From: Streptomyces sp. NBC_01454
Lineage (GTDB): Bacteria; Actinomycetota; Actinomycetes; Streptomycetales; Streptomycetaceae
DNA: 64,000 nt
Assembly (NCBI RefSeq): GCF_036227565.1
Contig: NZ_CP109460.1
Span: 7,502,001 to 7,566,000, forward strand
Reading direction: 5' to 3'
Each line of letters opens with the position of its first letter. Position 1 is the stretch's first letter. Of this stretch, positions 1 through 64,000 are shown one piece after another. The translations under genes and the position numbers were made by a program. The notes under the pieces were generated by a model. The model searched no databases. It was not told the origin of the DNA and was given only the letters and a program-made list of their open reading frames with translations.

Positions 1-686
1 GCCTGGAAGGAGCCGATCGGCACCCCGAACTGGGTGCGCCGCGTGACGTGGGAGACCGTCTGCGCCAGCAGGGCGCGGCCCAGGCCGAGGGACTGTGCGG
101 CGGTGGTGAGCCGCGCGAGGTCCAGGGCGTGTGCGGCGGCCGCGGTCACCTCCGGGCCGTGGGCGAACACCGCCCCGCCGAGCGGGCGGAACAGCCGCCG
201 GGCCGGGTCGAGGGAGGTTTGCACGGGGCCATGGCCCTCGGCGCGGCGCACCGTGTCGCCCTCGACGACCAGGACGGCGTCGGCGGCATCCGCGTCCAGG
301 GCGTACGGGCCGTCGGCGCACAGGCTGACGACGGCCTCGCCCGCGGCGATCCGCGGCAGCCACTCCCCGGCTGCGGCCCCCGCACCGAGGCGCTCCAGGA
401 ACGCGGCCGCCGCCACCGTCTCCACCAGCGGCCCCGGCACCACGTGGCGCCCCAACTCATGAAAAGCGACGGTGAGTTCAGCGGGCAGCAGTCCCATCCC
501 GCCGTACCGCGCGGACACCGCGAGCCCGAACACGCCCGACTCGGCGAGCCGCGCCCACAGCGCGCGACCCGGCTTGTGGTCCCCCTCCGCCCAGGCCCGT
601 GCCACGGCCGGTGTGTCCGACGCCGTCAGCATGCCGTCCAGCGCGCGGGCGAACTCCCGCTGCTCGGCGCTCAGGAGGAACCGCAT
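1..686 (-). CDS. acyl-CoA dehydrogenase, FadE32/FadE33-like (partial)
   Basis: The 5' part of an acyl-CoA dehydrogenase gene; the C-terminal alpha-helical domain lies beyond the left edge. The reading begins MRFLLSAEQREFARAL, a typical ACAD N-terminus, and later has the RYGGMGLLP and GVPIGSFQA segments of the family. Its ATG overlaps the stop of the upstream dehydrogenase as TGATG, so the two are translationally coupled. In the mycobacterial HIP pathway, FadE31, FadE32 and FadE33 act on methyl-oxo-octanedioyl-CoA after thiolysis, probably as heteromers. The pairing and location support a role as the short partner subunit. Which FadE number it matches is my inference, since the 3' half is missing. 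Confidence 0.85.
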   Translation of the reverse strand, partial: MRFLLSAEQREFARALDGMLTASDTPAVARAWAEGDHKPGRALWARLAESGVFGLAVSARYGGMGLLPAELTVAFHELGRHVVPGPLVETVAAAAFLERLGAGAAAGEWLPRIAAGEAVVSLCADGPYALDADAADAVLVVEGDTVRRAEGHGPVQTSLDPARRLFRPLGGAVFAHGPEVTAAAAHALDLARLTTAAQSLGLGRALLAQTVSHVTRRTQFGVPIGSFQ

Positions 687-1891
687 CACCGGCGTCCCTT
701 CGGCAGGCCGAGCAGCCGCTCGGCGATGAGGTCGCGCTGGATCTCGTTGGTGCCGGCGTAGATCGGCCCGGCGAGGGAGAAGGTGTAGCCCTCGGCCCAA
801 CGCCCCTGCGCGGGCGCCTCCCCGGCGTCATCGGTGAGCATGCCGGAGTGGCCGAGCAGGTCCAGGGCGGTCTCGTGCAGGGCGATGTCCAGCTCGGACC
901 AGAAGACCTTGTTCAGGCTGGAGGCGGCGCCGAGATCGCCCGCTCCCGGCGGTGTACGGGCGGGCGTGCCGTCGTCCCCGGCGGTGAGCCGGGAGGCCTG
1001 GGCGTAGCCGAACAACTGGTAGGCGCGGGCGCCGATCACCGCGTCGGCGACCCGGTCGGTCAGCGGCCCGGCGACCGCTTCGGGGGCCGCACGCCACAGC
1101 GCGGCCAGCCGCTCGGCGGCCGCGGTGAAGCGGCCCGGGCTGCGCAGCGTCAGGCCGCGCTCGTTGCCGGCGGTGCTCATCGCGGCCCGCCAGCCCTGCC
1201 CCGGCTCGCCGATGACGTCCGCGTCGGGCACGAACACCTCGTCGAGGAAGAGTTCGGCGAACGCGGGCTTGCCGTCCAGCCGGCCCAGGGGACGTACCGT
1301 CACGCCCGGTGCGTCCAACGGGAACATGAGATACGTCAGGCCCTGGTGCGGCCGGGGGGTGTGCGGATCGCTGCGGAACAGCCCGAAGGCCCGGTCGGCG
1401 AAGGCGGCCCGGGACGACCAGGTCTTCTGCCCGCTCAAGCGCCAGCCGCCGGCGGCCCGTACGGCTCTGGAGCGCAGCGACGCCAGATCCGACCCCGCCT
1501 CCGGCTCCGACCAGGCCTGCGCCCAGATGACCTCGCCGCGTGCCATCGGGCCGAGGAGGCGGGCGCGCTGTTCGTCGGTGCCGTGCGCGAAGAGTGTCGG
1601 GGCGAGGAGGTGGATGCCGTTCTGGCTGACCCGCCCGGGGGCGCCCGCCGCGTAATACTCCTCCTCGAAGATCAGCCACTGGAGGAGCGAGGCGCCGCGG
1701 CCGCCGTGCTCCTCGGGCCAGGAGACGGCCGACCAGCGGTCCGCGGAGAGCCGGCGTTCCCATTCCCGGTGGGCGGCGAACCCCTCGGCGGTCTCCAGCG
1801 ACGGCAGCGGCGCGTCGGGGACGTGGCGGGCCAGCCAGGACCGGGCCTCGGCCCGGAACTCCCGCTCCGCGGCGGTGAATTCGAGGTCCAT
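686..1891 (-). CDS. fadE31: acyl-CoA dehydrogenase, FadE31-like
   Basis: A full-length ACAD of about 401 residues. It shows the N-terminal helical domain, the middle beta domain with QAWSEPEAGSDLAS and SGQKTWSS, and the C-terminal YAGTNEIQRDLIAERLLG signature that contacts FAD. The residues NERGLTLRSPGRF and AEGFAAHREWERRL resemble mycobacterial FadE31 as I remember it. It probably dehydrogenates a methyl-oxo-octanedioyl-CoA after FadA6 in steroid C/D-ring degradation. I chose the ATG at 1891; a GTG lies immediately before it at 1894. It heads a minus-strand unit and is divergent from ipdF, with a KstR2-like operator between them. The FadE31 assignment is likely but could be another FadE of this regulon. 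Confidence 0.85.
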   Translation of the reverse strand: MDLEFTAAEREFRAEARSWLARHVPDAPLPSLETAEGFAAHREWERRLSADRWSAVSWPEEHGGRGASLLQWLIFEEEYYAAGAPGRVSQNGIHLLAPTLFAHGTDEQRARLLGPMARGEVIWAQAWSEPEAGSDLASLRSRAVRAAGGWRLSGQKTWSSRAAFADRAFGLFRSDPHTPRPHQGLTYLMFPLDAPGVTVRPLGRLDGKPAFAELFLDEVFVPDADVIGEPGQGWRAAMSTAGNERGLTLRSPGRFTAAAERLAALWRAAPEAVAGPLTDRVADAVIGARAYQLFGYAQASRLTAGDDGTPARTPPGAGDLGAASSLNKVFWSELDIALHETALDLLGHSGMLTDDAGEAPAQGRWAEGYTFSLAGPIYAGTNEIQRDLIAERLLGLPKGRR

Positions 1892-1960
1892 CACACCGCC
1901 GCCCGTCCGCCGGACGGCCGCGGCACGGTGCGGGCGCGCGGTCCGTGAGGGGAGAGGGGG

Positions 1961-2004
1961 GCGGGTGGTGCGTGGCGGGGGAGGGCGGCGGGTGGTGCGT
2001 GGCG
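1961..2004. repeat. 17-bp direct repeat, 27-bp period
   Basis: The 17-mer GCGGGTGGTGCGTGGCG occurs exactly twice, at 1961-1977 and 1988-2004. It lies in the leader between the dehydrogenase start and the operator. It may be a simple local duplication or may affect the transcript leader; no function is evident. Confidence 0.6.
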
Positions 2005-2058
2005 TGCGCCGGGCAGGGGCTCGTCGTCGTGGGCAGCGGGCATCCGCACTCCTTCCCT

Positions 2059-2072
2059 AACAAGTGTTTGGT
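2059..2072. promoter_or_regulatory. KstR2-like operator between fadE31 and ipdF
   Basis: AACAAGTGTTTGGT matches the KstR2 half-site pattern AnCAAGnnCTTGnT except for one T in place of C. A second copy with the equivalent deviation lies at 7689-7702. Both sit between divergent genes of the HIP cluster, as expected for a TetR-family repressor such as KstR2 controlling both directions. The regulator gene itself is not in this window, so the identity of the protein is inferred. Confidence 0.65.
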
Positions 2073-2207
2073 AGATTAACGTACCGTCAGGAACAGCGTC
2101 GAGGCCCCCGCCGCCGAGAGCTCCCGGGCGAGGGCCGCCACGCTCCCCGGGGCCCGGCGGCACGCCCTCGCCGGGCCCGCACCCGGCCCGCCCCAGGAGG
2201 CTCGCGC

Positions 2208-2990
2208 ATGACCTCGCCCCCCTACGTGCCCGGCCACCGGCTGCTCCACGGCCGGACCGCCGTCATCACCGCGGCCGCCGGCGCCGGCATCGGCGGCGCC
2301 ACCGCCCGCAGATTCCTGGAGGAGGGCGCCCGGGTCGTCCTCGGCGACCGCCACGCGCGCCGCCTGACGGAGAGCACCGAGGCGCTCGCCGAGGAGTTCG
2401 GCGCCGGCCAGGTGGCGTCCCTGCCGTGCGATGTCACCGACGAGGACCAGGTGGGCGCCCTGCTGGCGCTGGCCGAGGAGCGCCACGGCCGCCTCGACAT
2501 CGTGGTCAACAACGCCGGGCTCGGGGGCACCGCCGACCTCGTCGAGATGACCGACGAGCAGTGGGGCGCGGTCCTCGACACCACCCTGAACGGCACCTTC
2601 CGCTGCACCCGGGGCGCCCTGCGCCGGATGCGGGCGGCCGGCCGCGGCGGCGTGATCGTCAACAACGCCTCCGTCGTCGGCTGGCGCGCCCAGCGCGGCC
2701 AGGCCCACTACGCCGCGGCCAAGGCCGGAGTGATGGCACTGACCCGCTGCGCCGCCATGGAGGCCGCCGGGTACGGCGTACGCGTCAACGCGGTCGCGCC
2801 CAGCCTCGCCATGCACCCGCATCTGGTGAAGGTGACCACCCCCGAGCTGCTGGCCGAACTGACCGAGCGGGAGGCGTTCGGCCGCTACGCCGAGCCCTGG
2901 GAGATCGCCAATGTCATCGTCTTCCTGGCCTGCGACTACGCCTCGTACCTGACCGGGGAGACGGTGTCCGTCAGCTCCCAGCGCGCCTGA
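2208..2990 (+). CDS. ipdF: short-chain dehydrogenase IpdF
   Basis: A 260-residue classical SDR acting on a hydroxylated HIP-CoA intermediate in steroid ring C/D breakdown. It has an unusual cofactor loop TAAAGAGIGGAT in place of the standard TGxxxGIG, the NNAGLGG motif, the catalytic NNASVVGWRAQ and HYAAAKAGV (Tyr-x-x-x-Lys) segments, and ends near FLACDYASYLTGE. The TAAAG.GIG and VGWRAQ features are those I remember for mycobacterial IpdF (Rv3559c). The ATG at 2208 follows CAGGAGG by 7 bases. It is first in a plus-strand unit with fadA6. Family assignment is strong; substrate is by homology. Confidence 0.9.
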   Translation: MTSPPYVPGHRLLHGRTAVITAAAGAGIGGATARRFLEEGARVVLGDRHARRLTESTEALAEEFGAGQVASLPCDVTDEDQVGALLALAEERHGRLDIVVNNAGLGGTADLVEMTDEQWGAVLDTTLNGTFRCTRGALRRMRAAGRGGVIVNNASVVGWRAQRGQAHYAAAKAGVMALTRCAAMEAAGYGVRVNAVAPSLAMHPHLVKVTTPELLAELTEREAFGRYAEPWEIANVIVFLACDYASYLTGETVSVSSQRA

Positions 2991-3002
2991 GACGGGGAGC
3001 GC

Positions 3003-3031
3003 CGGCCGGCCGGGCCTTGCGCGGCCGGCCG
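3003..3031 (+). other. intercistronic hairpin between ipdF and fadA6
   Basis: Two copies of the self-complementary 10-mer CGGCCGGCCG at 3003-3012 and 3022-3031 can form a perfect stem with a 9-base loop. It lies in the 74-base gap between the two genes. It could attenuate or stabilise the transcript; it has no T-run, so a full stop of transcription is uncertain. Confidence 0.4.
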
Positions 3032-3064
3032 CCGGCTCCGCAGAATCTGAACAGGGAGACCACC

Positions 3065-4222
3065 ATGTCCGAGGCCTATGTCATCGAAGCGGTCCGTACG
3101 CCGGTCGGGAAGCGGGGCGGCGGACTGTCGGCCGTCCACCCCGCCGATCTGGGCGCCCATGTGCTGACCGCGCTGATGGCGCGCAGCGGCGTCGATCCGG
3201 CCGCCGTCGAGGATGTCGTCTTCGGCTGTCTGGACGCGGTGGGGCCGCAGGCCGGCGACATCGCCCGGACCTGCTGGCTGGCCGCCGGGCTGCCCGACCA
3301 CGTGCCGGGGGTCACCGTCGACCGCCAGTGCGGCTCCTCCCAGCAGGCCGTGCACTTCGCGGCCCAGGCCGTGCTGTCCGGCACCCAGGACCTGGTCGTC
3401 GCGGGCGGGGTGCAGAATATGTCGCAGATCCCGATCGCCTTCGCGAGCCGCCGGGCCGCCGAACCGCTGGGGCTGACCGACGGCCCGTTCGCCGGCTCCA
3501 CGGGCTGGCGGGAGCGCTACGGGGACGCGCCCGTCGACCAGTTCCACGGCGCCGAACTCATCGCCGACGAGTGGCACCTCTCCCGCGCCGACATGGAGGA
3601 GTTCGCGCTCCGCTCGCACCGGCGGGCCGTCCGCGCGCTCGACGAGGGCCGCTTCGACCGGGAGACCGTCGCCTGCGGGGAGGTCACCGCCGACGAGGGC
3701 CCGCGCCGCGGCACCTCCCTTGCGAGGATGGCCGCCCTGCCGCCGGTCGTCCCGGGCGGCCGGCTGACCGCGGCGGTCTCCTCCCAGGTCTCCGACGGCG
3801 CGGCCGCCCTGCTCCTGGCCTCCGGGCGGGCGGTGGCCGCGCACGGCCTGACCCCGCGGGCCCGTATCCACCATCTGTCGGTGCGCGGCGAGGACCCGAT
3901 CCGGATGCTGTCCGCACCGATCCCGGCGACCGCGTACGCGCTGAAGAAGGCGGGCATGTCGATCGGCGACATCGATCTGGTCGAGATCAACGAGGCCTTC
4001 GCGCCGGTGGTCCTGGCCTGGATCGAGGAGACCGGCGCCGACCCGGAGCGGGTCAATGTCAACGGCGGCGCCATCGCCCTGGGCCACCCGCTCGGCGCGA
4101 CCGGTGTCCGGCTGATGACGACGCTGCTGCACGAACTCGAGCGCACCGGCGGCCGGTTCGGTCTCCAGACCATGTGTGAGGGCGGCGGGCAGGCCAACGT
4201 CACCATCATCGAGCGGCTCTGA
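3065..4222 (+). CDS. fadA6: thiolase FadA6
   Basis: A 385-residue acetyl-CoA acyltransferase. The nucleophile is Cys89 in DRQCGSSQQAV. The conserved GHPLGATG has His341, and the second catalytic cysteine is Cys371 in MCEGGGQA; NEAFAPV is also present. In the HIP pathway FadA6 thiolyses 6-methyl-3,7-dioxodecanedioyl-CoA (MOODA-CoA), releasing acetyl-CoA. The ATG at 3065 follows AGGGAGACCACC. It lies downstream of ipdF on the plus strand and converges on ipdC with a 7-base gap, which leaves little room for a terminator. The thiolase call is certain; the FadA6 role comes from the surrounding ipd genes. Confidence 0.92.
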   Translation: MSEAYVIEAVRTPVGKRGGGLSAVHPADLGAHVLTALMARSGVDPAAVEDVVFGCLDAVGPQAGDIARTCWLAAGLPDHVPGVTVDRQCGSSQQAVHFAAQAVLSGTQDLVVAGGVQNMSQIPIAFASRRAAEPLGLTDGPFAGSTGWRERYGDAPVDQFHGAELIADEWHLSRADMEEFALRSHRRAVRALDEGRFDRETVACGEVTADEGPRRGTSLARMAALPPVVPGGRLTAAVSSQVSDGAAALLLASGRAVAAHGLTPRARIHHLSVRGEDPIRMLSAPIPATAYALKKAGMSIGDIDLVEINEAFAPVVLAWIEETGADPERVNVNGGAIALGHPLGATGVRLMTTLLHELERTGGRFGLQTMCEGGGQANVTIIERL

Positions 4223-4229
4223 CGCACCA

Positions 4230-5312
4230 TCAGGACGGCGGATCCGGCAGCGTGGCCAGCGTCGCGCGCGCCTCGGACATGATCCGGTCCACGAGTTCCG
4301 CGCAGGACGGCAGATCCCCGATCACCCCCGCGACCTGCCCGGAGGCCATCACCCCCAGGTCCGTACGGCCCTCGACCATCGACGCCCGCAGCAGCACGGG
4401 GGTGTTGGCCGCGAGCAGGACCTGGCTCCAGGTGAGGTCCCTGCCGTGCTTCATCGCCAGACCGTCCCGGATCATCTGCGCCCAGCTCAGGCCGGACAGC
4501 TTCCGGAACGAGGCGGCCCGGCGCACCGCGTGCCACAGCGCGGCGGTGCGCCCGGAGCGCTCCAGCGCCTCGACCAGCTCGCTGCGCAGCATCCGGTGCG
4601 GCAGCCCGTCCACCTTCGTGGTGACCGTGATGTCGCCGACGGCGGCCGCCAGATAGCGGGCCTGTACGGCCGGCGGCACGGTGCTGTCCGATGTCAGCAG
4701 GAAGCGGGTCCCCATGGCGATCCCGGCCGCACCGTAGGCCAGCGCCGCGACCAGGCCCCGGCCGTCGAAGAAGCCGCCCGCGGCGATCACCGGGATGTCG
4801 ACCGCGTCCACCACCTGCGGCAGCAGCACGCTCGTGGCGACGCTCCCGGTGTGCCCGCCGCCCTCGCCGCCCTGCACGACGACCGCGTCCGCCCCCCAGG
4901 CCGCGACCTTCTCGGCATGGCGGCGGGCCCCGACCGAGGGGATGACGACGACGCCCGCGTCCTTGAGCCGGGCGATCAGCTCACGGGAGGGAGCCAGGGC
5001 GAACGAGGCCACCCGTACGCCCTCCTCCACGATGATCCGCACCCGCTCACCCGCATCGGCCGCGTCCGCCCGCAGATTGACCCCGAAGGGTGCCTCCGTA
5101 CGGGACGCGACCTCGCGGACCGCCGCCCGCAGCTGCCCGACGGTCATGGTGGCCGACGCCAGGATCCCCAGGGCGCCCGCCTCGGCCGCGGCCGACACCA
5201 GCCGGGGCCCGGCCACCCACCCCATGCCGGTCTGCACAAGGGGGTGGCGTACCCCGACGAGCCGGGTCAATGGGGTCTCGATCCGGTCGTTCTCGATCCG
5301 GTCGTCCGTCAT
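4230..5312 (-). CDS. ipdC: NMO-like flavoprotein IpdC
   Basis: A 360-residue FMN-binding TIM-barrel protein of the nitronate monooxygenase / 2-nitropropane dioxygenase family. Motifs include GMGWVAGP near the N-terminus, the flavin-phosphate loop GGEGGGHTG, AAGGFFDGRG and AMGTRFLLT. In steroid catabolism the family member IpdC is an oxidoreductase acting on a hydroxylated HIC-CoA intermediate. Its ATG overlaps the stop of ipdB by 4 bases (ATGA). It is the last gene of the echA20-ipdA-ipdB-ipdC unit read on the minus strand. A generic nitronate monooxygenase is the alternative, but the operon context argues against that. Confidence 0.88.
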   Translation of the reverse strand: MTDDRIENDRIETPLTRLVGVRHPLVQTGMGWVAGPRLVSAAAEAGALGILASATMTVGQLRAAVREVASRTEAPFGVNLRADAADAGERVRIIVEEGVRVASFALAPSRELIARLKDAGVVVIPSVGARRHAEKVAAWGADAVVVQGGEGGGHTGSVATSVLLPQVVDAVDIPVIAAGGFFDGRGLVAALAYGAAGIAMGTRFLLTSDSTVPPAVQARYLAAAVGDITVTTKVDGLPHRMLRSELVEALERSGRTAALWHAVRRAASFRKLSGLSWAQMIRDGLAMKHGRDLTWSQVLLAANTPVLLRASMVEGRTDLGVMASGQVAGVIGDLPSCAELVDRIMSEARATLATLPDPPS

Positions 5313-6055
5313 CCCTGCGGCACCTCGCGGTCCCGCAGCCCCTCCGGATCGAGCTCCGTACGGATCAGCCGGAGCTCCGCCGCAGTGGGCTCGCGGGTGT
5401 ACGGCACCTCGATGGGCAGCGCGAGCGGGAAGCCGGTGGCCTCCTGGACCTGCCCGGCCGTCACTCCCGGATGCACGGAGACCAGCCGCATGGTGTGGTC
5501 CGGGGTCTCGAAGTCGAAGACCCCGAGGTGGGAGACGACCCGCGGGATGCGGTGGTAGCGGGTCGCGGACGGGCCGGCGGCGGCCGCGCTGTCGTATCCG
5601 ACCCCGCAGATCATGTCGACCCGCTCGACGAAGACCCGTGCCGAATGCTTCGGCACCCAGTAACTCACCGGATTGTTCAGGGTGTTGACGGGCGCGCCGC
5701 GCACACCGAGGAGCTGGCGGGAGGGCCGGTGCCAGTCGCCGATGCACGAGATGTTCTGGTTGCCGAAGCGGTCGAGCTGGCTCGCGCCCATCATCACGTG
5801 CCGCTTCCCGCCGGTCACCATGGCCAGGTGCCGGCGGTAGGGCAGCCAGCCCTCGGCCGTCCCGTCCGGGCCCACGAGCATCGCCTCCCCGTCGGTCAGC
5901 AGCAGATCGGGGGAGAAGGTCCGCCGGGCGAGCCGGGCACCGAGCGACGGGATCAGGCCCATCGGGCTGGCGAGCACCTCCCCGTTGTCGCGCCAGGCCT
6001 CGGCGCAGGCGATCACGCAGAACTCGGCGCGGGTGGCCGTGGTGGTCGGGCTCAC
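5309..6055 (-). CDS. ipdB: COCHEA-CoA hydrolase subunit IpdB
   Basis: A 248-residue protein of the CoA-transferase family I beta-subunit fold. Recognisable stretches are ASPMGLIPSLGARLAR, GASQLDRFGNQNIS and VERVDMICGVGYDS. In Mycobacterium and Rhodococcus IpdA and IpdB form a heteromer. Despite the transferase fold, it hydrolyses the last steroid ring carbon-carbon bond in COCHEA-CoA. The start is GTG, overlapping the ipdA stop (GTGA), which implies coupled translation and equal subunit dose. A conventional 3-oxoacid CoA-transferase would be the alternative, but the ipdA/echA20 linkage favours IpdB. Confidence 0.9.
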   Translation of the reverse strand: MSPTTTATRAEFCVIACAEAWRDNGEVLASPMGLIPSLGARLARRTFSPDLLLTDGEAMLVGPDGTAEGWLPYRRHLAMVTGGKRHVMMGASQLDRFGNQNISCIGDWHRPSRQLLGVRGAPVNTLNNPVSYWVPKHSARVFVERVDMICGVGYDSAAAAGPSATRYHRIPRVVSHLGVFDFETPDHTMRLVSVHPGVTAGQVQEATGFPLALPIEVPYTREPTAAELRLIRTELDPEGLRDREVPQG

Positions 6056-6891
6056 TGCTGCTCCTCGTGCCAGGTCCGGACGGCCGACTGATACGCCTTC
6101 TCGTCCCCGGACAGGAACCGCTCGGCGAACTGCGGCCAGGGCGTGGTCGCGTACAGCTTCTGGAAGGCCTCGTCACGGTCGTGATCGGGGACGCAGGAGG
6201 TGAAGTGCGCCCCGTTCGGGGTCTCGACCACTCCGGCCACCGTGTGCCGGCTGACCAGGAGGGTCTGCGGGGCGGCCGTGGCGAAGTCGTCCACGAGCCG
6301 CTCGCAGGAGACATAGGCCCGGTCCGCGGCCTCGCAGAACAGGTCGTCGAAGTACGGGTCGGGGCCCAGGTACTGGCCGTTCCCGAGCCGGTCGGCGCGG
6401 TCGAGATGGACCAGCGCCGCGTCCATCCGCAGCGCCGGCACGGCGACGAAGGTCTCCCCGTCCTCGTACGGTGATGTCACCGTCCGCAGGCCCGGGTTGA
6501 CCCGCATGACGTCCGAGCCGAGACCGGCCCGTACGGGGAGGAAGGGCAGCCGGTGGGCGGCGGCGGTCAGGCCCCACAGGAACATCGCCTCGTCGATCTC
6601 CGTCAGCTCGAACGCGCCACGCTGGCGCGCCGCGCGGTAGTGCGGCTCCAGGGGGATCGAGTCGAGGGTCACGAACGCCGCGACGAGCCTGCGGATCCGG
6701 CCCGCGGCGGCGAGCAGTCCGACGTCGGGACCGCCGTAGGAGATCACGGTCAGATCGGTGAGGTCGGAGCGCAGCAGCGCCCGCACCAGCGCCATCGGCT
6801 TACGGCGTGCGCCCCAGCCGCCGATGCCCAGGGTCATCCCGCTGCGCAGCCGGGAGACGACGTCCTCGGGCGTCATGGTCTTGTCGGTCAC
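6052..6891 (-). CDS. ipdA: COCHEA-CoA hydrolase subunit IpdA
   Basis: The alpha subunit, about 279 residues, of the CoA-transferase-like ring hydrolase. It begins near SRLRSGMTLGIGGWGARRKPM and has SYGGPDVGLLAAAG, RAGLGSDV and DPYFDDLFCEAADRAY, all close to what I recall of Rv3551. Glu101 in ELTEIDEAMF is the candidate catalytic glutamate of this fold. I chose the GTG at 6891 because AAGGAAGG precedes it by 6 bases; an ATG at 6876 is the alternative. The start lies 2 bases after the echA20 stop. Together with IpdB it opens the last carbocyclic ring to give MOODA-CoA. Confidence 0.9.
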   Translation of the reverse strand: MTDKTMTPEDVVSRLRSGMTLGIGGWGARRKPMALVRALLRSDLTDLTVISYGGPDVGLLAAAGRIRRLVAAFVTLDSIPLEPHYRAARQRGAFELTEIDEAMFLWGLTAAAHRLPFLPVRAGLGSDVMRVNPGLRTVTSPYEDGETFVAVPALRMDAALVHLDRADRLGNGQYLGPDPYFDDLFCEAADRAYVSCERLVDDFATAAPQTLLVSRHTVAGVVETPNGAHFTSCVPDHDRDEAFQKLYATTPWPQFAERFLSGDEKAYQSAVRTWHEEQQ

Positions 6892-6893
6892 GG

Positions 6894-7667
6894 TCAGCCT
6901 TCCTTCGTCGGTGCGCCGGCCGGTGCGCCGAAGGTGTCGCGGACGCGGTCGGCGACGCCGCTGAGGTTCGCCTCGAAGGTGAAGCCCTGCTCGAAGCGGT
7001 AACTGCGGTGCACGTCCACGGGGTCGATGCCGTTGATCGCGGCCTTGGCGAGGCGCAGGAGCGCGCCGTCCTTCCGGGCGATCTCCCGTGCCAGATCCAG
7101 CGCGGCGCGGCGCAGCCCGGCGCGCGGCACGACCTTCCACACCGAGCCGTGCGCAAGGAGTTCGGCGGCGGAGGCGGTGCGCGAGGTGTAGTAGAGCGCG
7201 CGCATCAAATGCTGCGGCACGAGTCGGGCCAGATGGGTGGCCGCGCCGAGCGCACCGCGGTCCAGCTCCGGCAGCCCGAAGGTGGCCTCCTCGCTCGCCA
7301 CGATCGCGTCCGCGTTCCCGGCCAGCCCGATGCCGCCGCCCAGACAGAAGCCGTGCACCGCCGCGACGACGGGGACCTCGCACGCGTAGACCGCCGAAAA
7401 CGCCTCGGCGCAGCCGCGGTTGACCCCGACCAGGGCACCGTGGCCGCCGGCGGCGGAGTCGCGCTGCAGCTCCTTGATGTCGACGCCGGCGTTGAAGCCG
7501 CGGCCCTCGGCGGCGAGGACGACACAGCGGATGTCCGGGTCGTGGCCGGCGGCCCGTACGGCGTCGGCGAGGTCGTACCAGCCCCGCACGGGAAGGGCGT
7601 TGACCGGAGGGAAGTCGACGGTGACCACGGCGATGCCGTGGTCCGGCCTGGAGGTGGAGACACCCAT
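6894..7667 (-). CDS. echA20: steroid ring D hydrolase EchA20
   Basis: A 257-residue crotonase-fold protein. It has DFPPVNALP near the N-terminus, the oxyanion-hole segment EGRGFNAGVDIKELQ, and GGGIGLAGNADAIVASEEATFGLPELDRG. These follow the mycobacterial EchA20 (Rv3550) sequence closely as I remember it. EchA20 hydrolytically opens ring D of HIEC-CoA before IpdAB cuts ring C. It is the first gene of the minus-strand unit running into ipdA, ipdB and ipdC. The KstR2-like operator lies 22 bases upstream of its ATG, between it and a divergent SDR gene. Confidence 0.92.
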   Translation of the reverse strand: MGVSTSRPDHGIAVVTVDFPPVNALPVRGWYDLADAVRAAGHDPDIRCVVLAAEGRGFNAGVDIKELQRDSAAGGHGALVGVNRGCAEAFSAVYACEVPVVAAVHGFCLGGGIGLAGNADAIVASEEATFGLPELDRGALGAATHLARLVPQHLMRALYYTSRTASAAELLAHGSVWKVVPRAGLRRAALDLAREIARKDGALLRLAKAAINGIDPVDVHRSYRFEQGFTFEANLSGVADRVRDTFGAPAGAPTKEG

Positions 7668-7688
7668 GGGCGGATCAGCTACCTTTCC

Positions 7689-7702
7689 ACCAAGCGTTTG
7701 TT
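7689..7702. promoter_or_regulatory. KstR2-like operator between echA20 and SDR
   Basis: ACCAAGCGTTTGTT, read on the other strand as AACAAACGCTTGGT, fits AnCAAGnnCTTGnT with one substitution. Aligned in that orientation with 2059-2072, the two sites share CCTAACAA and TTGGT. The position between two divergent steroid genes would let one repressor control both units. Confidence 0.65.
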
Positions 7703-7748
7703 AGGTAGCGAAGTTAGCAGCGGACCGCGCGCTGCGGGAGGGTGCCGA

Positions 7749-8615
7749 GTGAGCCTGACCCTCGATCTGTCCGGACAGCTCGCCGTGGTCACCGGCGGCA
7801 CCCGGGGCGTCGGCGCCGGCATCGCCCGCGCCTTCCTGCGGGCCGGCTCCGACGTCGTGATCTGCGCCCGCCGGCCACCGGACAGCCCCGTCACGGCGGC
7901 CGGCCGCAGCGCCCGTTTCCACCCCCTCGACCTGCGCGAACCCGACGCCGTCCAGGAGTTCTTCACCCGCGTCGCGGCGGCGCACGGCCGGCTGGACTGC
8001 CTGGTGAACAATGCCGGCGGCACGCCCTACGGGCTGCTCGGCCAGACGGACGCCGCCCGGCACGCCCGGGTCGTCGCCCTCAACCTCCTCGCGCCGCTGA
8101 CCGCCTCGCTCGCCGCGTACGAGGTGATGCGGCAGCAGCCGGCCGGGGGTGCGGTCATCATGATCGGCAGCGTCAGCGGCACCCGCCCGTCGCCCGGCAC
8201 CGCCGCCTACGGCGCGGCCAAGGCGGGGCTGGAGAACCTCGCCCGCTCCATGGCCGTCGAATGGGCCCCCCGGATCCGCGTCAACACCCTCGTCCTCGGC
8301 ATGGTGCGCACCGAACTGGCCGCCCTGCACTACGGGGACGAGGCGGGCATCGCCGCGGTCGGCGCCACCGTCCCGGCCGGCCGGCTCGCCGAACCCGCCG
8401 AGATCGGCGACGCTTGCGTCTTTCTCGCCTCCGACCGCGCCGCCTATCTGACCGGCGCCAGCCTGCTCGTCCACGGCGGCGGAGAGCGCCCCGCCTTCCT
8501 CGACGCGGCCACCGTCAACCACCCCACCACCACGGGAGCCGGCCCGCCCCGGCAGCCGACCGGCCCCCCGACGACGAGCCCCCTCACCGGTACCGAAGCC
8601 GCCAAGGAGAACTGA
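7749..8615 (+). CDS. SDR oxidoreductase, HIP cluster (Rv3549c-like)
   Basis: A 288-residue classical SDR. The cofactor motif is TGGTRGVGAGIA, followed by NNAGG, IGSVSG, YGAAKAG with the Tyr-x-x-x-Lys pair, and FLASDRAAYLTGASL. About 40 residues at the C-terminus are Pro/Thr-rich and extend past the usual SDR end; they look like a disordered tail. The GTG start is preceded by GGGAGGGTGCC. It shares the divergent KstR2-like operator with echA20 and is followed after one base by another SDR. In mycobacteria two SDRs (Rv3548c, Rv3549c) sit next to echA20; their exact step is not settled, so no substrate is proposed. Confidence 0.8.
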   Translation: MSLTLDLSGQLAVVTGGTRGVGAGIARAFLRAGSDVVICARRPPDSPVTAAGRSARFHPLDLREPDAVQEFFTRVAAAHGRLDCLVNNAGGTPYGLLGQTDAARHARVVALNLLAPLTASLAAYEVMRQQPAGGAVIMIGSVSGTRPSPGTAAYGAAKAGLENLARSMAVEWAPRIRVNTLVLGMVRTELAALHYGDEAGIAAVGATVPAGRLAEPAEIGDACVFLASDRAAYLTGASLLVHGGGERPAFLDAATVNHPTTTGAGPPRQPTGPPTTSPLTGTEAAKEN

Positions 8616-8616
8616 G

Positions 8617-9528
8617 ATGACCGGAATCTGCGCCGGACGGGTCGCCGTCGTCACCGGAGCCGGCCGCGGCCTGGGCCGGGCCCATGCGCTGGCCCTCGCC
8701 GCGGAGGGCGCCCAGGTCGTGGTGAACGACCTCGGGGTGGCCGCCGACGGCGCCGGCGCCTCGGCCGGCCCGGCCCAGCGGGTCGCCGACGAGATCCACG
8801 CGCACGGCGGCCGGGCCGTCGCCCACAGCGGCGACATCACCACCACCGACGGCGCCGCCTCCCTGGTCGCCACCGCCCTCGACACCTTCGGCCGGCTCGA
8901 CACCCTCGTGAACAACGCCGGGTTCCTGCGCGACCGGATGCTCGTCAACCTCGACGAGGACGACTGGGACGCCGTCATCCGCGTCCACCTCAAGGGCCAC
9001 TTCCTCCCGCTGCGGCACGCCGCGGCGCACTGGCGGGCCGAGGCCAAGTCCGGCCGCACTCCCGCCGCCCGCGTCATCAACACCGCGTCGGGCGCCGGGC
9101 TGCTCGGCAGCGTCGGGCAGGGCAACTACTCCGCCGCCAAGGCCGGCATCATCGGCCTCACCCTCGTCGCCGCCGCCGAAATGGCCCGCTACGGCGTCCA
9201 GATCAACGCCCTCGCGCCGGCCGCCCGCACCCGGATGACCGAGAGGACCTTCGCCGCGACGATGGCGGCCCCGGCCGACGGGGAGTTCGACGCGATGGCC
9301 CCGGAGAACGTCTCCCCGCTGGTGGTCTGGCTGTCCTCCGCCGACTGCGCCGGCGTCACCGGCCGGGTCTTCGAGGCCGAGGGGGGCCGGATCACGGTGA
9401 TGGAGGGCTGGCGCCCCGGTCCCACCGAGGACCGGGGGAGCCGCTGGACGCCGGCCGGGGCGGGCGAGGCCGCCCGCCGGCTGCTGGCCGCCGCCGAGGA
9501 GCCCGGACCGGTCTACGGCGCGCGGTGA
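8617..9528 (+). CDS. SDR oxidoreductase, HIP cluster (Rv3548c-like)
   Basis: A 303-residue SDR of the longer type. TGAGRGLGRAHALALA is the cofactor loop. It is followed by VNDLGVAADG, NNAGFLRDRMLVNLDEDDW, NTASGAGLLGSVGQGNYSAA (with Tyr-x-x-x-Lys) and the C-terminal VFEAEGGRITVMEGWR. That arrangement is typical of actinobacterial Rv3548c-like enzymes and of the peroxisomal MFE-2 dehydrogenase module. Its ATG is one base after the previous stop, so the two SDRs are co-transcribed. It likely oxidises a hydroxyacyl or ring hydroxyl intermediate of steroid breakdown; the substrate is inferred only from position. Confidence 0.85.
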   Translation: MTGICAGRVAVVTGAGRGLGRAHALALAAEGAQVVVNDLGVAADGAGASAGPAQRVADEIHAHGGRAVAHSGDITTTDGAASLVATALDTFGRLDTLVNNAGFLRDRMLVNLDEDDWDAVIRVHLKGHFLPLRHAAAHWRAEAKSGRTPAARVINTASGAGLLGSVGQGNYSAAKAGIIGLTLVAAAEMARYGVQINALAPAARTRMTERTFAATMAAPADGEFDAMAPENVSPLVVWLSSADCAGVTGRVFEAEGGRITVMEGWRPGPTEDRGSRWTPAGAGEAARRLLAAAEEPGPVYGAR

Positions 9529-9562
9529 CGGGGCGGGCCGGAAGCCCGGCCGGGCGCTTCCC

Positions 9563-9581
9563 GCCGCCGGCGTCCGGCGGC
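9563..9581. terminator. hairpin between convergent genes
   Basis: GCCGCCGG, a CGT loop and CCGGCGGC form a perfect 8-bp stem. It lies between the end of the SDR gene and the end of the glycosylase gene. It can serve both strands; no T-tract is present, as is common in Streptomyces. Confidence 0.5.
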
Positions 9582-9622
9582 CACCGCCCGGCGGTCCCAC
9601 GGCGCCCGGACCCGGTGGGCCC

Positions 9623-10414
9623 TCAGCCGCCCCGATGCTCCAGCCCCGCGAGTCCGGCGGCCCGCGCGAGCAGTTCGACGAGCATGTCGAAGGTGAGCCG
9701 GCCGGTGAACGTATTGCGCTGGCTGGGGTGGTAGCTCCCCAGCACCTGCAGTTCCCGCCGGCTCCGCGTCGCCGGCAGGGGCAGCCGCACGCCGTGGCCG
9801 AACGCGGGCCGGGGACGCGGCAGCGGCCACCCCGCCTCGCCGAGTACGGGCAGCAGCGCCTGCCAGCCGAAGGCGCCCAGCACCAGGACCGCACGCAGGT
9901 GGGGGCTGAGGAGTTCCAGCTCCGCCGCCAGCCATGGCCGGCAGGTGCGGCGCTCGTCGGGCGTCGGCTTGTTCTCCGGCGGAGCGCAGTGGACCGGCGA
10001 GGTGACCCGTACCCCGTACAGCTCCAGGCCATCGCCGCGGTGCGTCGCGGTGGGCCGGGAGGCGAGGCCGACGGCATGCAGCGCCGCGAACAGGAAGTCG
10101 CCGGAGGCGTCCCCGGTGAACATCCGGCCGGTGCGGTTGCCGCCGTGCGCGGCCGGCGCCAGCCCGACGACGGCCAGTGCCGCGTCCGGCGGCCCGAACC
10201 CCGGGACGGGGCGCGCCCAGTACTCCCAGTCCCGGAAGGCCGCACGTGGCTGTGCGCCGGTCTGCTCGCGCCAGGCCACCAGCCGGGGGCAGGCCCGGCA
10301 CCGGATCAGCTGCGCGTCGAGCTCCGCGAGCCCGCCGCACCGCCCCGCGTGGTAGGCCGGAAAGGCGGCCTCGTCGTCGCCCGGCGGTGTCTGCGACGCT
10401 CCGGTCTCGTCCAT
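9623..10414 (-). CDS. family 5 uracil-DNA glycosylase (UdgB type)
   Basis: A 263-residue base-excision repair enzyme. CRACPRLVAWRE near residue 40 holds two cysteines of the Fe-S cluster typical of family 4/5 glycosylases. The active-site region VGLAPAAHGGNRTGRMFTGD has Ala rather than Gly-Glu or Asp at the catalytic position, as in family 5. HCAPPENKPTPDE and the DNA-intercalation motif GSYHPSQRNTFTG are also present. Family 5 removes uracil, hypoxanthine and other deaminated bases, which suits GC-rich DNA prone to cytosine deamination. It appears monocistronic. An interesting coincidence is a predicted nucleic-acid deaminase toxin a few kilobases away. Confidence 0.9.
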   Translation of the reverse strand: MDETGASQTPPGDDEAAFPAYHAGRCGGLAELDAQLIRCRACPRLVAWREQTGAQPRAAFRDWEYWARPVPGFGPPDAALAVVGLAPAAHGGNRTGRMFTGDASGDFLFAALHAVGLASRPTATHRGDGLELYGVRVTSPVHCAPPENKPTPDERRTCRPWLAAELELLSPHLRAVLVLGAFGWQALLPVLGEAGWPLPRPRPAFGHGVRLPLPATRSRRELQVLGSYHPSQRNTFTGRLTFDMLVELLARAAGLAGLEHRGG

Positions 10415-10434
10415 TCCTCCACGCTAGAGGACCG

Positions 10435-10476
10435 CGGCCGTGTCATGTCCGGTGCTGCCGCCGGGAGACACGGCCG
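10435..10476 (-). terminator. hairpin downstream of the flavin-binding gene
   Basis: CGGCCGTGTC at 10435 and GACACGGCCG ending at 10476 form a perfect 10-bp stem around a GC-rich loop. It lies just 3' of the gene that ends at 10483 on the minus strand and before the glycosylase start. Confidence 0.6.
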
Positions 10477-10482
10477 GGCGGG

Positions 10483-11187
10483 TCAGACGGGGGCGCCCGG
10501 TCCGGGGCGGCCGGCCGGGGACGCGGCGCGGCCGGCGAGATGCGCCGGAGGCGCGAGGTCCGCGGGGAGTGCGGGGTCCGGTTCGAGTGGACCCCAGGCG
10601 GTGTGCAGGGGCAGTACACCGGCCCACAGGCCGAGTTCGGCGTCCGCGCCGTCGCCGTCGTCCGGCGGTCCCGTCCGGATCTTCACGGACGCCTCGTCGA
10701 GGGAGAGGGCGAGCAGCGCCGTGGCGGCGAGCTCCTTGCGGCTCGGGCGCCGGGCGTAGTCCCACTGGCCCGGCGCCGCCTGTTCGGTCAGACAGCGCAG
10801 ACCGGCGAGCTTCTCCTCCGGGTCGGTGACCGGGCGGGGCGTGCCGAACACCATCGCGCTGCGGTAGTTGACCCCGTGCTCGAACACGGAGCGGGCCAGC
10901 ACCAGCCCGTCGACATGCGTCACCGTGACACACACGCCCGCGCCGGGCGAGGCGGTCAGGCTGCGACTGGCGACCGACCCGTGGAAGTACAGCGTGTCGC
11001 CGTCCGCGCCGTAGACCGTGGGTACCACCATCGGCGTGCCGTCCACGAGCACACCGAGGTGGCACAGAAAGCCGGCGGCCAGTACGTCATCGAGTGCGGC
11101 ACGGTCGAGGCTGCCCTGCTCACGCAGCCGGCGGTGACGGGTGCGCGCGGTCTCCGGCAGCGTCCGGCCGGGCGAGGGGGAGGTCAT
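10483..11187 (-). CDS. pyridoxamine 5'-phosphate oxidase-like flavin-binding protein
   Basis: About 234 residues with the split-barrel FMN/F420-binding fold. LAAGFLCHLGVLVDGTPMVVPTVYG is followed by DTLYFHGSVASRSL, VCVTVTHVDGLVLARS and NYRSAMVFGTPRPV. This is the Pyridox_ox_2 pattern often annotated as a nitroimidazole-resistance-like or flavin-nucleotide-binding protein. The C-terminal 40 residues are Pro/Ala-rich and probably disordered. I preferred the ATG at 11187 because GGAAGGG is better spaced; a GTG lies at 11190. The substrate is unknown. It stands alone between hairpins, so it is probably a single-gene unit. Confidence 0.75.
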   Translation of the reverse strand: MTSPSPGRTLPETARTRHRRLREQGSLDRAALDDVLAAGFLCHLGVLVDGTPMVVPTVYGADGDTLYFHGSVASRSLTASPGAGVCVTVTHVDGLVLARSVFEHGVNYRSAMVFGTPRPVTDPEEKLAGLRCLTEQAAPGQWDYARRPSRKELAATALLALSLDEASVKIRTGPPDDGDGADAELGLWAGVLPLHTAWGPLEPDPALPADLAPPAHLAGRAASPAGRPGPGAPV

Positions 11188-11326
11188 CACGGCCCTTCCG
11201 AGGGGTGCGGGTGACGGGCTGGGGCACCACCACGGCGGCGCGGCCCCCCAGGGACCCGCCGACTACCGGGGCACCCAGCCCTGGCTCCGGATTCTACTGA
11301 TCCCATGCTCGCCTGTGCCAGATCAC

Positions 11327-11369
11327 GCGGGAATCCGTTGTCGCGATCTCGCGAATCAACGAATTCCGC
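11327..11369 (-). terminator. long imperfect dyad after the toxin-immunity unit
   Basis: A left arm at 11327-11346 pairs with a right arm at 11349-11369, with GGAAT.CGTTG against CAACGAATTCC and an inner TCGCGA/TCGCGA pair; two bases are bulged. It lies 40 bases past the stop of the minus-strand SUKH gene and is the likely terminator of that operon. Confidence 0.55.
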
Positions 11370-11409
11370 ACCTTGGGGGGCGTGGGGCCGGGACCCCGTC
11401 CGCCCTCGG

Positions 11410-12429
11410 TCAGAGCAACCCGTCCCACATCTGTTCCACGATCATGGCCCACCAGCGGGCGGGCCCGGACAGGCTCTGGGGGTCGAGCACGGCCAGATCC
11501 TGCTGGAAGCGTGCGGTGTCCTGGGCGGCGGCGGCCGGGCTCAGCCCGCGCCGCGGTGCCCAGCGCTGCTTCAACAGGGCGAGACAGCGGGCGAAGGACT
11601 GCAGGTCGGAATTGACGAACGACGCCCAGCCCGAACGGAGTTCGACGGCCCACACCTTGCCCGTCTCCGGCTCGACGCAGATTTCCCGCCCGAAGTCCTC
11701 GCCGATCCGGAGGTAGTCGTAGGAGTCGTAGAACTCCTTGAGGTGCGGCTTGAGGGGGTCGCCACTCTGCTCGGCCCAGGCCGGCAGATCCACCGCGGCC
11801 GGAGACGTGGGCGCCATCCGGAAGAAGGGCGCGAACTCGGACGGCAGCCCGGTCCGGGTGAGGGCATCGACCGCGGACGCGGGCAGCGCGGTGTCCGCGA
11901 GCTCCTCCGCGCCGCGCCGCAGGACGGCCTGCGCGCCGAACGCGTCGAGCACCTCGCCGCGGGCCGCGGCGGGATCGGCGGACACCGCGGCCGCCGCACC
12001 CTCCGGCCGGGGCGGCAGAGGCAGCCGGCCGGGCCGGGCGGCGAGCGGCTTCCCCTCACGCCGGGCCAGGCCGGCGGCGTGCTCATACAGCTTCTCCTGG
12101 CCCTTGGCCCGGGACCGGGCGTCCGTGCCGTAATCCACGGTGTGGCTGACCTGCACCCGTGGCCAGGAGCGGGAGATCAGCGCGGCACAATTTCCGCCGG
12201 GCAGCGCGCACGCCTGCAATTCGGTGTAGAGCTCCAGCACGTCCTCGGGACGGATGCCCGACTGCGCGAGGTGGTCGGCCAACTGCCATTCGGGGTGCGG
12301 GCGTCCCGGACCGCTGCGGGCCAGTTGCGTGTGCTCCGCGCCCTCGCCGTCGCGGTACCGGCACACCGCGGTGTACCCGAGGCCGGTGCCCAGCGGGGCC
12401 CCGCCGGCGTTCGTGTGATTGCTGCTCAT
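11410..12429 (-). CDS. deaminase-like domain fused to SUKH-type immunity domain
   Basis: A 339-residue protein. The N-terminal third has a zinc-deaminase-like signature: His45-Pro-Glu47 in RPHPEWQLADHL, then Cys74 and Cys81 in QACALPGGNCAAL. This resembles the XOO_2897-type nucleic acid deaminases of polymorphic toxin systems. After a Pro/Ala linker, the C-terminal part (from about residue 180, LTRTGLPSEFAPFFRMAP onward, ending in EQMWDGLL) looks like a SUKH-4 immunity domain. The ATG at 12429 was chosen over a TTG two codons earlier. As the last gene of a three-gene unit after the toxin, it probably acts as immunity. Whether its deaminase half is active, a decoy or a remnant is unknown. Confidence 0.65.
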   Translation of the reverse strand: MSSNHTNAGGAPLGTGLGYTAVCRYRDGEGAEHTQLARSGPGRPHPEWQLADHLAQSGIRPEDVLELYTELQACALPGGNCAALISRSWPRVQVSHTVDYGTDARSRAKGQEKLYEHAAGLARREGKPLAARPGRLPLPPRPEGAAAAVSADPAAARGEVLDAFGAQAVLRRGAEELADTALPASAVDALTRTGLPSEFAPFFRMAPTSPAAVDLPAWAEQSGDPLKPHLKEFYDSYDYLRIGEDFGREICVEPETGKVWAVELRSGWASFVNSDLQSFARCLALLKQRWAPRRGLSPAAAAQDTARFQQDLAVLDPQSLSGPARWWAMIVEQMWDGLL

Positions 12430-12492
12430 CTGCAAGAGTCCCTTTTACCCGTGGTCGTGCAGCCCTCGCCGGCCGGCGACCGCCCGTGCGCG

Positions 12493-15225
12493 CTATTCGA
12501 GAAGGTACGTGCTGTCACTGACGAGCTGCGGCCACATCGTGGTCAGCGAGCCCTTCACCGGCCGGCGTGTACACGCGGGATCGATACGGCCGAGCCGGCG
12601 CAGCACGTGGTCCCGGAACTCCCGCTCCTCCTTCTCGTCCCGGCCGTTCGAGGCGACGACGGCCTTCAGCGCGACCGTCCAGCAGCGCAGAAACGCATCC
12701 AGCGAGCTGTTCACCAGGCAGACGAACGCCCCGCCGTTGGCGAGCATGACGCGCCCGGTGCCGTGCTCGACGCAGAGTTGGGTGCTGTCGTCGCCCACGT
12801 AGCCGAGGACGGAGGCCGCCACACGGTCACTCGCGGCGTGCCCGTCGGCGTCGCCGTCCCCGCCGCCGGTGCGCGGCAGCGTGGGCACGAACCGGTCCAG
12901 ACCCTCGAACCAGAACTCGGCGGCCGGCAGGCCGACCTCGGTGAGCAGCCGCGCGGTGTCCGGGAGCGAGGCCAGCGGACCGAGTCGTTCCGGATCGGCC
13001 CGGACCGGCCGGCCGACCACGGAGAACAGCGGTGCCAGCAGCTCAGGGGTCAGCTCGCCGCCCCCGTAGAGCGCGTCGTCCACGCTCCACCACGACGAGA
13101 GCGCGCGCGGACGCGGCGGCAGCGCCCGCTCTCCCGGCCGGCCCTGCGCGACCTCGATGAGCATCATCCCGCTGCGTCCGAGCAGCAACGCACGCTCCGA
13201 GGGCAGCGGATGGACCTCGCCCACGTGCCCTTCGGGGCACACCAGCGCCGTGGCGTCGGGGGACTCCTCGCCGGCCGGCCGCACCCCGACCCATGCGTCG
13301 AGTTCGTCCAGCACGACTTCCATCGGCCCGGCAGCCGCACCACCGCTCTTGGACGGTTCCTCGGACACGTCCGGCGGCTCCGTGGACGATTCCCCCACGG
13401 GCGTCCCGTCCGCGAGCGTCCACCACTGGTAGCGCCCGCTCAGCTCACTGCGGGTACAGAACTGCTGCCCGCCCTCGACGCTGCGCCAGCCGTGCAGCCC
13501 GACCGGGCCGGGCCATGCGCCGTCGAACTCCGCGGGCTCGAAAGCACCCAGCGGCCGCCAGTGCGACCAGAGGGTGCGCCAGATCCGGGGGACTCCGGCC
13601 CGCAGCAGCCAGTCCGCCAACTCGTGGTCGCCACAGACCGACGCGGTGAGCCCCAGACGCGAGGCGTGCTCCGACACATGACCGGTGCGCGGCCCCACGT
13701 AGAGCCGCGAGGCCTGCCCGAGGGCGCGCCGACGGGCCCGCAGGTCCGGCCGCGGCGACCGGCCGGCGTGGCCGTCCGCATCGTCGAAGGACGGCAGATC
13801 CACGAGGAACGCCAGGGCGGGATCGGCGAGGACGTCGTCGAGCACGCCCCCCGCGGCCGCATGAGCCAGACCGGGCCCCAGCACATAGCGGGCCTCCGGC
13901 GAGAGCGGTTCCGCTCCGGCAGCAGCGCGTTCCGCCTCCGTGAGCACCGCACGGGGGGCGAGCGCCGTGGCGACCTTCCGTTGCAGCTCGGGGAGCGCGG
14001 CCCCGTAGGACCTGCGGGCCGCGGCGGCCAGAGCGGTGTCACGCAGCCGCAGATGGCGCACCCGGCCGGGGCCCGAGGGGGATTCCGTGCGGGGCTCCGG
14101 GGATTCCGTGCCGGGCCGGGCGGCAGGTGCGTTGTCGGGGCCGGTCGTGACGAACTCCTCTGGGCCCGTCGTGACGAACTCCTCCGCGATGTAGGCGGTC
14201 GTCGCGGCCACGACCCGGGTGAGCGCTTCTTCGGACGTCGGCCGGCCGCTGAGCGCCGAGACCGCACGCGCGGCGAGCGAGACGGGCATCCCCGCGTCGC
14301 CCTCGGCCAGCACCACCGGGGTGAGCGCCAGCCCCACCTCGTCGGCGGCCTCCCCGAAGGAGGACAGGTAAAAGCGCCAGGCGTCCTCCAGCGACGTCGG
14401 CAGCGGCGCCGACGCGTCCGGGACCCAGGGCTCTTCCCGCGCCCGCAGGTCCATGGACAGCGTTTCCGCGAGCAGGAAGTTGGGCCAGGCACTGGCGGTG
14501 ACGGCGTCGGCGGCGGCGTCGGCCGCGGCGTCCTCCCCCTCGTAGGCGGAGCCCGCCACGGACACCAGATCACGGACCCACGCGCGGAACGCGGTGCGGT
14601 CCGGCGCGAAGGCGGCACTGTCCAGATCGATCAGGGCGTGCGCGGGCAACTTGGCCCGCCGCACCAGGCGTTCGGCCTGTGCCCTCGGCAGGTCGAGCAG
14701 GATCCGGACCGGTTCGGCGCCGTTGTCCAGCCGCTTGCGGGTCACACCGCCCGGCTGCACCAGCGGCAGCAGCACGTCCTCGGTCAGCTGGTCGGGCACC
14801 CGGCTCAGCGACGTACGGCCGGCCAGCGCGGTGTCCAGCAGCGCCACCGTGAACGGGGTGCCACGGCGCTTGGCCGCCCGGTACAACGAGGGCGTGGGGA
14901 GCCACATCCCGGCCGGGAAAGGGCCGTCGGGCGCACTGCCCGGCAGCAGCGCCTGCTCGATCTCCGCCTGGATCTCGCGCTGCGTGCGGCCCCGTGTCTC
15001 CAGTACGAGGTCGAAGGCGTTGGGCGGCACGGGCGGCGCGACGGACGGATCGACGAACGCCCGGGCGTCCGCGTCGGCCGCCATGGCCAGCCAGGCCATC
15101 AGCCAGCTCTTACCGCAGCCGGCATCGCCCGTGACGATGCGCACATGGTCGTCAGGTGCCTCCGAGGAGAGCCACGAGACCAGCGAATGTGCGGCGCTTG
15201 AGCGGCCTACCAGGCGAAATTCCAT
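12493..15225 (-). CDS. P-loop ATPase fused to SUKH-4 immunity domain
   Basis: A 910-residue protein. Residues 33-40 form a Walker A loop, GDAGCGKS, within IVTGDAGCGKSWLMAWLA. About 300 residues of AAA/STAND-like ATPase follow, then a long Ala/Glu-rich helical middle. From about residue 690, LLTEVGLPAAEFWFEGL and ending in WPQLVSDSTYLLE, the sequence looks like a SUKH-4 domain, with the characteristic YVGDDSTQLCVEHGTGRVML stretch. SUKH proteins are immunity factors for contact or secreted toxins. The start lies 11 bases after the toxin stop, so the genes are co-transcribed. The ATPase part could drive toxin disassembly or sense invasion; that is inference. Confidence 0.7.
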   Translation of the reverse strand: MEFRLVGRSSAAHSLVSWLSSEAPDDHVRIVTGDAGCGKSWLMAWLAMAADADARAFVDPSVAPPVPPNAFDLVLETRGRTQREIQAEIEQALLPGSAPDGPFPAGMWLPTPSLYRAAKRRGTPFTVALLDTALAGRTSLSRVPDQLTEDVLLPLVQPGGVTRKRLDNGAEPVRILLDLPRAQAERLVRRAKLPAHALIDLDSAAFAPDRTAFRAWVRDLVSVAGSAYEGEDAAADAAADAVTASAWPNFLLAETLSMDLRAREEPWVPDASAPLPTSLEDAWRFYLSSFGEAADEVGLALTPVVLAEGDAGMPVSLAARAVSALSGRPTSEEALTRVVAATTAYIAEEFVTTGPEEFVTTGPDNAPAARPGTESPEPRTESPSGPGRVRHLRLRDTALAAAARRSYGAALPELQRKVATALAPRAVLTEAERAAAGAEPLSPEARYVLGPGLAHAAAGGVLDDVLADPALAFLVDLPSFDDADGHAGRSPRPDLRARRRALGQASRLYVGPRTGHVSEHASRLGLTASVCGDHELADWLLRAGVPRIWRTLWSHWRPLGAFEPAEFDGAWPGPVGLHGWRSVEGGQQFCTRSELSGRYQWWTLADGTPVGESSTEPPDVSEEPSKSGGAAAGPMEVVLDELDAWVGVRPAGEESPDATALVCPEGHVGEVHPLPSERALLLGRSGMMLIEVAQGRPGERALPPRPRALSSWWSVDDALYGGGELTPELLAPLFSVVGRPVRADPERLGPLASLPDTARLLTEVGLPAAEFWFEGLDRFVPTLPRTGGGDGDADGHAASDRVAASVLGYVGDDSTQLCVEHGTGRVMLANGGAFVCLVNSSLDAFLRCWTVALKAVVASNGRDEKEEREFRDHVLRRLGRIDPACTRRPVKGSLTTMWPQLVSDSTYLLE

Positions 15226-15236
15226 GGTGCGCAACC

Positions 15237-18200
15237 TTACTCGTCATCCGACGGCGCGGGGCTGTCAGGGGCGTCCGCCGGAGCCCGGCCCGCGGCGTGG
15301 TGGCGGGTGTCGTCCCCCAGGATCTCGCCACGCCGCCGCTTGAGGTCGTTGAGGTGGTTCCGCATTTCCCGCGAACCCGTGCCGTCGTCGGGGTGCGGCA
15401 GGGTGTGCGTCGTCGGCACCTTGCCGAAGACGCGGTACATCAGGGAGGCGCAGCCCTTCTGCGCACAGGGGGCGCGTTCCGTGTAGACCTCGGTGACCCG
15501 GATGCGCTGACCGTCGGGGAGTGTGGACTGCATGTGCTGCATGTATTCGACCGCGGCACGTTCGGAGTGCTTCGACTTTCCCGTCCAGGGCTGGTCGTCG
15601 ACCTTGGTGACATTTCCGCTGGTCCCGAAGCTGCGCGCCAGCATCACATATTCGGTGGAGCCCGGCTCTATGACATAGCGGAATGCCGCGTAGTTGGCGG
15701 ACGGCGCGAGGCCGAAGTTGTTCTGTCCCGAGTGCTGGTCGGCGGCGGAGCCGGGCACCGCGTACTGATGGAAGTAGTCGTGGTCCAGCCGCGCGCGCTC
15801 GACCATGCGTCCCAGATCGCTGTCGTCCCAGTCCTGCGGCTGGGAGTCGACCAGTTCCTGGCCTCGGGCCGCGGTGAACGGGGTGGTGTCCGGCTCGTCA
15901 CGAAGCCGGCCGTCATATTCGTCGCTGTCGCTGTCGCTGTCGTGGCTGTCGTGGTCGTTGTCGGGGTCGGAGGGCGGTTGGCGTTCGCCGTCCGGGTCGT
16001 GATCGTCGCGGTCGGCATCGGGCATGTCGACATCGGACGACTCCTCGGACGCATCCGCCTCGTCCCGCCTCGGCCGCTTGGTGGGGTCCCCGTCGTCGAT
16101 CTCCATGTCCTCGGGAGAACGCGCGCGCTTCTTCCCGTCCGATCCGGCGGGTTCCGCGGCCGGCCGGCGCTCGCCGTGGCCGTCCCGGTCGGGACCGGAG
16201 CCGTTGTCGTGGCGGGAGTCGTCGTGGCGTGCACCGTCCTGGACGGGGCGGCGGTGGGGATCGAGCGGGATGGCGTGGACGCCGTTGTCGCCGTCGTGGA
16301 GGGGTGTGTTGCTGCGCTGTCCGGTTTGGGCGTCGACGTAGGTGAGGGTGCCGTGGTGGTTGACGACGTTCCAGGCGTGGGCGCGGCCGTTGCGGTCCTG
16401 GGTGATGATGACGGCCTGGGAGCCGTGGCCGGAGTTGTGGAGGTCGTTTTCCAGGCGGTGGAAGGCGTCGCGGCCGTTGCCGTAGTCGTGGAAGCGGCTG
16501 CCGAGGGTGTTCTCGATGCGGTCGCGGCCGTTGGTCTCGCCGCGGTCGGAGGGGGTGCCGTCGGGGTTGAGGTCGGGGGTGCGGTGGGCGGCGGCGGTGG
16601 GGTTGCCGGAGTAGGTGTCGGCGGCGGCCAGCGCGGAGTCGACGCAGTTGTTGTTGCGGCCCGGCGCGTCGGGGCCGGGGTGGTTGATGGAGTCGAGCCA
16701 GTTGCCGTCGTCCGGGTCGGGGTGGCGCTGCGGCTCGCCGTTCTCGTCCCGGGGGATCGAGTCCTCGACCCGCTGCTGATGCTCGTCGGTGGGACCTTCG
16801 AGACCGCCCGGGTGCTCGCGGTTGCGGGTTTCGGAGGCGGGAGTGGGGTCGGACGTCCCGTCGGAATGCTGGTCCGTCGGGCCGTTGGATTCCTTGGGGT
16901 GATCGTTGCCGGCGCCCTCGTTGCCCGGGTGGTCGTTGCCCGGACGGCTGTTGCCCGGAGGGGTGTTGCCCGGAGGGTTGCTGTCCGGACGACCGTTGTC
17001 AGAGCGGTCGCTGTCAGGACCGTCGTGGGCCGGAGTGCCGTTGTGCGGGCGGTCGTTGGGCGGCTGGTTGGTGCCCGGACGGTTGGCGTCGGGGCGTGGC
17101 AGACGCGGATCCGGGCGCCCGTGCTGGGTGTCGGGACGTGGGGTGTAGGCGGGGCGGTCCTGGGTGCGCTGCGGCGGGATGTGCCGGCCGGGCCGGGAGC
17201 CGTCCGGGCGCTGGTGGGAGGAGCCGGAGCCCGAGCCGGGGCTCTGGGGTGTTCCGCCACGGGGCGGGGCGCCGGTGGGGGTGTGGCCACCGCCCTGGGT
17301 GGGCACGGTGGGAGCTCCCATGACCGGGGCGGTGCCTGGCGGGGTGTGCTGCGGCGACTGCGAGGAGCCGGGGGTGGCAGCGGGCTGATGAGTGTTACCG
17401 GGGTCCGCCGGGTGCTGGGTGGGCGGGGGCGCGGTCATGGTGTCGGCGGACTGGGTGGTGACGGTGGTGTCGTCGTCGCCGGCGTGCGGCGTGGGGTCGC
17501 CGGGGGAGGGATCGCGGTGCTGGACGGACGGACCGGAGGAGGGTGAGTGCTGCACCGGGGCGCCCTGGGAGGGCACGCTCACGTGCGGCGTTGCGGAACG
17601 CCCGCCGGTGCCGGCACCGGAGTTGTCCCCGTTGTGGGAGCCGGAGTCGGAGCCGGAGCCGTCTCCGCCCTGGGAGCCGCTGTGCGCGCTGTCGCCGTAG
17701 GGGGAGGTGTCGGTGTTGGTGGGCGGGTTACCGGCAACGGGGTCGGGGGAGGGCGACGGCTGCGACGGCTGCGACGACTGACCCGTTTCCTGGTGTGAAG
17801 TGCCCTCGGGTTTGCCGGAGTTGGACTGGTCGCCGAATGAATGGTCGGCGGCCGGACCGGGGTCGTGAGCCAGGCCGGAGTCGTGAGCCGGACCGGAGTC
17901 ATGAGCCGGTGACGAGTCGTGAGCGGGGGCCGGGTCGGGAGCCGATGCGGCGTCGGGGGTCGGCGCGGCCGGGGTGGGGTGCGTGCTGAAGGGCTCCGTG
18001 TCGGGGCGGGCGTGGTCCGGGGCGCCGTCGGCCGTCGGCTGGGTGCTCACCGGGTCGGGGCGTGCGGAGTCGGGTGTGTGGTCCGGCGTGGGGTGGGTGC
18101 CGACCGGGTCGGTGTCCGGACGTGTGGAGTCCGGATGTGCCGAGTCAGGTCGAGCGGAGTCCGGGGTGTTGTCAGGGGTGGGCTGGGTGCCCGCTGAGTC

Positions 18201-19625
18201 CGTGTCCGGGCGGGGATGGTCCGGGCCGGTGCCACCCGAGTCGGGCGTGGTCCCCGAGTCGGGAGCGGGCCCCGAGTGGGAGGCGGCCCCCGGGTCATGT
18301 GTGGTGCCGGTGTCGAGGCTGGTGCCGGAGTCCGTGGCCGACCCGTACGGGCTGTCATGGCCGCCCTGGTAGCCGGCGTCGAAAGGCGAACGCTGGTCCG
18401 GGGGCGGCAGCGGATGCGCGGAGGGAGAGCTGTGGCTGCCGTCCGTACCCGCGGTGGAGCCGTCGGGTGTGGTGGAGGTGTCGTTTCCGGAGCCGGTGTT
18501 CGCGCCGGAGTCGCTCAGGGGGCGGGGCACGTGCGACGAGCTGCCGGAGCCGCTGCTTCCGCCGCTACCGCTGCCGTCCCCCGAGCCGTGTCCACCGCCG
18601 CTGGAGTCTCCGGACCCGGACCCGGACCCGGACCCGGACCCGCTGTCGGTGCTGGACCCGCCACCGCTGGACCCACTCCCGGAACGGTCACCGCCCCCGG
18701 AGTTGCCCTCGCTCCCGGAGCTGCCGCCGTTCCCGGAGCTGCCCTCGCCGCCAGAGTTACCGGAGTCACCGGAGCCACTTGACTCACCAGAGCTGCTTGA
18801 CTCACTTGATTCACTCGACTCGCTGGAGCTCCCGCCGCTTCCCCCGCTGTCCTCGCCGCCGTGGTCACTCCCGCCGCGTCCGGCAGCGTGATCGAGACCG
18901 TTGTTGACGTGGTGGCCCGCCCGGGCCCCCGCGCCGTCACGCAGGGACTCGGCGAAGGTCTGGCCGGAGTTCTTCAGCGCGTCCGCACCGGCTTCGGCAC
19001 CGGCATGCGCGCTGCGCCCGACGTCGAAGCCGTTCTGCGCCCCGAAGTTCATGTTCACGCCCTGCGCGATGGCGTCGGAGGCCATGGCCTCCAGCGCGGA
19101 CACGGCGGGCTCCTTGACCGTCTCGACGATGGCCTCGACCAGGGCCTCGCGGGCTTCCTTCAGGATGCGGCGCACGATCAGCCGGGTGGCCTGGGTGGCG
19201 CCCGCCGCGGCGACCTCGGACAGGCCGAAGGTGAAGGGGGCCGCGGCCTGGGCGGCGATGATCTCCGCGGCGAGGATCGCGAGTTGGGCGATCACCGCGA
19301 CCTTCATCCCGACGATGACTCCGGAACCGGCGTCCAGAGCTAACGCGATGACCTCCGCGGCGGAACGGGCGTCGTCGAGGTAGCCGGAACCGTTGCCGGA
19401 GAACTTTCCCCAGGTCGCGTTGAAGCCGTCGATGCTGTCGCCGGAGTTGGCGGACAGCACATTGCCGGCGGCGGTGACGCCCTCGGACTGCAGCTGCTCC
19501 ACGGCGTGCGCGAACTCCCGCCAGGTGTCGGCGGATTCGCTCATCTTGTCCTCGTCGCCGGTTGGCCAGTCGTAGCCGAGCATTTCAAGGACCCACTCGA
19601 GCCAGTCCGGCAGCATGAGCGACAT
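15237..19625 (-). CDS. polymorphic toxin: papain-like plus deaminase domains
   Basis: A 1462-residue exported toxin. Residues 1-240 are helical and WXG100/LXG-like (MSESADTWREFAHAVEQL, then membrane-prone AVIAQLAILAAEIIAAQ), suggesting type VII export. Residues 240-960 are a low-complexity Ser/Gly, then Pro/Asp/Thr linker. A papain-like glutamine-deamidase-type domain follows with Cys994 (RNNNCVDSALAA), His1083 (GRAHAWNVVNHHG) and Asp1098 (YVDAQTG). The C-terminus is a zinc deaminase with His1353/Glu1355 (SKHSERAAV) and Cys1387/Cys1392 (APCAQKGCASL). I chose the ATG at 19625, with GGGGGATT upstream, over an in-frame start in the repeat region. Two effector domains in one protein are notable. 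The targets are unknown. Confidence 0.8.
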   Translation of the reverse strand: MSLMLPDWLEWVLEMLGYDWPTGDEDKMSESADTWREFAHAVEQLQSEGVTAAGNVLSANSGDSIDGFNATWGKFSGNGSGYLDDARSAAEVIALALDAGSGVIVGMKVAVIAQLAILAAEIIAAQAAAPFTFGLSEVAAAGATQATRLIVRRILKEAREALVEAIVETVKEPAVSALEAMASDAIAQGVNMNFGAQNGFDVGRSAHAGAEAGADALKNSGQTFAESLRDGAGARAGHHVNNGLDHAAGRGGSDHGGEDSGGSGGSSSESSESSESSSSGESSGSGDSGNSGGEGSSGNGGSSGSEGNSGGGDRSGSGSSGGGSSTDSGSGSGSGSGSGDSSGGGHGSGDGSGSGGSSGSGSSSHVPRPLSDSGANTGSGNDTSTTPDGSTAGTDGSHSSPSAHPLPPPDQRSPFDAGYQGGHDSPYGSATDSGTSLDTGTTHDPGAASHSGPAPDSGTTPDSGGTGPDHPRPDTDSAGTQPTPDNTPDSARPDSAHPDSTRPDTDPVGTHPTPDHTPDSARPDPVSTQPTADGAPDHARPDTEPFSTHPTPAAPTPDAASAPDPAPAHDSSPAHDSGPAHDSGLAHDPGPAADHSFGDQSNSGKPEGTSHQETGQSSQPSQPSPSPDPVAGNPPTNTDTSPYGDSAHSGSQGGDGSGSDSGSHNGDNSGAGTGGRSATPHVSVPSQGAPVQHSPSSGPSVQHRDPSPGDPTPHAGDDDTTVTTQSADTMTAPPPTQHPADPGNTHQPAATPGSSQSPQHTPPGTAPVMGAPTVPTQGGGHTPTGAPPRGGTPQSPGSGSGSSHQRPDGSRPGRHIPPQRTQDRPAYTPRPDTQHGRPDPRLPRPDANRPGTNQPPNDRPHNGTPAHDGPDSDRSDNGRPDSNPPGNTPPGNSRPGNDHPGNEGAGNDHPKESNGPTDQHSDGTSDPTPASETRNREHPGGLEGPTDEHQQRVEDSIPRDENGEPQRHPDPDDGNWLDSINHPGPDAPGRNNNCVDSALAAADTYSGNPTAAAHRTPDLNPDGTPSDRGETNGRDRIENTLGSRFHDYGNGRDAFHRLENDLHNSGHGSQAVIITQDRNGRAHAWNVVNHHGTLTYVDAQTGQRSNTPLHDGDNGVHAIPLDPHRRPVQDGARHDDSRHDNGSGPDRDGHGERRPAAEPAGSDGKKRARSPEDMEIDDGDPTKRPRRDEADASEESSDVDMPDADRDDHDPDGERQPPSDPDNDHDSHDSDSDSDEYDGRLRDEPDTTPFTAARGQELVDSQPQDWDDSDLGRMVERARLDHDYFHQYAVPGSAADQHSGQNNFGLAPSANYAAFRYVIEPGSTEYVMLARSFGTSGNVTKVDDQPWTGKSKHSERAAVEYMQHMQSTLPDGQRIRVTEVYTERAPCAQKGCASLMYRVFGKVPTTHTLPHPDDGTGSREMRNHLNDLKRRRGEILGDDTRHHAAGRAPADAPDSPAPSDDE
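17861..17925 (-). repeat. AHDSGP-type protein repeats in toxin linker
   Basis: Within the toxin linker, the heptad-like unit AHDSGP(x) recurs about four times with Ser, Leu or Pro variants. On DNA the unit GTCGTGAGCC recurs with small changes. It lies in the long flexible linker and probably acts as a spacer. Confidence 0.6.
17995..18235 (-). repeat. Pro/Asp/Thr pseudo-repeats in toxin linker
   Basis: The linker here contains degenerate copies of about 25-30 residues built on THPTPDHTPDSARPD with DTDPVG, DTEPFS and DTDSAG variants. They look like unequal-crossover products and extend the disordered arm that carries the toxic domains. Confidence 0.55.
18611..18640. repeat. hexanucleotide repeat (CGGACC)5
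   Basis: Five exact tandem copies of CGGACC, read on the coding strand as GGTCCG, encode (Gly-Ser)n inside the toxin linker. Unit-length changes would lengthen or shorten the linker without shifting the frame. Confidence 0.8.
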
Positions 19626-19743
19626 GGCGGCAATCCCCCGTAAAACAGTGCAGCGATGGTGTGGAGAAGGAGGAACAGAAGGGCGGTGACCGGAGTCGCG
19701 ACCGGTGGACGAAGTGGCGGTGGACGGAGTGGTGGACGGAGCG

Positions 19744-19803
19744 GCGGTTGATCGAGCAGCGGTTGATCGAGCAGCGGTTGATCGAGCGGCGGTTGATCGA
19801 GCG
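19744..19803. repeat. four tandem 15-bp repeats upstream of the toxin
   Basis: GCGGTTGATCGAGCA is repeated four times in perfect register; the last two copies end in G. They lie 118 to 178 bases upstream of the toxin ATG, preceded by a run of GGTGGACGGAGT-like units at 19705-19743. The period keeps an open frame on the minus strand that would encode AARST repeats, so a longer toxin start cannot be fully excluded. A regulatory array or slippage-prone tract is equally possible. Confidence 0.75.
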
Positions 19804-19944
19804 GCGACGGACAAACGGCGTGGGGCGGAACGGAGTTGGTGGTGACGGGTCTTATGGCCGGGGGTGAACGTCCGACTCGGATGGGGCGTTCACGGGGTGC
19901 CTCTCCCTGACCGTCAGTGGTCCTCCGCTGCTGAAAGTTCGTCA

Positions 19945-19990
19945 AGGGTGGGATCTGATTCAACAAAGTTTAGTCATATCTCTGACGGTG
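19945..19990. promoter_or_regulatory. AT-rich patch in 600-bp intergenic region
   Basis: The 19626-20225 stretch separates the toxin (minus) from the hydroxyproline operon (plus) and shows no convincing gene. A distinctly AT-rich island around 19958-19982 (CAACAAAGTTTAGTCATATC) stands out from the GC-rich background and probably contains a promoter, most likely for the toxin unit. No consensus -35/-10 pair is clear. Confidence 0.3.
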
Positions 19991-20207
19991 GTTCAGCGCG
20001 CTCATCGTCACAGTGTCCTCACCAAGGTTGCTCAAGTGGTGGGGCAAGCGGCCCAATCGACCTCAAGAGCCGGCAAATCGCAGCGATGTGGGGGAGTGTG
20101 GAGCAGGCATCCGCGTGCGGGAGGCCACGGCAAGATCTTGTTCGGCGGGGCAGGCTCGGGCCGTCCGCGGCGGAGGTGTACGAAGTACCCTTTTCGCAGC
20201 GTGTGTT

Positions 20208-20221
20208 GTGTGACATATTAC
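20208..20221 (+). promoter_or_regulatory. GntR operator-like site A, hydroxyproline operon
   Basis: GTGTGACATATTAC lies directly in front of the first gene. It matches site B (23249-23262, other strand) in 13 of 14 positions, and the flanking CTGA is shared too. It contains GTGTGAC, a GT-N3-AC core like that of FadR-type GntR operators. It also overlaps a possible -10 (CATATT), consistent with repression by the linked GntR protein. Confidence 0.6.
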
Positions 20222-20225
20222 TGAC

Positions 20226-21398
20226 GTGCCCACGAGACACAGACGCCTTCTGGACGCTCCGGACGTGGTGATCGTCGGGGCCGGTGTGGTCGGCGCCGCC
20301 TGCGCCTTCTACGCCGGCCGTGCCGGTCTCTCCGTCGCCGTGGTCGACCGCGGACCCGTCGCGGGCGGCACCACCGGCGCCGGCGAGGGGAACCTGCTGG
20401 TCTCCGACAAGGAGCCGGGCCCGGAACTCGCCCTCGCGCTGCTCTCCACCGGTCTGTGGCGCGATCTGGCCGCCGAACTCCCGCCGGAGATCGAGTACGA
20501 GACGAAGGGCGGACTGGTCGTCGCCGCCGACGAGCCCGGTCTGACGTCCCTGCGTGCCTTCCGCGCGGCGCAGAGCGCAGAGGGGGTGGAGAGCACGGAC
20601 GTCCCGGGCGACCGGCTGCGGGACCTCGAACCCCACCTGGCCCCCGGCCTCGCCGGCGGCGTGCTCTATCCGCAGGACGCGCAGGTCCAGCCCGCGCTGG
20701 CCGCCGCCCACCTGCTGCGTGCCTCCGGCGCCCGACTGCATCTGGGGGCCGAGGTCACGGCCGTGCTGCGCGGGCCCGGCGGAGCGGTCCGCGGCGTCCG
20801 TACGCCGCGCGGCGACCTCCTCGCCCCCGCCGTCGTGAATGCCACCGGCACCTGGGCCGGCCGGCTGGCCTCGCTCGCGGGGGTGACCGTCCCTGTCCTG
20901 CCGCGCCGCGGATATGTGCTGGTCACCGAGGCGTTGCCGCGTGTCGTGCGCCGCAAGGTGTATGCCGCGGACTATGTCGCCGACGTGGCCAGCGGCTCGG
21001 CCGCGCTCCAGACCTCCGCCGTCGTCGAGGGCACCCCGGCAGGCCCGGTGCTCATCGGCGCCAGCCGCGAACGCGTCGGCTTCGCCCGCACGCTCTCGGC
21101 CGGCGTACTGCGCCGGCTCGCCGCCCAGGCGGCGGCCCTGTTCCCCGTCCTGGCGGAGGTCCGGGTGATCCGTACGTACCAGGGCTTCCGTCCCTACCTT
21201 CCGGACCACCTCCCGGCGATCGGCCCCGACCCGCGCGCCCCGGGCCTGCTGCACGCCTGCGGCCACGAGGGCGCGGGCATCGGCCTCGCCCCGGCCACGG
21301 GCCTGCTGATCGCCGCCGCGCTGACGGACACCGCCGGCCCGCTGGACGCCCGGCCGTTCCGCCCGGACCGCTTCACCGAAGGGACGGAGTCGGTATGA
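20226..21398 (+). CDS. FAD-dependent D-hydroxyproline dehydrogenase, DAO-type subunit
   Basis: A 390-residue D-amino-acid-oxidase-family flavoprotein. The dinucleotide motif is VVIVGAGVVGAACAFYAG. It has the DAO-type GGTTGAGEGNLLVSDKEPGPEL, ATGTWAGRLASLAG and the C-terminal GFRPYLPDHLPAIGPD..HACGHEGAGIGLAPATG. With the downstream ferredoxin-like and FAD/NAD proteins it forms the three-part dehydrogenase that oxidises cis-4-hydroxy-D-proline to pyrroline-4-hydroxy-2-carboxylate. The GTG start lies only 4 bases after operator site A and has no Shine-Dalgarno sequence, so the mRNA is probably leaderless. A sarcosine- or opine-oxidase-like function is the alternative; the neighbours favour hydroxyproline. 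Confidence 0.82.
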   Translation: MPTRHRRLLDAPDVVIVGAGVVGAACAFYAGRAGLSVAVVDRGPVAGGTTGAGEGNLLVSDKEPGPELALALLSTGLWRDLAAELPPEIEYETKGGLVVAADEPGLTSLRAFRAAQSAEGVESTDVPGDRLRDLEPHLAPGLAGGVLYPQDAQVQPALAAAHLLRASGARLHLGAEVTAVLRGPGGAVRGVRTPRGDLLAPAVVNATGTWAGRLASLAGVTVPVLPRRGYVLVTEALPRVVRRKVYAADYVADVASGSAALQTSAVVEGTPAGPVLIGASRERVGFARTLSAGVLRRLAAQAAALFPVLAEVRVIRTYQGFRPYLPDHLPAIGPDPRAPGLLHACGHEGAGIGLAPATGLLIAAALTDTAGPLDARPFRPDRFTEGTESV

Positions 21399-21480
21399 GT
21401 CGGCATGAACCGAGCCGCGCCATACGCTGCCCCGCCGCATCCCCACCCCGCCGCCGTCACCCCGCCCACCGGAGCCCGGC

Positions 21481-21837
21481 ATGAACCGACCCCGACCTCG
21501 ACCCCGGCCCCAGCCCCGACGCCCCCGCCCCACCCCCGCCGCTCTCGTACGGGCCGCGCCAGGGCCGGCCTTCGAGATCACGCTCGACGGGCGGGCGCTG
21601 TCGGCGCTGCCCGGGCAGAGCATCGCGGCCGCGCTCTGGGCCGCGGGGGTGCTCTCCTGGCGGACCACGCGCCGGGGCGGCCGGGCGCGGGGTGCGTTCT
21701 GCGGGATCGGCTCCTGTTTCGACTGCCTGGCGACCGTCAACGGCACCCCCAATCAACGGGCTTGTCTGGTGCCGGCCCGGCCGGGGGACGCGATCACCAC
21801 CCAGGAGGGACACGGGCGTGCCGATCTCACCGTCTGA
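21481..21837 (+). CDS. [2Fe-2S] subunit of D-hydroxyproline dehydrogenase
   Basis: A 118-residue small iron-sulfur protein. After an Arg/Pro-rich 20-residue N-terminus, it has a plant-type ferredoxin-like domain with cysteines spaced C-x4-C-x2-C-x11-C in FCGIGSCFDCLATVNGTPNQRAC. This is the pattern of the small subunit (HcnA/SoxA-N-like) that sits between the two flavoproteins in amine dehydrogenases. GGAGC precedes the ATG. Its 3' end overlaps the next gene by 20 bases, so the two are translationally linked. It is thought to relay electrons from the DAO-type flavin to the larger FAD/NAD-type subunit. Confidence 0.82.
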   Translation: MNRPRPRPRPQPRRPRPTPAALVRAAPGPAFEITLDGRALSALPGQSIAAALWAAGVLSWRTTRRGGRARGAFCGIGSCFDCLATVNGTPNQRACLVPARPGDAITTQEGHGRADLTV

Positions 21838-23212
21838 CACCCATGATCTCGCCGTCATCGGCGCGGGGCCGGCCGGGCTCGCCGCTGCCGTCACCGCCGC
21901 CGACCTCGGGCTGACCGTCGCGCTGGTCGATGCCGCCGCCCGGCCGGGCGGACAGTTCTACCGGCAGCCGGCCGCCGGGCTGGGCGCGGCCCGCCCGCAG
22001 GCCCTGCACCACTCCTGGGGCGCGTTCGCCCGGCGCGCCGGACGGCTGGACGCGCACCGGGCGGCCGGCCGGATCCACCACTACACCGAGCACCACGTCT
22101 GGGCCGTCACCCGGGAGGCGGCGCACTGGGCCGTGCACGCGGCGACCGGGCCCGACGGGGCCGGGGCGCGGGCCGAGGTGGCCGCGCACAAAGTGCTCCT
22201 CGCCACCGGCGCCTACGAGCGCCAACTGCCCTTCCCCGGCTGGACCGTGCCCGGCGTCGTGGGCGCAGGCGGTGCGCAGGCCATGCTGAAGGCGGGGCTG
22301 GTGGTGCCGGGGCGGCGGATCGTGGTCGCGGGCAGCGGGCCGCTGCTGCTCGCCGTCGCCGGGTCGCTGGCCGCTGCCGGGGCCAGGGTGCCGGTGGTCG
22401 TCGAGGCGGGTGGCTACGCCGGATACGCCCGGGTGCCGCGCACGCTCGCCGCCAACCCGCGCAAGCTCGCGGAAGGGGCCGGCCACGCCGTCACCCTGCG
22501 CCGGTACGGCGTCCGCCTGCGCACCCACAGTGCGATCACCGCCGTGCACGGCACCGACCGGGTCGAGGCCGTCACGCTGACCCGGCTCGACCGGGACTGG
22601 CGGCCGGTCGCCGGGACCGGGCTGCGCATCCCGTGCGACGCGCTCGCCGTCGGGCACGGACTCGTACCGCAGCTGGACCTGGCGACCGCGCTGGGCTGTG
22701 CGACCCGCCGCACTCCCGACGGCACCGCCGCGCTGGTGCTCGACGGCCGGCAGCGGACCTCGGTCGACGGAGTCTGGGCCGCCGGCGAGACCGGGGGCGT
22801 GGGAGGTGTCGAACTCGCGCTGACCGAGGGCGAGGTGGCGGCGTACGACATCGCGCGGCGGGCCGTCGGCGGGGTGCTGCGGCGGCGCCGGGACCGTTTG
22901 CGGCGGTTCGCCGGGGTCATGGCCGCCGCCCATGCGCCGCGGGCCGGCTGGTCCGACTGGCTGGGCGCGGACACCGAGGTCTGCCGCTGCGAGGAGGTCA
23001 CGGCCGGACAAATCCGGGAGGCCGTCGGCGGACTCGGGGCCCGCGACACCCGTACCGTCAAACTGCTCACCCGCGCCGGAATGGGCTGGTGCCAGAGCCG
23101 GGTGTGCGGTCCCGCCGTGGCGCACCTCGCGGGGGAGAGCGAGCCCGCGGCCGGCCGCCGGCTGCTCGCCTGTCCTGTCACGCTGGGGGAACTCGCCCGC
23201 GAAGACCGGTAG
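21818..23212 (+). CDS. FAD/NAD-type subunit of D-hydroxyproline dehydrogenase
   Basis: A 464-residue pyridine-nucleotide-disulfide-type flavoprotein. The motifs are AVIGAGPAGLAAAVTAADLGL at the N-terminus, LLATGAYERQLPFPGWTVPGV, a second nucleotide site VVAGSGPLLLAVAGSLAAAG and GVWAAGETGGVGG. The C-terminal region adds four cysteines in VCRCEEVT and GWCQSRVCGP, a BFD-like [2Fe-2S] site. This matches the HcnB/SoxA-type large subunit of D-hydroxyproline and opine dehydrogenases. The GTG at 21818 follows GGAGGGA by 8 bases and lies inside the ferredoxin gene. Confidence 0.82.
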   Translation: MPISPSDTHDLAVIGAGPAGLAAAVTAADLGLTVALVDAAARPGGQFYRQPAAGLGAARPQALHHSWGAFARRAGRLDAHRAAGRIHHYTEHHVWAVTREAAHWAVHAATGPDGAGARAEVAAHKVLLATGAYERQLPFPGWTVPGVVGAGGAQAMLKAGLVVPGRRIVVAGSGPLLLAVAGSLAAAGARVPVVVEAGGYAGYARVPRTLAANPRKLAEGAGHAVTLRRYGVRLRTHSAITAVHGTDRVEAVTLTRLDRDWRPVAGTGLRIPCDALAVGHGLVPQLDLATALGCATRRTPDGTAALVLDGRQRTSVDGVWAAGETGGVGGVELALTEGEVAAYDIARRAVGGVLRRRRDRLRRFAGVMAAAHAPRAGWSDWLGADTEVCRCEEVTAGQIREAVGGLGARDTRTVKLLTRAGMGWCQSRVCGPAVAHLAGESEPAAGRRLLACPVTLGELAREDR

Positions 23213-23248
23213 TTCGTGCCGACGGCCTTGGCAATCCGCTACAGCTCA

Positions 23249-23262
23249 GTAAAATGTCACAC
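23249..23262 (-). promoter_or_regulatory. GntR operator-like site B
   Basis: Read on the minus strand the site is GTGTGACATTTTAC, differing from site A by one base, with CTGA also shared on the flank. It lies 21 bases before the deaminase start. It could control an internal promoter for the deaminase and epimerase genes or strengthen repression of the whole operon. Confidence 0.6.
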
Positions 23263-23282
23263 CTCATAGAAGGAGACAGCAC

Positions 23283-24218
23283 ATGGTCCTCCGTACCCGT
23301 CCCTGGCACGGCATCATGGTCGCCACCACCCTCCCCTTCCGCCCCTCCCACTCCCCTCGCCCCTCCCGCCTCTCCCGTGACGAGCTCTCCGTCGACCACG
23401 ACGCCTACGCCGCCCAGGTCGCCCGGCTGCTCGCGGCCGGCTGTGACGGCGTCGTCCCCAACGGCTCCCTCGGCGAGTACCAGACGCTGACCGACGACGA
23501 GCGCGCCCGTGTCGTGCGGACCGCCGTTGCGGCCGCCGGCGGTGCGGGCGAGCGGGTGATGCCGGGCGTCTCCGCGTACGACAGTGCCGCCGCGTGCCGC
23601 TGGGCCGAGCAGGCCGCCGAGGCGGGCGCCGGCTCCGTCCTGCTGCTGCCGCCCAACGCCTACCGTGCCGATGCGGCAGCGGTCCGCGCCCACTTCGCCG
23701 AGGTGGCCGCGGTCGGTCTGCCCGTCGTCGCCTACAACAACCCCTTCGACACCAAGGTCGACCTCACCCCGCGCCTCCTCGCCGAGCTGCACGCCGACGG
23801 CAGCATCGTCGCCGTCAAGGAATTCAGCGGAGATGTGCGCAGGGCGTACGAGATCGCCGAAGTCGCCCCGGAACTCGACCTGTTGATCGGGGCCGACGAC
23901 GTCCTGCTCGAACTGGCCCTCGCCGGCGCCGTCGGCTGGGTCGCGGGCTATCCCAACGCGCTGCCGGAGGCCTGCGGCGCCCTCTACCGGGCCGCCGTCG
24001 CCCAGGACCTCGACACCGCGCTGCCGCTCTACCGCGCCCTGCACCCGCTGCTGCGCTGGGACTCCAAGCCCGAATTCGTGCAGGCGATCAAGCTCTCGAT
24101 GGACCTCGCCGGACACCGCGGCGGACCGACCCGCCCGCCCCGCTTCCCGCTGCCCGCCGGGCAGTCGGCCCAGCTGCGCGCCGCCACCGAGAAGCTCCTC
24201 GCCGACGGCCACCACTGA
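23283..24218 (+). CDS. pyrroline-4-hydroxy-2-carboxylate deaminase (DHDPS family)
   Basis: A 311-residue (beta/alpha)8 lyase. The Schiff-base lysine is in IVAVKEFSGDVRRA, the substrate loop is NGSLGEYQTLTDDER, and LLLPPNAY and VVAYNNPF follow the dihydrodipicolinate-synthase pattern. In hydroxyproline catabolism this family removes ammonia and water from pyrroline-4-hydroxy-2-carboxylate to form 2-oxoglutarate semialdehyde. AAGGAG precedes the ATG. It sits between the dehydrogenase subunits and the epimerase, which makes this function much more likely than lysine biosynthesis. Confidence 0.88.
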   Translation: MVLRTRPWHGIMVATTLPFRPSHSPRPSRLSRDELSVDHDAYAAQVARLLAAGCDGVVPNGSLGEYQTLTDDERARVVRTAVAAAGGAGERVMPGVSAYDSAAACRWAEQAAEAGAGSVLLLPPNAYRADAAAVRAHFAEVAAVGLPVVAYNNPFDTKVDLTPRLLAELHADGSIVAVKEFSGDVRRAYEIAEVAPELDLLIGADDVLLELALAGAVGWVAGYPNALPEACGALYRAAVAQDLDTALPLYRALHPLLRWDSKPEFVQAIKLSMDLAGHRGGPTRPPRFPLPAGQSAQLRAATEKLLADGHH

Positions 24219-24229
24219 GAGGACCCCCC

Positions 24230-25231
24230 ATGCGCACCCGCCATGTCTTCCACGCCGTCGACTCCCACACCGAGGGCATGCCCACCCGCGTCATCACCGG
24301 TGGCGTCGGCACCCTCCCCGGCGCCACCATGGCCGAGCGCCGGCTGCACCTGGCCGAACACCGCGACGACATCCGGACGCTGCTGATGTACGAGCCGCGC
24401 GGCCATGCCGCCATGAGCGGGGCGATACTCCAGCCGCCGGCCCGTCCCGACGCCGACTGGGGTGTGCTGTTCATCGAGGTGTCCGGCTATCTGCCGATGT
24501 GCGGACACGGCACGATCGGGGTGGCCACCGTCCTCGTCGAGACCGGCATGGTGGAGGTGTGCGAGCCGGTGACCACGGTGCGCCTCGACACCCCGGCCGG
24601 ACTCGTCACCGCCGAGGTACAGGTCACGGACGGGGCGGCGACGGCCGTCACCCTCACCAACGTGCCCGCGTTCTGCGCCGGACTCGACCGCAAGGTCACC
24701 GTCCCCGGCTACGGCACGCTCAGCTATGACCTCGCCTACGGCGGCAACTTCTACGCCATCCTGCCGCTGGACAGCGTCGGGCTGCCCTTCGACCGGGACC
24801 GCAAGAACGACATCCTGGCCGCCGGACTCGCCCTCATGGACGCCGTGAACACCACCGACCGGCCGGTCCATCCCGAGGACGAGCGGATCGGCGGCCTCAA
24901 GCACGTCTACTTCGCCGCACCGGGATCCAGCGCCACCCGCTCCCGGCACGCGATGGCCATCCATCCCGGCTGGTTCGACCGCTCACCCTGCGGCACCGGC
25001 ACCTCCGCGCGGATGGCGCAGCTGCATGCCCGCGGGGACCTCTTCCTGGGCCAGGACTTCGTCAACGAGTCCTTCATCGGGACGGAGTTCACCGGCCGGC
25101 TCGTGGCACGGACCACGGTCGGCGGGCGGCCGGCCGTCGTCCCCACCGTCACCGGACGGGCCTGGGTGACCGGCACCGCGCAGTACTTCCTCGATCCGTC
25201 CGACCCGTTCCCCGCGGGGTTCCTGCTCTGA
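24230..25231 (+). CDS. 4-hydroxyproline 2-epimerase (proline racemase family)
   Basis: A 333-residue member of the proline racemase family. The first catalytic cysteine is in PMCGHGTIGVATVL (about residue 90). The second is in FDRSPCGTGTSARMA (about residue 254). HTEGMPTRVITGG at the N-terminus and YGGNFYAILPLDS near the middle are typical. Two cysteines, rather than Cys plus Thr, are what is expected of an epimerase or racemase rather than a dehydratase. It inverts C2 of trans-4-hydroxy-L-proline to give cis-4-hydroxy-D-proline, the substrate of the dehydrogenase encoded upstream. It starts 11 bases after the deaminase stop. Confidence 0.9.
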   Translation: MRTRHVFHAVDSHTEGMPTRVITGGVGTLPGATMAERRLHLAEHRDDIRTLLMYEPRGHAAMSGAILQPPARPDADWGVLFIEVSGYLPMCGHGTIGVATVLVETGMVEVCEPVTTVRLDTPAGLVTAEVQVTDGAATAVTLTNVPAFCAGLDRKVTVPGYGTLSYDLAYGGNFYAILPLDSVGLPFDRDRKNDILAAGLALMDAVNTTDRPVHPEDERIGGLKHVYFAAPGSSATRSRHAMAIHPGWFDRSPCGTGTSARMAQLHARGDLFLGQDFVNESFIGTEFTGRLVARTTVGGRPAVVPTVTGRAWVTGTAQYFLDPSDPFPAGFLL

Positions 25232-25284
25232 GTGCCGCCCGGCCGGGGCGGCGGACCGGCCGCCGCCACCAGGCAGTTCGCGCA

Positions 25285-25298
25285 ACGTGACATTGTAC
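25285..25298 (+). promoter_or_regulatory. GntR operator-like site C, before the regulator
   Basis: ACGTGACATTGTAC matches the site A/B pattern in 11 of 14 positions and keeps GTGACAT and TAC. It lies 32 bases before the GntR start, suggesting autoregulation. Confidence 0.45.
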
Positions 25299-25330
25299 GC
25301 TGGCACTCCGCAGCAACTCGGAGGACCACG

Positions 25331-26047
25331 ATGGGTGAACTCAAGCACCGCAGCCTGATCACCGCGCAGGAGCGACTCCGCGATCAGGTCGCCCATCAGC
25401 TGCGTGCGGCCCTGATAGCGGGCGAACTCCGCCCGGGATCGGTCTACTCGGCCCCGGGCCTCGCCGCGGACTTCGGGGTCTCCGCCACCCCGGTGCGTGA
25501 GGCGATGCTCGATCTGGCCCGGGAGGGCCTGGTCGAACCGGTGCGCAACAAGGGCTTCCGGATCACCGAGGTGAGCGAGCGCGACCTCGATCAGTACACC
25601 GAGATCCGTGCGCTGATCGAGGTCCCGGTCATCGGCCAGGTCACCCGCACCGCCGGCCGGGACCAGCTCGAAGCCCTCCGCCCGGCCGCCCTGGAGATCG
25701 TCGCCGCCGCCCGCGCCCACGACCTGATCGGCTATCTGGAGGCCGACCGCCGCTTCCATCTCGCGCTGCTCGGCCTCAGCGGCAACGAGCGCCTCGTCGA
25801 GACGGTCGGCGAACTGCGCAAACGCTCCCGCCTCTACGGCCTCACCCGCCTCGACGAGCGCGACCAGCTGCTGCCCTCCGCCGAGGAGCACGGGGAACTC
25901 CTCGACGTGATGCTGACCGGCGATGCCGAGGCGGCCGAGGCCTGTATGGCCCGCCACCTCGGCCATGTCCGCTCACTGTGGGCACGGGCACGCGAGGAAC
26001 CGCTGCTGCCGCGCCCTCAGGGCGAGCGGCGCGTCCGCCAGGGCTGA
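25331..26047 (+). CDS. GntR/FCD-family regulator of hydroxyproline catabolism
   Basis: A 238-residue transcription factor. Residues 10-80 are the winged helix, with LAADFGVSATPVREAMLDLAREGLV as the recognition region. The FCD effector domain follows, with the metal/ligand segment EADRRFHLALLGLSGNERL and a C-terminal MARHLGHVRSLW helix. FCD-GntR proteins commonly sense carboxylates. The gene is last in the hydroxyproline unit, 99 bases after the epimerase, with its own operator-like site. It is convergent with the aminopeptidase gene (24-base gap). GGAGG precedes the ATG. It probably represses the operon and perhaps the collagenase promoter. Confidence 0.85.
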   Translation: MGELKHRSLITAQERLRDQVAHQLRAALIAGELRPGSVYSAPGLAADFGVSATPVREAMLDLAREGLVEPVRNKGFRITEVSERDLDQYTEIRALIEVPVIGQVTRTAGRDQLEALRPAALEIVAAARAHDLIGYLEADRRFHLALLGLSGNERLVETVGELRKRSRLYGLTRLDERDQLLPSAEEHGELLDVMLTGDAEAAEACMARHLGHVRSLWARAREEPLLPRPQGERRVRQG

Positions 26048-26071
26048 CCGGGGCGGGGCGCGGCCCCCGGG

Positions 26072-27457
26072 TCAGACGCTTCCGGTCAGCAGCCCGTCCA
26101 TCCACTCCTCCACCCCGTCGGCGGTGCGCGGCAGTGCGCCCGACATCAGCCGGGCACCGTCCGCCGTGATCACCAGATCGTCCTCGATACGGACCCCGAT
26201 GCCGCGCAGTTCCCGCGGCAGGGTCTCGTCGTCGGGCTGGAGATAGAGCCCCGGTTCGACCGTGAGGACCTGCCCCTCCGTCAGGACACCGTCGAGATAC
26301 TGCTCGGCGCGGGCCCGGCCGCAGTCGTGGACATCGAGCCCGAGCATATGGCCGGAACTGCACAGGGTGTAACGCCGGTACAGGCCGCTGTCGGCCGCGA
26401 GCGCCTGTGCCGCCGGGATGCGCAGCACCCCCCATTCGGCCAGGCCCTCGGCCAGGACGCCCGAGCAGGCCCGGTGGAAGTCGCGGAAGCTGGCGCCCGG
26501 CTTGAGGGCGGCGATCCCCGCGTCCTGCGCGGTGAGCACCAGCTCGTACACCCGGCGCTGCACGGGGGAGAAGCGCCCGGAGAGCGGCAGGGTGCGGGTG
26601 ACATCGGCGGTGTACAGCGCGTCGGTCTCCACCCCCGCGTCGAGCAGCAGCAACTGCTCCGGGTCGAGCGGGCCGTCGTTGCGGATCCAGTGGAGCACGC
26701 AGGCGTGGGCGCCGGCGGCCGCGATGGTCTCGTAGCCGGTGCCGTTGCCCTCGGCGCGGGCGCGCAGCTGGAAGACGCCCTCGATCCAGCGTTCGCCGCG
26801 CGGGTGGCGCAGGGCTGCGGGGAGGGACCGTACGACGTCCTCGAAGCCGGTGACGGTGTGGTCGACGGCCTGCTGTAGCTGCGCCACCTCCCAGGGGTCC
26901 TTCTCCAGCCGCAACTCGCTCAGCACGGTGGCGAGTTCGGCGTCGTGGGCCGCGTTCCGGGCGGAGCCGTGACGGGCCAGGTCGTCCAGATGCGCACAGC
27001 GCAGGCCGGTGAGGCGTTCGGCCTCGGCCAGATCGGGGCGGCGGCCCACCCAGAACTCGCCGTACTTGCGGTCCCGGTAGAACGCGCCGCCGGCGTCCCG
27101 CGGGGGCCGCGGCCGCAGATGGAGCACCGCCTCGCCGTCCGGTTCCAGCACCAGGACATGGCCCGGCTGGTCCTCGCCGGTCAGCCCGGTCAGCCAGGCG
27201 TACGCGCTGTGCGGCCGGAAGCGGTGGTCGCAGTCGTGGGAGCGGACCCGCAACTCCCCGGCGGGCACGAGCAGTCGCTCGCCGGGGAAGCGCGCGGCGA
27301 GGCGGGCCCGGCGGCCGGCGAAGTGCGCGAAGCCGGGGACGCGGGTGCCGTCCGGGGGCGGGGGCGTGGCCCATCCGCCGGTCATGAAGTCGGCGAGGGC
27401 GCCCGAAACCGGCAAGTCGTGGCTGCCGGTGTGGAGTTGGGTGTGTTCCAAGGTCAT
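26072..27457 (-). CDS. Xaa-Pro aminopeptidase (M24 family)
   Basis: A 461-residue metallopeptidase of the PepP/prolidase family. The two-metal ligands are visible in order: Asp in LLLLDAGVE, Asp in LYTADVTRT, His in CSSGHMLGLDVHD, Glu in VLTVEPGLY and Glu in GIGVRIEDDLV. The N-terminal 170 residues form the creatinase-like N domain. It removes residues N-terminal to proline (or hydroxyproline) in peptides. There is no signal peptide, so it acts on imported peptides. GGAGG precedes the ATG. It is divergent from the collagenase with a shared promoter region that contains operator-like site D. Confidence 0.9.
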   Translation of the reverse strand: MTLEHTQLHTGSHDLPVSGALADFMTGGWATPPPPDGTRVPGFAHFAGRRARLAARFPGERLLVPAGELRVRSHDCDHRFRPHSAYAWLTGLTGEDQPGHVLVLEPDGEAVLHLRPRPPRDAGGAFYRDRKYGEFWVGRRPDLAEAERLTGLRCAHLDDLARHGSARNAAHDAELATVLSELRLEKDPWEVAQLQQAVDHTVTGFEDVVRSLPAALRHPRGERWIEGVFQLRARAEGNGTGYETIAAAGAHACVLHWIRNDGPLDPEQLLLLDAGVETDALYTADVTRTLPLSGRFSPVQRRVYELVLTAQDAGIAALKPGASFRDFHRACSGVLAEGLAEWGVLRIPAAQALAADSGLYRRYTLCSSGHMLGLDVHDCGRARAEQYLDGVLTEGQVLTVEPGLYLQPDDETLPRELRGIGVRIEDDLVITADGARLMSGALPRTADGVEEWMDGLLTGSV

Positions 27458-27517
27458 GTGGACACCTCCGGGAAAGAAAGTTCCTGAAGCCTTGTCAGTG
27501 CAATTTCACATTACTAT

Positions 27518-27531
27518 GTTATGGGTCACAC
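27518..27531 (-). promoter_or_regulatory. GntR operator-like site D, collagenase/aminopeptidase promoter
   Basis: On the minus strand this reads GTGTGACCCATAAC; it keeps the GTGTGAC core and the final AC, matching site B in 10 of 14 positions. The region 27500-27525 is markedly AT-rich for this genome (TTTCACATTACTATGTTATG) and probably contains both divergent promoters. The match is weaker than at sites A and B, so control by the same regulator is a hypothesis. Confidence 0.4.
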
Positions 27532-27595
27532 CTTGTGGAGTGAAGGCCACGGCCTCGACCTCCACCCAACCCCCCACCCCCTTCCGGAGGTTCAG

Positions 27596-29941
27596 GTGCC
27601 CCCTTCGCGTCTGCCGCGCAGCTTCCTGTTGGCCGCGAGCCTCGCGGCGACCCTCGCCCTGCCCACCGTCCAGCCGGCCCGGGCCGCCGCACCCCACCCG
27701 TCCGTCGTCCCCGCACGGTCGCACCAGGCGCAGCCGGCCGCACCCCGGCCGTCGGTGGCCTCCGCCAACCCCTTCGACCAGGTCCAACGCCTGGCCAGAA
27801 CACCCGAGTTCTTCGCCGCGCCCGCGCCGGCGCCCCGCTCCCTCGTCGGCAAGGGCGGCATCCCGGGACCGCAGACCAAGCCGCCCACCGCGCCGCACCG
27901 GGGGAGATCCGCGGTCGCCCCCTGCACCCTCGACGGCATCACCGGCCTGAGCCCCGAGCAGTTCGCGGACTTCCTCGCCGACCCGGCCGTCACCGCCGAC
28001 GACTGCCTGCGCAGCCTCCTGTGGACCTGGGACCCCCGGCTGATCCCCGTCATGTCCGACGCCCACGTCCAGGCCGTGGCACACCGCATCAGCGGCCTGG
28101 CCGCCGCCCACGACGGCAAGAACACCAGCCATCTGTACGAGATGTTCACGTATCTGCACGCGGTGGCCTACCAGGACTTCTCGCACGACGAGATCGACAC
28201 CACCGACGCCCCCACCGTCGACGCCGTACGGCGCGCGGTCGACGCCTTCGGCGGCGCGGCCCACACCTTCGACGTCACCCGCACCAACGCCGACACCCTG
28301 CGCGAAGCCCTGTACGCCGCCAGCGCCCCGGGGCTGCGGCAGCATCAACTCGACCTGATCCAGCGGGTCCTGGCCACCATGGACCCGGCGCACACCGCCA
28401 CCCAGAAGGACCAGTCCTGGGGCAACGCCGCCCTCGCCGCGCTCTCCGTGAACTACCTGGGGGTCTACCCCGGCAACAAGGACACCGCGTTCCAGTACGC
28501 GGCCGCCACCGACCCCGGATACCGGGCCGCCTTCAAGGCCTTCGCCCAGTACACCCACCTCAAGGACACGCCCAACGCCTGGGTCGTCCGCGATGCGCTC
28601 GGGGAGTACGGCCGCTTCGGTGAGATCGCCTCCCTCAAGCGGGCCATCATCGCCGACCTCGGCACGCTCCTCGGCACCACCGTCCAGAACTTCGGCGACG
28701 GCAGCGAGCCCTGGGCCAAGGTCGCGAGCTGGCTGACCTACTTCAACGCCTGCCAGCCGTACCACGTGTGCAAGGAGGACATCGAAAAGCGGATCTTCCC
28801 GCACACGTACACCTACGACAACGGCGGCATCAAGGTCCGCACCGCCCTCGACCGCTCCGTCGTCGACCAGCTCTACTATGCGTCCAAGCAGGTCAAGGCG
28901 CAGTTCCACCGGGTGATCGGCACCGAGACGCCGCTGGCCGGCGACCCCAACACCACGCTCACCATCGTGCTGTACGCCTCACGCCACGACTACGAGGTCT
29001 ACCACCCGCTGCTCACCGGCATGGGCACCAACAACGGCGGCGTCTACATAGAGCAGGGCGCGACCTTCTACACCTACCAGCGCCGCGTCCCCCAGGACTC
29101 CACCCTCACCCTCGAAGAACTCTTCCGGCACGAGTACGTCCACTACCTCAACGGCCGCTTCGCCGTACCCGGCTTCTTCGGTGAGGGCCCCTGGTACGAG
29201 GGCGACCGCACCACCGCCATGGACGAGGGCAGCGCCGAGTTCTTCGACGGCTCGACCCGCGACCAGGGCATCGCCGTGCGCAAGTCCCTCGTCCGCGACA
29301 TCATCGCGGACACCTCCGGCGGCACCCCCCGCATGACCATCGACCAGATGCTGCACGCGACCTACGACAAGGACGGCTTCAGGTTCTACTCCTACGCCGG
29401 GACGTTCTTCGAGTTCCTGTGGCGCGCGCACCCGGCGCTGCTCCAGGAGATGTACCGGCATCTGCGGGACAACGACCCGGCCGCGTTCGACGCCTGGCGC
29501 AACCGCATGGGAGCCGACGCGGGACTCCAGCAGGAGTACAACGCCTTCCTCGACACCCAGATCGCCCACCTCGACGACCTCTATGTGCCGAACACGACGT
29601 TCACCCCGAACGCCTCGCTGAAGTTCGCCACCCCCGACGAGGTCCGCAGCGCCTTCGCCGCCGCCACCGCCAACACACCCACCTGCAAGGACGAGGGCGA
29701 CCCCGGCATGGGCCGCTTCCTGTGCACCGGCCGGATCACCGCCAACCTCAACAACTCCGGCAGCTCCGACCAGGTCTTCAAGGACATGGCCGGCACCGTC
29801 GACTACTTCATCCTCGAACGCACCAAGCCCGCCGGGAACAACTTCACCGACATGAACTGCTTCTTCGGGCCCACCGACATCTGGTCCTCGGGCCGGGCCG
29901 GCAGCGCGGACTTCAGCTGTGAGGGTCCGCTGCGACGCTGA
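27596..29941 (+). CDS. secreted collagenase, peptidase family M9
   Basis: A 781-residue Vibrio-type M9 collagenase. The start at GTG 27596 follows CGGAGG and gives a good Sec signal peptide (SRLPRSFLLAASLAATLALP, cleavage near ARA-AA). The zinc motif is His512-Glu513-x2-His516 in LFRHEYVHYLNGRF, with the third ligand in MDEGSAEFF (about residue 544). The M9N activator region covers roughly residues 90-400. A C-terminal segment of about 90 residues with paired cysteines replaces the usual PKD/PPC collagen-binding modules. It degrades native collagen to peptides rich in proline and hydroxyproline, linking it functionally to the adjacent genes. Confidence 0.92.
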   Translation: MPPSRLPRSFLLAASLAATLALPTVQPARAAAPHPSVVPARSHQAQPAAPRPSVASANPFDQVQRLARTPEFFAAPAPAPRSLVGKGGIPGPQTKPPTAPHRGRSAVAPCTLDGITGLSPEQFADFLADPAVTADDCLRSLLWTWDPRLIPVMSDAHVQAVAHRISGLAAAHDGKNTSHLYEMFTYLHAVAYQDFSHDEIDTTDAPTVDAVRRAVDAFGGAAHTFDVTRTNADTLREALYAASAPGLRQHQLDLIQRVLATMDPAHTATQKDQSWGNAALAALSVNYLGVYPGNKDTAFQYAAATDPGYRAAFKAFAQYTHLKDTPNAWVVRDALGEYGRFGEIASLKRAIIADLGTLLGTTVQNFGDGSEPWAKVASWLTYFNACQPYHVCKEDIEKRIFPHTYTYDNGGIKVRTALDRSVVDQLYYASKQVKAQFHRVIGTETPLAGDPNTTLTIVLYASRHDYEVYHPLLTGMGTNNGGVYIEQGATFYTYQRRVPQDSTLTLEELFRHEYVHYLNGRFAVPGFFGEGPWYEGDRTTAMDEGSAEFFDGSTRDQGIAVRKSLVRDIIADTSGGTPRMTIDQMLHATYDKDGFRFYSYAGTFFEFLWRAHPALLQEMYRHLRDNDPAAFDAWRNRMGADAGLQQEYNAFLDTQIAHLDDLYVPNTTFTPNASLKFATPDEVRSAFAAATANTPTCKDEGDPGMGRFLCTGRITANLNNSGSSDQVFKDMAGTVDYFILERTKPAGNNFTDMNCFFGPTDIWSSGRAGSADFSCEGPLRR

Positions 29942-29962
29942 CGGCGCCCCACGCCCGGCGGT

Positions 29963-29993
29963 GGCACGGCTCGTCCGCCGCACGAGCCGTGCC
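29963..29993. terminator. strong hairpin after the collagenase
   Basis: GGCACGGCTCGT and ACGAGCCGTGCC form a perfect 12-bp stem with a 7-base loop (CCGCCGC). It lies 22 bases past the collagenase stop and before the convergent GH65 end, so it can serve both genes. Confidence 0.8.
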
Positions 29994-30027
29994 CTGCACG
30001 CCACCCGCGGGGCCGGCCGGCCCCGCG

Positions 30028-32433
30028 TCAGGGATCCTCGGGCAGGTCGAGCCGGCGGGACGTGCCGGGGGCCAGCGCGAAGGAGCGCTCGCGCAGTCTC
30101 ACCCGCACCGGGGCGTTCTCGGAGGCCGGTACCGCGATCCGCACCTGCTCGGCACGGATGCGCAGATCGATGTCCCAGTGGCGGCGGTAGCGGATGCGCA
30201 CCCCGAATTTCGACAGCTCGGGCAGCGGTGCCGGGTCGAGCCACAGGGCCTGGTCGCGGGTCTCCAGGCCGGTCATGCCGCGCTGGACGAAATCCAGGGT
30301 GCCGGCCATCGCCCCCAGGTGGATGCCCTCCGCGGTGGTGCCGCCCTGGACGTCCGCCACGTCCCCGGTCAGCGCCTCCTCGCAGTACGTCCAGGCATCC
30401 GGACGGTGGACCCGGGCCAGGACCCAGGCGTGGACCAGGGCGCTGAGCGTGGAGCCGTGGCTGGTGCGGTGCAGATAGTGGTCGACGGTGGCGTGCCAGA
30501 TGTCGTCGTCGAGCGGACAGCCCAGCAGCCGGAACACCGAGGCGAGTTCGGCCGGCGAGAACAGATAGCCCAGCATCAGCACATCGGCCTGTTTGGAGGC
30601 CTGATAGCGGTTGACCGTGTCGCCCTCCGCCTCCAGGATCCGGTCCAGCCGTCGGATGTCCCCGTAGCGCCGCCGGTAGTCCGCCCAGTCGAGCTCGGCG
30701 AGCTCCTCGTACCCGGCGAACTGGCTGATCACGCCGCGGTGGTAGGGCACATGGAGCCGGTGGGCGATGTCGTCCCAGCGCTCGGGCTCCTCCGGGGCGA
30801 GCTGGAGACGCTCGGACAGCTGCCGCTGTGTGGCCTCGGGAAGCGTGTGGCACAGTTCGCGGGCGCGCAACAGCACCCAGGCCGCGGTGACGTTGGTGTA
30901 GGCGTTGTCGTCCACCCCCGCCTCGGCGGCTCCCGGATAGGCGTCGTGGTACTCGTCGGGACCGACGACCCCGCGGATCCGGTACCGGCCGAGGGCGGCG
31001 TCCCAGTCCGCGGCCGACGCCCAGAAGCGGGCGATCTGCACGAGCATCTCCGCGCCCCTGGTGTGCAGGAACTCCGTGTCGCCGCTGGCCTGTCCGTACT
31101 GCCACACGTTGTAGGCGATCGCCGATCCGACGTGGTGCTGGAGCCGGGAGCGGTCGGGCAGCCAGTGCCCCGAACGCGGGTTGAGATGGAACTGCTGGGT
31201 CTCCTCCCGGCCGTCACCGGCGCTCTGCCAGGGGTACATCGCCCCGGCGCGGCCGGCCTCCCCTGCCGCATGGCAGGCGGCGGGCAGCCGGCGGTAGCGG
31301 TAGTCGAGCAGGGCACGGGAGACCTGCGGCAGGTGCAGGTTCAAGAACGGCAGCACGAACAGCTCGTCCCAGAAGACGTGCCCGCGGTAGGCCTCACCGT
31401 GCAGACCTCGGGCCGGCACCCCGACGTCCAGCTCCGCGGTGTGCGGGGAGAGGGTCTGCAGCAGATGGAAGAGGTGCAGCCGCAGGATGCCGCCGGCCTC
31501 CCCGGGAACCTCCAGCCGGGCCTGGCGCCACAGGTTGTCCCAGGCGCGGCGGTGCGACGCCCGCAGCTGCCGGAAATGCGGGGCCAGGGCCACCCCGTCC
31601 ACCGCCGCGTGCAGCGGGCTGTCGATCGCCGGGTCGCGGGAGGTGTACAGCGCCACCGTCTTCTCCACGACCGCGGGGGTGCCGGCGGTGACCGGCAGCA
31701 CCAGCGAGTGGAAGGCGCGCAGGGCGGACAGCTGCGGCCGGGGCATCCCGTCGCGGCCGGCGGAGGCGCGGGTCCGGGCGGCCAGCGCGATCCGGATGTC
31801 CGAGTCGAGGGTCCGGCAGGTCAGCCACACCGTGTCCGGCCGCTCGTCACCGGTCTCCCAGCCCGTCAGGTGCTGGTCGGCCAGCGCGCGGTAGCGCGCG
31901 ATACCGGCGTTGCGGACCGCGCCGTCGATCCCCGACTCCACCTCCACCGCCCCCGACCAGCCGTGCGCGGTGAAACAGGTGCGCATCGCGGCCAGATGGG
32001 GATCCCCCATGTGCACCAGGCGGCCCTGTTCCACGCACAGGCGCCGTCCGGCCTCGTCCTCGTAGGCCGACCAGCGGGTCAGGGTGCCGTGCCGCAGGTC
32101 CAGGGTCTGCCGGTGCTCCGTCAGAAAGGGGTGGTCGGGGGAGAGCCAGGGGCCGGGGGCCGAGCCGGCGGGGCAGATCCGGTAGCGCAGCGGGAGCCAG
32201 TTGGGCAGATTGACCATGTCCTCGTTCTCGACGGTGTGGCCGTCGACGGTGGAGGTGAGGCGGTTGTAGCAGCCGGCGGCGTAGGTGCCCGGGTAGTGCG
32301 CCGGGCCGCCGAGCACCTCGGACGCCGCGCCGCGGGTGGCGAAGTAGCCGTTGCCGAGCGCGCAGAGCGATTCACGCAGCCGCTCGGTGCCCGCGTCGTA
32401 CCCCTCGTACGACCAGGTCCAGGCGCGCGTCAT
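30028..32433 (-). CDS. glycoside hydrolase family 65 phosphorylase
   Basis: An 801-residue GH65 enzyme. The N-terminal domain opens with LCALGNGYFATRGA. The (alpha/alpha)6 catalytic domain has HVFWDELFVLPFL, the general acid Glu494 in GVVGPDEYHDAYPG, and the phosphate/substrate segment YQASKQADVLMLGYLF and HRTSHGSTLS. GH65 members phosphorolyse maltose, trehalose or kojibiose to beta-glucose 1-phosphate. The ATG overlaps the stop of a beta-phosphoglucomutase-like gene, which would convert that product to glucose 6-phosphate. The same pair exists in mycobacteria (Rv3400-Rv3401). The precise disaccharide cannot be read from the sequence. Confidence 0.88.
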   Translation of the reverse strand: MTRAWTWSYEGYDAGTERLRESLCALGNGYFATRGAASEVLGGPAHYPGTYAAGCYNRLTSTVDGHTVENEDMVNLPNWLPLRYRICPAGSAPGPWLSPDHPFLTEHRQTLDLRHGTLTRWSAYEDEAGRRLCVEQGRLVHMGDPHLAAMRTCFTAHGWSGAVEVESGIDGAVRNAGIARYRALADQHLTGWETGDERPDTVWLTCRTLDSDIRIALAARTRASAGRDGMPRPQLSALRAFHSLVLPVTAGTPAVVEKTVALYTSRDPAIDSPLHAAVDGVALAPHFRQLRASHRRAWDNLWRQARLEVPGEAGGILRLHLFHLLQTLSPHTAELDVGVPARGLHGEAYRGHVFWDELFVLPFLNLHLPQVSRALLDYRYRRLPAACHAAGEAGRAGAMYPWQSAGDGREETQQFHLNPRSGHWLPDRSRLQHHVGSAIAYNVWQYGQASGDTEFLHTRGAEMLVQIARFWASAADWDAALGRYRIRGVVGPDEYHDAYPGAAEAGVDDNAYTNVTAAWVLLRARELCHTLPEATQRQLSERLQLAPEEPERWDDIAHRLHVPYHRGVISQFAGYEELAELDWADYRRRYGDIRRLDRILEAEGDTVNRYQASKQADVLMLGYLFSPAELASVFRLLGCPLDDDIWHATVDHYLHRTSHGSTLSALVHAWVLARVHRPDAWTYCEEALTGDVADVQGGTTAEGIHLGAMAGTLDFVQRGMTGLETRDQALWLDPAPLPELSKFGVRIRYRRHWDIDLRIRAEQVRIAVPASENAPVRVRLRERSFALAPGTSRRLDLPEDP

Positions 32434-33194
32434 CCGCCCTCCCCGGGCAGCAGCAGCTCGCCGGGGTCGGACACCACCACATCGGCGCCGCGCCGGCGCA
32501 GCGCGGCGGCGCTGTGCGGTCCGGCCGTCCGGTCCACGCCCACCACCAGCCCGAAACCACCGCGGCGGCCGGCCTCGACCCCGGCCAGGGCGTCCTCCAC
32601 CACGGCGGTGTCGTGGGCCGGGACCCCGAGCCGGCGGGCCGCCTCCATGAAGAGCGCCGGGTCCGGTTTGCCCGGCAGCCCCAGCCGGTGCGCCTCGTTG
32701 CCGTCCACCACGGCGTGGAAGAGCGGGCGCACCTCGGCCGCGGTGAGCAGCTCGGTGGCATGGCGGGACGCGGAGACCGCGGCGCACGGCACCCCGAGGT
32801 CCCGCAGCGCGTGCAGCAGGCGCACGGTGCCGGGCCAGGTGGCGAGGGGACGGGTGTGCAGCCGCGCGGTGAACAGCTCGTCCTTACGGGCCGCGACGGC
32901 GCGGACGGTGGCCGTGCCCGGGGCGTCGTGCACGTCGCCGAGCGGCAGTTCGAGGCCCCGCGCACGCAGGAACTCCGCCGCCCCGTCCTCCCGCGTGCGG
33001 CCGTCGACATACCGCAGGTAGTCATCCACCGGGTCGAAGGGGCGCTGCCCGCCCGCGGCCGACAGACACGCGTCGAAGGCGTCCTTCCAGGCCGCGGCGT
33101 GCACGGCGGCGGAGTCGGTGATGACCCCGTCGGTGTCGAAGACCACGGCCCGCAGCGAGCGCAGCGGCGCTGCCAGGGACGGCGCACCGGTCAT
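32430..33194 (-). CDS. beta-phosphoglucomutase-like HAD phosphatase
   Basis: About 254 residues of the HAD superfamily with a cap domain. The nucleophile Asp20 and acid/base Asp22 are in VVFDTDGVITDSAAVH. Motif II is PCAAVSASRHAT, motif III lysine is in GLPGKPDPALFMEAARRL, and motif IV is AVVEDALAGVEAG. This layout fits beta-phosphoglucomutase, interconverting beta-glucose 1- and 6-phosphate. Its coupling to a GH65 phosphorylase (4-base overlap) supports that. GGAAAG precedes the ATG chosen at 33194. An upstream in-frame ATG has no ribosome site. Confidence 0.85.
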   Translation of the reverse strand: MTGAPSLAAPLRSLRAVVFDTDGVITDSAAVHAAAWKDAFDACLSAAGGQRPFDPVDDYLRYVDGRTREDGAAEFLRARGLELPLGDVHDAPGTATVRAVAARKDELFTARLHTRPLATWPGTVRLLHALRDLGVPCAAVSASRHATELLTAAEVRPLFHAVVDGNEAHRLGLPGKPDPALFMEAARRLGVPAHDTAVVEDALAGVEAGRRGGFGLVVGVDRTAGPHSAAALRRRGADVVVSDPGELLLPGEGG

Positions 33195-33302
33195 GGTGAC
33201 TTTCCGTTCGTCGGAGTGTCCCTTCCATGGCACCACGGCTACCGGCCGGGGGCGCGCCGCATGCGGCCCCGGAACCGTCCCCGGCGGCGGATCCGCCGTG
33301 CG

Positions 33303-33878
33303 TCAAGCCGCCGGCTGCCCCCACCGGGGGTCCTCGGCCGCCCACTCCCGCTCCCACTGGGCATAGCGCCGGCGGTTCAGCAGGGCGTGGCCGGCGCGCT
33401 CGGCGCCGAAGAGCAGCAGACCGGCCGAGGTCCCGGTCACGGTGCCGACCGCGATGCTCTCGCCGGAGGCCCGGCCCGGTGTGACGGGGTCGCGGATCAG
33501 CGTCCCGTGGCGGTCGAGCCAGACGGCCGTCCGGTCGCCGGCCCGCAGGTCCGGTGCCACCGCCGTCGGCCCCGTCCGGGCCCGGCCGTCGGCGGCCGTC
33601 CAGCGCACCGTGGCGTGGGTGCGGGTGCCGAGGCCACCGGTGAGGTCCACCCCGATGCGGGCCGGCGGGTCCTCGGTCAGCACCGCCGCGACGGTGTGCC
33701 GGCCCTGTTGCTGCTGGGCCGCGCCGGCGTCCACCGCGTGGCCGGCCGCGAGTCCGGCGGCCGGTGCGCCCACCACGATCAGCACGCCGGTGACCAGCGC
33801 CAGCCAGGCCTCCGCCACATCCGACCGCCGGCGCAGCGGACCGCGCCGCCACGGCCGGAGCAATGCGCTGAGAGTCAT
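33303..33878 (-). CDS. Rv1733c-like membrane protein
   Basis: A 191-residue protein with two predicted membrane helices: VAEAWLALVTGVLIVVGAPAAGLAAGH near residue 30 and IAVGTVTGTSAGLLLFGAERAGHAL near residue 150. The loop between carries VLTEDPPARIGVDL and WTAADGRARTGPTAVAP. This is the pattern of the Rv1733c family, a DosR-regulated latency antigen family in Mycobacterium that is common in Streptomyces. The ATG at 33878 follows AGGGGGTG. It diverges from the neighbouring universal stress protein gene. Function is unknown in any organism to my knowledge. Confidence 0.75.
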   Translation of the reverse strand: MTLSALLRPWRRGPLRRRSDVAEAWLALVTGVLIVVGAPAAGLAAGHAVDAGAAQQQQGRHTVAAVLTEDPPARIGVDLTGGLGTRTHATVRWTAADGRARTGPTAVAPDLRAGDRTAVWLDRHGTLIRDPVTPGRASGESIAVGTVTGTSAGLLLFGAERAGHALLNRRRYAQWEREWAAEDPRWGQPAA

Positions 33879-33933
33879 CACGCACCCCCTGCATCTGCCC
33901 CGACTGTGGCATGCCGCGCACGGCCGCCAGCAG

Positions 33934-33947
33934 GGGCCGAACGGCCC
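33934..33947. promoter_or_regulatory. perfect palindrome in divergent stress-gene promoter
   Basis: GGGCCGAACGGCCC is a 14-bp inverted repeat with a 2-base centre. It lies between the divergent Rv1733c-like and universal stress protein genes. A looser partial copy, GGGGGCCATTCGGG, follows at 33954. DosR/OsdR-type response regulators bind GGGAC/GGCCC-flanked palindromes, so it is a candidate hypoxia-regulator site. I recall that consensus only approximately. Confidence 0.4.
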
Positions 33948-34078
33948 TCGACGGGGGCCATTCGGGAAGCGGCGCACCGGGCGCCGCAGCCCGGCCGGAC
34001 CCTGCACACCGCGGAGCACGGTGCGACCGTGGCAGTACGCACAACGTCTTCGCCGATGCCGGGAAGGAAGTGGCGGCG

Positions 34079-34954
34079 ATGGGGCATCCGCTGGTCGTGG
34101 GGCTCGACGGATCCGACTCCGCCTTCCGGTCACTGGACTGGGCGGTGGACGAGGCGGTCCGCCACGGGCTCCCGCTGCGCATCGTGCACGCCTCCAGCTG
34201 GGAGCACTACGAGGGCGCCGCGCCCGCACAGGACCCGGAACGCCCCGGCGAGCAGATCTTCGAGGAGGCCGTGGTGGCCTCCGCCGCCGAGCACGCCCGC
34301 CTGCGGAACGCGGAGCTCAAGATCACCGCCGAGGTGCTGGCCGGCGATCCGGTCACCACCCTGCTCAACGAGGCACTCCACGCGTCGGCGCTGGTCCTGG
34401 GCTCACGGGGGCACGGCGAGTTCACCGGACTGCTGCTCGGGTCGGTCGGCCTGGCGGTCGCGGCGCGCGCCAAGTGCCCGGTGATCGTGGTGCGCGGTGA
34501 CGCCGCCGGACTGGCGGGCACGCACGGGCGCATCCTCCTCGGGGTCGACGACCCGGCCGCGGCCGCCACGGCCGTCCGCTTCGCCTTCCGCGAGGCCGAG
34601 GCCCGCCACTGCACCCTCCTGGCCGTCTGCGCCTGGCCGCTCCCCGTCCACGGGACCGACGACGCCTCGCTGCCCGCCGGGAGCCCCCGGCACGCCCAGG
34701 AGGAGCGGGCGGCGGAGCTGCTGGACGAGGCACTGGCGGAAGCGGCCAGGGAGCATCCGGCGGTGCGGGTGCGCCGCGCCACCGTCGAGGGACCGGCCCA
34801 CAAGGTGCTGGTGCACCGCGCCGCCGCCGCGGATCTGCTGGTGGTGGGGGTACAGCGCCGCCACGGCCACTTCGGGGTCCAGCCCGGCCGGGTCGCGCAC
34901 CACGCGCTGTGTCATGCCGAGTGCCCCGTGGCGGTCGTACCCCAGCACCCGTGA
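34079..34954 (+). CDS. universal stress protein, tandem UspA domains
   Basis: A 291-residue protein with two Usp domains. The first begins PLVVGLDGSDSAFRSLDWAV and has the ATP-binding motif LGSRGHGEFTGLLLGSVG. The second begins ILLGVDDPAAAATAVRFAF and has a degenerate nucleotide loop (GVQRRHGHFGVQPGRVAHH). Such tandem proteins are abundant in actinobacterial dormancy regulons. The ATG lies at 34079 with GGAAGTGG upstream. The gene is divergent from the Rv1733c-like gene and convergent with the polyphosphate kinase gene. Confidence 0.88.
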   Translation: MGHPLVVGLDGSDSAFRSLDWAVDEAVRHGLPLRIVHASSWEHYEGAAPAQDPERPGEQIFEEAVVASAAEHARLRNAELKITAEVLAGDPVTTLLNEALHASALVLGSRGHGEFTGLLLGSVGLAVAARAKCPVIVVRGDAAGLAGTHGRILLGVDDPAAAATAVRFAFREAEARHCTLLAVCAWPLPVHGTDDASLPAGSPRHAQEERAAELLDEALAEAAREHPAVRVRRATVEGPAHKVLVHRAAAADLLVVGVQRRHGHFGVQPGRVAHHALCHAECPVAVVPQHP

Positions 34955-34964
34955 CGCCCGCGCC

Positions 34965-35783
34965 TCACGGCTCCAGCCGGGCCGCGTGATCGGGCACATA
35001 CGTCTGGAGGTCCCGGGGCGGCCGCTGATAGCCGGTGGCCGCAGGCCGCGCCGGGATGTCCAGCGCCGGCAGGGCGATCTCGTGATACGGCACGCTCGAC
35101 AGCAGATGGGCGATCATGTTCAGCCGGGCCCGCCGCTTGTCGTCGCTCTCGACGACGTACCAGGGTGACTCCGCGATGTCCGTGTGGACGAACATCTCGT
35201 CCTTGGCCCGCGAATACTCCTCCCAGCGGGTCAGCGACTCAAGGTCCATGGGGGAGAGCTTCCAGCGCCGTGCCGGGTCCTCCAGCCGGCGCCGGAAACG
35301 CTGCTCCTGCACCTCGTCACTCACCGAGAACCAGTACTTGCGCAGCAGGATCCCGTCCTCCACCAGCATCCGCTCGAAGACCGGGCACTGGCGCAGAAAC
35401 CGCTGGTGCTCGGCCGGTGTGCAGAACCCCATGACCCGCTCGACACCGGCCCGGTTGTACCAACTGCGGTCGAACAGCACCATCTCGCCCGCCGCCGGAA
35501 GGTGTTCCGCATAACGCTGGAAGTACCACTGGGTGCGCTCCCGCTCGGTGGGGCGCGGCAGTGCCACGATCCGGGCGACCCGGGGATTGAGGTACTCCGT
35601 CACCCGCTTGATGGTGCTTCCCTTGCCGGCCGCGTCCCGCCCCTCGAAGACCACGACCAGCCGGGCCCCCTCGCCGCGTACCCACTCCTGGAGTGTGACC
35701 AGTTCGGTCTGGAGCCGGTGGAGCTCCCGCTCGTAGAGCGACCGTGACAGCTTCCCGGAACCGTTGCCGCGCTTGTCCGCCAT
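34965..35783 (-). CDS. ppk2: polyphosphate kinase 2
   Basis: A 272-residue PPK2-family enzyme. The Walker A loop is FEGRDAAGKGSTIKRV, the Walker B/lid segment is VLFDRSWYNRAGVERVMGFC, and RRWKLSPMDLESLTRWEEYSRAKDEMF is the family signature. It transfers phosphate between polyphosphate and nucleoside diphosphates. Being about 270 residues, it is a one-domain PPK2. It lies between stress-response genes, consistent with energy maintenance under limitation. Which of ADP or GDP it prefers cannot be judged here. Confidence 0.92.
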   Translation of the reverse strand: MADKRGNGSGKLSRSLYERELHRLQTELVTLQEWVRGEGARLVVVFEGRDAAGKGSTIKRVTEYLNPRVARIVALPRPTERERTQWYFQRYAEHLPAAGEMVLFDRSWYNRAGVERVMGFCTPAEHQRFLRQCPVFERMLVEDGILLRKYWFSVSDEVQEQRFRRRLEDPARRWKLSPMDLESLTRWEEYSRAKDEMFVHTDIAESPWYVVESDDKRRARLNMIAHLLSSVPYHEIALPALDIPARPAATGYQRPPRDLQTYVPDHAARLEP

Positions 35784-35815
35784 GCCACGACGTTACGGGA
35801 AATGCCCCCAAGGAC

Positions 35816-37162
35816 TCAGGCGTGCGTGCCGAACGGGGCCAGCACCTCCCGCTCGATCCGCCGCCGGACGCGCTCGGTCAGGGTGGCGAGCCGCTTCGAC
35901 ATCTTCGCCCGCGCGGCGTGCGGCGCCCGGATGTACCGGGCGGTGGCGGGCAGCTCCGCGACATCGGCCACGACGCGCCGCCGGGCGTCGTCGAGCCGGC
36001 CGCGCGCCGTGCTGCGCCGCCCGTCGCGCATCAGCGTCTCCAGCAGCGGTGAACTCCCGGCCGGGAGCGGCTCGTCGGCCAGGGCGATCACATCGTGGCA
36101 GCCGGGGCGGCGGAAGATCTGCTTACGGCCCGGGGCGGTGAGCTTCGCCGCGGACAGCTTCATCACCGGGCGCCCGTCGTAGGCGACCAGCTTGTACGCC
36201 GAGTCCAGGGAGGGGGCGTCCGCGCTCACCCCGACGCGGGTACCCACCGCGTAGACATCGACCGGCGCCCCCGCACGTCTCAGGTCGTGCACGGCGTATT
36301 CGTCCAGCCCGCCGCTGGCGACGATGCGCACCTGGGGAAGCCCCGCGTTGTCCAGGATCGCGCGGGCCCGGCAGGCGAGTTCCGCGAGGTCACCGCTGTC
36401 CAGCCGGATGGCCGACCCGTCGCCGCGCCCCAGCGCGTTGAGCACCCGTGCCGCCGCCGCGACGCCGGACTCGGTGTCGTAGGTGTCCACGAGCAGGGTC
36501 ACCGGACCGGGGTGGCACAGCGCGAACGCGGTGAAGGCCGCTTCCTCGTCCTCGAACGCCTCGACGTAGGAGTGCGCCATCGTGCCCACCGCCGTCAGGT
36601 CCTCGGCGTGCGCCGCCGCCACATTGCTGGTGCCCGCGAAACCGGTCATGGCGCCCAGCCGGGCCACCTGGTGGGCGGCCGCGGTCCCGTGGGTGCGGCG
36701 CAGCGAGAAGTCCACGAGGTCCCGCCCCTGCGCGGCGATCACACAGCGCACGCACTTCGAGGCGATCGTCGTCTGATGGCTGAGGTGGTTGAGCACGAAG
36801 GTCTCCACGAGCTGCGCCTGCGGCAGCGGGGCGGTGATCTCCAGCAGCGGCTCACCCGCCAGCACCACCCGCCCCTCCGGCACCGCCCGGACCTCGCCGG
36901 TGAAGCGCATGTCCAGCAGCGGCGCCAGCTCCTTCGCCGGCCGTTGCAGCGCCTCGGCGAACACCTCGACATCCTCGTGTCCGAGGTGGAAGCCGGAGAG
37001 GAAATCGAGGACCGTCTCGGCACCGGCGGCGATCAGAAAGCCCCGCTCCGGTGGCAGCGCCCGCACGAAGCAGCTGAAGGTCGCCGGCTGTGTCATGCCC
37101 TCGCGCAGATACGACAGGGCCATGGTCACCTCGTACAGGTCGGTGCTGGTCGCCTCCGACAT
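35816..37162 (-). CDS. pncB: nicotinate phosphoribosyltransferase
   Basis: A 448-residue NAPRTase of the NAD salvage pathway. Motifs: TDLYEVTMALSYLREGM at the start, DFSLRRTHGTAAAHQVARL around the catalytic histidine, GTSNVAAAHAEDLTAVGTMAHSYVEAF, TLLVDTYDTESGV, RLDSGDLAELA and IVASGGLDEYAV. Nicotinate and PRPP, with ATP, form nicotinate mononucleotide. GGAAGGAG is 6 bases before the ATG. NAD salvage genes often belong to hypoxia/dormancy clusters, and this one sits between PPK2 and a DUF1876 gene. Confidence 0.92.
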   Translation of the reverse strand: MSEATSTDLYEVTMALSYLREGMTQPATFSCFVRALPPERGFLIAAGAETVLDFLSGFHLGHEDVEVFAEALQRPAKELAPLLDMRFTGEVRAVPEGRVVLAGEPLLEITAPLPQAQLVETFVLNHLSHQTTIASKCVRCVIAAQGRDLVDFSLRRTHGTAAAHQVARLGAMTGFAGTSNVAAAHAEDLTAVGTMAHSYVEAFEDEEAAFTAFALCHPGPVTLLVDTYDTESGVAAAARVLNALGRGDGSAIRLDSGDLAELACRARAILDNAGLPQVRIVASGGLDEYAVHDLRRAGAPVDVYAVGTRVGVSADAPSLDSAYKLVAYDGRPVMKLSAAKLTAPGRKQIFRRPGCHDVIALADEPLPAGSSPLLETLMRDGRRSTARGRLDDARRRVVADVAELPATARYIRAPHAARAKMSKRLATLTERVRRRIEREVLAPFGTHA

Positions 37163-37221
37163 GGCCGACTCCTTCCGCGGGCGGGCCGCCGGCCGCGCGG
37201 GGGCCGGTGCCCGCACCGGGC

Positions 37222-37521
37222 TCACGCCATCGCGCTCGTCCAGCCGTAGGCGACGCGCTGCTCACGCCGCGGCGGTGCGGCGCCGACGCCTTCGAGGTCC
37301 TTGTCGGCCACCCTCAGCAGCTGCCCGGCGAGGTCCCGCATCGCCCGCCCGGCCGCGAGCTCGTCGCCGATCTCCGGTACGTCACGGTCGTCGGGGCTGC
37401 ACCGGGCCGTGCCCTGGCCGGTGAGCGTGGTGGTTCCGGTGTGGACCGCCACGCGCGCCGTGGTCCGTCCGTCCTCCTCGACGAGGTACAGCCGGACGGG
37501 CCACTCGACTGTGTGTCCCAT
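37222..37521 (-). CDS. DUF1876 protein (Rv1738/Rv2632c type)
   Basis: A 99-residue protein: WPVRLYLVEEDGRTTARVAV at the N-terminus, then LTGQGTARCSPDDRDVPEIGDELAAGRAMRDLAGQLLRVAD. This is the DUF1876 pattern. Family members Rv1738 and Rv2632c are strongly induced in dormant mycobacteria, and their fold resembles ribosome-hibernation factors. A role in translational shutdown is therefore plausible but unproven. It lies 59 bases upstream of pncB on the same strand and may share its transcript. Confidence 0.8.
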   Translation of the reverse strand: MGHTVEWPVRLYLVEEDGRTTARVAVHTGTTTLTGQGTARCSPDDRDVPEIGDELAAGRAMRDLAGQLLRVADKDLEGVGAAPPRREQRVAYGWTSAMA

Positions 37522-37676
37522 GGATTGCCTCCGCTTCCTTCCCGGGCGCCGCCTCCCGAGCCCGCGGACGGGCGCGACCGGGGCCGCCTGTGCCGGCAGC
37601 CGGTCCGGGCATCAGCGCCCTCACCGCCATCATCCGCCTTCCGCAGCGGGTCGGCCTGTGGCGGCCGCGGGCCGTC

Positions 37677-38570
37677 TCAGCCCCTGGACGGCGACATGTC
37701 GTGCGGCACCACGGCCACCGGACACGGAGCGCGGTGGACGACCGACTGGACGACACGGCCGATCCGCGGCCCGGGCAGCCGGTAGCGGTGCCGGTGCCGG
37801 CGGCCGACGATGAGCAGCTCGGCGTCCGCGGAGTGGTGCACCAGCGCCGGCGCCGGGCTCTCCATCGCCACCCGGTCGTCCACCGGCAGATCCGGATACT
37901 TCTCCCGCCAGGGGACCAGCGCCGCGGACAGCTCCTCGTGGGCGTCGTGCGCCGCCTCCCGGGCGGCGGCCGGCTCCACCCCTCCGCCGCGGTTGTACGC
38001 ATACGAGGGCAGGTGCCGGCCGTGCAGCACCCGCAGGGTGGTCCCGCGCCTGGAGGCGGTGGCGAAGGCGAAGTCGAGCAGCGACGCACACGGGTCGTGC
38101 AGGCTCAGCCCCACCAGCACGGCGCTGTCCCGCTCCGCCGCCGCGGCCTCCTGCCGGGCGTGCACCAAAACCGTGGGCGCATTGCTGCACGGCACCAGCT
38201 TCAGTCCCAGCTCGCCGAGGGCGTAGCGGGACACCGGGCCCAGGTCCTGGGCGCCCAGGACCAGCAGGTCCGAGACCTCCGCGGCCTCGCGGAGGGCGTC
38301 CAGCGGGTCCTTGGGCACCAGCGCCATCTCCACCGGGAGGTCCGGGAAGCGGGAGCGCACCTCCGCGGCGGCGTCGTGCATCATCCGGTGGGGCCAGTAG
38401 TTCTGGTCGCGGTCGGCCGGCGGGCGGGTCTTCGTCTCGGGCGCCAGCAGCACCCAGGCGTGCAGCAGCCGCAGATGTGCCTGCCGCAGCTGCGCCTCGC
38501 GCGCCGCCCACAGGACCGCCGACAGGGATTCGGGCGTACCGTCCACCCCTGCGGTGATGACATCCTTCAT
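37677..38570 (-). CDS. universal stress protein, tandem UspA domains
   Basis: A 297-residue tandem Usp protein. The first domain begins VITAGVDGTPESLSAVLWAA and has LLVLGAQDLGPVSRYALGEL. The second begins SAVLVGLSLHDPCASLLDFAF and ends with LIVGRRHRHRYRLPGPRIGRVV and CPVAVVPHD. The second nucleotide loop (G-x2-x9-G pattern) is better preserved than in the other Usp gene here. It is the most upstream gene of a minus-strand series with the DUF1876 and pncB genes. Confidence 0.87.
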   Translation of the reverse strand: MKDVITAGVDGTPESLSAVLWAAREAQLRQAHLRLLHAWVLLAPETKTRPPADRDQNYWPHRMMHDAAAEVRSRFPDLPVEMALVPKDPLDALREAAEVSDLLVLGAQDLGPVSRYALGELGLKLVPCSNAPTVLVHARQEAAAAERDSAVLVGLSLHDPCASLLDFAFATASRRGTTLRVLHGRHLPSYAYNRGGGVEPAAAREAAHDAHEELSAALVPWREKYPDLPVDDRVAMESPAPALVHHSADAELLIVGRRHRHRYRLPGPRIGRVVQSVVHRAPCPVAVVPHDMSPSRG

Positions 38571-38678
38571 GGTCTCGTTCCGATCCGGCGCGCTAGGTCG
38601 GTCCGCGCCTACACCCCACGGTGCGCGGCCCCGGCCGCCGCGTCATGAGACTTTCGTCACCTACCGGACCGCCCTTCG

Positions 38679-39863
38679 TCAGTTCCGGCCGTGACCGCTG
38701 CCGCCGGGCACGGGGTGCGCCGCCCGGCTGTCGGGCGGGGCGCCGCCCATCGTGCGGAGCATCGACCGGCCCCCGGTGCGCACAAAGCGGTGGACCAGTG
38801 CGGCGGCGAGGAGGAGGAAGGCGATGTTCAGCCAGGTGGTGTAGTCCCAGGAGACGCCGGACATGGGGATCCTGGCGTCGGCCTGGCGGGGGATGATCCC
38901 CAGGGCGCCGAAGGTGAATTCCACGAAGTAGCCCGCCACCACGATGGCCGCGTAGAAGGTGGCCAGCAGGAAGAGGGCCGTCCTGGCCCCGTAGTACTTC
39001 CGGTAGATGTTCAGGATCGGCAGGATCAGCAGGTCGGCGAAGATGAAGGCGACCACCCCGCCGAAGCTGATACCGCCCTTCCACAGCACCACCGCCAGCG
39101 GCACATTGCCGATGGAGCAGACGAACGAGGCGATCGCCACCAGCGGGCCGATCAGCGGCCCCCACAGCTTCGCGGCCAGTGGGTGCCCCTCGAAGAAGAA
39201 GGCGCGCCAGAAGCTGTCCGGGACCCAGGCGGCGATGGCACCGGCGATCAGCAGACCGATCACCAGGTCCTTGAGGATCGCGGCCCACTCCATGACGAAG
39301 ACGTGCGCGGTCGAGGTGTACCCCTCCGCGGAGAACAGCCGCCGGGCGAAGGACCCGCCGCGGCGTACGGACATGTCCATCGCGGCATGCCCCTCCATCG
39401 ACCCGGCCAGGCCCCGTCCGGCCTGCCGGCGGGCCCGGCGCAGCAGCGCGTCCCGCAGGAAGAGGCGGAACAGCAGGGCCAGCAGCACGATCATGACCGG
39501 TCCGCCGATGAACTCGGCGGCGGTGAACTGCCAGCCCATCAACAGCGCCAGGATCACGCCGAGTTCGATCACCAGGTTCGTGGAGGCGATCTCGAACGCC
39601 ATCGCGGCCGTGAAGTTCGCCCCCTTCAGGAACAGGGACCGGGCCAGCGCCACCGCGGCGTACGAGCAGGACGAGGACGCGGCGCCCAGCGCGGAGGCCA
39701 TGGCCAGGGTGCGGGGACGGTCGTCGCCGAGCAGGCCGACCACGGTGGAGCGGTGCACCACGGCCTGGACCACGGCGGACAGTGCGAAGCCCAGGATCAG
39801 CGCCCAGGTGATTTCCCAGGTCATGGATCCGGTGATGGACAGGGCGTGCAGGATCGCGGACAT
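38679..39863 (-). CDS. YraQ-type permease
   Basis: A 394-residue integral membrane protein of the permease/DUF318 family. It has eight or more predicted helices, an N-terminal half with LGAASSSCSYAAVALARSLFLKGANFTAAMAFEIASTNLV, and a repeat of that pattern in the C-terminal half (IASFVCSIGNVPLAVVLWKGGISFGG). The paired cysteines in both half-repeats are typical of ArsP-like permeases, but no arsenic genes are adjacent. The substrate is unknown. The ribosome site before the ATG at 39863 is weak. Confidence 0.8.
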   Translation of the reverse strand: MSAILHALSITGSMTWEITWALILGFALSAVVQAVVHRSTVVGLLGDDRPRTLAMASALGAASSSCSYAAVALARSLFLKGANFTAAMAFEIASTNLVIELGVILALLMGWQFTAAEFIGGPVMIVLLALLFRLFLRDALLRRARRQAGRGLAGSMEGHAAMDMSVRRGGSFARRLFSAEGYTSTAHVFVMEWAAILKDLVIGLLIAGAIAAWVPDSFWRAFFFEGHPLAAKLWGPLIGPLVAIASFVCSIGNVPLAVVLWKGGISFGGVVAFIFADLLILPILNIYRKYYGARTALFLLATFYAAIVVAGYFVEFTFGALGIIPRQADARIPMSGVSWDYTTWLNIAFLLLAAALVHRFVRTGGRSMLRTMGGAPPDSRAAHPVPGGSGHGRN

Positions 39864-39919
39864 CGGCTGAGGTGTTCCGTGACCGGTCGCGGCCCAAACT
39901 CCGCCGCCCCGGCGGCGCG

Positions 39920-41212
39920 TCATACCCGCCCGTGCGCCCGTTGCGCCCGCCGGGAGAGCGAGTCGATGACCACGGCGACGAGCAGCACACCGCCCGTGAT
40001 CATGAACTGAACGGCGGTCTGGATGCCCATCAGGGCCACCCCGGAGGCGATCGACTGGATGACCAGGACGCCGAGCAGCGCCGACCAGGTCCTGCCCCGG
40101 CCGCCGAACAGGCTGGTGCCGCCGATGACCGCGGCGGCGATGGCGTCCATCAGCAGATTGCCCGAGCCGGACGTCTGACTGGCCGAGGTGACGCGCGAGG
40201 CCAGGAACAGGCCGCCGATCGCCGCCATCGTCCCGGAGATCATGAAGACCGAGATCCGGACCAGGCTCACATGGAGACCGGTGCGCCGGGACGCCTCGAC
40301 GCTGCCGCCGAGCGCGAAGATCATGCGGCCGTAGGGCGTACGGCGCAGGACGTAGTCGAGCCCCACCAGCATGACGAGGAAGATCAGCAGGGCCAGCGGG
40401 AGCCCCAGGAACTGGTTGAGCACCCAGGCGGCCGCCAGGGAGATCGCCGCCAGCACGCCGGTGCGCAGCACGATCTCGCTCATCGGCCGGGCGGGCACAC
40501 CGGCCGCCCGGCGCCGCCGCACATCGTGGTACGAGGCGAGGAAGAAGGAGGCCGTGCCGAGCGCCGCCAGCCCGTACGCGGCGGCGACATTGGTGAAGTA
40601 GTGGCTGGTCAGCCCGGCGACCAGACCGTTTTCGTCGATATTGACGGTGCCGCTGGCGCCCAGGATGTAGAGCATCAGGCCGTTCCAGCCCAGCAGGCCG
40701 GCGAGCGTGACCACGAAGGCCGGCACCCCGACCTTGGCGAGGAAGAATCCCTGCACGGCACCGATCACCGTGCCGCCGAGCACCGCGAGGAGCAGGGCCG
40801 GTGCCTCCGGCATGCCGTGGTTGACGCTCAGCACCGCGAACACGGCCGCCGCGAGGCCGCTCACCGAGCCGACCGAGAGGTCGATCTCGCCGAGCAGCAG
40901 CACGAAGACGACGCCGACCGAGATCATGCCGGGGCCGACGATGTCCACGCTCAGATTGGACAGGTTGCGCGGCGAGAGGAAGTTCTCGTTGAGGCTCTCG
41001 AAGATGATCCACACCACGACCAGTCCGAGGGCGACCGGCACCGAGCCCAGCTCGCCGCTGTGGAAGCGGCGCTTGAGGATCTCCAGGGGGTTCTGGCCGC
41101 CGGCCCCGCCCCCGGCCGCGAGCTGCCGCCGGTCGGCCTCGGTCACGGCCCCGGCGCCGGCGCCCCGCGCGCCGGCCTGCTTCTGCTTCCGCAGCGTCCA
41201 TGTCCGGCTCAC
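39920..41212 (-). CDS. sugar ABC transporter permease (XylH/RbsC family)
   Basis: A 430-residue inner-membrane component of a carbohydrate importer. After a charged N-terminus it has about ten helices, with VVFVLLLGEIDLSVGSVSGLAAA, AGLLGWNGLMLYILGASG and AVIGGTSLFGGRGRTWSALLG, the family signature. The GTG start lies 2 bases after the ATPase stop. The family imports pentoses, ribose, galactose or inositol. The unusual length (about 100 residues more than RbsC) matches XylH-type permeases. Confidence 0.9.
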   Translation of the reverse strand: MSRTWTLRKQKQAGARGAGAGAVTEADRRQLAAGGGAGGQNPLEILKRRFHSGELGSVPVALGLVVVWIIFESLNENFLSPRNLSNLSVDIVGPGMISVGVVFVLLLGEIDLSVGSVSGLAAAVFAVLSVNHGMPEAPALLLAVLGGTVIGAVQGFFLAKVGVPAFVVTLAGLLGWNGLMLYILGASGTVNIDENGLVAGLTSHYFTNVAAAYGLAALGTASFFLASYHDVRRRRAAGVPARPMSEIVLRTGVLAAISLAAAWVLNQFLGLPLALLIFLVMLVGLDYVLRRTPYGRMIFALGGSVEASRRTGLHVSLVRISVFMISGTMAAIGGLFLASRVTSASQTSGSGNLLMDAIAAAVIGGTSLFGGRGRTWSALLGVLVIQSIASGVALMGIQTAVQFMITGGVLLVAVVIDSLSRRAQRAHGRV

Positions 41213-41214
41213 GC

Positions 41215-42015
41215 CTACGCCTCCCACCCGTGCGAGGCGCGGCGGGTCACGGCGTTGTCCGTGGCTCCGGTGATCGAGGAGATGATCTGCTCGTGGGACG
41301 TGGTCGTCACATCGAAGAACCCGTTGTTGCGGCCCAGCCGCAGGACCGCGATCCAGTCCGCGACGGCCTTGACGTCCCCCATGTTGTGGCTGATGAGGAG
41401 CACCCCCAGCCCGCGTTCGCGCAACTGCTCCACGAGGTCGAGGACCTGGGCGGTCTGCTCGATGCCCAGCGCCGCGGTGGGTTCGTCGAGCAGCACCAGG
41501 CGGGGCGCGCCGAGCAGCGAGCGGGAGATGGCGACGGTCTGCCGCTGCCCTCCGGAGAGCGAGGCCACCGGGAGGCGCACATCGGGCAGCCGGATGGCGA
41601 GGGTGTCGAGCAGATCGAGGGTCAGGCGTTCCATCTCCACCTCGTCGAGCACACCGAGCCGGTGGATCTCCCGGCCGAGGAAGAGGTTGCCGACCACATC
41701 GAGGTTGTCGCACAGCGCCAGGTCCTGGTAGACGGTGGCGATGCCCAGGTTCTGGGCCTCGTGCGGCCGGGTGACCTGGACGGGCCGCCCGTCCCACTCG
41801 AGGACTCCCTCGTCGGCGGCGTCCACCCCGGCGATCACCTTGATCAGCGTGGACTTGCCCGCGCCGTTGTCGCCGACGAGCGCGACGACCTGCCCGGCGC
41901 GGACCTCCAGATCGACATCGGCCAGCGCCTGCACGGCGCCGAACCGTTTGAAGATCCCGCGCAGCGCCAGCAGCGGCGGCGACGTCGGTGGCCGGAGGGG
42001 CGTGCCGGGCTCCAT
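41215..42015 (-). CDS. sugar ABC transporter ATPase, single domain
   Basis: A 266-residue ATPase: Walker A VALVGDNGAGKSTLIKVI, Q-loop ATVYQDLALCDNLDV, signature VASLSGGQRQTVAISRSLL, Walker B LVLLDEPTAALG and switch His in VLLISHNMGDV. Ribose/xylose importers usually have a fused double ATPase of about 500 residues; here only one module exists, as in FrcA-like systems, so it must act as a homodimer. It is coupled to the permease gene (2-base gap) and follows the binding-protein gene. Confidence 0.92.
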   Translation of the reverse strand: MEPGTPLRPPTSPPLLALRGIFKRFGAVQALADVDLEVRAGQVVALVGDNGAGKSTLIKVIAGVDAADEGVLEWDGRPVQVTRPHEAQNLGIATVYQDLALCDNLDVVGNLFLGREIHRLGVLDEVEMERLTLDLLDTLAIRLPDVRLPVASLSGGQRQTVAISRSLLGAPRLVLLDEPTAALGIEQTAQVLDLVEQLRERGLGVLLISHNMGDVKAVADWIAVLRLGRNNGFFDVTTTSHEQIISSITGATDNAVTRRASHGWEA

Positions 42016-42026
42016 GGGTACCCGCC

Positions 42027-43124
42027 TTACCTGGTGAGTCCCGCCCGCAGACAGGCGGCGGCGAACTTGGGGGTGCAGATCTGCTGGATGGTGTACATCC
42101 CGTCCCTGACCACGGTGTCCTTGATGTGGTGCACGGTCACCGGGATCGGGGTGAGCAGCACGGACGGGATGTTCCGGGTGGTGGGGCTGTTGACCTTGTG
42201 CGTGGTGAGGGTGCCGAAGTTCTTGCCGCGTCCCAGGGCGACGGCCATGGCGGCGGCGGTGTCGGCCTCGGGCGCGAAGGGCTTGTAGACGGTCATCAGC
42301 TGATCGCCCTTGACGATGCGCTGAATCGCGGCGAGTTCGGCGTCCTGCCCGGTGACCGGCGGCAGCGGATTGATCTTGGCGGCCCGCAGGGCGGAGATGA
42401 TGCCGGTGGCGAGTCCGTCATTGGCGGAGACAACCCCGTCGATGGTGTCGGCGCCGAGCGCCGAGATGGCGGCGGACATGTTGAGGTTGGCGTTCTCCGG
42501 CCGCCAGCCGACGGTGTCGTAGGCCTTGCCGATCTTCACCTTGCCCTGGAGCGCGGCCAGCGCACCCCGCTTGAACCAGGCGGAGTTGGGGTCCGTCGAC
42601 GCGCCGTTCATCATGACGATCTGGCCGTGGTGCGCCTTGCTGCCGAGCGCCTTGAGCAGCGCCTCGCCCTGCAGCTTGCCGACCTTCGCACCGTCGAAGG
42701 AGACGTACGCCGAGACCGGTCCCTCCACGAGGCGGTCGTAGGCGACGACGGGGATGCCCGCCCGGTGCGCGTCGTCGACGGAGGAGCGCAGCGCCTTGGA
42801 GTCAACGGCCTCGAGCACCAGCACCTCGACCCGCTTGGTGATCATTGCGTCCATCTGCTGCTGCTGGGTCGCCACATCGTGCTGCGCGCTGACCGTCTCC
42901 ACCGTGCACTCGTGGCACAGCCGGTGGATCTTCTTCTCGATCAGCGGCCGGTCGAAATTGTAGGAGCGCGCGGTGTTGTCCGGGAGCAGCACACCGATGC
43001 GCACGGCCCCGCCGGGCGGCGCGCCCGGCTCGTGCACCCCGCCGGCCTCCCCGCACGCGACCGGCCCCGCGACCAGGCACAGCCCGGCCAGGATCACCCC
43101 GGCTCCGCGCCGTCGCGCACGCAC
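42027..43124 (-). CDS. sugar ABC transporter substrate-binding protein
   Basis: About 365 residues. The signal segment GAGVILAGLCLVAGPVACGEAG ends in a cysteine suggesting a lipoprotein, though Pro at -3 departs from the normal lipobox. The mature part is a type I periplasmic-binding fold: RIGVLLPDNTARSYNFDRPLIEKK, LVLEAVDSKALRSSVDDAHRAGIPVVAYDRLV, DGVVSANDGLATGI and PVTGQDAELAAIQRIVKGDQLMTVYK. This follows the xylose-binding (XylF) pattern. The GTG start is one base after the stop of the upstream sensor gene, and GGAGG lies inside that gene's end. Confidence 0.88.
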   Translation of the reverse strand: MRARRRGAGVILAGLCLVAGPVACGEAGGVHEPGAPPGGAVRIGVLLPDNTARSYNFDRPLIEKKIHRLCHECTVETVSAQHDVATQQQQMDAMITKRVEVLVLEAVDSKALRSSVDDAHRAGIPVVAYDRLVEGPVSAYVSFDGAKVGKLQGEALLKALGSKAHHGQIVMMNGASTDPNSAWFKRGALAALQGKVKIGKAYDTVGWRPENANLNMSAAISALGADTIDGVVSANDGLATGIISALRAAKINPLPPVTGQDAELAAIQRIVKGDQLMTVYKPFAPEADTAAAMAVALGRGKNFGTLTTHKVNSPTTRNIPSVLLTPIPVTVHHIKDTVVRDGMYTIQQICTPKFAAACLRAGLTR

Positions 43125-43125
43125 C

Positions 43126-45771
43126 TCAGCGCACCTCCTCGCCGTCTGCCCGGACGCCCGCACCGGCCGCACCGTCCGCCGTGTCGGCCGCGCCGAGCCG
43201 TTCGCCCGGCGGCAGGGAGATCTCGCACCACACCTGCTTGCCGCCGCTCAGCGGCACCGAACCCCAGGAGGCCGACATCGCCTCGACGAGCAGCAGCCCA
43301 CGGCCGCCGGTCGCCTCCCAGTCCACGCTGGCCGGCTTGACCGGGGCGCGGGGCGAGGCGTCGTTCACCGCGACCCGCAGCCGGTCCGCGGCCAGCGTCA
43401 GATCCAGCCGGACCTCTCCCTGGGTGTGCGCGATGGCGTTGGTGACCAGTTCGGACACCACCAGCAGGGCCACATCGACCTCTTCGGTCACATCCCAGGA
43501 GCGCAGGGTGCGGGCGGTGAAGCGGCGGGCGTGCATCACCGCGTCGGGCAGCCGCCACACCGCCCAGCGCACCCGGGTGGGGCGGACCCGCATCCCGTCG
43601 TAGCGCAGCACCAGCAGCGCCACGTCGTCATCGCGCCGCTTGGCACCGCCGAGCAGCTCATCGGCCAGCCGCCCGGCATCGGCCGGATCGGCCGCCGCTA
43701 GCGCCGCCCGCACCCGGCCGATGCCGTCATCGAGGGGGAGGGTGGCCGACTCGGCCAGGCCGTCGGTGAGCAGGACGAGCACGGTGCCCGCGGCCAGCCC
43801 GACCTCGGTGAGCGGGAATTCCCCCTCCGCGGACACCCCCAGCGGCGGCCCGCCCTCGATGCGCAGCGCCTCGGTGCTGCCGTCGGGCAGCCGCAGCAGG
43901 GGCGGCAGATGCCCGGCCCGGACGAACCAGGCGATGCCCTCCTCCATGTCCAGGTCCACATAGCAGCAGGTGGCGAAGAGATCGGTCTCCATGCCCAGGA
44001 GCAGCCGGTTGGCGTGCGAGACCACCACGTCGGGCGGATGGCCCTCCACCGCGTAGGCCCTGATGGCGGTGCGCATCTGGCCCATGATCGTGGCGGCGCC
44101 GGCGCTGTGGCCCTCGACGTCGCCGATGACGAGCGCGACATGGCCGTCGGCGAGCGGGATGACGTCGTACCAGTCGCCGCCCACTTCGAGCCCCATCGTG
44201 GCGGGCAGATAGCGGGCGACGGCCACCCCTCCGGGCAGCGACGGCAGCTTGCGGGGCAGCAGACTGCGCTGGAGCATCGTGGCCAGCTCGTGTCCGGCGT
44301 CCAGCGCGTGGGCGCGGACCAGGGCCTGGCCCACCAGGCCGGCGGTCGCGGTCAGCAGCGACCGTTCCTCCGGCCCGAAGGCGTGCTCCTCGTCCCACCC
44401 CAGCAGGCACACCCCGACGATCCTGCCCTCGGCCGGCAGCGGCAGGACGGCGAGGCCGCCCGGCCCGATGTCCGCGAGACCGGGTTCGAGGGCGGCCCCG
44501 CGCGGCCACAGGGCCACATGCCCGGCCCGCAGCACGCTCTCCAGCGTCGGCATGGACTGGCACGACGTGTCGGGCCACTCGGACCGCCACTCGGCGCGCC
44601 AGACGGCGGGCCAGTCCGCGGGTTCCGGAGGATCGAGGACGGAGACCACCAGCCGGTCCGCCTCCAGCTCGGCCACCGCCACCCGGCCGGCCGCCAGCGG
44701 CAGCCGCAGCGCGGCGACCACCACCCGGCTGACGTCCCGGACGGTCGTGGCGCCGGCCAGCGCGGTGGACAGCCGCTGCACGATGGAGACCTCGTCGGCG
44801 GTGGGGCGCAGATATGAGGCGTCGGCGACCACCCCGAGCATGCGCTCCGGGGTGCCGTCGGTGTCGACCAGCACCCGGCAGCGCAGGCTCAGCCAGCGCA
44901 GCTCGCCGTTGGTCCGGCGGATACGGATCGACAGCTGCTGGCCGGCGACGGGCAGCCCGCCCGGCTCCACCATCGACATCAGGGCGGGCACATCGTCCGG
45001 TGCGGTGTGCGCCAGCAGGGTCTCCACCCGCCCGTCGAACTGCTCCGGAGCGATGCCGAACAGCTCCAGCACCAGCCGGTCCGCCGCCATCCGCCCGGTG
45101 CGCAGCAGCAGGGTGAAGGCACCGCCACGCAGGGTGTCCAGCCCCGGCCCCAGCAGCGAGCGCCGCTCGGTCCGTGCCATGACCCGGGCGCCCACGGCCT
45201 CCAGCCCGGCGGCCACCTGGTCGGCGTGGAGTTCCAGCAGGTGCCGGCGGTCGGCGTCGAAGGCTTCCGCGGTCAGTTCCACGACCACCAGGCACCCCAG
45301 CCGCTTGGTCTCCCCGCCCAGCGGCAGCACGGCCAGCGAAACCTCGGCCGGTGGGGTGCCGGCACCGTTCCAGGGGTCCGTCCCGGCGGCCTCGGGGGGA
45401 CCGGCGGTGCCGTACTCCGCGAGTTCGGCCGGGCTCAGCCACAGGGCGACGCCGGTACGGAAGGCCGTGGCGACCGGTGAGGTGCCGGACAGCGGGTAGC
45501 GCGTCGGCAGCCCGTAGGGGACGCCGGAGCCCCCGACCATCTCGGCCAGCTGGAGCTCGCCGCCCCCTTCGGCCGGCACGAAGACGGCGGTCAGCTCGGC
45601 CCCGGTGGACCCAAGGACTCGTGCGGTCACTGCCTGCACCGCCTCCGTCCGCCGGAAGCTGTCGTCGTAAGCCACGGTCGCCGTATCCGCCCTCGGGGGC
45701 CAGGGCGTCAACCCCGCCACCGCCTCATCGGATAAGTCGGAAATTACCGCCTTGTCTCCATGGTGCGACAC
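43126..45771 (-). CDS. GAF/PAS-PP2C phosphatase with HATPase_c domain
   Basis: An 881-residue signalling protein. Order: GAF (about 40-190), PAS (about 210-320, MADRLVLELFGIAPEQFDGRV), second GAF (about 330-490), SpoIIE-type PP2C phosphatase (about 510-730: YLPATMGLEVGGDWYDVIPL, VIGDVEGHSAGAATIMGQMR, VLVLLTDGLAESATLPLDDG) and an RsbW-like ATPase at the C-terminus (VVSELVTNAIAHTQGEV, GGRGLLLVEAMSASWG). It thus unites phosphatase and anti-sigma kinase on one chain. It is the first gene of the sugar-transporter operon with 1 base to the binding protein. The start is a GTG with no clear ribosome site. Confidence 0.9.
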   Translation of the reverse strand: MSHHGDKAVISDLSDEAVAGLTPWPPRADTATVAYDDSFRRTEAVQAVTARVLGSTGAELTAVFVPAEGGGELQLAEMVGGSGVPYGLPTRYPLSGTSPVATAFRTGVALWLSPAELAEYGTAGPPEAAGTDPWNGAGTPPAEVSLAVLPLGGETKRLGCLVVVELTAEAFDADRRHLLELHADQVAAGLEAVGARVMARTERRSLLGPGLDTLRGGAFTLLLRTGRMAADRLVLELFGIAPEQFDGRVETLLAHTAPDDVPALMSMVEPGGLPVAGQQLSIRIRRTNGELRWLSLRCRVLVDTDGTPERMLGVVADASYLRPTADEVSIVQRLSTALAGATTVRDVSRVVVAALRLPLAAGRVAVAELEADRLVVSVLDPPEPADWPAVWRAEWRSEWPDTSCQSMPTLESVLRAGHVALWPRGAALEPGLADIGPGGLAVLPLPAEGRIVGVCLLGWDEEHAFGPEERSLLTATAGLVGQALVRAHALDAGHELATMLQRSLLPRKLPSLPGGVAVARYLPATMGLEVGGDWYDVIPLADGHVALVIGDVEGHSAGAATIMGQMRTAIRAYAVEGHPPDVVVSHANRLLLGMETDLFATCCYVDLDMEEGIAWFVRAGHLPPLLRLPDGSTEALRIEGGPPLGVSAEGEFPLTEVGLAAGTVLVLLTDGLAESATLPLDDGIGRVRAALAAADPADAGRLADELLGGAKRRDDDVALLVLRYDGMRVRPTRVRWAVWRLPDAVMHARRFTARTLRSWDVTEEVDVALLVVSELVTNAIAHTQGEVRLDLTLAADRLRVAVNDASPRAPVKPASVDWEATGGRGLLLVEAMSASWGSVPLSGGKQVWCEISLPPGERLGAADTADGAAGAGVRADGEEVR

Positions 45772-45863
45772 GCAGGGAGGCGGGAGCTAGTCGGCGGGGG
45801 AAGGGACGAGGTGGGGGACCGGGGAACGGCGCGCCCCCTCAGCGGCCGCCGGCCCGCTCCCGC

Positions 45864-46892
45864 TCAGTCCGGTGTCAGGACGGCGGCGCCCCGCACCCGG
45901 TCGGCGGCCAGGTCCGCGAGCGCCTGCGGGGCGCGGCTCAGCGGATAGCGGCTCACCGTGACCCGGATGCCGATCCGCGCCGCGGCCGCCAGGAACTCCC
46001 GGCCGTCCTGGCGGGTATTGGCGGTGACGCTGCACAGATTGCGCTCGAGGAAGAGATGGCGCTGATATGTGAGCGAGGGGACATCGGTGAGGTGGATACC
46101 GGCCACCGCGAGGGTCCCCGCACGGTCCAGCGCCTCCAGCGCCACCGGCACGAGCTCGCCGACCGGTGCGAAGAGGATCGCCGAGTCCAGCGGTTCGGGC
46201 GGGCGGTCGTGGGCGCCGCCCGCCGAGGACGCGCCTAGTTCCAGGGCGAGCGCACGGGCCTGCGGGGACCGGGTCAGGACATGCACGGTGGCGCCTTCGG
46301 CCAGGGCGACCTGCGCGGCCAGATGTGCCGAGGCGCCGAACCCGTAGATGCCGAGCCGGCCGCCCGGGGGCAGAGTGCTGCGCCGCAGCGCGCGGTAGCC
46401 GATGATCCCGGCGCACAGCAGCGGCGCCAGCAGCGTGGCGTCCTGGTCCTCTGGCAGCGGGTAGGCGTAGTCCGCGGGCACGAGCGCGGCCCCGGCGAAG
46501 CCGCCGTCGGCATCCCAGCCGGTGTAACGGGAGTCGGGGCAGAGGTTCTCGTGCCCCGCACGGCAGTACCGGCAGACCCCGCAGGTACCGCGCAGCCACG
46601 CCCCGCCGGCCCGGTCGCCGACCCGGAAGCGCGTCACCGCACCGCCGGTGGCGGTCACCCGGCCGACGATCTCATGGCCCGGCACGGTCGACGGGCGGTG
46701 CGGCGGCAGATCCCCCTCCGCCAGATGCAGATCCGTACGGCACACACCGCAGGCCTCCACCCGGAGCAGCAGATCCCCCGGACCCGGCTCGGGGACCGGG
46801 CGGCGGACGGCGGCCAGCGGCCCGGAGGCGACCGGGCCGGGGCGCTGAACGGCCCAGCCGGACACCGTGTCCGGGCCTGCGATGGTGGCCAT
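45864..46892 (-). CDS. zinc-dependent alcohol dehydrogenase
   Basis: A 342-residue medium-chain dehydrogenase. The catalytic zinc site has [18 protein letters not shown] and [10 protein letters not shown]. The four structural zinc cysteines are in [17 protein letters not shown]. The NAD motif is [17 protein letters not shown], with a Gly-x-Gly-x-x-Ala pattern. It is of the type related to mycobacterial AdhA and to the alcohol dehydrogenase found beside stress genes in Streptomyces hypoxia clusters. It reads on the minus strand, 92 bases from the sensor gene start. Confidence 0.9.
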
Positions 46893-46935
46893 GCCCCCAG
46901 GATCACGCCCACCACAGGGACGGACAAACGGTGGC

Positions 46936-46955
46936 GCGGGCCGGGCCCGGCCCGC
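46936..46955. other. 20-bp perfect palindrome
   Basis: GCGGGCCGGGCCCGGCCCGC is a perfect inverted repeat without a spacer. It lies between the alcohol dehydrogenase start and the end of the small minus-strand gene, so it could be a terminator of the latter or an operator for the former. No T-run follows. Confidence 0.4.
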
Positions 46956-46993
46956 TGCCGGGTGGCTGCCGCCCGGCACCGGGCCGGACCCGA

Positions 46994-47221
46994 CTAGCGG
47001 AAGAGCGCGGCCAGCTTCCGCAGCATCCGGGACAGCAGGCAGCCGCCGACGCGGGACGCGGTGTCGGGGGCGGTCGGCGCCGGGTCGTCCGGCGGGGGAG
47101 CCGGGCTGGCCGGGGACGGGGGTACGGTCTCGCCGGCGGGTGCGGTCCCGGGCTCCGGAGTGGTGCGCCTGGCTTCGGCACGGACGAGCGCGCCGAGCGC
47201 GGCAAAGACGTCGAGGGGCAT
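46994..47221 (-). CDS. small hypothetical protein
   Basis: A 75-residue reading frame. Start [19 protein letters not shown], a Pro/Ala/Thr-rich middle and the C-terminus [17 protein letters not shown], which could be an amphipathic membrane-binding helix. AGGAGA lies 6 bases before the ATG, which is the main support. I do not recognise a family. The low complexity makes a spurious frame possible. Confidence 0.45.
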
Positions 47222-47322
47222 GCCACATCTCCTGCGGTGGAAGTCCTGAACGCTGACGACGGCAGGCCGCACTCACCCCATGTCCCGTGGGAACGGGGGC
47301 AGTTGAGTGGGACCTGGCCGGC

Positions 47323-47763
47323 TCAGCAGCGCAGGACGGCCGCTCGCTTCGGCGCGGCAGGAGCGGCGGCCGTCATGACCGCCGCGGAGGAGCCGCCCCC
47401 CGGGGCCGGGCTGATCGCCGTCACGGGCGAGCCCCCGAGCGTCTTGCCGCCGGCGCCGGTGGGGAGGTGCGGGCGCAGGTGACAGACCGTCGCGTCGCAC
47501 AGGCGCCGGACGCCGCTGCCCGGATGCTTGCCCCCGCCCTCGTTCGACGCCAGCACCGGACCCGCGGGCAGGCACGGCCCTTCGGCCGGGGTGGAGGCGG
47601 CGGGGGAGCCGGCGCGGAGCGGGCAGCCGGTGGGATCGAGGGCCGGGCCGTGCACACAGCAGGGCGTCAGCGCGGCGAACAGCAGGGCCAGCAGCGCCAG
47701 GAGCAGCAGCATGCGCCGGCCGTCACGTGCCGCCGGGCGGCCTGTGCTGACGCTGTCGCGCAT
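47323..47763 (-). CDS. hypothetical single-pass membrane protein
   Basis: A 146-residue reading frame. A hydrophobic helix ([19 protein letters not shown]) near the N-terminus follows a positively charged stretch. It reads as a signal anchor or, with the CC after it, a possible lipoprotein-like cleavage site. The rest has scattered cysteines and Pro/Gly-rich sequence. GGGTGGGGAGA precedes the ATG at 47763. I do not recognise a family. Confidence 0.5.
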
Positions 47764-47952
47764 GCGGATCTCCCCACCCTCTTCCGCCAGGGGATCCCCT
47801 GGAAGGGGGTCGGATACTCCCGATACGCCGCAAGAGCCAACAAAAACACCCGTTCCGGGTAGGCGCTCGCACATATGCCCCGCGCCCCCGTACGCGCCCC
47901 TCAGCGGCGGCGAGTTACCGGCCGCCCCCGACCGTCCCGCGGTCCGCGGGGG

Positions 47953-48942
47953 TCAGCGCCGCCGGCCCCCGCGCTTGGCGGAACCCGCGTCGGGGTCCTC
48001 GCTCGCATACCGCCCGTGGTAGTGCGTGTACCGCTCCAGCGGATCGCCTTCCAGGCTCCACGGCCAGGGCGTCGCCACGCCCGCGGTGGCGCGCAGCACG
48101 GTCCCGGCCTCGCCCGTCCGGGAGGACTTGAGCAACGCGTAGGCCAGCAGGTTGAGATCGGCCAGGGCCGCCGCGTGGGTGAGGAATCCCGGGCTCGTCC
48201 AGTAGTGCGCGGCATGGTCGAGCGCCCTGGCGGCATCGGGGCGGCGCCAGATCTCCCCGGCCCCGACGGCCGCCAGCCCGCCGCCGGCGACCGCCCGCTG
48301 ATGGCTGTGCACGAACGCGGTGAGCTCCAGTCCGGCGGCCGGGGCATCGGAGGGCATGGCGGAGCGGATGCCGTCGAGCAGATCCAGCACCATGGCGCTG
48401 GAGCCGCACTCGTCCGGCGACAAATAGCCCAGGGCCTGCAGATGTGCCTCACGGTTCCACGGATCGCGGGCCTTGATCTCGCGCCAGATCGCCGACAGCT
48501 CCGTGGACGGGCGCCGCTCCAGGCGCAGGACGGCCAGCTGCAGGGTCCACGGCGTGGGGTCGGCGGGTATCAGTCCGGCGGCCAGCCGGCAGGTCTCGCG
48601 GGTGACGTCCAGATCGACGCCGGCGCCCTGCTGCCGGGCCTGGATCAGATCCGACCAGGCGTGGAGCAGCAGGGCGCCGTGGTGGTCCGGGCGGTGCTGG
48701 CGCCAGATGCCGGGCAGCGACCGTCCCGAGGACCGCGCGAGTACCGACAGGCGGTGGGCCTTGCGGTCCCAGTCCTCGCCGGCGTCGTCGATCACGTTTG
48801 CCATCAGGGCCATGACAGCCGTGTCCAGCGAACCGCGGGACCAGGCGGTCTCGACGCGTCTGCGCACCTGGCCCAGAGGGGCGTCGTCGAGCTCGGGTAC
48901 CAGGCGGGGAAGGTTGCCTTTGCGGCGTCTGAAGGCGGGCAT
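47953..48942 (-). CDS. conserved hypothetical helical-repeat protein
   Basis: A 329-residue, mostly helical soluble protein with Trp-containing repeats such as SLPGIWRQHRPDHHGALLLHAW, TPWTLQLAVLRLER and DPWNREAHLQALGYL that resemble TPR units. It has no signal peptide. It looks like a Streptomyces-specific scaffold or regulator; no catalytic motif is visible. It is transcribed on the same strand as the preceding small genes but is separated from them by 189 bases. Confidence 0.7.
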   Translation of the reverse strand: MPAFRRRKGNLPRLVPELDDAPLGQVRRRVETAWSRGSLDTAVMALMANVIDDAGEDWDRKAHRLSVLARSSGRSLPGIWRQHRPDHHGALLLHAWSDLIQARQQGAGVDLDVTRETCRLAAGLIPADPTPWTLQLAVLRLERRPSTELSAIWREIKARDPWNREAHLQALGYLSPDECGSSAMVLDLLDGIRSAMPSDAPAAGLELTAFVHSHQRAVAGGGLAAVGAGEIWRRPDAARALDHAAHYWTSPGFLTHAAALADLNLLAYALLKSSRTGEAGTVLRATAGVATPWPWSLEGDPLERYTHYHGRYASEDPDAGSAKRGGRRR

Positions 48943-49019
48943 GGCTGCGGCGTACTTCCCTGGTGCGTCGGGGGCGTAGGTGCGGATGAGGGTACGCGGT
49001 CCGGTGCGGTGGTGCCGAC

Positions 49020-49069
49020 GTGCCGTACGGGCAGAGGCGCGGGGAAGCGCACCTCTGCCCGTACGGCAC
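49020..49069 (-). terminator. strong terminator of the APC permease gene
   Basis: GTGCCGTACGGGCAGAGG and CCTCTGCCCGTACGGCAC make a perfect 18-bp stem around a 14-base loop. It starts 13 bases past the permease stop. It is the strongest terminator-like structure in the window. Confidence 0.9.
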
Positions 49070-49081
49070 GGACCCTCTCGG

Positions 49082-50554
49082 CTAGCGGGAGGTGACGGCT
49101 GCCTTCTCGGCGGCGACGCGGATCCGGTCGCGGACCAGCGAGACCCCGACCACCAGCACCGCGAGGAGCACCGACAGCAGCACCTGGATCCGGCCGCCGC
49201 CCTTGCTGTCGTCGGTGAGCATGTAGACCAGCACGAACGAGATCATCGCGATCGTCGCCCAGGTCAGGTACGGGAACAGCCACATCCGGACGACCAGCTT
49301 CTCCGGGTTCTCGCGCTGGATGATGCCGCGCATCCGCAGCTGCGAGAAGCAGATGACCAGCCAGACGAAGAGCGCGACCGCGCCCGAGGAGTTCAGCAGG
49401 AACTGGAAGACCGTGGTCGGCCACAGGTAGTTGAAGCCCACCGCGATGAAGCCGAAGAGGACCGAGGCCAGGATCGCGGCCTGCGGGACGCCACGGAGGT
49501 TGGTCCGGGCGAAGATCTTCGGGGCGTCGCCGCGCTGGCCGAGCGAGAAGGCCATCCGGGAGGCGGTGTAGAGGCCGGAGTTGAGGCAGGACAGCACGGC
49601 GGTCAGCACGATGACGTTCATGATCTGGCCGGCGTGCGGGATGCCGATCGAGTCCAGCGCCGCGACGTAGGAGCCGTGCTTGGCGATCGAGGGGTCGTTC
49701 CACGGCAGCAGGGAGACGACCACGAGGATCGAGCCGAGGTAGAAGATGCCGACCCGCCAGATCACGCTCTTGGTGGCCTTGGTGACCGCACGCTCCGGGT
49801 CCTCGGACTCACCGGCGGCGAGGGTGACGATCTCGCTGCCCATGAAGGAGAAGACGACCATCAGCACACCGGTGAGGATCGCGCTGGGCCCGTGCGGAAG
49901 GAAGCCGCCGTGCGAGGTGAGGTTCCCGAAGCCGGTGGCCGCGTGGCCGCTGCCGGGCAGCACGCCGAATATCGCCAGGCCGCCGAGGACGATGAAGGCG
50001 GCGATGGCCACGACCTTGATGCCCGCGAACCAGAACTCGAACTCACCGAAGGAGGCCACCGAGGCGAGGTTGGTGGCGGTCAGGACGATCATCACGATCA
50101 GCGCCCAGGCCCACTGCGGGACGGCCGGGACCCAGCTGGTCAGGATCGCGGCGCCGGCGGTCGCCTCGACCGCGAGGACCACGACCCAGAAGAACCAGTA
50201 CAGCCAGCCGATGGAGAAGCCGGCCCAGCGGCCGAGCGCCCGGTCCGCGTAGGCGGAGAAGGAGCCGGAGGTGGGGTTGGCCGCCGCCATCTCGCCGAGC
50301 ATCCGCATCACGCACACGACCAGCGCGCCGACCAGGGCATACGACAGCAGGATGCCGGGACCGGCCGCGGCGATGCCGGAGGCGGAGCCGACGAACAGAC
50401 CGGCGCCGATGACCCCACCCACGGCGATCATGGACAGGTGGCGGTTCTTGAGGCCCGACTGGAGACCGGACTGCTCTGGAGCCTGCCCGTTCCCCGGAGG
50501 GGCGGGCGGGGCAGCCACAGGGCTGGAGGGAGATGTAGTCATCTGGACATCCAT
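49082..50554 (-). CDS. APC-family amino acid permease, GABA-permease type
   Basis: About 490 residues with 12 predicted helices. It opens with LKNRHLSMIAVGGVIGAGLFVGSASGIAAAGPG, the APC signature, and includes RMLGEMAAANPTSGSFSAYADRALGRWAGFSIGWLYWFFWV and SFMGSEIVTLAAGESEDPERAVTKA, close to GabP/AnsP-like permeases. It imports an amino acid such as GABA by proton symport; the substrate is not certain. Several in-frame starts exist (50542, 50554 and 50572); I chose the ATG at 50554, none having a clear ribosome site. It is monocistronic with a strong terminator. Confidence 0.87.
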   Translation of the reverse strand: MDVQMTTSPSSPVAAPPAPPGNGQAPEQSGLQSGLKNRHLSMIAVGGVIGAGLFVGSASGIAAAGPGILLSYALVGALVVCVMRMLGEMAAANPTSGSFSAYADRALGRWAGFSIGWLYWFFWVVVLAVEATAGAAILTSWVPAVPQWAWALIVMIVLTATNLASVASFGEFEFWFAGIKVVAIAAFIVLGGLAIFGVLPGSGHAATGFGNLTSHGGFLPHGPSAILTGVLMVVFSFMGSEIVTLAAGESEDPERAVTKATKSVIWRVGIFYLGSILVVVSLLPWNDPSIAKHGSYVAALDSIGIPHAGQIMNVIVLTAVLSCLNSGLYTASRMAFSLGQRGDAPKIFARTNLRGVPQAAILASVLFGFIAVGFNYLWPTTVFQFLLNSSGAVALFVWLVICFSQLRMRGIIQRENPEKLVVRMWLFPYLTWATIAMISFVLVYMLTDDSKGGGRIQVLLSVLLAVLVVGVSLVRDRIRVAAEKAAVTSR

Positions 50555-51083
50555 TGCGGGTTGGAGGGTCATGCACGTGGTGACTGCTGATCGCCTCGGT
50601 AGCCGGACGCACGACAGGGCCGGGTGCTGGCAGGTGGCGATCATGGCCCTGACGAAGTTCGAAGGCGCGACGAGCGGGTCCGCGGCCTACGGATGCCTGC
50701 GCGGGTGGGGGCGCTTGTCGCGCCGCCACGCTATTGCCCGGCCTCCTGATGAGAGGTGAGCCGCATCACGTCCGGATTGGATTTGCGCAAGCGTATGTGG
50801 CGATGCGCCGCGGCGTATTTGTGAGAACGGACAAATTCGTTCCCCAGGGCTGTCCATCCGGCCAATGTGCCGGAGCGGGAAAGGCGGCTCACCTTACCGG
50901 CAAACGCCGTTCCGCCCGGTATGGGAGCAGCCAACCGGGCTTGTTCCGACGGGCTTTGAGCGGCCACTGGTGCGAGCGGACAATGCCGCCCGCGAACCCT
51001 TGGTCTCCGGTACAGATGCCCGGGGCCGTGCCCGCTCTAGCGTGAGTTCGGTCATACTGCCGACCGACGCGCAAGGGGACCCC
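50555..51083. other. intergenic region, divergent promoters
   Basis: Between the permease (minus) and the TrkA-type gene (plus) I see no convincing reading frame. A 14-base near repeat, GTGAGAACGGACAA at 50821 and GTGCGAGCGGACAA at 50970 (12 of 14 identical), is the only structured feature noted. Confidence 0.4.
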
Positions 51084-52706
51084 ATGCCCGCCCTTCCCCC
51101 CGCCCGACAGACGCCCCCCGCCCCGGCCACCGCTTCGTCCCCCATCCCACCGGTGGTGGGCGACGGCGGGGAGTCCGCCGACGGAACGCCGGGTGAAGCG
51201 CGCGCCGCACCTTCGAAGACACCGGTGGCGACGCGTCCGCAGGCGCCCGCGGCAGCCCACCCGGAGGGGAGTTCCCCGGCCGCCGCCGCAGAGCCCGCGG
51301 TGGGTCCGCCGCGGGAGCCGGTACCCCTCAGCCAGAGGTTCGTGGTGATCGGGGCGACCACGCTGGCGCGCCGGGTCTGCGCCGCACTGGACGCGAGCGG
51401 CCACCGGGTCGACCACCTCGCCGCACCCGACGACCGCGACCTCCGCCGCGCCGTGGCCGCACGGCCCGACGGAGTCGCCGTCCTGGTGGGCGACGATCTG
51501 TCCGCGCTGCGCCACGCCCTCGCGATCCGCCATGTCTGCGACCGCGCCCGCCTCGTCGTCACCGTCTTCGACCGCACCGTGGCGCAGCAGCTGCGGCTGC
51601 TGCTGCACTCGTGCGTACCGGTCTCCCCGGCCGATCTCCTGGCGCCGACGCTGGCCGGTCTGTGTGTGGACCCCGAGGTGCTGGCCGTACGGCACGAGGG
51701 GCACGGTGCGGTGGCGGTCCGCCGGCAGCACGGGCGGCTGGTGGAGACGCCGTGGCGGGCGAGCGCGGCGGCCCGGCGGCGGGCGCTGCGGGGACGGCTG
51801 CGCGGGCAGCTGCAGCCCCATGACGCGGACGCCCGGCTGCTGCTCATCGGGCTGCTGGGCATGGTGGCCGTCCTGGCGCTGGACTGGGCGTGGCTGGTGA
51901 GCGTGTTCCACCGGCCGGCCGGCACCGCCTTCCTGGAGGCCTCCCGGGTCGTCGCCGGGGTGGGGCCGGCCGCGCCGCACGACGGCCATCCCGGGTACGA
52001 GGTGGTGTCCGGGGTGGCGATGCTGGTGACGGTGGGCTTCACCGCGCTGCTGACCGCGGGCATCGTCGACCGGCTGTTCGGCCCGCGGCTGGTCGGGGTG
52101 CTGGGGCCGCGGGTGCTGCCCCGTGCCGGTCACGTCATCGTCGTGGGGCTGGGGCAGGTGGGGCTGCGGCTGTGCCAGACGCTGCGTCAGCTGGGGGTGC
52201 CGGTGGTCGGCGTGGAGCGGGAGCCCACCACCCCCCATCTCCGCCTCGCGCGGTCGATGGGGATACCCGTGGTGCTGGCGCACGGTGAGGACCGCGAGGT
52301 ACTGGCGCGGCTCGGGCTGCGGCGGGCGTGCGCCCTCGCCGCCGTCGGCTCCGAGGAGCTCGACAACGTCGCCGTCGCGGTCGCCGCGCACGCCGTGGCG
52401 CCCGACGTCCGGGTGGTGCTGCGGGCCGGCGAGGACGAGACGATCGCCGAGACCCGCTCACTGCTTCCCCTGGGGCTGACCCGGGACGTCATCCGGACGA
52501 GCGCGGCCTATGTGACCGCCCATCTGACGTCCCCGCCGGGCGACGGGCCACCCCGGCACGTCGTGGCCGACGCCGACTGCGACTACGTCGACCTGCCGGC
52601 ACACGGTCTCGTCGGCCGGCCGGTGCCGGCCGGGGACGACTGCGGGCATGTGCCCACGGCGGGGGACGGGACGGACGCGGTCCGCGGCGAGCCGCGCGCC
52701 GGCTGA
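51084..52706 (+). CDS. double TrkA-N (RCK-like) membrane protein
   Basis: A 540-residue protein. Residues 1-80 are Pro/Ala-rich and disordered. The first NAD-binding domain begins RFVVIGATTLARRVCAALDASGH. Two hydrophobic helices (about 255-280, LLLIGLLGMVAVLALDWAWL; and about 305-330, VVSGVAMLVTVGFTALLTAGIVDRLFG) flank a loop with VVAGVGPAAPHDG in the place where a potassium filter TVGYGD would be. A second domain begins HVIVVGLGQVGLRLCQTLRQLG. The layout is that of a two-helix channel with RCK domains, but the filter is not conserved. GGGGAC precedes the ATG at 51084. Confidence 0.75.
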   Translation: MPALPPARQTPPAPATASSPIPPVVGDGGESADGTPGEARAAPSKTPVATRPQAPAAAHPEGSSPAAAAEPAVGPPREPVPLSQRFVVIGATTLARRVCAALDASGHRVDHLAAPDDRDLRRAVAARPDGVAVLVGDDLSALRHALAIRHVCDRARLVVTVFDRTVAQQLRLLLHSCVPVSPADLLAPTLAGLCVDPEVLAVRHEGHGAVAVRRQHGRLVETPWRASAAARRRALRGRLRGQLQPHDADARLLLIGLLGMVAVLALDWAWLVSVFHRPAGTAFLEASRVVAGVGPAAPHDGHPGYEVVSGVAMLVTVGFTALLTAGIVDRLFGPRLVGVLGPRVLPRAGHVIVVGLGQVGLRLCQTLRQLGVPVVGVEREPTTPHLRLARSMGIPVVLAHGEDREVLARLGLRRACALAAVGSEELDNVAVAVAAHAVAPDVRVVLRAGEDETIAETRSLLPLGLTRDVIRTSAAYVTAHLTSPPGDGPPRHVVADADCDYVDLPAHGLVGRPVPAGDDCGHVPTAGDGTDAVRGEPRAG

Positions 52707-52712
52707 CCCGGC

Positions 52713-54344
52713 TCAGCCGGCGGGCGGCAGCCGCAGCTGGAGCATCGCCAGCAGCCGCTGGTCCGGACGGCTCAGGTCGAGGCCGGTCAGCTCCTCGGCC
52801 CGGCGGATCCGGTAGCGCAGCGTGTTGGGGTGCACATGCAGTCCCGCGGCGGCGGCCCGGACATCGCCGAACGCGTTGAGATAGGCGAGGACGGATTCCG
52901 CCAACTGCCCCTGGTTCCGGCTGTCATGGGCGACCAGGGCGGTCAGCCGCGGGTCGCGCATCTCGGGGTGCGCGCAGAGCAGCGCCAGCACCTCGCTGAC
53001 GAGCACCTCCGCCTGGATGTCCGGCAGCGCGGCGACCGTGGTGGTGACGCCGACGCTCACCATGGCGTCGAGGATCCGGTCCGCCTCCCGGCGCGAGTCG
53101 GGGACCTCGCCGAGCCCCGGCACGATACAGCCGACGGAACCCCGCAACGACAGGCCCAGATGGCGGCCGGCGGCCTCGACGATCGCCTGCGCCCAGCCGC
53201 GGAGGGTGCCGGTGTCGATGCTGCGCGGCAGCTGCGGCAGCAGGACGTAGATCCGTGCGTCGACCTGGGTGACCAGGGCACTGCGGTGCCGGGCCGCGGT
53301 GTGCACCGAGATCAGATTGCTGACCTCGGCGCGGGTCAGCTCCGGGGCGGTGGATTCGGCGGTTCCGTACGAAAAGCCCAGGACGGCGGCCGGGCGGGCG
53401 GCGTCCAGGGCCAGATGGCTCGCCAGCGGCTGCGGGCCGGTGCTGCCCTCCAGGAGCCCGGCCGCCAGCGTCCGGGTCAGCGTCAGATCCGCGGAGAGCT
53501 CCCGGCGGCGGCGCACCAGATGCAGCGCGGCGACCCGGGCGGCACCCAGCAGCGCCTGGTCCGACTGCTCGGTCAGCGGCGTCGAACCCTCCTGCACCCA
53601 GATCGTGCCCAGCTGCCGCTCGCCGGACCTGATGGCCACCGCGAGCCGGCGGCGGATCCCCAGCTCCGGGTGGCTGTCGATGCAGATCACGTCGTCGGAG
53701 GCGCGCAGCCGCTGGAAGACCCCCCACTTCCGCAGTCGCGCCAGATACGCCTCCGGGCCCTGCCAGCCGAGGATGGACAGCCGCCGCAGATCGTCGACCT
53801 CGTCGGAGTCGGTGGAGCGGGAGTAGGCCAGCACGCGGTTGGCGGTGTCCTCGATGCTGACGATGCCGCCGGTGAGTATGGCCGTGGTCTGGGCGAGCGC
53901 GAACAGGTCGCCCTCCTCCGGCCCCTCGCCGGGGAGTCCCTGTGGCGCGCTTTCGAGGGCCGCCCGGGCCAGCGCGTCCACCTGTTCCCAGCGGGCCTCG
54001 CCCCGTACGGACAGCAGCGCCACGCCCGCTTCGACGGCGGTCTCGCTGAGCGCCGCGACCTGCCCGGGAGCGTCCAGCTTCACCGCGACGGCGGCGGCGC
54101 CGTCCCGCCCGCCGACCCGCAGCGCGGGGAACGCGGCGCGGCCCCGGGCGCCTATCGCGAGGATCAGCTCACCGGGGTGCGCCCGCGGCGGGTCCTCGGG
54201 GTCGAGCAGTGCCACGCTGCGGATCTCGACGTCCAGCCCGGCGGGCGCGGCCTGCAGCTCCACCAGGGGCTCGCCCAGCGCCATCAGCAGCTGGCGCAGG
54301 CTGATGCCCGTAGGGGGTGACGAAGCCGCGGCCGCTGGATCCAT
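52713..54344 (-). CDS. PucR-family transcriptional regulator
   Basis: A 543-residue regulator. The N-terminal PucR domain (about 15-140, LRQLLMALGEPLVELQAAPAGLDVEIRSVALLD) is followed by a GAF/GGDEF-like region and a C-terminal HTH_30 helix-turn-helix, with DVRAAAAGLHVHPNTLRYRIRRAEELTGLDL. PucR proteins act in amino acid and purine utilisation. I chose the ATG at 54344 because AGAGG precedes it; another in-frame ATG at 54383 lacks one. It is convergent with the TrkA-type gene (6-base gap). Confidence 0.88.
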   Translation of the reverse strand: MDPAAAASSPPTGISLRQLLMALGEPLVELQAAPAGLDVEIRSVALLDPEDPPRAHPGELILAIGARGRAAFPALRVGGRDGAAAVAVKLDAPGQVAALSETAVEAGVALLSVRGEARWEQVDALARAALESAPQGLPGEGPEEGDLFALAQTTAILTGGIVSIEDTANRVLAYSRSTDSDEVDDLRRLSILGWQGPEAYLARLRKWGVFQRLRASDDVICIDSHPELGIRRRLAVAIRSGERQLGTIWVQEGSTPLTEQSDQALLGAARVAALHLVRRRRELSADLTLTRTLAAGLLEGSTGPQPLASHLALDAARPAAVLGFSYGTAESTAPELTRAEVSNLISVHTAARHRSALVTQVDARIYVLLPQLPRSIDTGTLRGWAQAIVEAAGRHLGLSLRGSVGCIVPGLGEVPDSRREADRILDAMVSVGVTTTVAALPDIQAEVLVSEVLALLCAHPEMRDPRLTALVAHDSRNQGQLAESVLAYLNAFGDVRAAAAGLHVHPNTLRYRIRRAEELTGLDLSRPDQRLLAMLQLRLPPAG

Positions 54345-54573
54345 GAGTGGTGCCTCTGCTGGGTTCGGGTGGCCTGGGCTCATCGGGCCGACTGTCCTCG
54401 CGCAAAGAATCCGGTCCCGTCGATGTCAAGCGGTCGACCGGCCCGAAAGGGAGCCGCCACCACAGGTATGAGCCACGCCACAGTTACTGATGTTATCCGC
54501 CGCGGCACTCCGGGCAGCGCGGCCGTGTGCCGGTCAGGCGGTGTTCAGGTGGCCCCTGCCAGCGTGCGGCGGC

Positions 54574-55401
54574 ATGAGTACCGAAACGGATACCCACCTG
54601 CACCCCGCCGGGCCGCCCACCCGGCACCGGCCGCCGATGCTGAACAAGGTCCCCGAGGTCACCGTCTTCTTCTGGGTGATCAAGGTCCTGTGCACCACGG
54701 TCGGTGAGACCGCGGCCGACCTGCTCAACGACAACCTCGGCATGGGCCTGACCAACACCTCGTACCTGATGGCCGCCCTGCTGGCCGTCACCCTGGCCCT
54801 CCAGTTCCGGGCGCGCGCCTACCGCGCCGGGCTGTACTGGCTCGCGGTGGTCCTGATCAGCGTGGTCGGCACGCTGATCAGCGACAACCTGACCGACAAC
54901 CTCGGGGTGCCGCTGGAGACGACGACGGCGGTGTTCGCCGTCCTGCTCGCCCTGACCTTCCTCGCCTGGTACCTGAGCGAGCGGACCCTGTCGATCCACA
55001 CCATCCGCACGCCCCGCCGGGAAGCCTTCTACTGGCTGGCGATCCTGTTCACCTTCGCGCTCGGCACCTCGGCGGGCGATCTGACCGCCGAGCGGCTGGA
55101 CCTGGGGTACTGGTTCTCCGCGGTCGTCTTCGCCGCGCTGATCGCCGCGGTGGCGCTGGCCCGCTTCACCCTGGACTTCCACACGGTCTGGGCGTTCTGG
55201 ATCGCGTACGTGCTGACCCGGCCGCTCGGTGCCTCGATGGGTGACTACCTCTCCCAGCCGCAGCAGAACGGCGGCCTGGGCCTGGGCACCGTCGGCACCA
55301 GCGTCCTGTTCCTGGCCGTCATCCTCGGGCTCGTCCTCCACCTCATCCGCACGAAGCGGGACGTGGCCGCGAGCGAGGAGGTCAGCCCGCAGGGAGGGTG
55401 A
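54574..55401 (+). CDS. COG4705-type membrane protein
   Basis: A 275-residue integral membrane protein with about eight helices. Its signature is an internal repeat of KVLCTTVGETAADLLNDNLGMGL, VVGTLISDNLTDNLGVPL, ALGTSAGDLTAERLDLGYW and LTRPLGASMGDYLSQP, which places conserved Asp residues in each repeat. That pattern is typical of COG4705, an uncharacterised group sometimes linked to metal transport. The ATG is at 54574. Its 3' end overlaps the 3' end of the downstream kinase gene by 20 bases, on the opposite strand. Confidence 0.82.
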   Translation: MSTETDTHLHPAGPPTRHRPPMLNKVPEVTVFFWVIKVLCTTVGETAADLLNDNLGMGLTNTSYLMAALLAVTLALQFRARAYRAGLYWLAVVLISVVGTLISDNLTDNLGVPLETTTAVFAVLLALTFLAWYLSERTLSIHTIRTPRREAFYWLAILFTFALGTSAGDLTAERLDLGYWFSAVVFAALIAAVALARFTLDFHTVWAFWIAYVLTRPLGASMGDYLSQPQQNGGLGLGTVGTSVLFLAVILGLVLHLIRTKRDVAASEEVSPQGG

Positions 55402-56737
55402 CGGCGAACTGTGCGCCGGGGCCGGCGGCGGCCAGCGTGAGGTCGCCGCCGGCCGCGCGGGCCAGCCGCCGCGCCAGGGCCAGGCCGAGGCCCGCGCCGT
55501 CGTGCCCGTCCCCGGGATCGGCGCGCCGGCCCGGTTCGAAGAGCGCCCCGCGGAACTCCTCCGGCACGCCGGGGCCGTCGTCGCCGACGTGGAGCGTGAC
55601 CCGGCCGGTGCCGGCCGTGCAGCGGAGGGTGATCGTGTGCACGGCGTACCGGCGGGCGTTGTCCAGCAGCGGCATCAGGATCCGCTCGGCCACCGCCGCC
55701 GGTACGCCCGCGGTCGCCGGATCGCCGGTCACCGCCACGGCGGGTGCGTCGGGGTGGTCCTCCGCGAAGCGCCGTGCGAGGTCCTCCGCGAGCGCGGGGT
55801 AGCGGCAGCTGCCGGGGGTCTGCGCACCGCGGGTACGGGCTTCGGAGAGCAGGGAGTCACAGATCTGCCGCATCGTCGTGGCGGCGTGCGCGATGGCCTC
55901 GTGCGCGGTGTCCTGCTCGGCCGCGGTCCGCGGGCGCCTGGCCAGCCAGTCGGTTTCCGCGGTGATCCGGGCCAGCGGGGTGCGCAGTTCATGGGACAGC
56001 GCCGCGGCCTGGTGCTGTTCATGGCGCAGCACCGCGGCCAGCCGGTCCAGCAGGGCGTCCAGGCTCGCGGCGAACGAGGCGAGTTCGGCCGGCCGGCCGG
56101 CCGCGCCGAACCGCTCCGGGGCGCCGGCCTCGCTCCAGCGGGTGGCCTGGTCGCTCATCTCGGCGACCGGCCGCAGGGCGCGCCGCACCACGAGCCGGGT
56201 CAGGAGGTAGACGGTGGCGAGCAGCAGCACCGCCAGCGTCAGGGAACCGGCCAGGGCGGTGTCCGCCGTGCTGCGGTAGGGCTCCAGGCTGACGGAGGTG
56301 ACCACGGTGCCGGCCTGCCCGCGGCCGTCGGCGGCCGCCACGGGGAGGGCGTAGAGCCGCGTCGCGCCGGACCCGTCGCCGGCTCCGGTCTCGGTGAACA
56401 TCTCGTGCCCGCCGGCCAGTTGATCCGCCCGCCGCCACACCGCGCCGGGCGCGCCGGGCGGCTGCTCCCTGATCCGGCGGCCCTGGTAGATCCACACCCC
56501 GGAGTCCAGCGCCTGGTCCCGGGCGGGCTCATGGACCGCCAGCCGTCCGGCCGGCCGGGCCTCCACGGTGCCCGCCACGGCCTCCGCCCGGGTGCGCAGC
56601 ACGTCGTTCGCCTGCTCGTGCAGCCGCTTGTCCAGCGTCAGGTTGAAGGCCGCCGTCAGGACGGCGACCCACACCGCGCCGGTGATCAGGGCCATCAGGG
56701 CCAGCCGGCCGCGCAGGGTGCGCCGGGGGAGCCTCAT
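55382..56737 (-). CDS. sensor histidine kinase
   Basis: A 451-residue membrane kinase. A first helix (LALMALITGAVWVAVLTAAF) and a second (SLTLAVLLLATVYLLTRLVV) enclose an extracytoplasmic sensor of about 125 residues. HAMP, then the phospho-acceptor region in AALSHELRTPLARITAETDWL, follow. The ATPase has LMPLLDNARRYA, VGDDGPGVPEEF and GAGLGLALARRLA. The ATG overlaps the response regulator stop by 4 bases. The ligand is unknown; the adjacent convergent COG4705 gene may be its target. Confidence 0.92.
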   Translation of the reverse strand: MRLPRRTLRGRLALMALITGAVWVAVLTAAFNLTLDKRLHEQANDVLRTRAEAVAGTVEARPAGRLAVHEPARDQALDSGVWIYQGRRIREQPPGAPGAVWRRADQLAGGHEMFTETGAGDGSGATRLYALPVAAADGRGQAGTVVTSVSLEPYRSTADTALAGSLTLAVLLLATVYLLTRLVVRRALRPVAEMSDQATRWSEAGAPERFGAAGRPAELASFAASLDALLDRLAAVLRHEQHQAAALSHELRTPLARITAETDWLARRPRTAAEQDTAHEAIAHAATTMRQICDSLLSEARTRGAQTPGSCRYPALAEDLARRFAEDHPDAPAVAVTGDPATAGVPAAVAERILMPLLDNARRYAVHTITLRCTAGTGRVTLHVGDDGPGVPEEFRGALFEPGRRADPGDGHDGAGLGLALARRLARAAGGDLTLAAAGPGAQFAVTLPAG

Positions 56738-57411
56738 GCGAAGCGGTAGCCGATGCCGCGGACCGTATCGATGCCCTGCGGGCTGTCCGCCGCGCGCAGC
56801 TTGCGGCGCAACCGCCACAGATACTGGTCCAGGGTGTTGTCACTGACCTGGGCACCCTCCGGCCAGCCCGCCCGCAGCAGGGCCCGGCGGCGGACGACGG
56901 CCCCGGGGTCCGCCATGAGGCAGGCCAGCAGCCGGAATTCGGTGGGCGTCAGGGCGACCGCCGCCCCGTGCACGGTCAGGTGGTGCCGCACGGGGTCCAG
57001 CCGCAGCGCACCGTCGCCGGCGACGAGGGCGGCGTCGCCACCCCCGCGGCGCAGCACCGCCCGGACGCGGGCCACCAGCTCGCTGAGGTGAAACGGCTTC
57101 GTGAGGTAGTCATCGCCTCCGGAGGCGAAACCGGCGAGCCGGTCGGTGAGATTGTCGTGCGCGGTAAGGAAGATCACCGGCACCGTGAGACCCGCTCCCC
57201 GCATCGCCTGGCAGACGTCGCGCCCGTCGGAATCCGGCAGCCCGACATCGAGCACGACCGTGTGCACCGACGCGTCGACGGTGCGCAGCGCGGCCGCACC
57301 GTCGGCGGCGGTCACGACGTCGAACTCCTCGTCGCGCAGTCCGCGGGCCAGCACATCGCGCAGGCCGTGGTCGTCCTCGACGACCAGGATGCGGGGAGCG
57401 GTCCTCGTCAT
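56734..57411 (-). CDS. OmpR-type response regulator
   Basis: A 225-residue regulator. The receiver has Asp55 in VHTVVLDVGLPD, acidic residues in VVEDDHG, Thr in FLTAHD and Lys in YLTKPFHL. The C-terminal winged helix has LTPTEFRLLACLMADPG and DQYLWRLRRKL..RGIGYRFA. It is upstream of its kinase in the same operon. GGAAGGA is 9 bases before the ATG. Confidence 0.94.
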   Translation of the reverse strand: MTRTAPRILVVEDDHGLRDVLARGLRDEEFDVVTAADGAAALRTVDASVHTVVLDVGLPDSDGRDVCQAMRGAGLTVPVIFLTAHDNLTDRLAGFASGGDDYLTKPFHLSELVARVRAVLRRGGGDAALVAGDGALRLDPVRHHLTVHGAAVALTPTEFRLLACLMADPGAVVRRRALLRAGWPEGAQVSDNTLDQYLWRLRRKLRAADSPQGIDTVRGIGYRFA

Positions 57412-57433
57412 TCAGCTGCGTCCTTCCCGTCGG

Positions 57434-58579
57434 TCATGTCGTACGGCCCCGCGCGCCGGGCCGGGGTTCGGGCCGGAATGCCCAATGCATCTTCGGCTCC
57501 ATGGCGAAGCGGAAGACCCGCTGCACCGGTGGGGTGCACAGCAGCGTCACGACCGCGCCGGCGAGAAGGGTGACGACGACGGCGCCCCAGGGCGTGTGGA
57601 TCCAGTCGGCGTCGTACCAGTTCCACCAGCGCGAGCCCTTGGCGAGGAAGCCGTGCAGCAGATAGCCGTAGAGGGTGCCGGCGCCCAGTGCGGTGCACCA
57701 CGCCCGGCGGCCCGGCACCCAGGCCAGGAAGCAGGCCGTGAGCACCAGCGAGCAGGCGAACATGCCCAGTTGCATCAGGACGCCGCACCACCACGGAACG
57801 CCCAGGTTCTGTGCGCTGTCGGTGTGGTAGAACCACGCGTCGTTCATCCGCGGCACGGCCCAGTACGCGAAGACCAGCGCCCCCGCGAAGACCGGCACCG
57901 CGGCGAGGCGCGCCGGCCGGCAGCGGAGGCGGCGGAAGTGCTCCGCCTTCAGGCGCATGCCGAGGACGAAGAACGGGAGGAACTGCAGGACCCGTTGCAG
58001 GTCCAGGTCGCTGCCCAGGTCCGACACGGACGCCGCCGCGGCGATCGCGAGGGCCAGGGGCACCGGCCACCGCACGATCCGCCACAGCGGCGCGGTGAGC
58101 CGCCAGATGAACAGGGCGACCAGGAACCAGGTGAGGAACCACGGGTCGGCCAGGCTGACCGAGAAGCTCGGGATGTCGCCGGCCGCGTACCGGAACAGCG
58201 CATAGGCCGTCTGGAAAAGGAGATAGGGGACGACGACGCCGGTGATGAGCCGTTGCAGCCGGTCGCGGCGCACATCGAAACCGCGCGAGAAATAGCCGGA
58301 GATAACGGTGAACGCGGGCATGTGGAAGGCGTACACGAAGATATACAGCGCGGCCGCGCTCCGGCTGGTGGCATAGAGCGGCTCCCAGGCATGGCCGAGG
58401 GCCACCAGCACGATGGCCAGATATTTCGCATTGTCGAAAAAGGCGTCACGCGGCTTTTCCTGGGCGGGCGGCGCCTTGTCGCCCGGGGCGCCGGCGGTGG
58501 CGGGCGCGGGAACGGCGGGCCGTTCGGGCGCGGCGCGGCCGGCGCCCGGTGCGGGAAGGGAGCGGGGAGCGAGGGTCAC
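57434..58579 (-). CDS. acyltransferase-3 family membrane protein
   Basis: A 381-residue protein with about ten helices. FFDNAKYLAIVLVALGHAWEPL carries the conserved His of the family. FVYAFHMPAFTVISGYFSRGF and GTLYGYLLHGFLAKG follow. These enzymes transfer acyl groups from the cytoplasmic side to extracytoplasmic sugars or lipids. A 45-residue Pro/Ala-rich N-terminal extension precedes the core. The start is a GTG at 58579. The substrate is unknown. Confidence 0.85.
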   Translation of the reverse strand: MTLAPRSLPAPGAGRAAPERPAVPAPATAGAPGDKAPPAQEKPRDAFFDNAKYLAIVLVALGHAWEPLYATSRSAAALYIFVYAFHMPAFTVISGYFSRGFDVRRDRLQRLITGVVVPYLLFQTAYALFRYAAGDIPSFSVSLADPWFLTWFLVALFIWRLTAPLWRIVRWPVPLALAIAAAASVSDLGSDLDLQRVLQFLPFFVLGMRLKAEHFRRLRCRPARLAAVPVFAGALVFAYWAVPRMNDAWFYHTDSAQNLGVPWWCGVLMQLGMFACSLVLTACFLAWVPGRRAWCTALGAGTLYGYLLHGFLAKGSRWWNWYDADWIHTPWGAVVVTLLAGAVVTLLCTPPVQRVFRFAMEPKMHWAFRPEPRPGARGRTT

Positions 58580-59371
58580 GACACGGCCTCCCAGTGATCA
58601 GTGGGCCGTCGCGGCCTTCTCGCCGTGGTGGTGGGGGCGATGGCCGTACTGATCATGGTGAGCGGCATCCTGGCTCCTCCGGTGGGCTGTTGCGGACGGT
58701 GGGGCACCCTACGAGGCGTTGCTGTGAAGTGCTCCGGAGGTGAGCATGCGGGGCCGGTGGCCCGCCGTGCCGAGGGGCTCCCCGCCCGTGGCGCCCGCCG
58801 AGCACGAGGAGCCCGTGCCGGCCGGGGCGGGGTGCGCCGCACTGTTCGTCTACAGTGTTGTAGACCACCGGGTGGCACTGTAGACGTCCGGGGCGCGGGA
58901 CGCACCCCGGCCCCCTACGGGAGGGACTGACCGCATGGCTGTGTGCCCAGCTGCGCGCGCCCGGCCCGCCGCCGGTCAGGCCGCCCGCCGTGCCGCCGCA
59001 CCGGACCCCGGCGGCCGCCCGTCACCCCGGCCCGCCGTGGTGACCCTTCTCTCCCCGCAGCCGCCCGCCGGCCCGTGGCGCCGCCGCTCCCGCTCCGCCG
59101 CACCGGCTTCGCGGCGGCCCGTGGACCCGGTGCTTTCGGCCGGACGGGGCAACCCCCAGTACAGTCAGCTCACCGACCTGTGTGCCGGGACACACCTGTG
59201 TGCAGGCGACGCCGGAGACATCCCCGGTGCCCGCCCCGGCCCAGCCGGGAACATCGCCGACGACGCCGATGCCACCGGGTACCCGGCGCGCACCCGGCCG
59301 CACCGCCCCACGCCCGGCTCACCGCGGCGCACCCGCGTCCACCGTCCGCACCGTTCCCAGAAATGGATCAC
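58580..59371. other. 790-bp gene-free region before uppP
   Basis: No reading frame here has coding character or a homolog I recognise. It contains the BlaI-like dyad at 58848-58885 and a TGTGTGCCGGGACACA inverted element near 59180-59195, so it is probably regulatory. A lost or degraded gene is possible. Confidence 0.45.
58848..58885. promoter_or_regulatory. BlaI/MecI-like TCTACA dyad
   Basis: GTCTACAGTGTTGTAGAC (58848-58865) is a perfect 7-bp inverted repeat with a 4-base spacer. A third half-site, CACTGTAGAC at 58876-58885, pairs perfectly with the first 10 bases. BlaI/MecI/CopY repressors bind TACA/TGTA dyads, often with a 2-base spacer, so the spacing is slightly unusual. No BlaI gene is in the window. 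Confidence 0.55.
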
Positions 59372-60205
59372 ATGAGCGCCATCAGCATCGGCCAGGCCGT
59401 CGTCCTCGGAGCCGTCGAGGGGGTGACGGAGTTCCTCCCGGTCTCCTCGACCGGTCACCTCAAGATCACCGAGGGTCTGATGGGCATCCCCGTCGACAAC
59501 ACGGCCGTCGTCGGTTTCTCCGCCGTCATCCAGGTCGGCGCGATCGCCGCGGCACTCGTCTACTTCTTCAAGGACATCGTGCGCATCGTGGGCGCGTGGT
59601 TCCGGGGGCTGCGCAACCGCGAGGAGCGCTACCACCACGACTACAAGTTCGCCTGGTGGGTGATCTACGCCACCCTCCCGATCGTCGTCGTCGGCCTGGC
59701 CGCCAAGCCGCTGATCGAGGGCCCGCTCGCGTCCCTGTGGGTGGTCGCCGGTTCACTGATCATCGGCAGCGGGGTGATGTGGGCGGCGGACCAGATGGGG
59801 CGGCACAAGCGCGGCGAGGACGACACCTCGCTGAAGGACGCCATGTGGGTCGGCTGCTCGCAGATCCTCGCCCTTCTCTTCCCGGGCTTCTCCCGCTCCG
59901 GCGCGACCATGTCCACCGCCCTCATCCTCGACCTCGAACGAGTCGCGGCCACCCGGCTGTCCTTCTTCCTCGGCATCCCGGCCCTCACCGGTGCCGGCAT
60001 CTACGAGCTGAAGGACGCCATCGGCAGCGGCGCCGCCGTCGCCCCGCTGGCCATCGGCACCGTCGTCTCCTTCGTCGTCGCCTACGCCTCGATCTCCTGG
60101 CTGCTGAAGTTCGTGGCCAAGCACTCCTTCAACTCCTTCGTCGTCTACCGGATCCTGGTCGGCGTCCTCCTCTTCGGCCTGCTGGGCACGGGCGTCCTCA
60201 GCTGA
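59372..60205 (+). CDS. uppP: undecaprenyl-diphosphatase UppP (BacA)
   Basis: A 277-residue integral membrane phosphatase that recycles undecaprenyl diphosphate for peptidoglycan synthesis and protects against bacitracin. The two active-site motifs are visible: AVEGVTEFLPVSSTGHL (residues about 15-30, with Glu16, Glu20 and His29) and LLFPGFSRSGATMS (near 172-185). Eight helices are predicted. I chose the second ATG (59372); another in-frame ATG lies three codons upstream. It may be controlled by the BlaI-like dyad 487 bases upstream, although the distance is large. Confidence 0.94.
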   Translation: MSAISIGQAVVLGAVEGVTEFLPVSSTGHLKITEGLMGIPVDNTAVVGFSAVIQVGAIAAALVYFFKDIVRIVGAWFRGLRNREERYHHDYKFAWWVIYATLPIVVVGLAAKPLIEGPLASLWVVAGSLIIGSGVMWAADQMGRHKRGEDDTSLKDAMWVGCSQILALLFPGFSRSGATMSTALILDLERVAATRLSFFLGIPALTGAGIYELKDAIGSGAAVAPLAIGTVVSFVVAYASISWLLKFVAKHSFNSFVVYRILVGVLLFGLLGTGVLS

Positions 60206-60208
60206 CGA

Positions 60209-60233
60209 CCGCCCCGGGGGACCGGCGGGGCGG
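60209..60233 (+). terminator. hairpin after uppP
   Basis: CCGCCCCG and CGGGGCGG form a perfect 8-bp stem with a 9-base loop, 4 bases after the uppP stop. Confidence 0.6.
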
Positions 60234-60411
60234 CTCCCACGGGCCGCATGCCGCCGCCGGTCTGCCCGTGGTGCTCGGCCGCCCCGTGGTGCTCGGCTCG
60301 CGCGGGGGCCGGCGCGCCCGCCGTGGCGGGCCGTGCCGCCGGGAAGCTGGTGGTATGGGTGCAGGAGAAGCGTCCCGCTCACGGCGGGCCGCAGCGCCGT
60401 GGAGGTGGCCT

Positions 60412-61692
60412 GTGTCGAACGGGGACGGCTCGGAGTCGGACCTGGATGCCGATCCGGCGGGCGTACTGGCCCGTCTGCACACGGTGGAGGAAGCCGCCGA
60501 GGCGATCGGCACCACCCTGGACGCGCAGACCACCTGTACCGAGCTGTCCCGCTTCCTGTGCCGGCATCTGTGCGACGCCGCCGCGGTGGATCTGCTCTCC
60601 GACGACGGCACCGGGAAGCGGCCCCCGTCCCCGGCGGAACTGCACCGGGTGGCGACGGCGGGCCTGGTCCAGGTGCTCCGGGCCCGCTTCCCGGACGAGG
60701 ACGGGGAGTCCGGCGGCTCTCCCGCGCAGCGGGCGCTGGACGAGGGACACCCGGTCACCGCGTCGGCGGTCCTGCCGGGCGGCCTGACCGTCCAGGCGCT
60801 GTCCGTGCCGCTCACCGCACAGGGCCGGCGCCAGGGCGTGCTGCTCGTGCTCCGCGCCGGCGGCGGATTCACCGCACACGAGAGCGCCACCGTGCACTCC
60901 GTGGCGCGATTCGCGGCCGCCCGGCTCGCCCACGCCCGCCACCACGCCGTCGTCCAGCGCACGGCGACGGATCTGCAGCGGGCGCTCCTCACGGCGCCGG
61001 GCCGGCCCCACCCCAATCTGGAACTCGCCACCCGCTATCTGCCCTCCGGCACCAGCGCCCTGGTCGGCGGCGACTGGTTCGAGACGGTACGACTCCACTA
61101 CGGGCGCACCCTGCTGGCCATCGGCGACGTCATGGGCCACGGGCCCGACGCCGCGGTCGACATGAACGCCTACCGTTCCCATCTGGGCTATGTCGCCTCG
61201 ACCGATCTGCCGCCGCACCGTGTGCTGCGCCGGCTCGACAGCACCGTGGCCGAGCAGGAGAGCCGCCGCCCGGCGACCTGTCTGCTGGCCCGGCTCGACC
61301 CGGCCCGCAGGAGCGCCGCGTTCGCCAGCGCGGGCCATCTCCCGCCGGTGGTCGTCGGCCACGCGGGCACCACCGACCTCCTGCATGTTCCCGTGGGCCC
61401 GCCCCTGGGGACCGGCGTGGGCGGCTACGAACTCCTCACCCGCCGCCTCACCCCCGCGGAAACCCTGGTGATGTTCACCGACGGCCTCGTGGAGCGGCGC
61501 GGCGAGGACATCGACGTCTCGCTCTCCCGGCTGGCCGGGATGCGGCTGCCCGCCGGGGCCGGCGTGGCGCAGGTGCTCGACGAAGTGCTGCTCCGCCTCG
61601 ACGGGCTGCATGCCGAGGACGATGTCGCCCTCCTCGCCGTGCGGATGCGCCCCCATGCGGGAATGGGGGCCACCGGACCGGCCGTGGAGTGA
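60412..61692 (+). CDS. GAF-PP2C (SpoIIE-type) phosphatase
   Basis: A 426-residue protein: a GAF domain (about 20-180), then a SpoIIE-type phosphatase (about 200-415) with ATRYLPSGTSALVGGDWFETV, AIGDVMGHGPDAAVDMNAYRSHL, FASAGHLPPVVV and LVMFTDGLVERRGEDID. It lacks the RsbW-like ATPase domain, unlike the larger phosphatase in this window. Such proteins dephosphorylate anti-anti-sigma factors. I chose the GTG at 60412 because GGAGGTGG precedes it; an ATG at 60355 is possible. Confidence 0.88.
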   Translation: MSNGDGSESDLDADPAGVLARLHTVEEAAEAIGTTLDAQTTCTELSRFLCRHLCDAAAVDLLSDDGTGKRPPSPAELHRVATAGLVQVLRARFPDEDGESGGSPAQRALDEGHPVTASAVLPGGLTVQALSVPLTAQGRRQGVLLVLRAGGGFTAHESATVHSVARFAAARLAHARHHAVVQRTATDLQRALLTAPGRPHPNLELATRYLPSGTSALVGGDWFETVRLHYGRTLLAIGDVMGHGPDAAVDMNAYRSHLGYVASTDLPPHRVLRRLDSTVAEQESRRPATCLLARLDPARRSAAFASAGHLPPVVVGHAGTTDLLHVPVGPPLGTGVGGYELLTRRLTPAETLVMFTDGLVERRGEDIDVSLSRLAGMRLPAGAGVAQVLDEVLLRLDGLHAEDDVALLAVRMRPHAGMGATGPAVE

Positions 61693-61825
61693 GACCCGCA
61701 CCCCGGCCCCGGCGGATCGGGAACCCGTGTGAACAAACCCGCGGCACGGTCCGTACTCAGGGGTGAGCCGAGGGATTTTCCCCGATTCCCGGCTCGGCCC
61801 GGCCTGCCTGTGGACCTGGGCCCCC

Positions 61826-61871
61826 GCGGTCGCTCCGCCCGCGCCCTCCCCTGGCAGGGCGGAGCGACCGC
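61826..61871. terminator. 15-bp perfect stem-loop
   Basis: GCGGTCGCTCCGCCC and GGGCGGAGCGACCGC pair perfectly with a 16-base loop. It lies 134 bases after the GAF-PP2C gene and 170 bases before the DUF5685 gene, so it probably ends the former. The 61693-62043 gap shows no gene. Confidence 0.7.
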
Positions 61872-62043
61872 GTCATCGCCGGTTCATGGCTGCCGACATG
61901 ACGATCCGTCAGCTGGCGCCCGATCTCTACATCAGGGGTGTGTGTCCAGGTCAACGGGGCACTCGCTACGCTCTTGCGTTGTCGACCCAGGCCCGCCACA
62001 CCGGCGCAGGCCGCTCCAGCCGACGTCTTACGGGGGTTTCCAC

Positions 62044-63351
62044 GTGTTCGGCATCGTCAGGCCCTGCACCCATCGTCTGTCCCAAGGGCTCAGGGCCGAG
62101 TGGACGGCTCATCTGTGCGGGCTCTGTCTCGCCCTGCGCGGCGACCACGGCCAGTTCGCCCGGGTCGTCACGAACTATGACGGGCTGATCGTCTCCGTGC
62201 TGACGGATGCCCAGTCCGGCTCCGCTCAGATACGGCGCCGCACCGCCGGGCCCTGCCCACTGCGCGGGATGCGGACCGCCGCGGTGGCGAAGGGGGAGGG
62301 CGCCCGCCTGGCGGCGTCGGTGTCCCTGGTGCTCGCCTCGGCGAAGATCCGCGACCATGTCGCCGACCGGAACGGGCTGTTGCGCCGCCGGCCGGTGGCC
62401 GCCGCCGCCCGCAAGGTCGCCGCGGGATGGGACCGGGCCGGGGCGCGCACCGGTGCCGCCCTCGGCTTCGACACCACGCTGCTCGTCGACGCCGTCGACC
62501 GGCAGCCGGTCATCGAGGAACTGGCCGGCCCCGGCACCCCGCTGACGGTCATCACCGAACCGACCGAGACGGCCACCGGGGCCGCGTTCGCTCACACCGC
62601 GGTGCTGGCGGGCCGGCCGGGCAATGCCGCCCCGCTGGCCGAGGCGGGCCGGCTCTTCGGACGGCTGGCCCACCTCCTCGACGCCGTGGAGGACCGCGCG
62701 GCGGACGCCGCCGAGGGCGCCTGGAACCCGCTCACCGCCACCGGCGCCACCCCCGCACACGCCCGCAAGCTGTGTGACGACGCGCTGCACGGCATCCGAC
62801 TCGCGCTGCGCGAGGTCGAGTTCGGCGACTCCCGGCTGGTGCACGCGCTGCTGGTACATGAGCTGCGCCGGTCGGTGGACCGGGCCTTCGGGACGGCGTC
62901 CTGCGCCCACCAGGGGCACGGAGCGCCGGGGCCGTACAACGCTCAGGGCCCGAACCCGTACGGGAACGGATACGGCAGCCCGCCCGGGTACGGCCAGGTA
63001 CCGGCCGCCGGTGGCCCCTACGTCCACGGTCAGCAGCTGAACGGCCCTCAGCACGTGCACGGCGGCGGCCCGGTGCCGCCCGGTGGTGCGGGCGGCGGCC
63101 ACGGGGGAGGCCCGGGCGGCGGGGGCGGCGGGATGCCGCAGTTCCCGCACCAGCCGAAGAAGCCCCGGGGCTTCCTCGCCGGCTGTGCGGTCGCCATCGG
63201 GCTGTGCTGCACCTGCAAGCTCTGTTGCGCGGCGGAGTACGAGGGGCCGTGGTCGCGGAAGAAGCGCGAGGGGTGCTGCCAGGACTGTGACTGCTGCGAC
63301 TGCGACTGTAACTGCGACTGCTGTGACTGCTGCAGCTGCTGCGACTGCTGA
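62044..63351 (+). CDS. DUF5685 protein with Cys/Asp-rich tail
   Basis: A 435-residue protein of the DUF5685 type, seen in actinobacteria near cell-surface and secondary-metabolite genes. The N-terminal domain (1-290) has PCTHRLS, HLCGLCLALRGDHGQFAR and AGPCPLRGMR, whose cysteines could bind metal or a cluster. A Pro/Gly/Gln-rich linker of about 70 residues follows, then KKPRGFLAGCAVAIGLCCTCKLCC, a possible membrane segment. The last 25 residues are nearly all Cys and Asp (CCQDCDCCDCDCNCDCC, continuing to the stop). The GTG at 62044 follows GGGGG. The function is unknown. Confidence 0.8.
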   Translation: MFGIVRPCTHRLSQGLRAEWTAHLCGLCLALRGDHGQFARVVTNYDGLIVSVLTDAQSGSAQIRRRTAGPCPLRGMRTAAVAKGEGARLAASVSLVLASAKIRDHVADRNGLLRRRPVAAAARKVAAGWDRAGARTGAALGFDTTLLVDAVDRQPVIEELAGPGTPLTVITEPTETATGAAFAHTAVLAGRPGNAAPLAEAGRLFGRLAHLLDAVEDRAADAAEGAWNPLTATGATPAHARKLCDDALHGIRLALREVEFGDSRLVHALLVHELRRSVDRAFGTASCAHQGHGAPGPYNAQGPNPYGNGYGSPPGYGQVPAAGGPYVHGQQLNGPQHVHGGGPVPPGGAGGGHGGGPGGGGGGMPQFPHQPKKPRGFLAGCAVAIGLCCTCKLCCAAEYEGPWSRKKREGCCQDCDCCDCDCNCDCCDCCSCCDC

Positions 63352-63365
63352 ACCCTGACGGCACG

Positions 63366-63398
63366 AGGGGCGGCCATGACCGTGTCACGGCCGCCCCT
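63366..63398. terminator. bidirectional hairpin between convergent genes
   Basis: AGGGGCGGCC and GGCCGCCCCT form a perfect 10-bp stem with a 13-base loop, followed by TT. It separates the DUF5685 gene (plus) from the membrane-anchored gene (minus). Confidence 0.75.
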
Positions 63399-63403
63399 TT
63401 CGG

Positions 63404-64000
63404 TCAGGCGCCCGGCGGTATCCGTGACGGGCGGCCGGAGCCCCGCGTCAGCTGATAGCCGCCGATCCCGGCGAGGGCCGCGAGCAGCCCGCCCACCGCG
63501 GTCCAGATCCAGCGGTCGGACCACCAGCCGGACGACCAGCCGCCGTCCGGCTCGGCCGCCGCCGCGGACTGTCCGGCCGGGCTCTCCTCGTCCTGCGGTG
63601 CGGCGGTCGCGGCGCCGGGCACCAGAGGCGCGGCGAGCGCGCCGTCCACCGCGTGGGCGCCACCGGTGTCGGCCGTGGTCGCGTCGACCTCGGCGTGCAC
63701 CGGCAGACCGAGGTCGTCCTTCGGCAGGTCGACGACCGTCAGCCGTATGTAGTAGCTGCCCGGCAGCGGGTCGTTCGCCCACGGTTCCGCCCAGGCGCGG
63801 ACCGTGCGCAGGGTGCAGGACAGCTCGACGGAGCCGGTGTCCGGTGCGGCGGTCCTGGTCCGGGCGCCGTAGGTGCAGTCCTGGCGCCGGCGCAGCCCGT
63901 CATAGACGTCGAGCTGCCAGGTGGCCGCACCGTGCCGGGCGGCGGCCTGCGGCAGAGTCACCTTGGCCTTGACGGTGGCGCGCTGACCCGCGTCCACGGG
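63404..64000 (-). CDS. C-terminus of a membrane-anchored protein (partial)
   Basis: The 3' end of a gene running off the right edge. About 199 residues are visible: an Ig-like extracytoplasmic region with SYYIRLTVVDLP and a cysteine pair (DCTYGARTRT, ELSCTLRTV), an Ala/Pro linker, then a single helix, WIWTAVGGLLAALAGIGGYQL, and a short basic cytoplasmic tail. It may be the membrane-anchored end of a von Willebrand-type or secretion-linked protein. The N-terminus is needed to say more. Confidence 0.7.
   Translation of the reverse strand, partial: PVDAGQRATVKAKVTLPQAAARHGAATWQLDVYDGLRRRQDCTYGARTRTAAPDTGSVELSCTLRTVRAWAEPWANDPLPGSYYIRLTVVDLPKDDLGLPVHAEVDATTADTGGAHAVDGALAAPLVPGAATAAPQDEESPAGQSAAAAEPDGGWSSGWWSDRWIWTAVGGLLAALAGIGGYQLTRGSGRPSRIPPGA

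Follow-up and report, generated by a model that had tools for sequence, protein, structure and literature searches.

The 64-kb window (the whole stretch of DNA that was analysed) carries, between 20.2 and 29.9 kb, a hydroxyproline (Hyp) operon together with a repressor gene, an aminopeptidase P-like gene and an M9 collagenase gene. Judging from its sequence, this locus very probably represents the Streptomyces HypR regulon for collagen use in clustered form. Domain profiles confirmed every gene that an earlier sequence-only reading had named there (collagenase, peptidase, epimerase, three-part dehydrogenase, deaminase and GntR regulator). The single collagen-to-Hyp circuit proposed in that reading stands as the best interpretation, given the regulon described in S. 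coelicolor (PMC6608401), conserved predicted operators and the presence of an epimerase gene in 86/87 M9-bearing genomes. The collagenase–Hyp link is already known in principle from S. coelicolor (PMC6608401); we found no description in the literature of a clustered form with a different collagenase.

The hydroxyproline operon

The first three genes, all on the forward strand, encode the predicted subunits of a D-Hyp dehydrogenase. The FAD (DAO) subunit gene (20226–21398; PF01266, 226 bits) has a GTG start and matches SCO6289 of S. coelicolor in place and order (PMC6608401). It is followed by a gene for a 118-residue 2Fe-2S subunit with Cys74, Cys79, Cys82 and Cys95 (21481–21837; PF13510 Fer2_4, 90 bits) and by that for the Pyr_redox_2 + Fer2_BFD subunit (21818–23212; PF07992, 98 bits; PF04324, 44.5 bits), whose start was placed near 21818 within an ORF that opens at 21692. 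The pyrroline-4-hydroxy-2-carboxylate deaminase gene of the DHDPS family (23283–24218, forward strand; PF00701, 133 bits) occupies the position of SCO6292 (PMC6608401). In a pathway-cluster test, the three dehydrogenase subunits and the deaminase were present in the expected order.

The next gene (24230–25231, forward strand; PF05544, 431 bits) encodes a member of the proline racemase/4-Hyp epimerase family, assigned as trans-4-hydroxy-L-proline 2-epimerase, with both catalytic cysteines (Cys91 and Cys254). Hyp epimerases are characterized by Ser/Val at position R1 and His at R2, and proline racemases by Phe and Cys/Leu (PMC1964878). In an alignment with the proline racemase 7pb3, R1 was Ser63 (vs Phe) and R2, by our own reading of the alignment, His225 (vs Leu); with these two of three criteria scored, the predicted product has the residues of Hyp epimerases, not of proline racemases. 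A second Pro_racemase gene, found in or beside the clusters of many relatives, was considered as a trans-3-hydroxyproline dehydratase gene and rejected, the only copy aligned (L044) having Cys-Cys as its active-site pair and Tyr at R1.

The gene for the last step, alpha-ketoglutarate semialdehyde (alpha-KGSA) dehydrogenase, is absent from the locus; the genome gave 24 matches to aldehyde dehydrogenases, all of them outside the window. NCBIfam models, applied to ten of the 24 with a stringent cut-off of 1e-170, named none as alpha-KGSA dehydrogenase; this gene is unlinked in S. coelicolor too (PMC6608401).

The repressor and its predicted sites

The 238-residue GntR/FCD protein encoded downstream of the epimerase gene (25331–26047, forward strand; PF00392 and PF07729) is a predicted repressor orthologous to HypR (SCO6294); it combines a GntR wHTH with an FCD domain, and all 14 of the published HypR residues that contact DNA, zinc or ligand are identical in it at an offset of +1. 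In S. coelicolor A3(2), the HypR regulon comprises SCO6289–6294, SCO5912 and SCO5281; HypR represses SCO6289–6293, its own gene (SCO6294) and the M9 collagenase gene SCO5912, and the promoters of hypR and SCO6289 respond to L-Hyp by induction (PMC6608401). In that species, loss of the epimerase gene abolished growth on L-Hyp, and HypR binding in vitro was unchanged by L-Hyp or D-Hyp (PMC6608401).

The exact HypR footprint sequence TACAATGTCAC was found by pattern matching ahead of the repressor gene (25287–25297, reverse strand). A HypR-like site with one mismatch, TAAAATGTCAC, lies between the dehydrogenase and deaminase genes (23250–23260, forward strand), and a weak one, TAATATGTCAC, with two mismatches to TRCMATKTSAC, precedes the GTG start of the operon by 5 bp (20210–20220, reverse strand); the latter variant also occurs near the DAO start in L032, L040, L060, L042–L045 and L048–L053. 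The predicted collagenase promoter, TTGTCA-N17-TATGTT (27492–27520, forward strand), holds the HypR-like sequence TGCAATTTCAC (27499–27509, one mismatch) in its spacer, between the predicted −35 and −10 boxes.

Four HypR-like sites were found in the window, including one at 2427 that falls beyond the locus, vs 1.45 expected, and 4 of 100 shuffles reached four, so that the excess within the window taken alone is modest. The K at position 7 of TRCMATKTSAC is a widening made after class C (see below) was seen, and the survey and hold-out counts given below used the earlier rule, TRCMATGTSAC with at most one mismatch. The 9.46-Mb genome contains 11 exact matches to TRCMATKTCAC, of which six lie in 23S rRNA genes, two in the locus and three elsewhere. 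These last three were rejected as additional HypR targets, two being inside predicted ORFs and one 415 bp before an opposite-strand gene. With the pattern TRCMATGTSAM one more site came up, TGCAATGTGAC, which at 8241143 falls within a small predicted ORF and has no clear target.

The collagenase and aminopeptidase P-like genes

The collagenase gene (27596–29941, forward strand; PF01752, 159 bits; PF08453 M9_N, 47 bits) is the sole M9 gene in the genome and encodes a predicted secreted protein of 781 residues. Its start is most likely the GTG at 27596, behind GGAGGTTCAG, not the ATG at 27521: a GTG stands at the matching place in 9/9 other full-length relatives, and GGAGGTTCAG is kept in five of these nine (L032, L034, L035, L040 and L041). 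The protein begins with a signal peptide, VPPSRLPRSFLLAASLAATLALPTVQPARA, read by eye, and its M9_N + M9 domains include the HEXXH motif HEYVH at 512–516 and Glu548 as candidate third ligand. A Pfam scan detected no PKD, PPC or other accessory domain. The M9_N + M9 layout is shared with Vibrio/Grimontia-type collagenases, but the best sequence match was clostridial ColH (199.5 bits vs 95.5 for the Grimontia/Vibrio type), the likeness to ColG/ColH lying in the catalytic domain. It differs from these clostridial enzymes in its Streptomyces origin and lack of accessory domains detectable by Pfam. The NCBIfam ColA (Leptospira) equivalog scored 346 bits, below its curated cut-off of 1550. All 17 fold matches of a structure model at E < 0.001 were collagenases, ColG/ColH first; they are merely supportive because the model was poor (mean pLDDT 62).

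The divergent M24 peptidase gene (26072–27457, reverse strand; PF00557, 157 bits; PF05195 AMP_N, 53 bits) shares a promoter region with the collagenase gene. The nearest solved structures are aminopeptidases P. Since the AMP_N and M24 domains are present but the aminopeptidase P equivalog (NCBIfam PRK10879) reached 184.9 bits against a curated 465, we call the enzyme aminopeptidase P-like only. The word "aminopeptidase" does not occur in the main text of PMC6608401. A HypR-like site precedes this gene in 23/23 linked and named loci and in 30/35 across all loci examined, even in six where the collagenase lies 6–11 kb off; the five M24 homologues without a site (L117–L119, L124 and L136) are 53–73% identical. 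Oligopeptide-transporter genes are inserted in the cluster of some relatives, and none was found in the cluster of the studied strain. In S. kronopolitis (L032), the order DAO-Fer2-PyrR-DHD-EPI-GntR-PepP-M9 is identical, with proteins 91–98% identical.

Collagenases and the epimerase across Streptomyces

The comparative check suggested in the sequence-only reading was made in 150 Streptomyces genomes. The epimerase was present in 86 of the 87 M9-bearing genomes (Fisher p 2e-10, ignoring relatedness). These counts omit five matches under the Pfam cut-off (G140, G141 and the second matches of G007, G104 and G085). The M9 proteins fell into three classes at limits of 375 and 300 bits that we chose ourselves: clostridial-like class C, which includes the studied collagenase; Vibrio-like class A, whose representative L008 scored 388 bits to the Vibrio/Grimontia type and 53 to ColG, the reverse of the studied enzyme; and a third class, B, unlinked in every sampled genome. 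On the M9 tree, class B itself requires two changes. An M9 gene lay within 20 kb of the epimerase gene in 36 genomes, corresponding to 37/109 M9 genes (class A 12/38, class B 0/29, class C 25/42), although some may merely look unlinked owing to short contigs.

The operon and the collagenase gene might adjoin by chance or through general clustering of peptide catabolism, with the collagenase answering starvation or development. Collagenase genes are indeed often far from the operon (all of class B and 17/42 of class C), and linkage flips often on the M9 tree: class C linkage requires at least 11 changes, nine of them forced by well-supported branches, in counts that leave out L034, where no epimerase was seen (with it, 10 changes are forced). 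Nevertheless, by our own arithmetic only about 0.5% of M9 genes would be expected within 20 kb from genome size. The observed frequency, the co-occurrence and the HypR-like sequence kept ahead of most of the scattered copies that were examined make this alternative very improbable.

It is also conceivable that the operon serves mainly plant cell-wall or free Hyp, the collagenase cutting other proteins and being co-regulated only incidentally. Plant and algal walls contain Hyp (PMC6608401), in 38/150 genomes the epimerase occurs with no M9 gene above the cut-off, and the studied collagenase has no detectable PKD/PPC domain, in which class A representatives differ. Conversely, collagen or gelatin peptides are favoured both by the recurrent pairing of two M9 types with the operon and by the aminopeptidase P-like gene at the same promoter region, leaving this alternative unlikely.

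HypR-like sites in related loci

Sites upstream of M9 genes were present in 22/24 linked (the window itself being the 25th), 14/16 unlinked and 8/10 named class C loci, in 12/14 linked and 13/18 unlinked class A loci, and in 18/20 class B loci; 419/5400 random windows had a site. The sample covered 20/29 class B and 20/24 unlinked class A loci; L091, L120 and L125 lacked upstream sequence, L095, L121 and L033, for which the upstream segment was erroneously too long, were scored as misses, and the linked class A members L071 and L077 are linked to a paralogous racemase only. In a hold-out set, the site preceded 18/20 class C, 8/15 class A and 5/5 class B genes vs 269/4000 (6.7%) random windows; it was missing from seven of the 15 class A genes. 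It also stood ahead of gntR in 37/40 and of the deaminase gene in 16/38 related loci. Under the same rule, the internal negatives gave 2/40 (epimerase) and 0/38 (Pyr_redox subunit).

Scattered genes in relatives had been named in the sequence-only reading as evidence against its circuit. Scatter was found in part, with 37/109 M9 genes within 20 kb, but the circuit survives it because most scattered copies examined keep a HypR-like site (C 14/16, A 13/18, B 18/20).

The TGCAATTTCAC promoter block is strongly conserved ahead of class C collagenase genes, linked or unlinked. Promoters of orthologous genes can stay conserved for a variety of reasons, so conservation inside one class is by itself no proof that HypR binds, and the block could be another regulator's site or a plain conserved promoter. 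It is one base off published HypR sites, and as an 11-mer it is not specific, being present in six of the genome's 23S rRNA genes as well. However, the sequence flanking the shared core differs between the three M9 classes, the published form TGCAATGTCAC stands in place of TGCAATTTCAC in three class C copies (L063, L086 and L087), and the three matches noted above are the only exact TRCMATKTCAC matches in 9.46 Mb outside the rRNA genes and the locus. We therefore consider a function other than HypR binding unlikely.

Proposed regulon and known systems

Without Hyp, HypR would occupy its sites and block transcription, at the collagenase gene between −35 and −10; a Hyp-derived signal would lift this repression. 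The collagenase would then cleave collagen outside the cell, an oligopeptide transporter (in-cluster in some relatives) may bring in the peptides, and the M24 enzyme could trim residues preceding proline or Hyp. Freed Hyp would be degraded by the epimerase, the three-subunit D-Hyp dehydrogenase and the deaminase to alpha-ketoglutarate semialdehyde.

Across the genus, comparison of these loci moderately favours HypR control of collagenase as a general feature, with two or three distant lineages (clostridial-like, Vibrio-like) each recruited, clustering repeatedly gained or lost and the same slot fillable by either type. An aminopeptidase P-like enzyme would belong to the regulon as well, joined in some species by an oligopeptide transporter, and the regulon would amount to a full collagen-to-alpha-ketoglutarate programme wider than that of S. 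coelicolor. A one-species regulon would thereby become a testable genus-wide rule in which a collagen breakdown product, Hyp, controls the enzymes that attack collagen. Predicted new members are the aminopeptidase P-like gene, class B and C collagenases and possibly the peptide transporter. The promoter-spacer site may serve as a marker for finding HypR-controlled collagenases, and its occurrence at linked as well as unlinked copies makes it possible to ask which arose first, regulation or clustering.

The locus resembles the S. coelicolor regulon in operon order, the 14/14 repressor residues, the footprint sequence before hypR and the M9 target (PMC6608401). It differs in that SCO5912 is unlinked and has PKD + PPC domains, whereas the studied strain has a clostridial-like M9 gene inside the cluster, and in the extra site before the deaminase gene, which is absent from Table 1 of that paper. 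The P. aeruginosa lhp and S. meliloti hyp clusters, for which the available part of PMC6608401 describes no collagenase, use the same epimerase–dehydrogenase–deaminase route. The regulator of lhp differs from that of the studied locus; hyp has a GntR repressor as here, but a different dehydrogenase (PMC6608401).

Clustered collagenase and hydroxyproline genes of a probable HypR regulon

The genes named in the sequence-only reading were all present at 20.2-29.9 kb of the window, and its view of them as a single collagen-to-hydroxyproline circuit was right, as judged from the published HypR regulon, conserved predicted sites and gene co-occurrence. This circuit is very probably real, with the regulatory statements for the window strain being predictions, and its core was already published in 2019 (PMC6608401). 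According to the accessible part of that paper, the S. coelicolor GntR/FCD protein HypR represses the hydroxyproline operon (SCO6289-6293) and likewise its own gene, SCO5281 and the M9 collagenase SCO5912, which lies elsewhere on the chromosome; the HypR footprint is TACAATGTCAC and the HypR motif CTNTGC(A/C)ATGTCAC. The window regulator retains 14/14 of the residues listed there for HypR, and the exact footprint sequence stands before its gene. Together with the S. coelicolor regulon, as available from PMC6608401, these matches indicate that the regulon was already known. Among the matches listed, judged from list entries and the opening of abstracts in a search mostly outside subscription journals, no other paper joined collagenase and hydroxyproline catabolism in Streptomyces. 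Three things are new: a clustered arrangement that includes a clostridial-like collagenase, operators predicted before the aminopeptidase and deaminase genes, and a predicted genus-wide extent over three collagenase classes.

The collagenase is encoded by the only M9 gene in the 9.46-Mb genome and is 95% identical to that of S. kronopolitis, the closest named relative found for this enzyme. It probably starts at GTG 27596, which gives a 781-aa protein whose Sec-type signal peptide was predicted by eye. The epimerase retains both catalytic cysteines, and its Ser63 and His225 represent the hydroxyproline-epimerase state at the two specificity positions tested (criteria from the accessible part of PMC1964878). 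No aldehyde dehydrogenase for the last pathway step was found within the window; likewise, that of S. coelicolor is not near its hydroxyproline operon (PMC6608401, accessible part). An amino acid permease gene (AA_permease, 425 bits; 49082-50644, minus strand) lies ~19 kb from the cluster. Beside the cluster, 11410-19625 is a polymorphic toxin/immunity locus. It encodes a large WXG100-like protein carrying a Gln_amidase (glutamine-deamidase) domain, after which come immunity-like proteins of the SUKH-4 type and deaminase domains of the XOO_2897 type. At 33911-38570, genes for universal stress proteins, PPK2 and a nicotinate phosphoribosyltransferase-like protein adjoin one another.

Co-occurrence and collagenase classes in Streptomyces

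Co-occurrence, proposed earlier as a check, was borne out: among 150 Streptomyces genomes, the epimerase (at least 60% identity) was present in 124, an M9 gene above the cut-off in 87, and both in 86. Pfam scores divided the 109 M9 genes into class A (Vibrio-like, 38), B (a third class, 29) and C (clostridial-like, 42), of which 12, 0 and 25, respectively, lay within 20 kb of the epimerase gene (12/29, 0/14 and 25/31 when only contigs shared with an epimerase were counted). The window enzyme was closest to clostridial ColH/ColG (199.5 bits versus 95.5 for the Grimontia/Vibrio type), and a class A representative to the Grimontia/Vibrio type (388 versus 53 for the clostridial). SCO5912 is probably class A, as judged from its PKD and PPC domains rather than by sequence comparison. 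In a FastTree phylogeny, class C formed one clade (45 rows) with copies linked and unlinked to the epimerase gene interleaved.

Predicted HypR operators

Upstream of class C collagenases, the block TTGTCA-GTGCAATTTCACATTAC-TATGTT was strongly conserved. We take its ends to be the -35 and -10 elements with a 17-bp spacer, and a HypR-like site falls within this spacer of the predicted promoter. Using TRCMATGTSAC with at most one mismatch from -400 to +60, we found sites upstream of class C genes at 22/24 linked and 14/16 unlinked loci and in 8/10 named genomes, and for class A (linked 12/14, unlinked 13/18) and B (18/20), against 419/5400 random windows. In 40 hold-out genomes outside rule-making, sites preceded M9 genes in 18/20 (C), 8/15 (A) and 5/5 (B) cases (random windows, 269/4000); the epimerase lay within ~9 kb in 14/20, 7/15 and 0/5.

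Genome-wide, TRCMATKTCAC had 11 matches in the window strain: two in the window locus, three elsewhere and six in 23S rRNA genes. All six 23S rRNA genes seen (L149, L151-L155) contain the 11-mer TGCAATTTCAC and would mislead genome-wide motif scans. Since 6/11 matches are of this kind, bare motif matches are weak evidence, and conservation at orthologous places is stronger.

Within clusters, sites preceded gntR (37/40), aminopeptidase (23/23), DAO (20/36) and deaminase (16/38) genes, and were scarce before the epimerase (2/40) and Pyr_redox subunit (0/38) genes (random windows, 288/4400). The aminopeptidase site mostly lies in a region common to the collagenase gene. TGCAATTTCAC is still present at the aminopeptidase where the collagenase is 6-11 kb away (L055, L057, L059, L066, L069, L079), and a site was found in 30/35 of all loci with an M24 homologue. 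The predicted site at 23250-23260, which lies within the operon upstream of the deaminase gene, has a counterpart in 16/38 relatives, suggesting a possible second, internal promoter.

Gene order in relatives

The window's gene order recurs at L032, and without the aminopeptidase at L040 and L060; at L074, L076 and L212, a class A collagenase occupies the same slot in the same order. In many class C loci (L042-L045, L048-L053, L064), the collagenase directly precedes the operon codirectionally, with the aminopeptidase divergent. Inserts between cluster genes at L055, L046, L066 and L057 carry a gene for a peptide-binding protein of family 5, joined by peptide permeases at L055 and L046 and an ATPase at L055; in some relatives, therefore, the cluster itself contains genes for peptide uptake. 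Such genes are absent from the window's cluster. Within the cluster or adjacent to it, many relatives (L042-L053, L058, L064, L066, L068, L069, L071, L072, L077) have a second gene of the proline-racemase family that shares 36-43% identity with the epimerase. In the one copy examined (L044), the Cys-Cys pair is retained and the first specificity position is occupied by Tyr.
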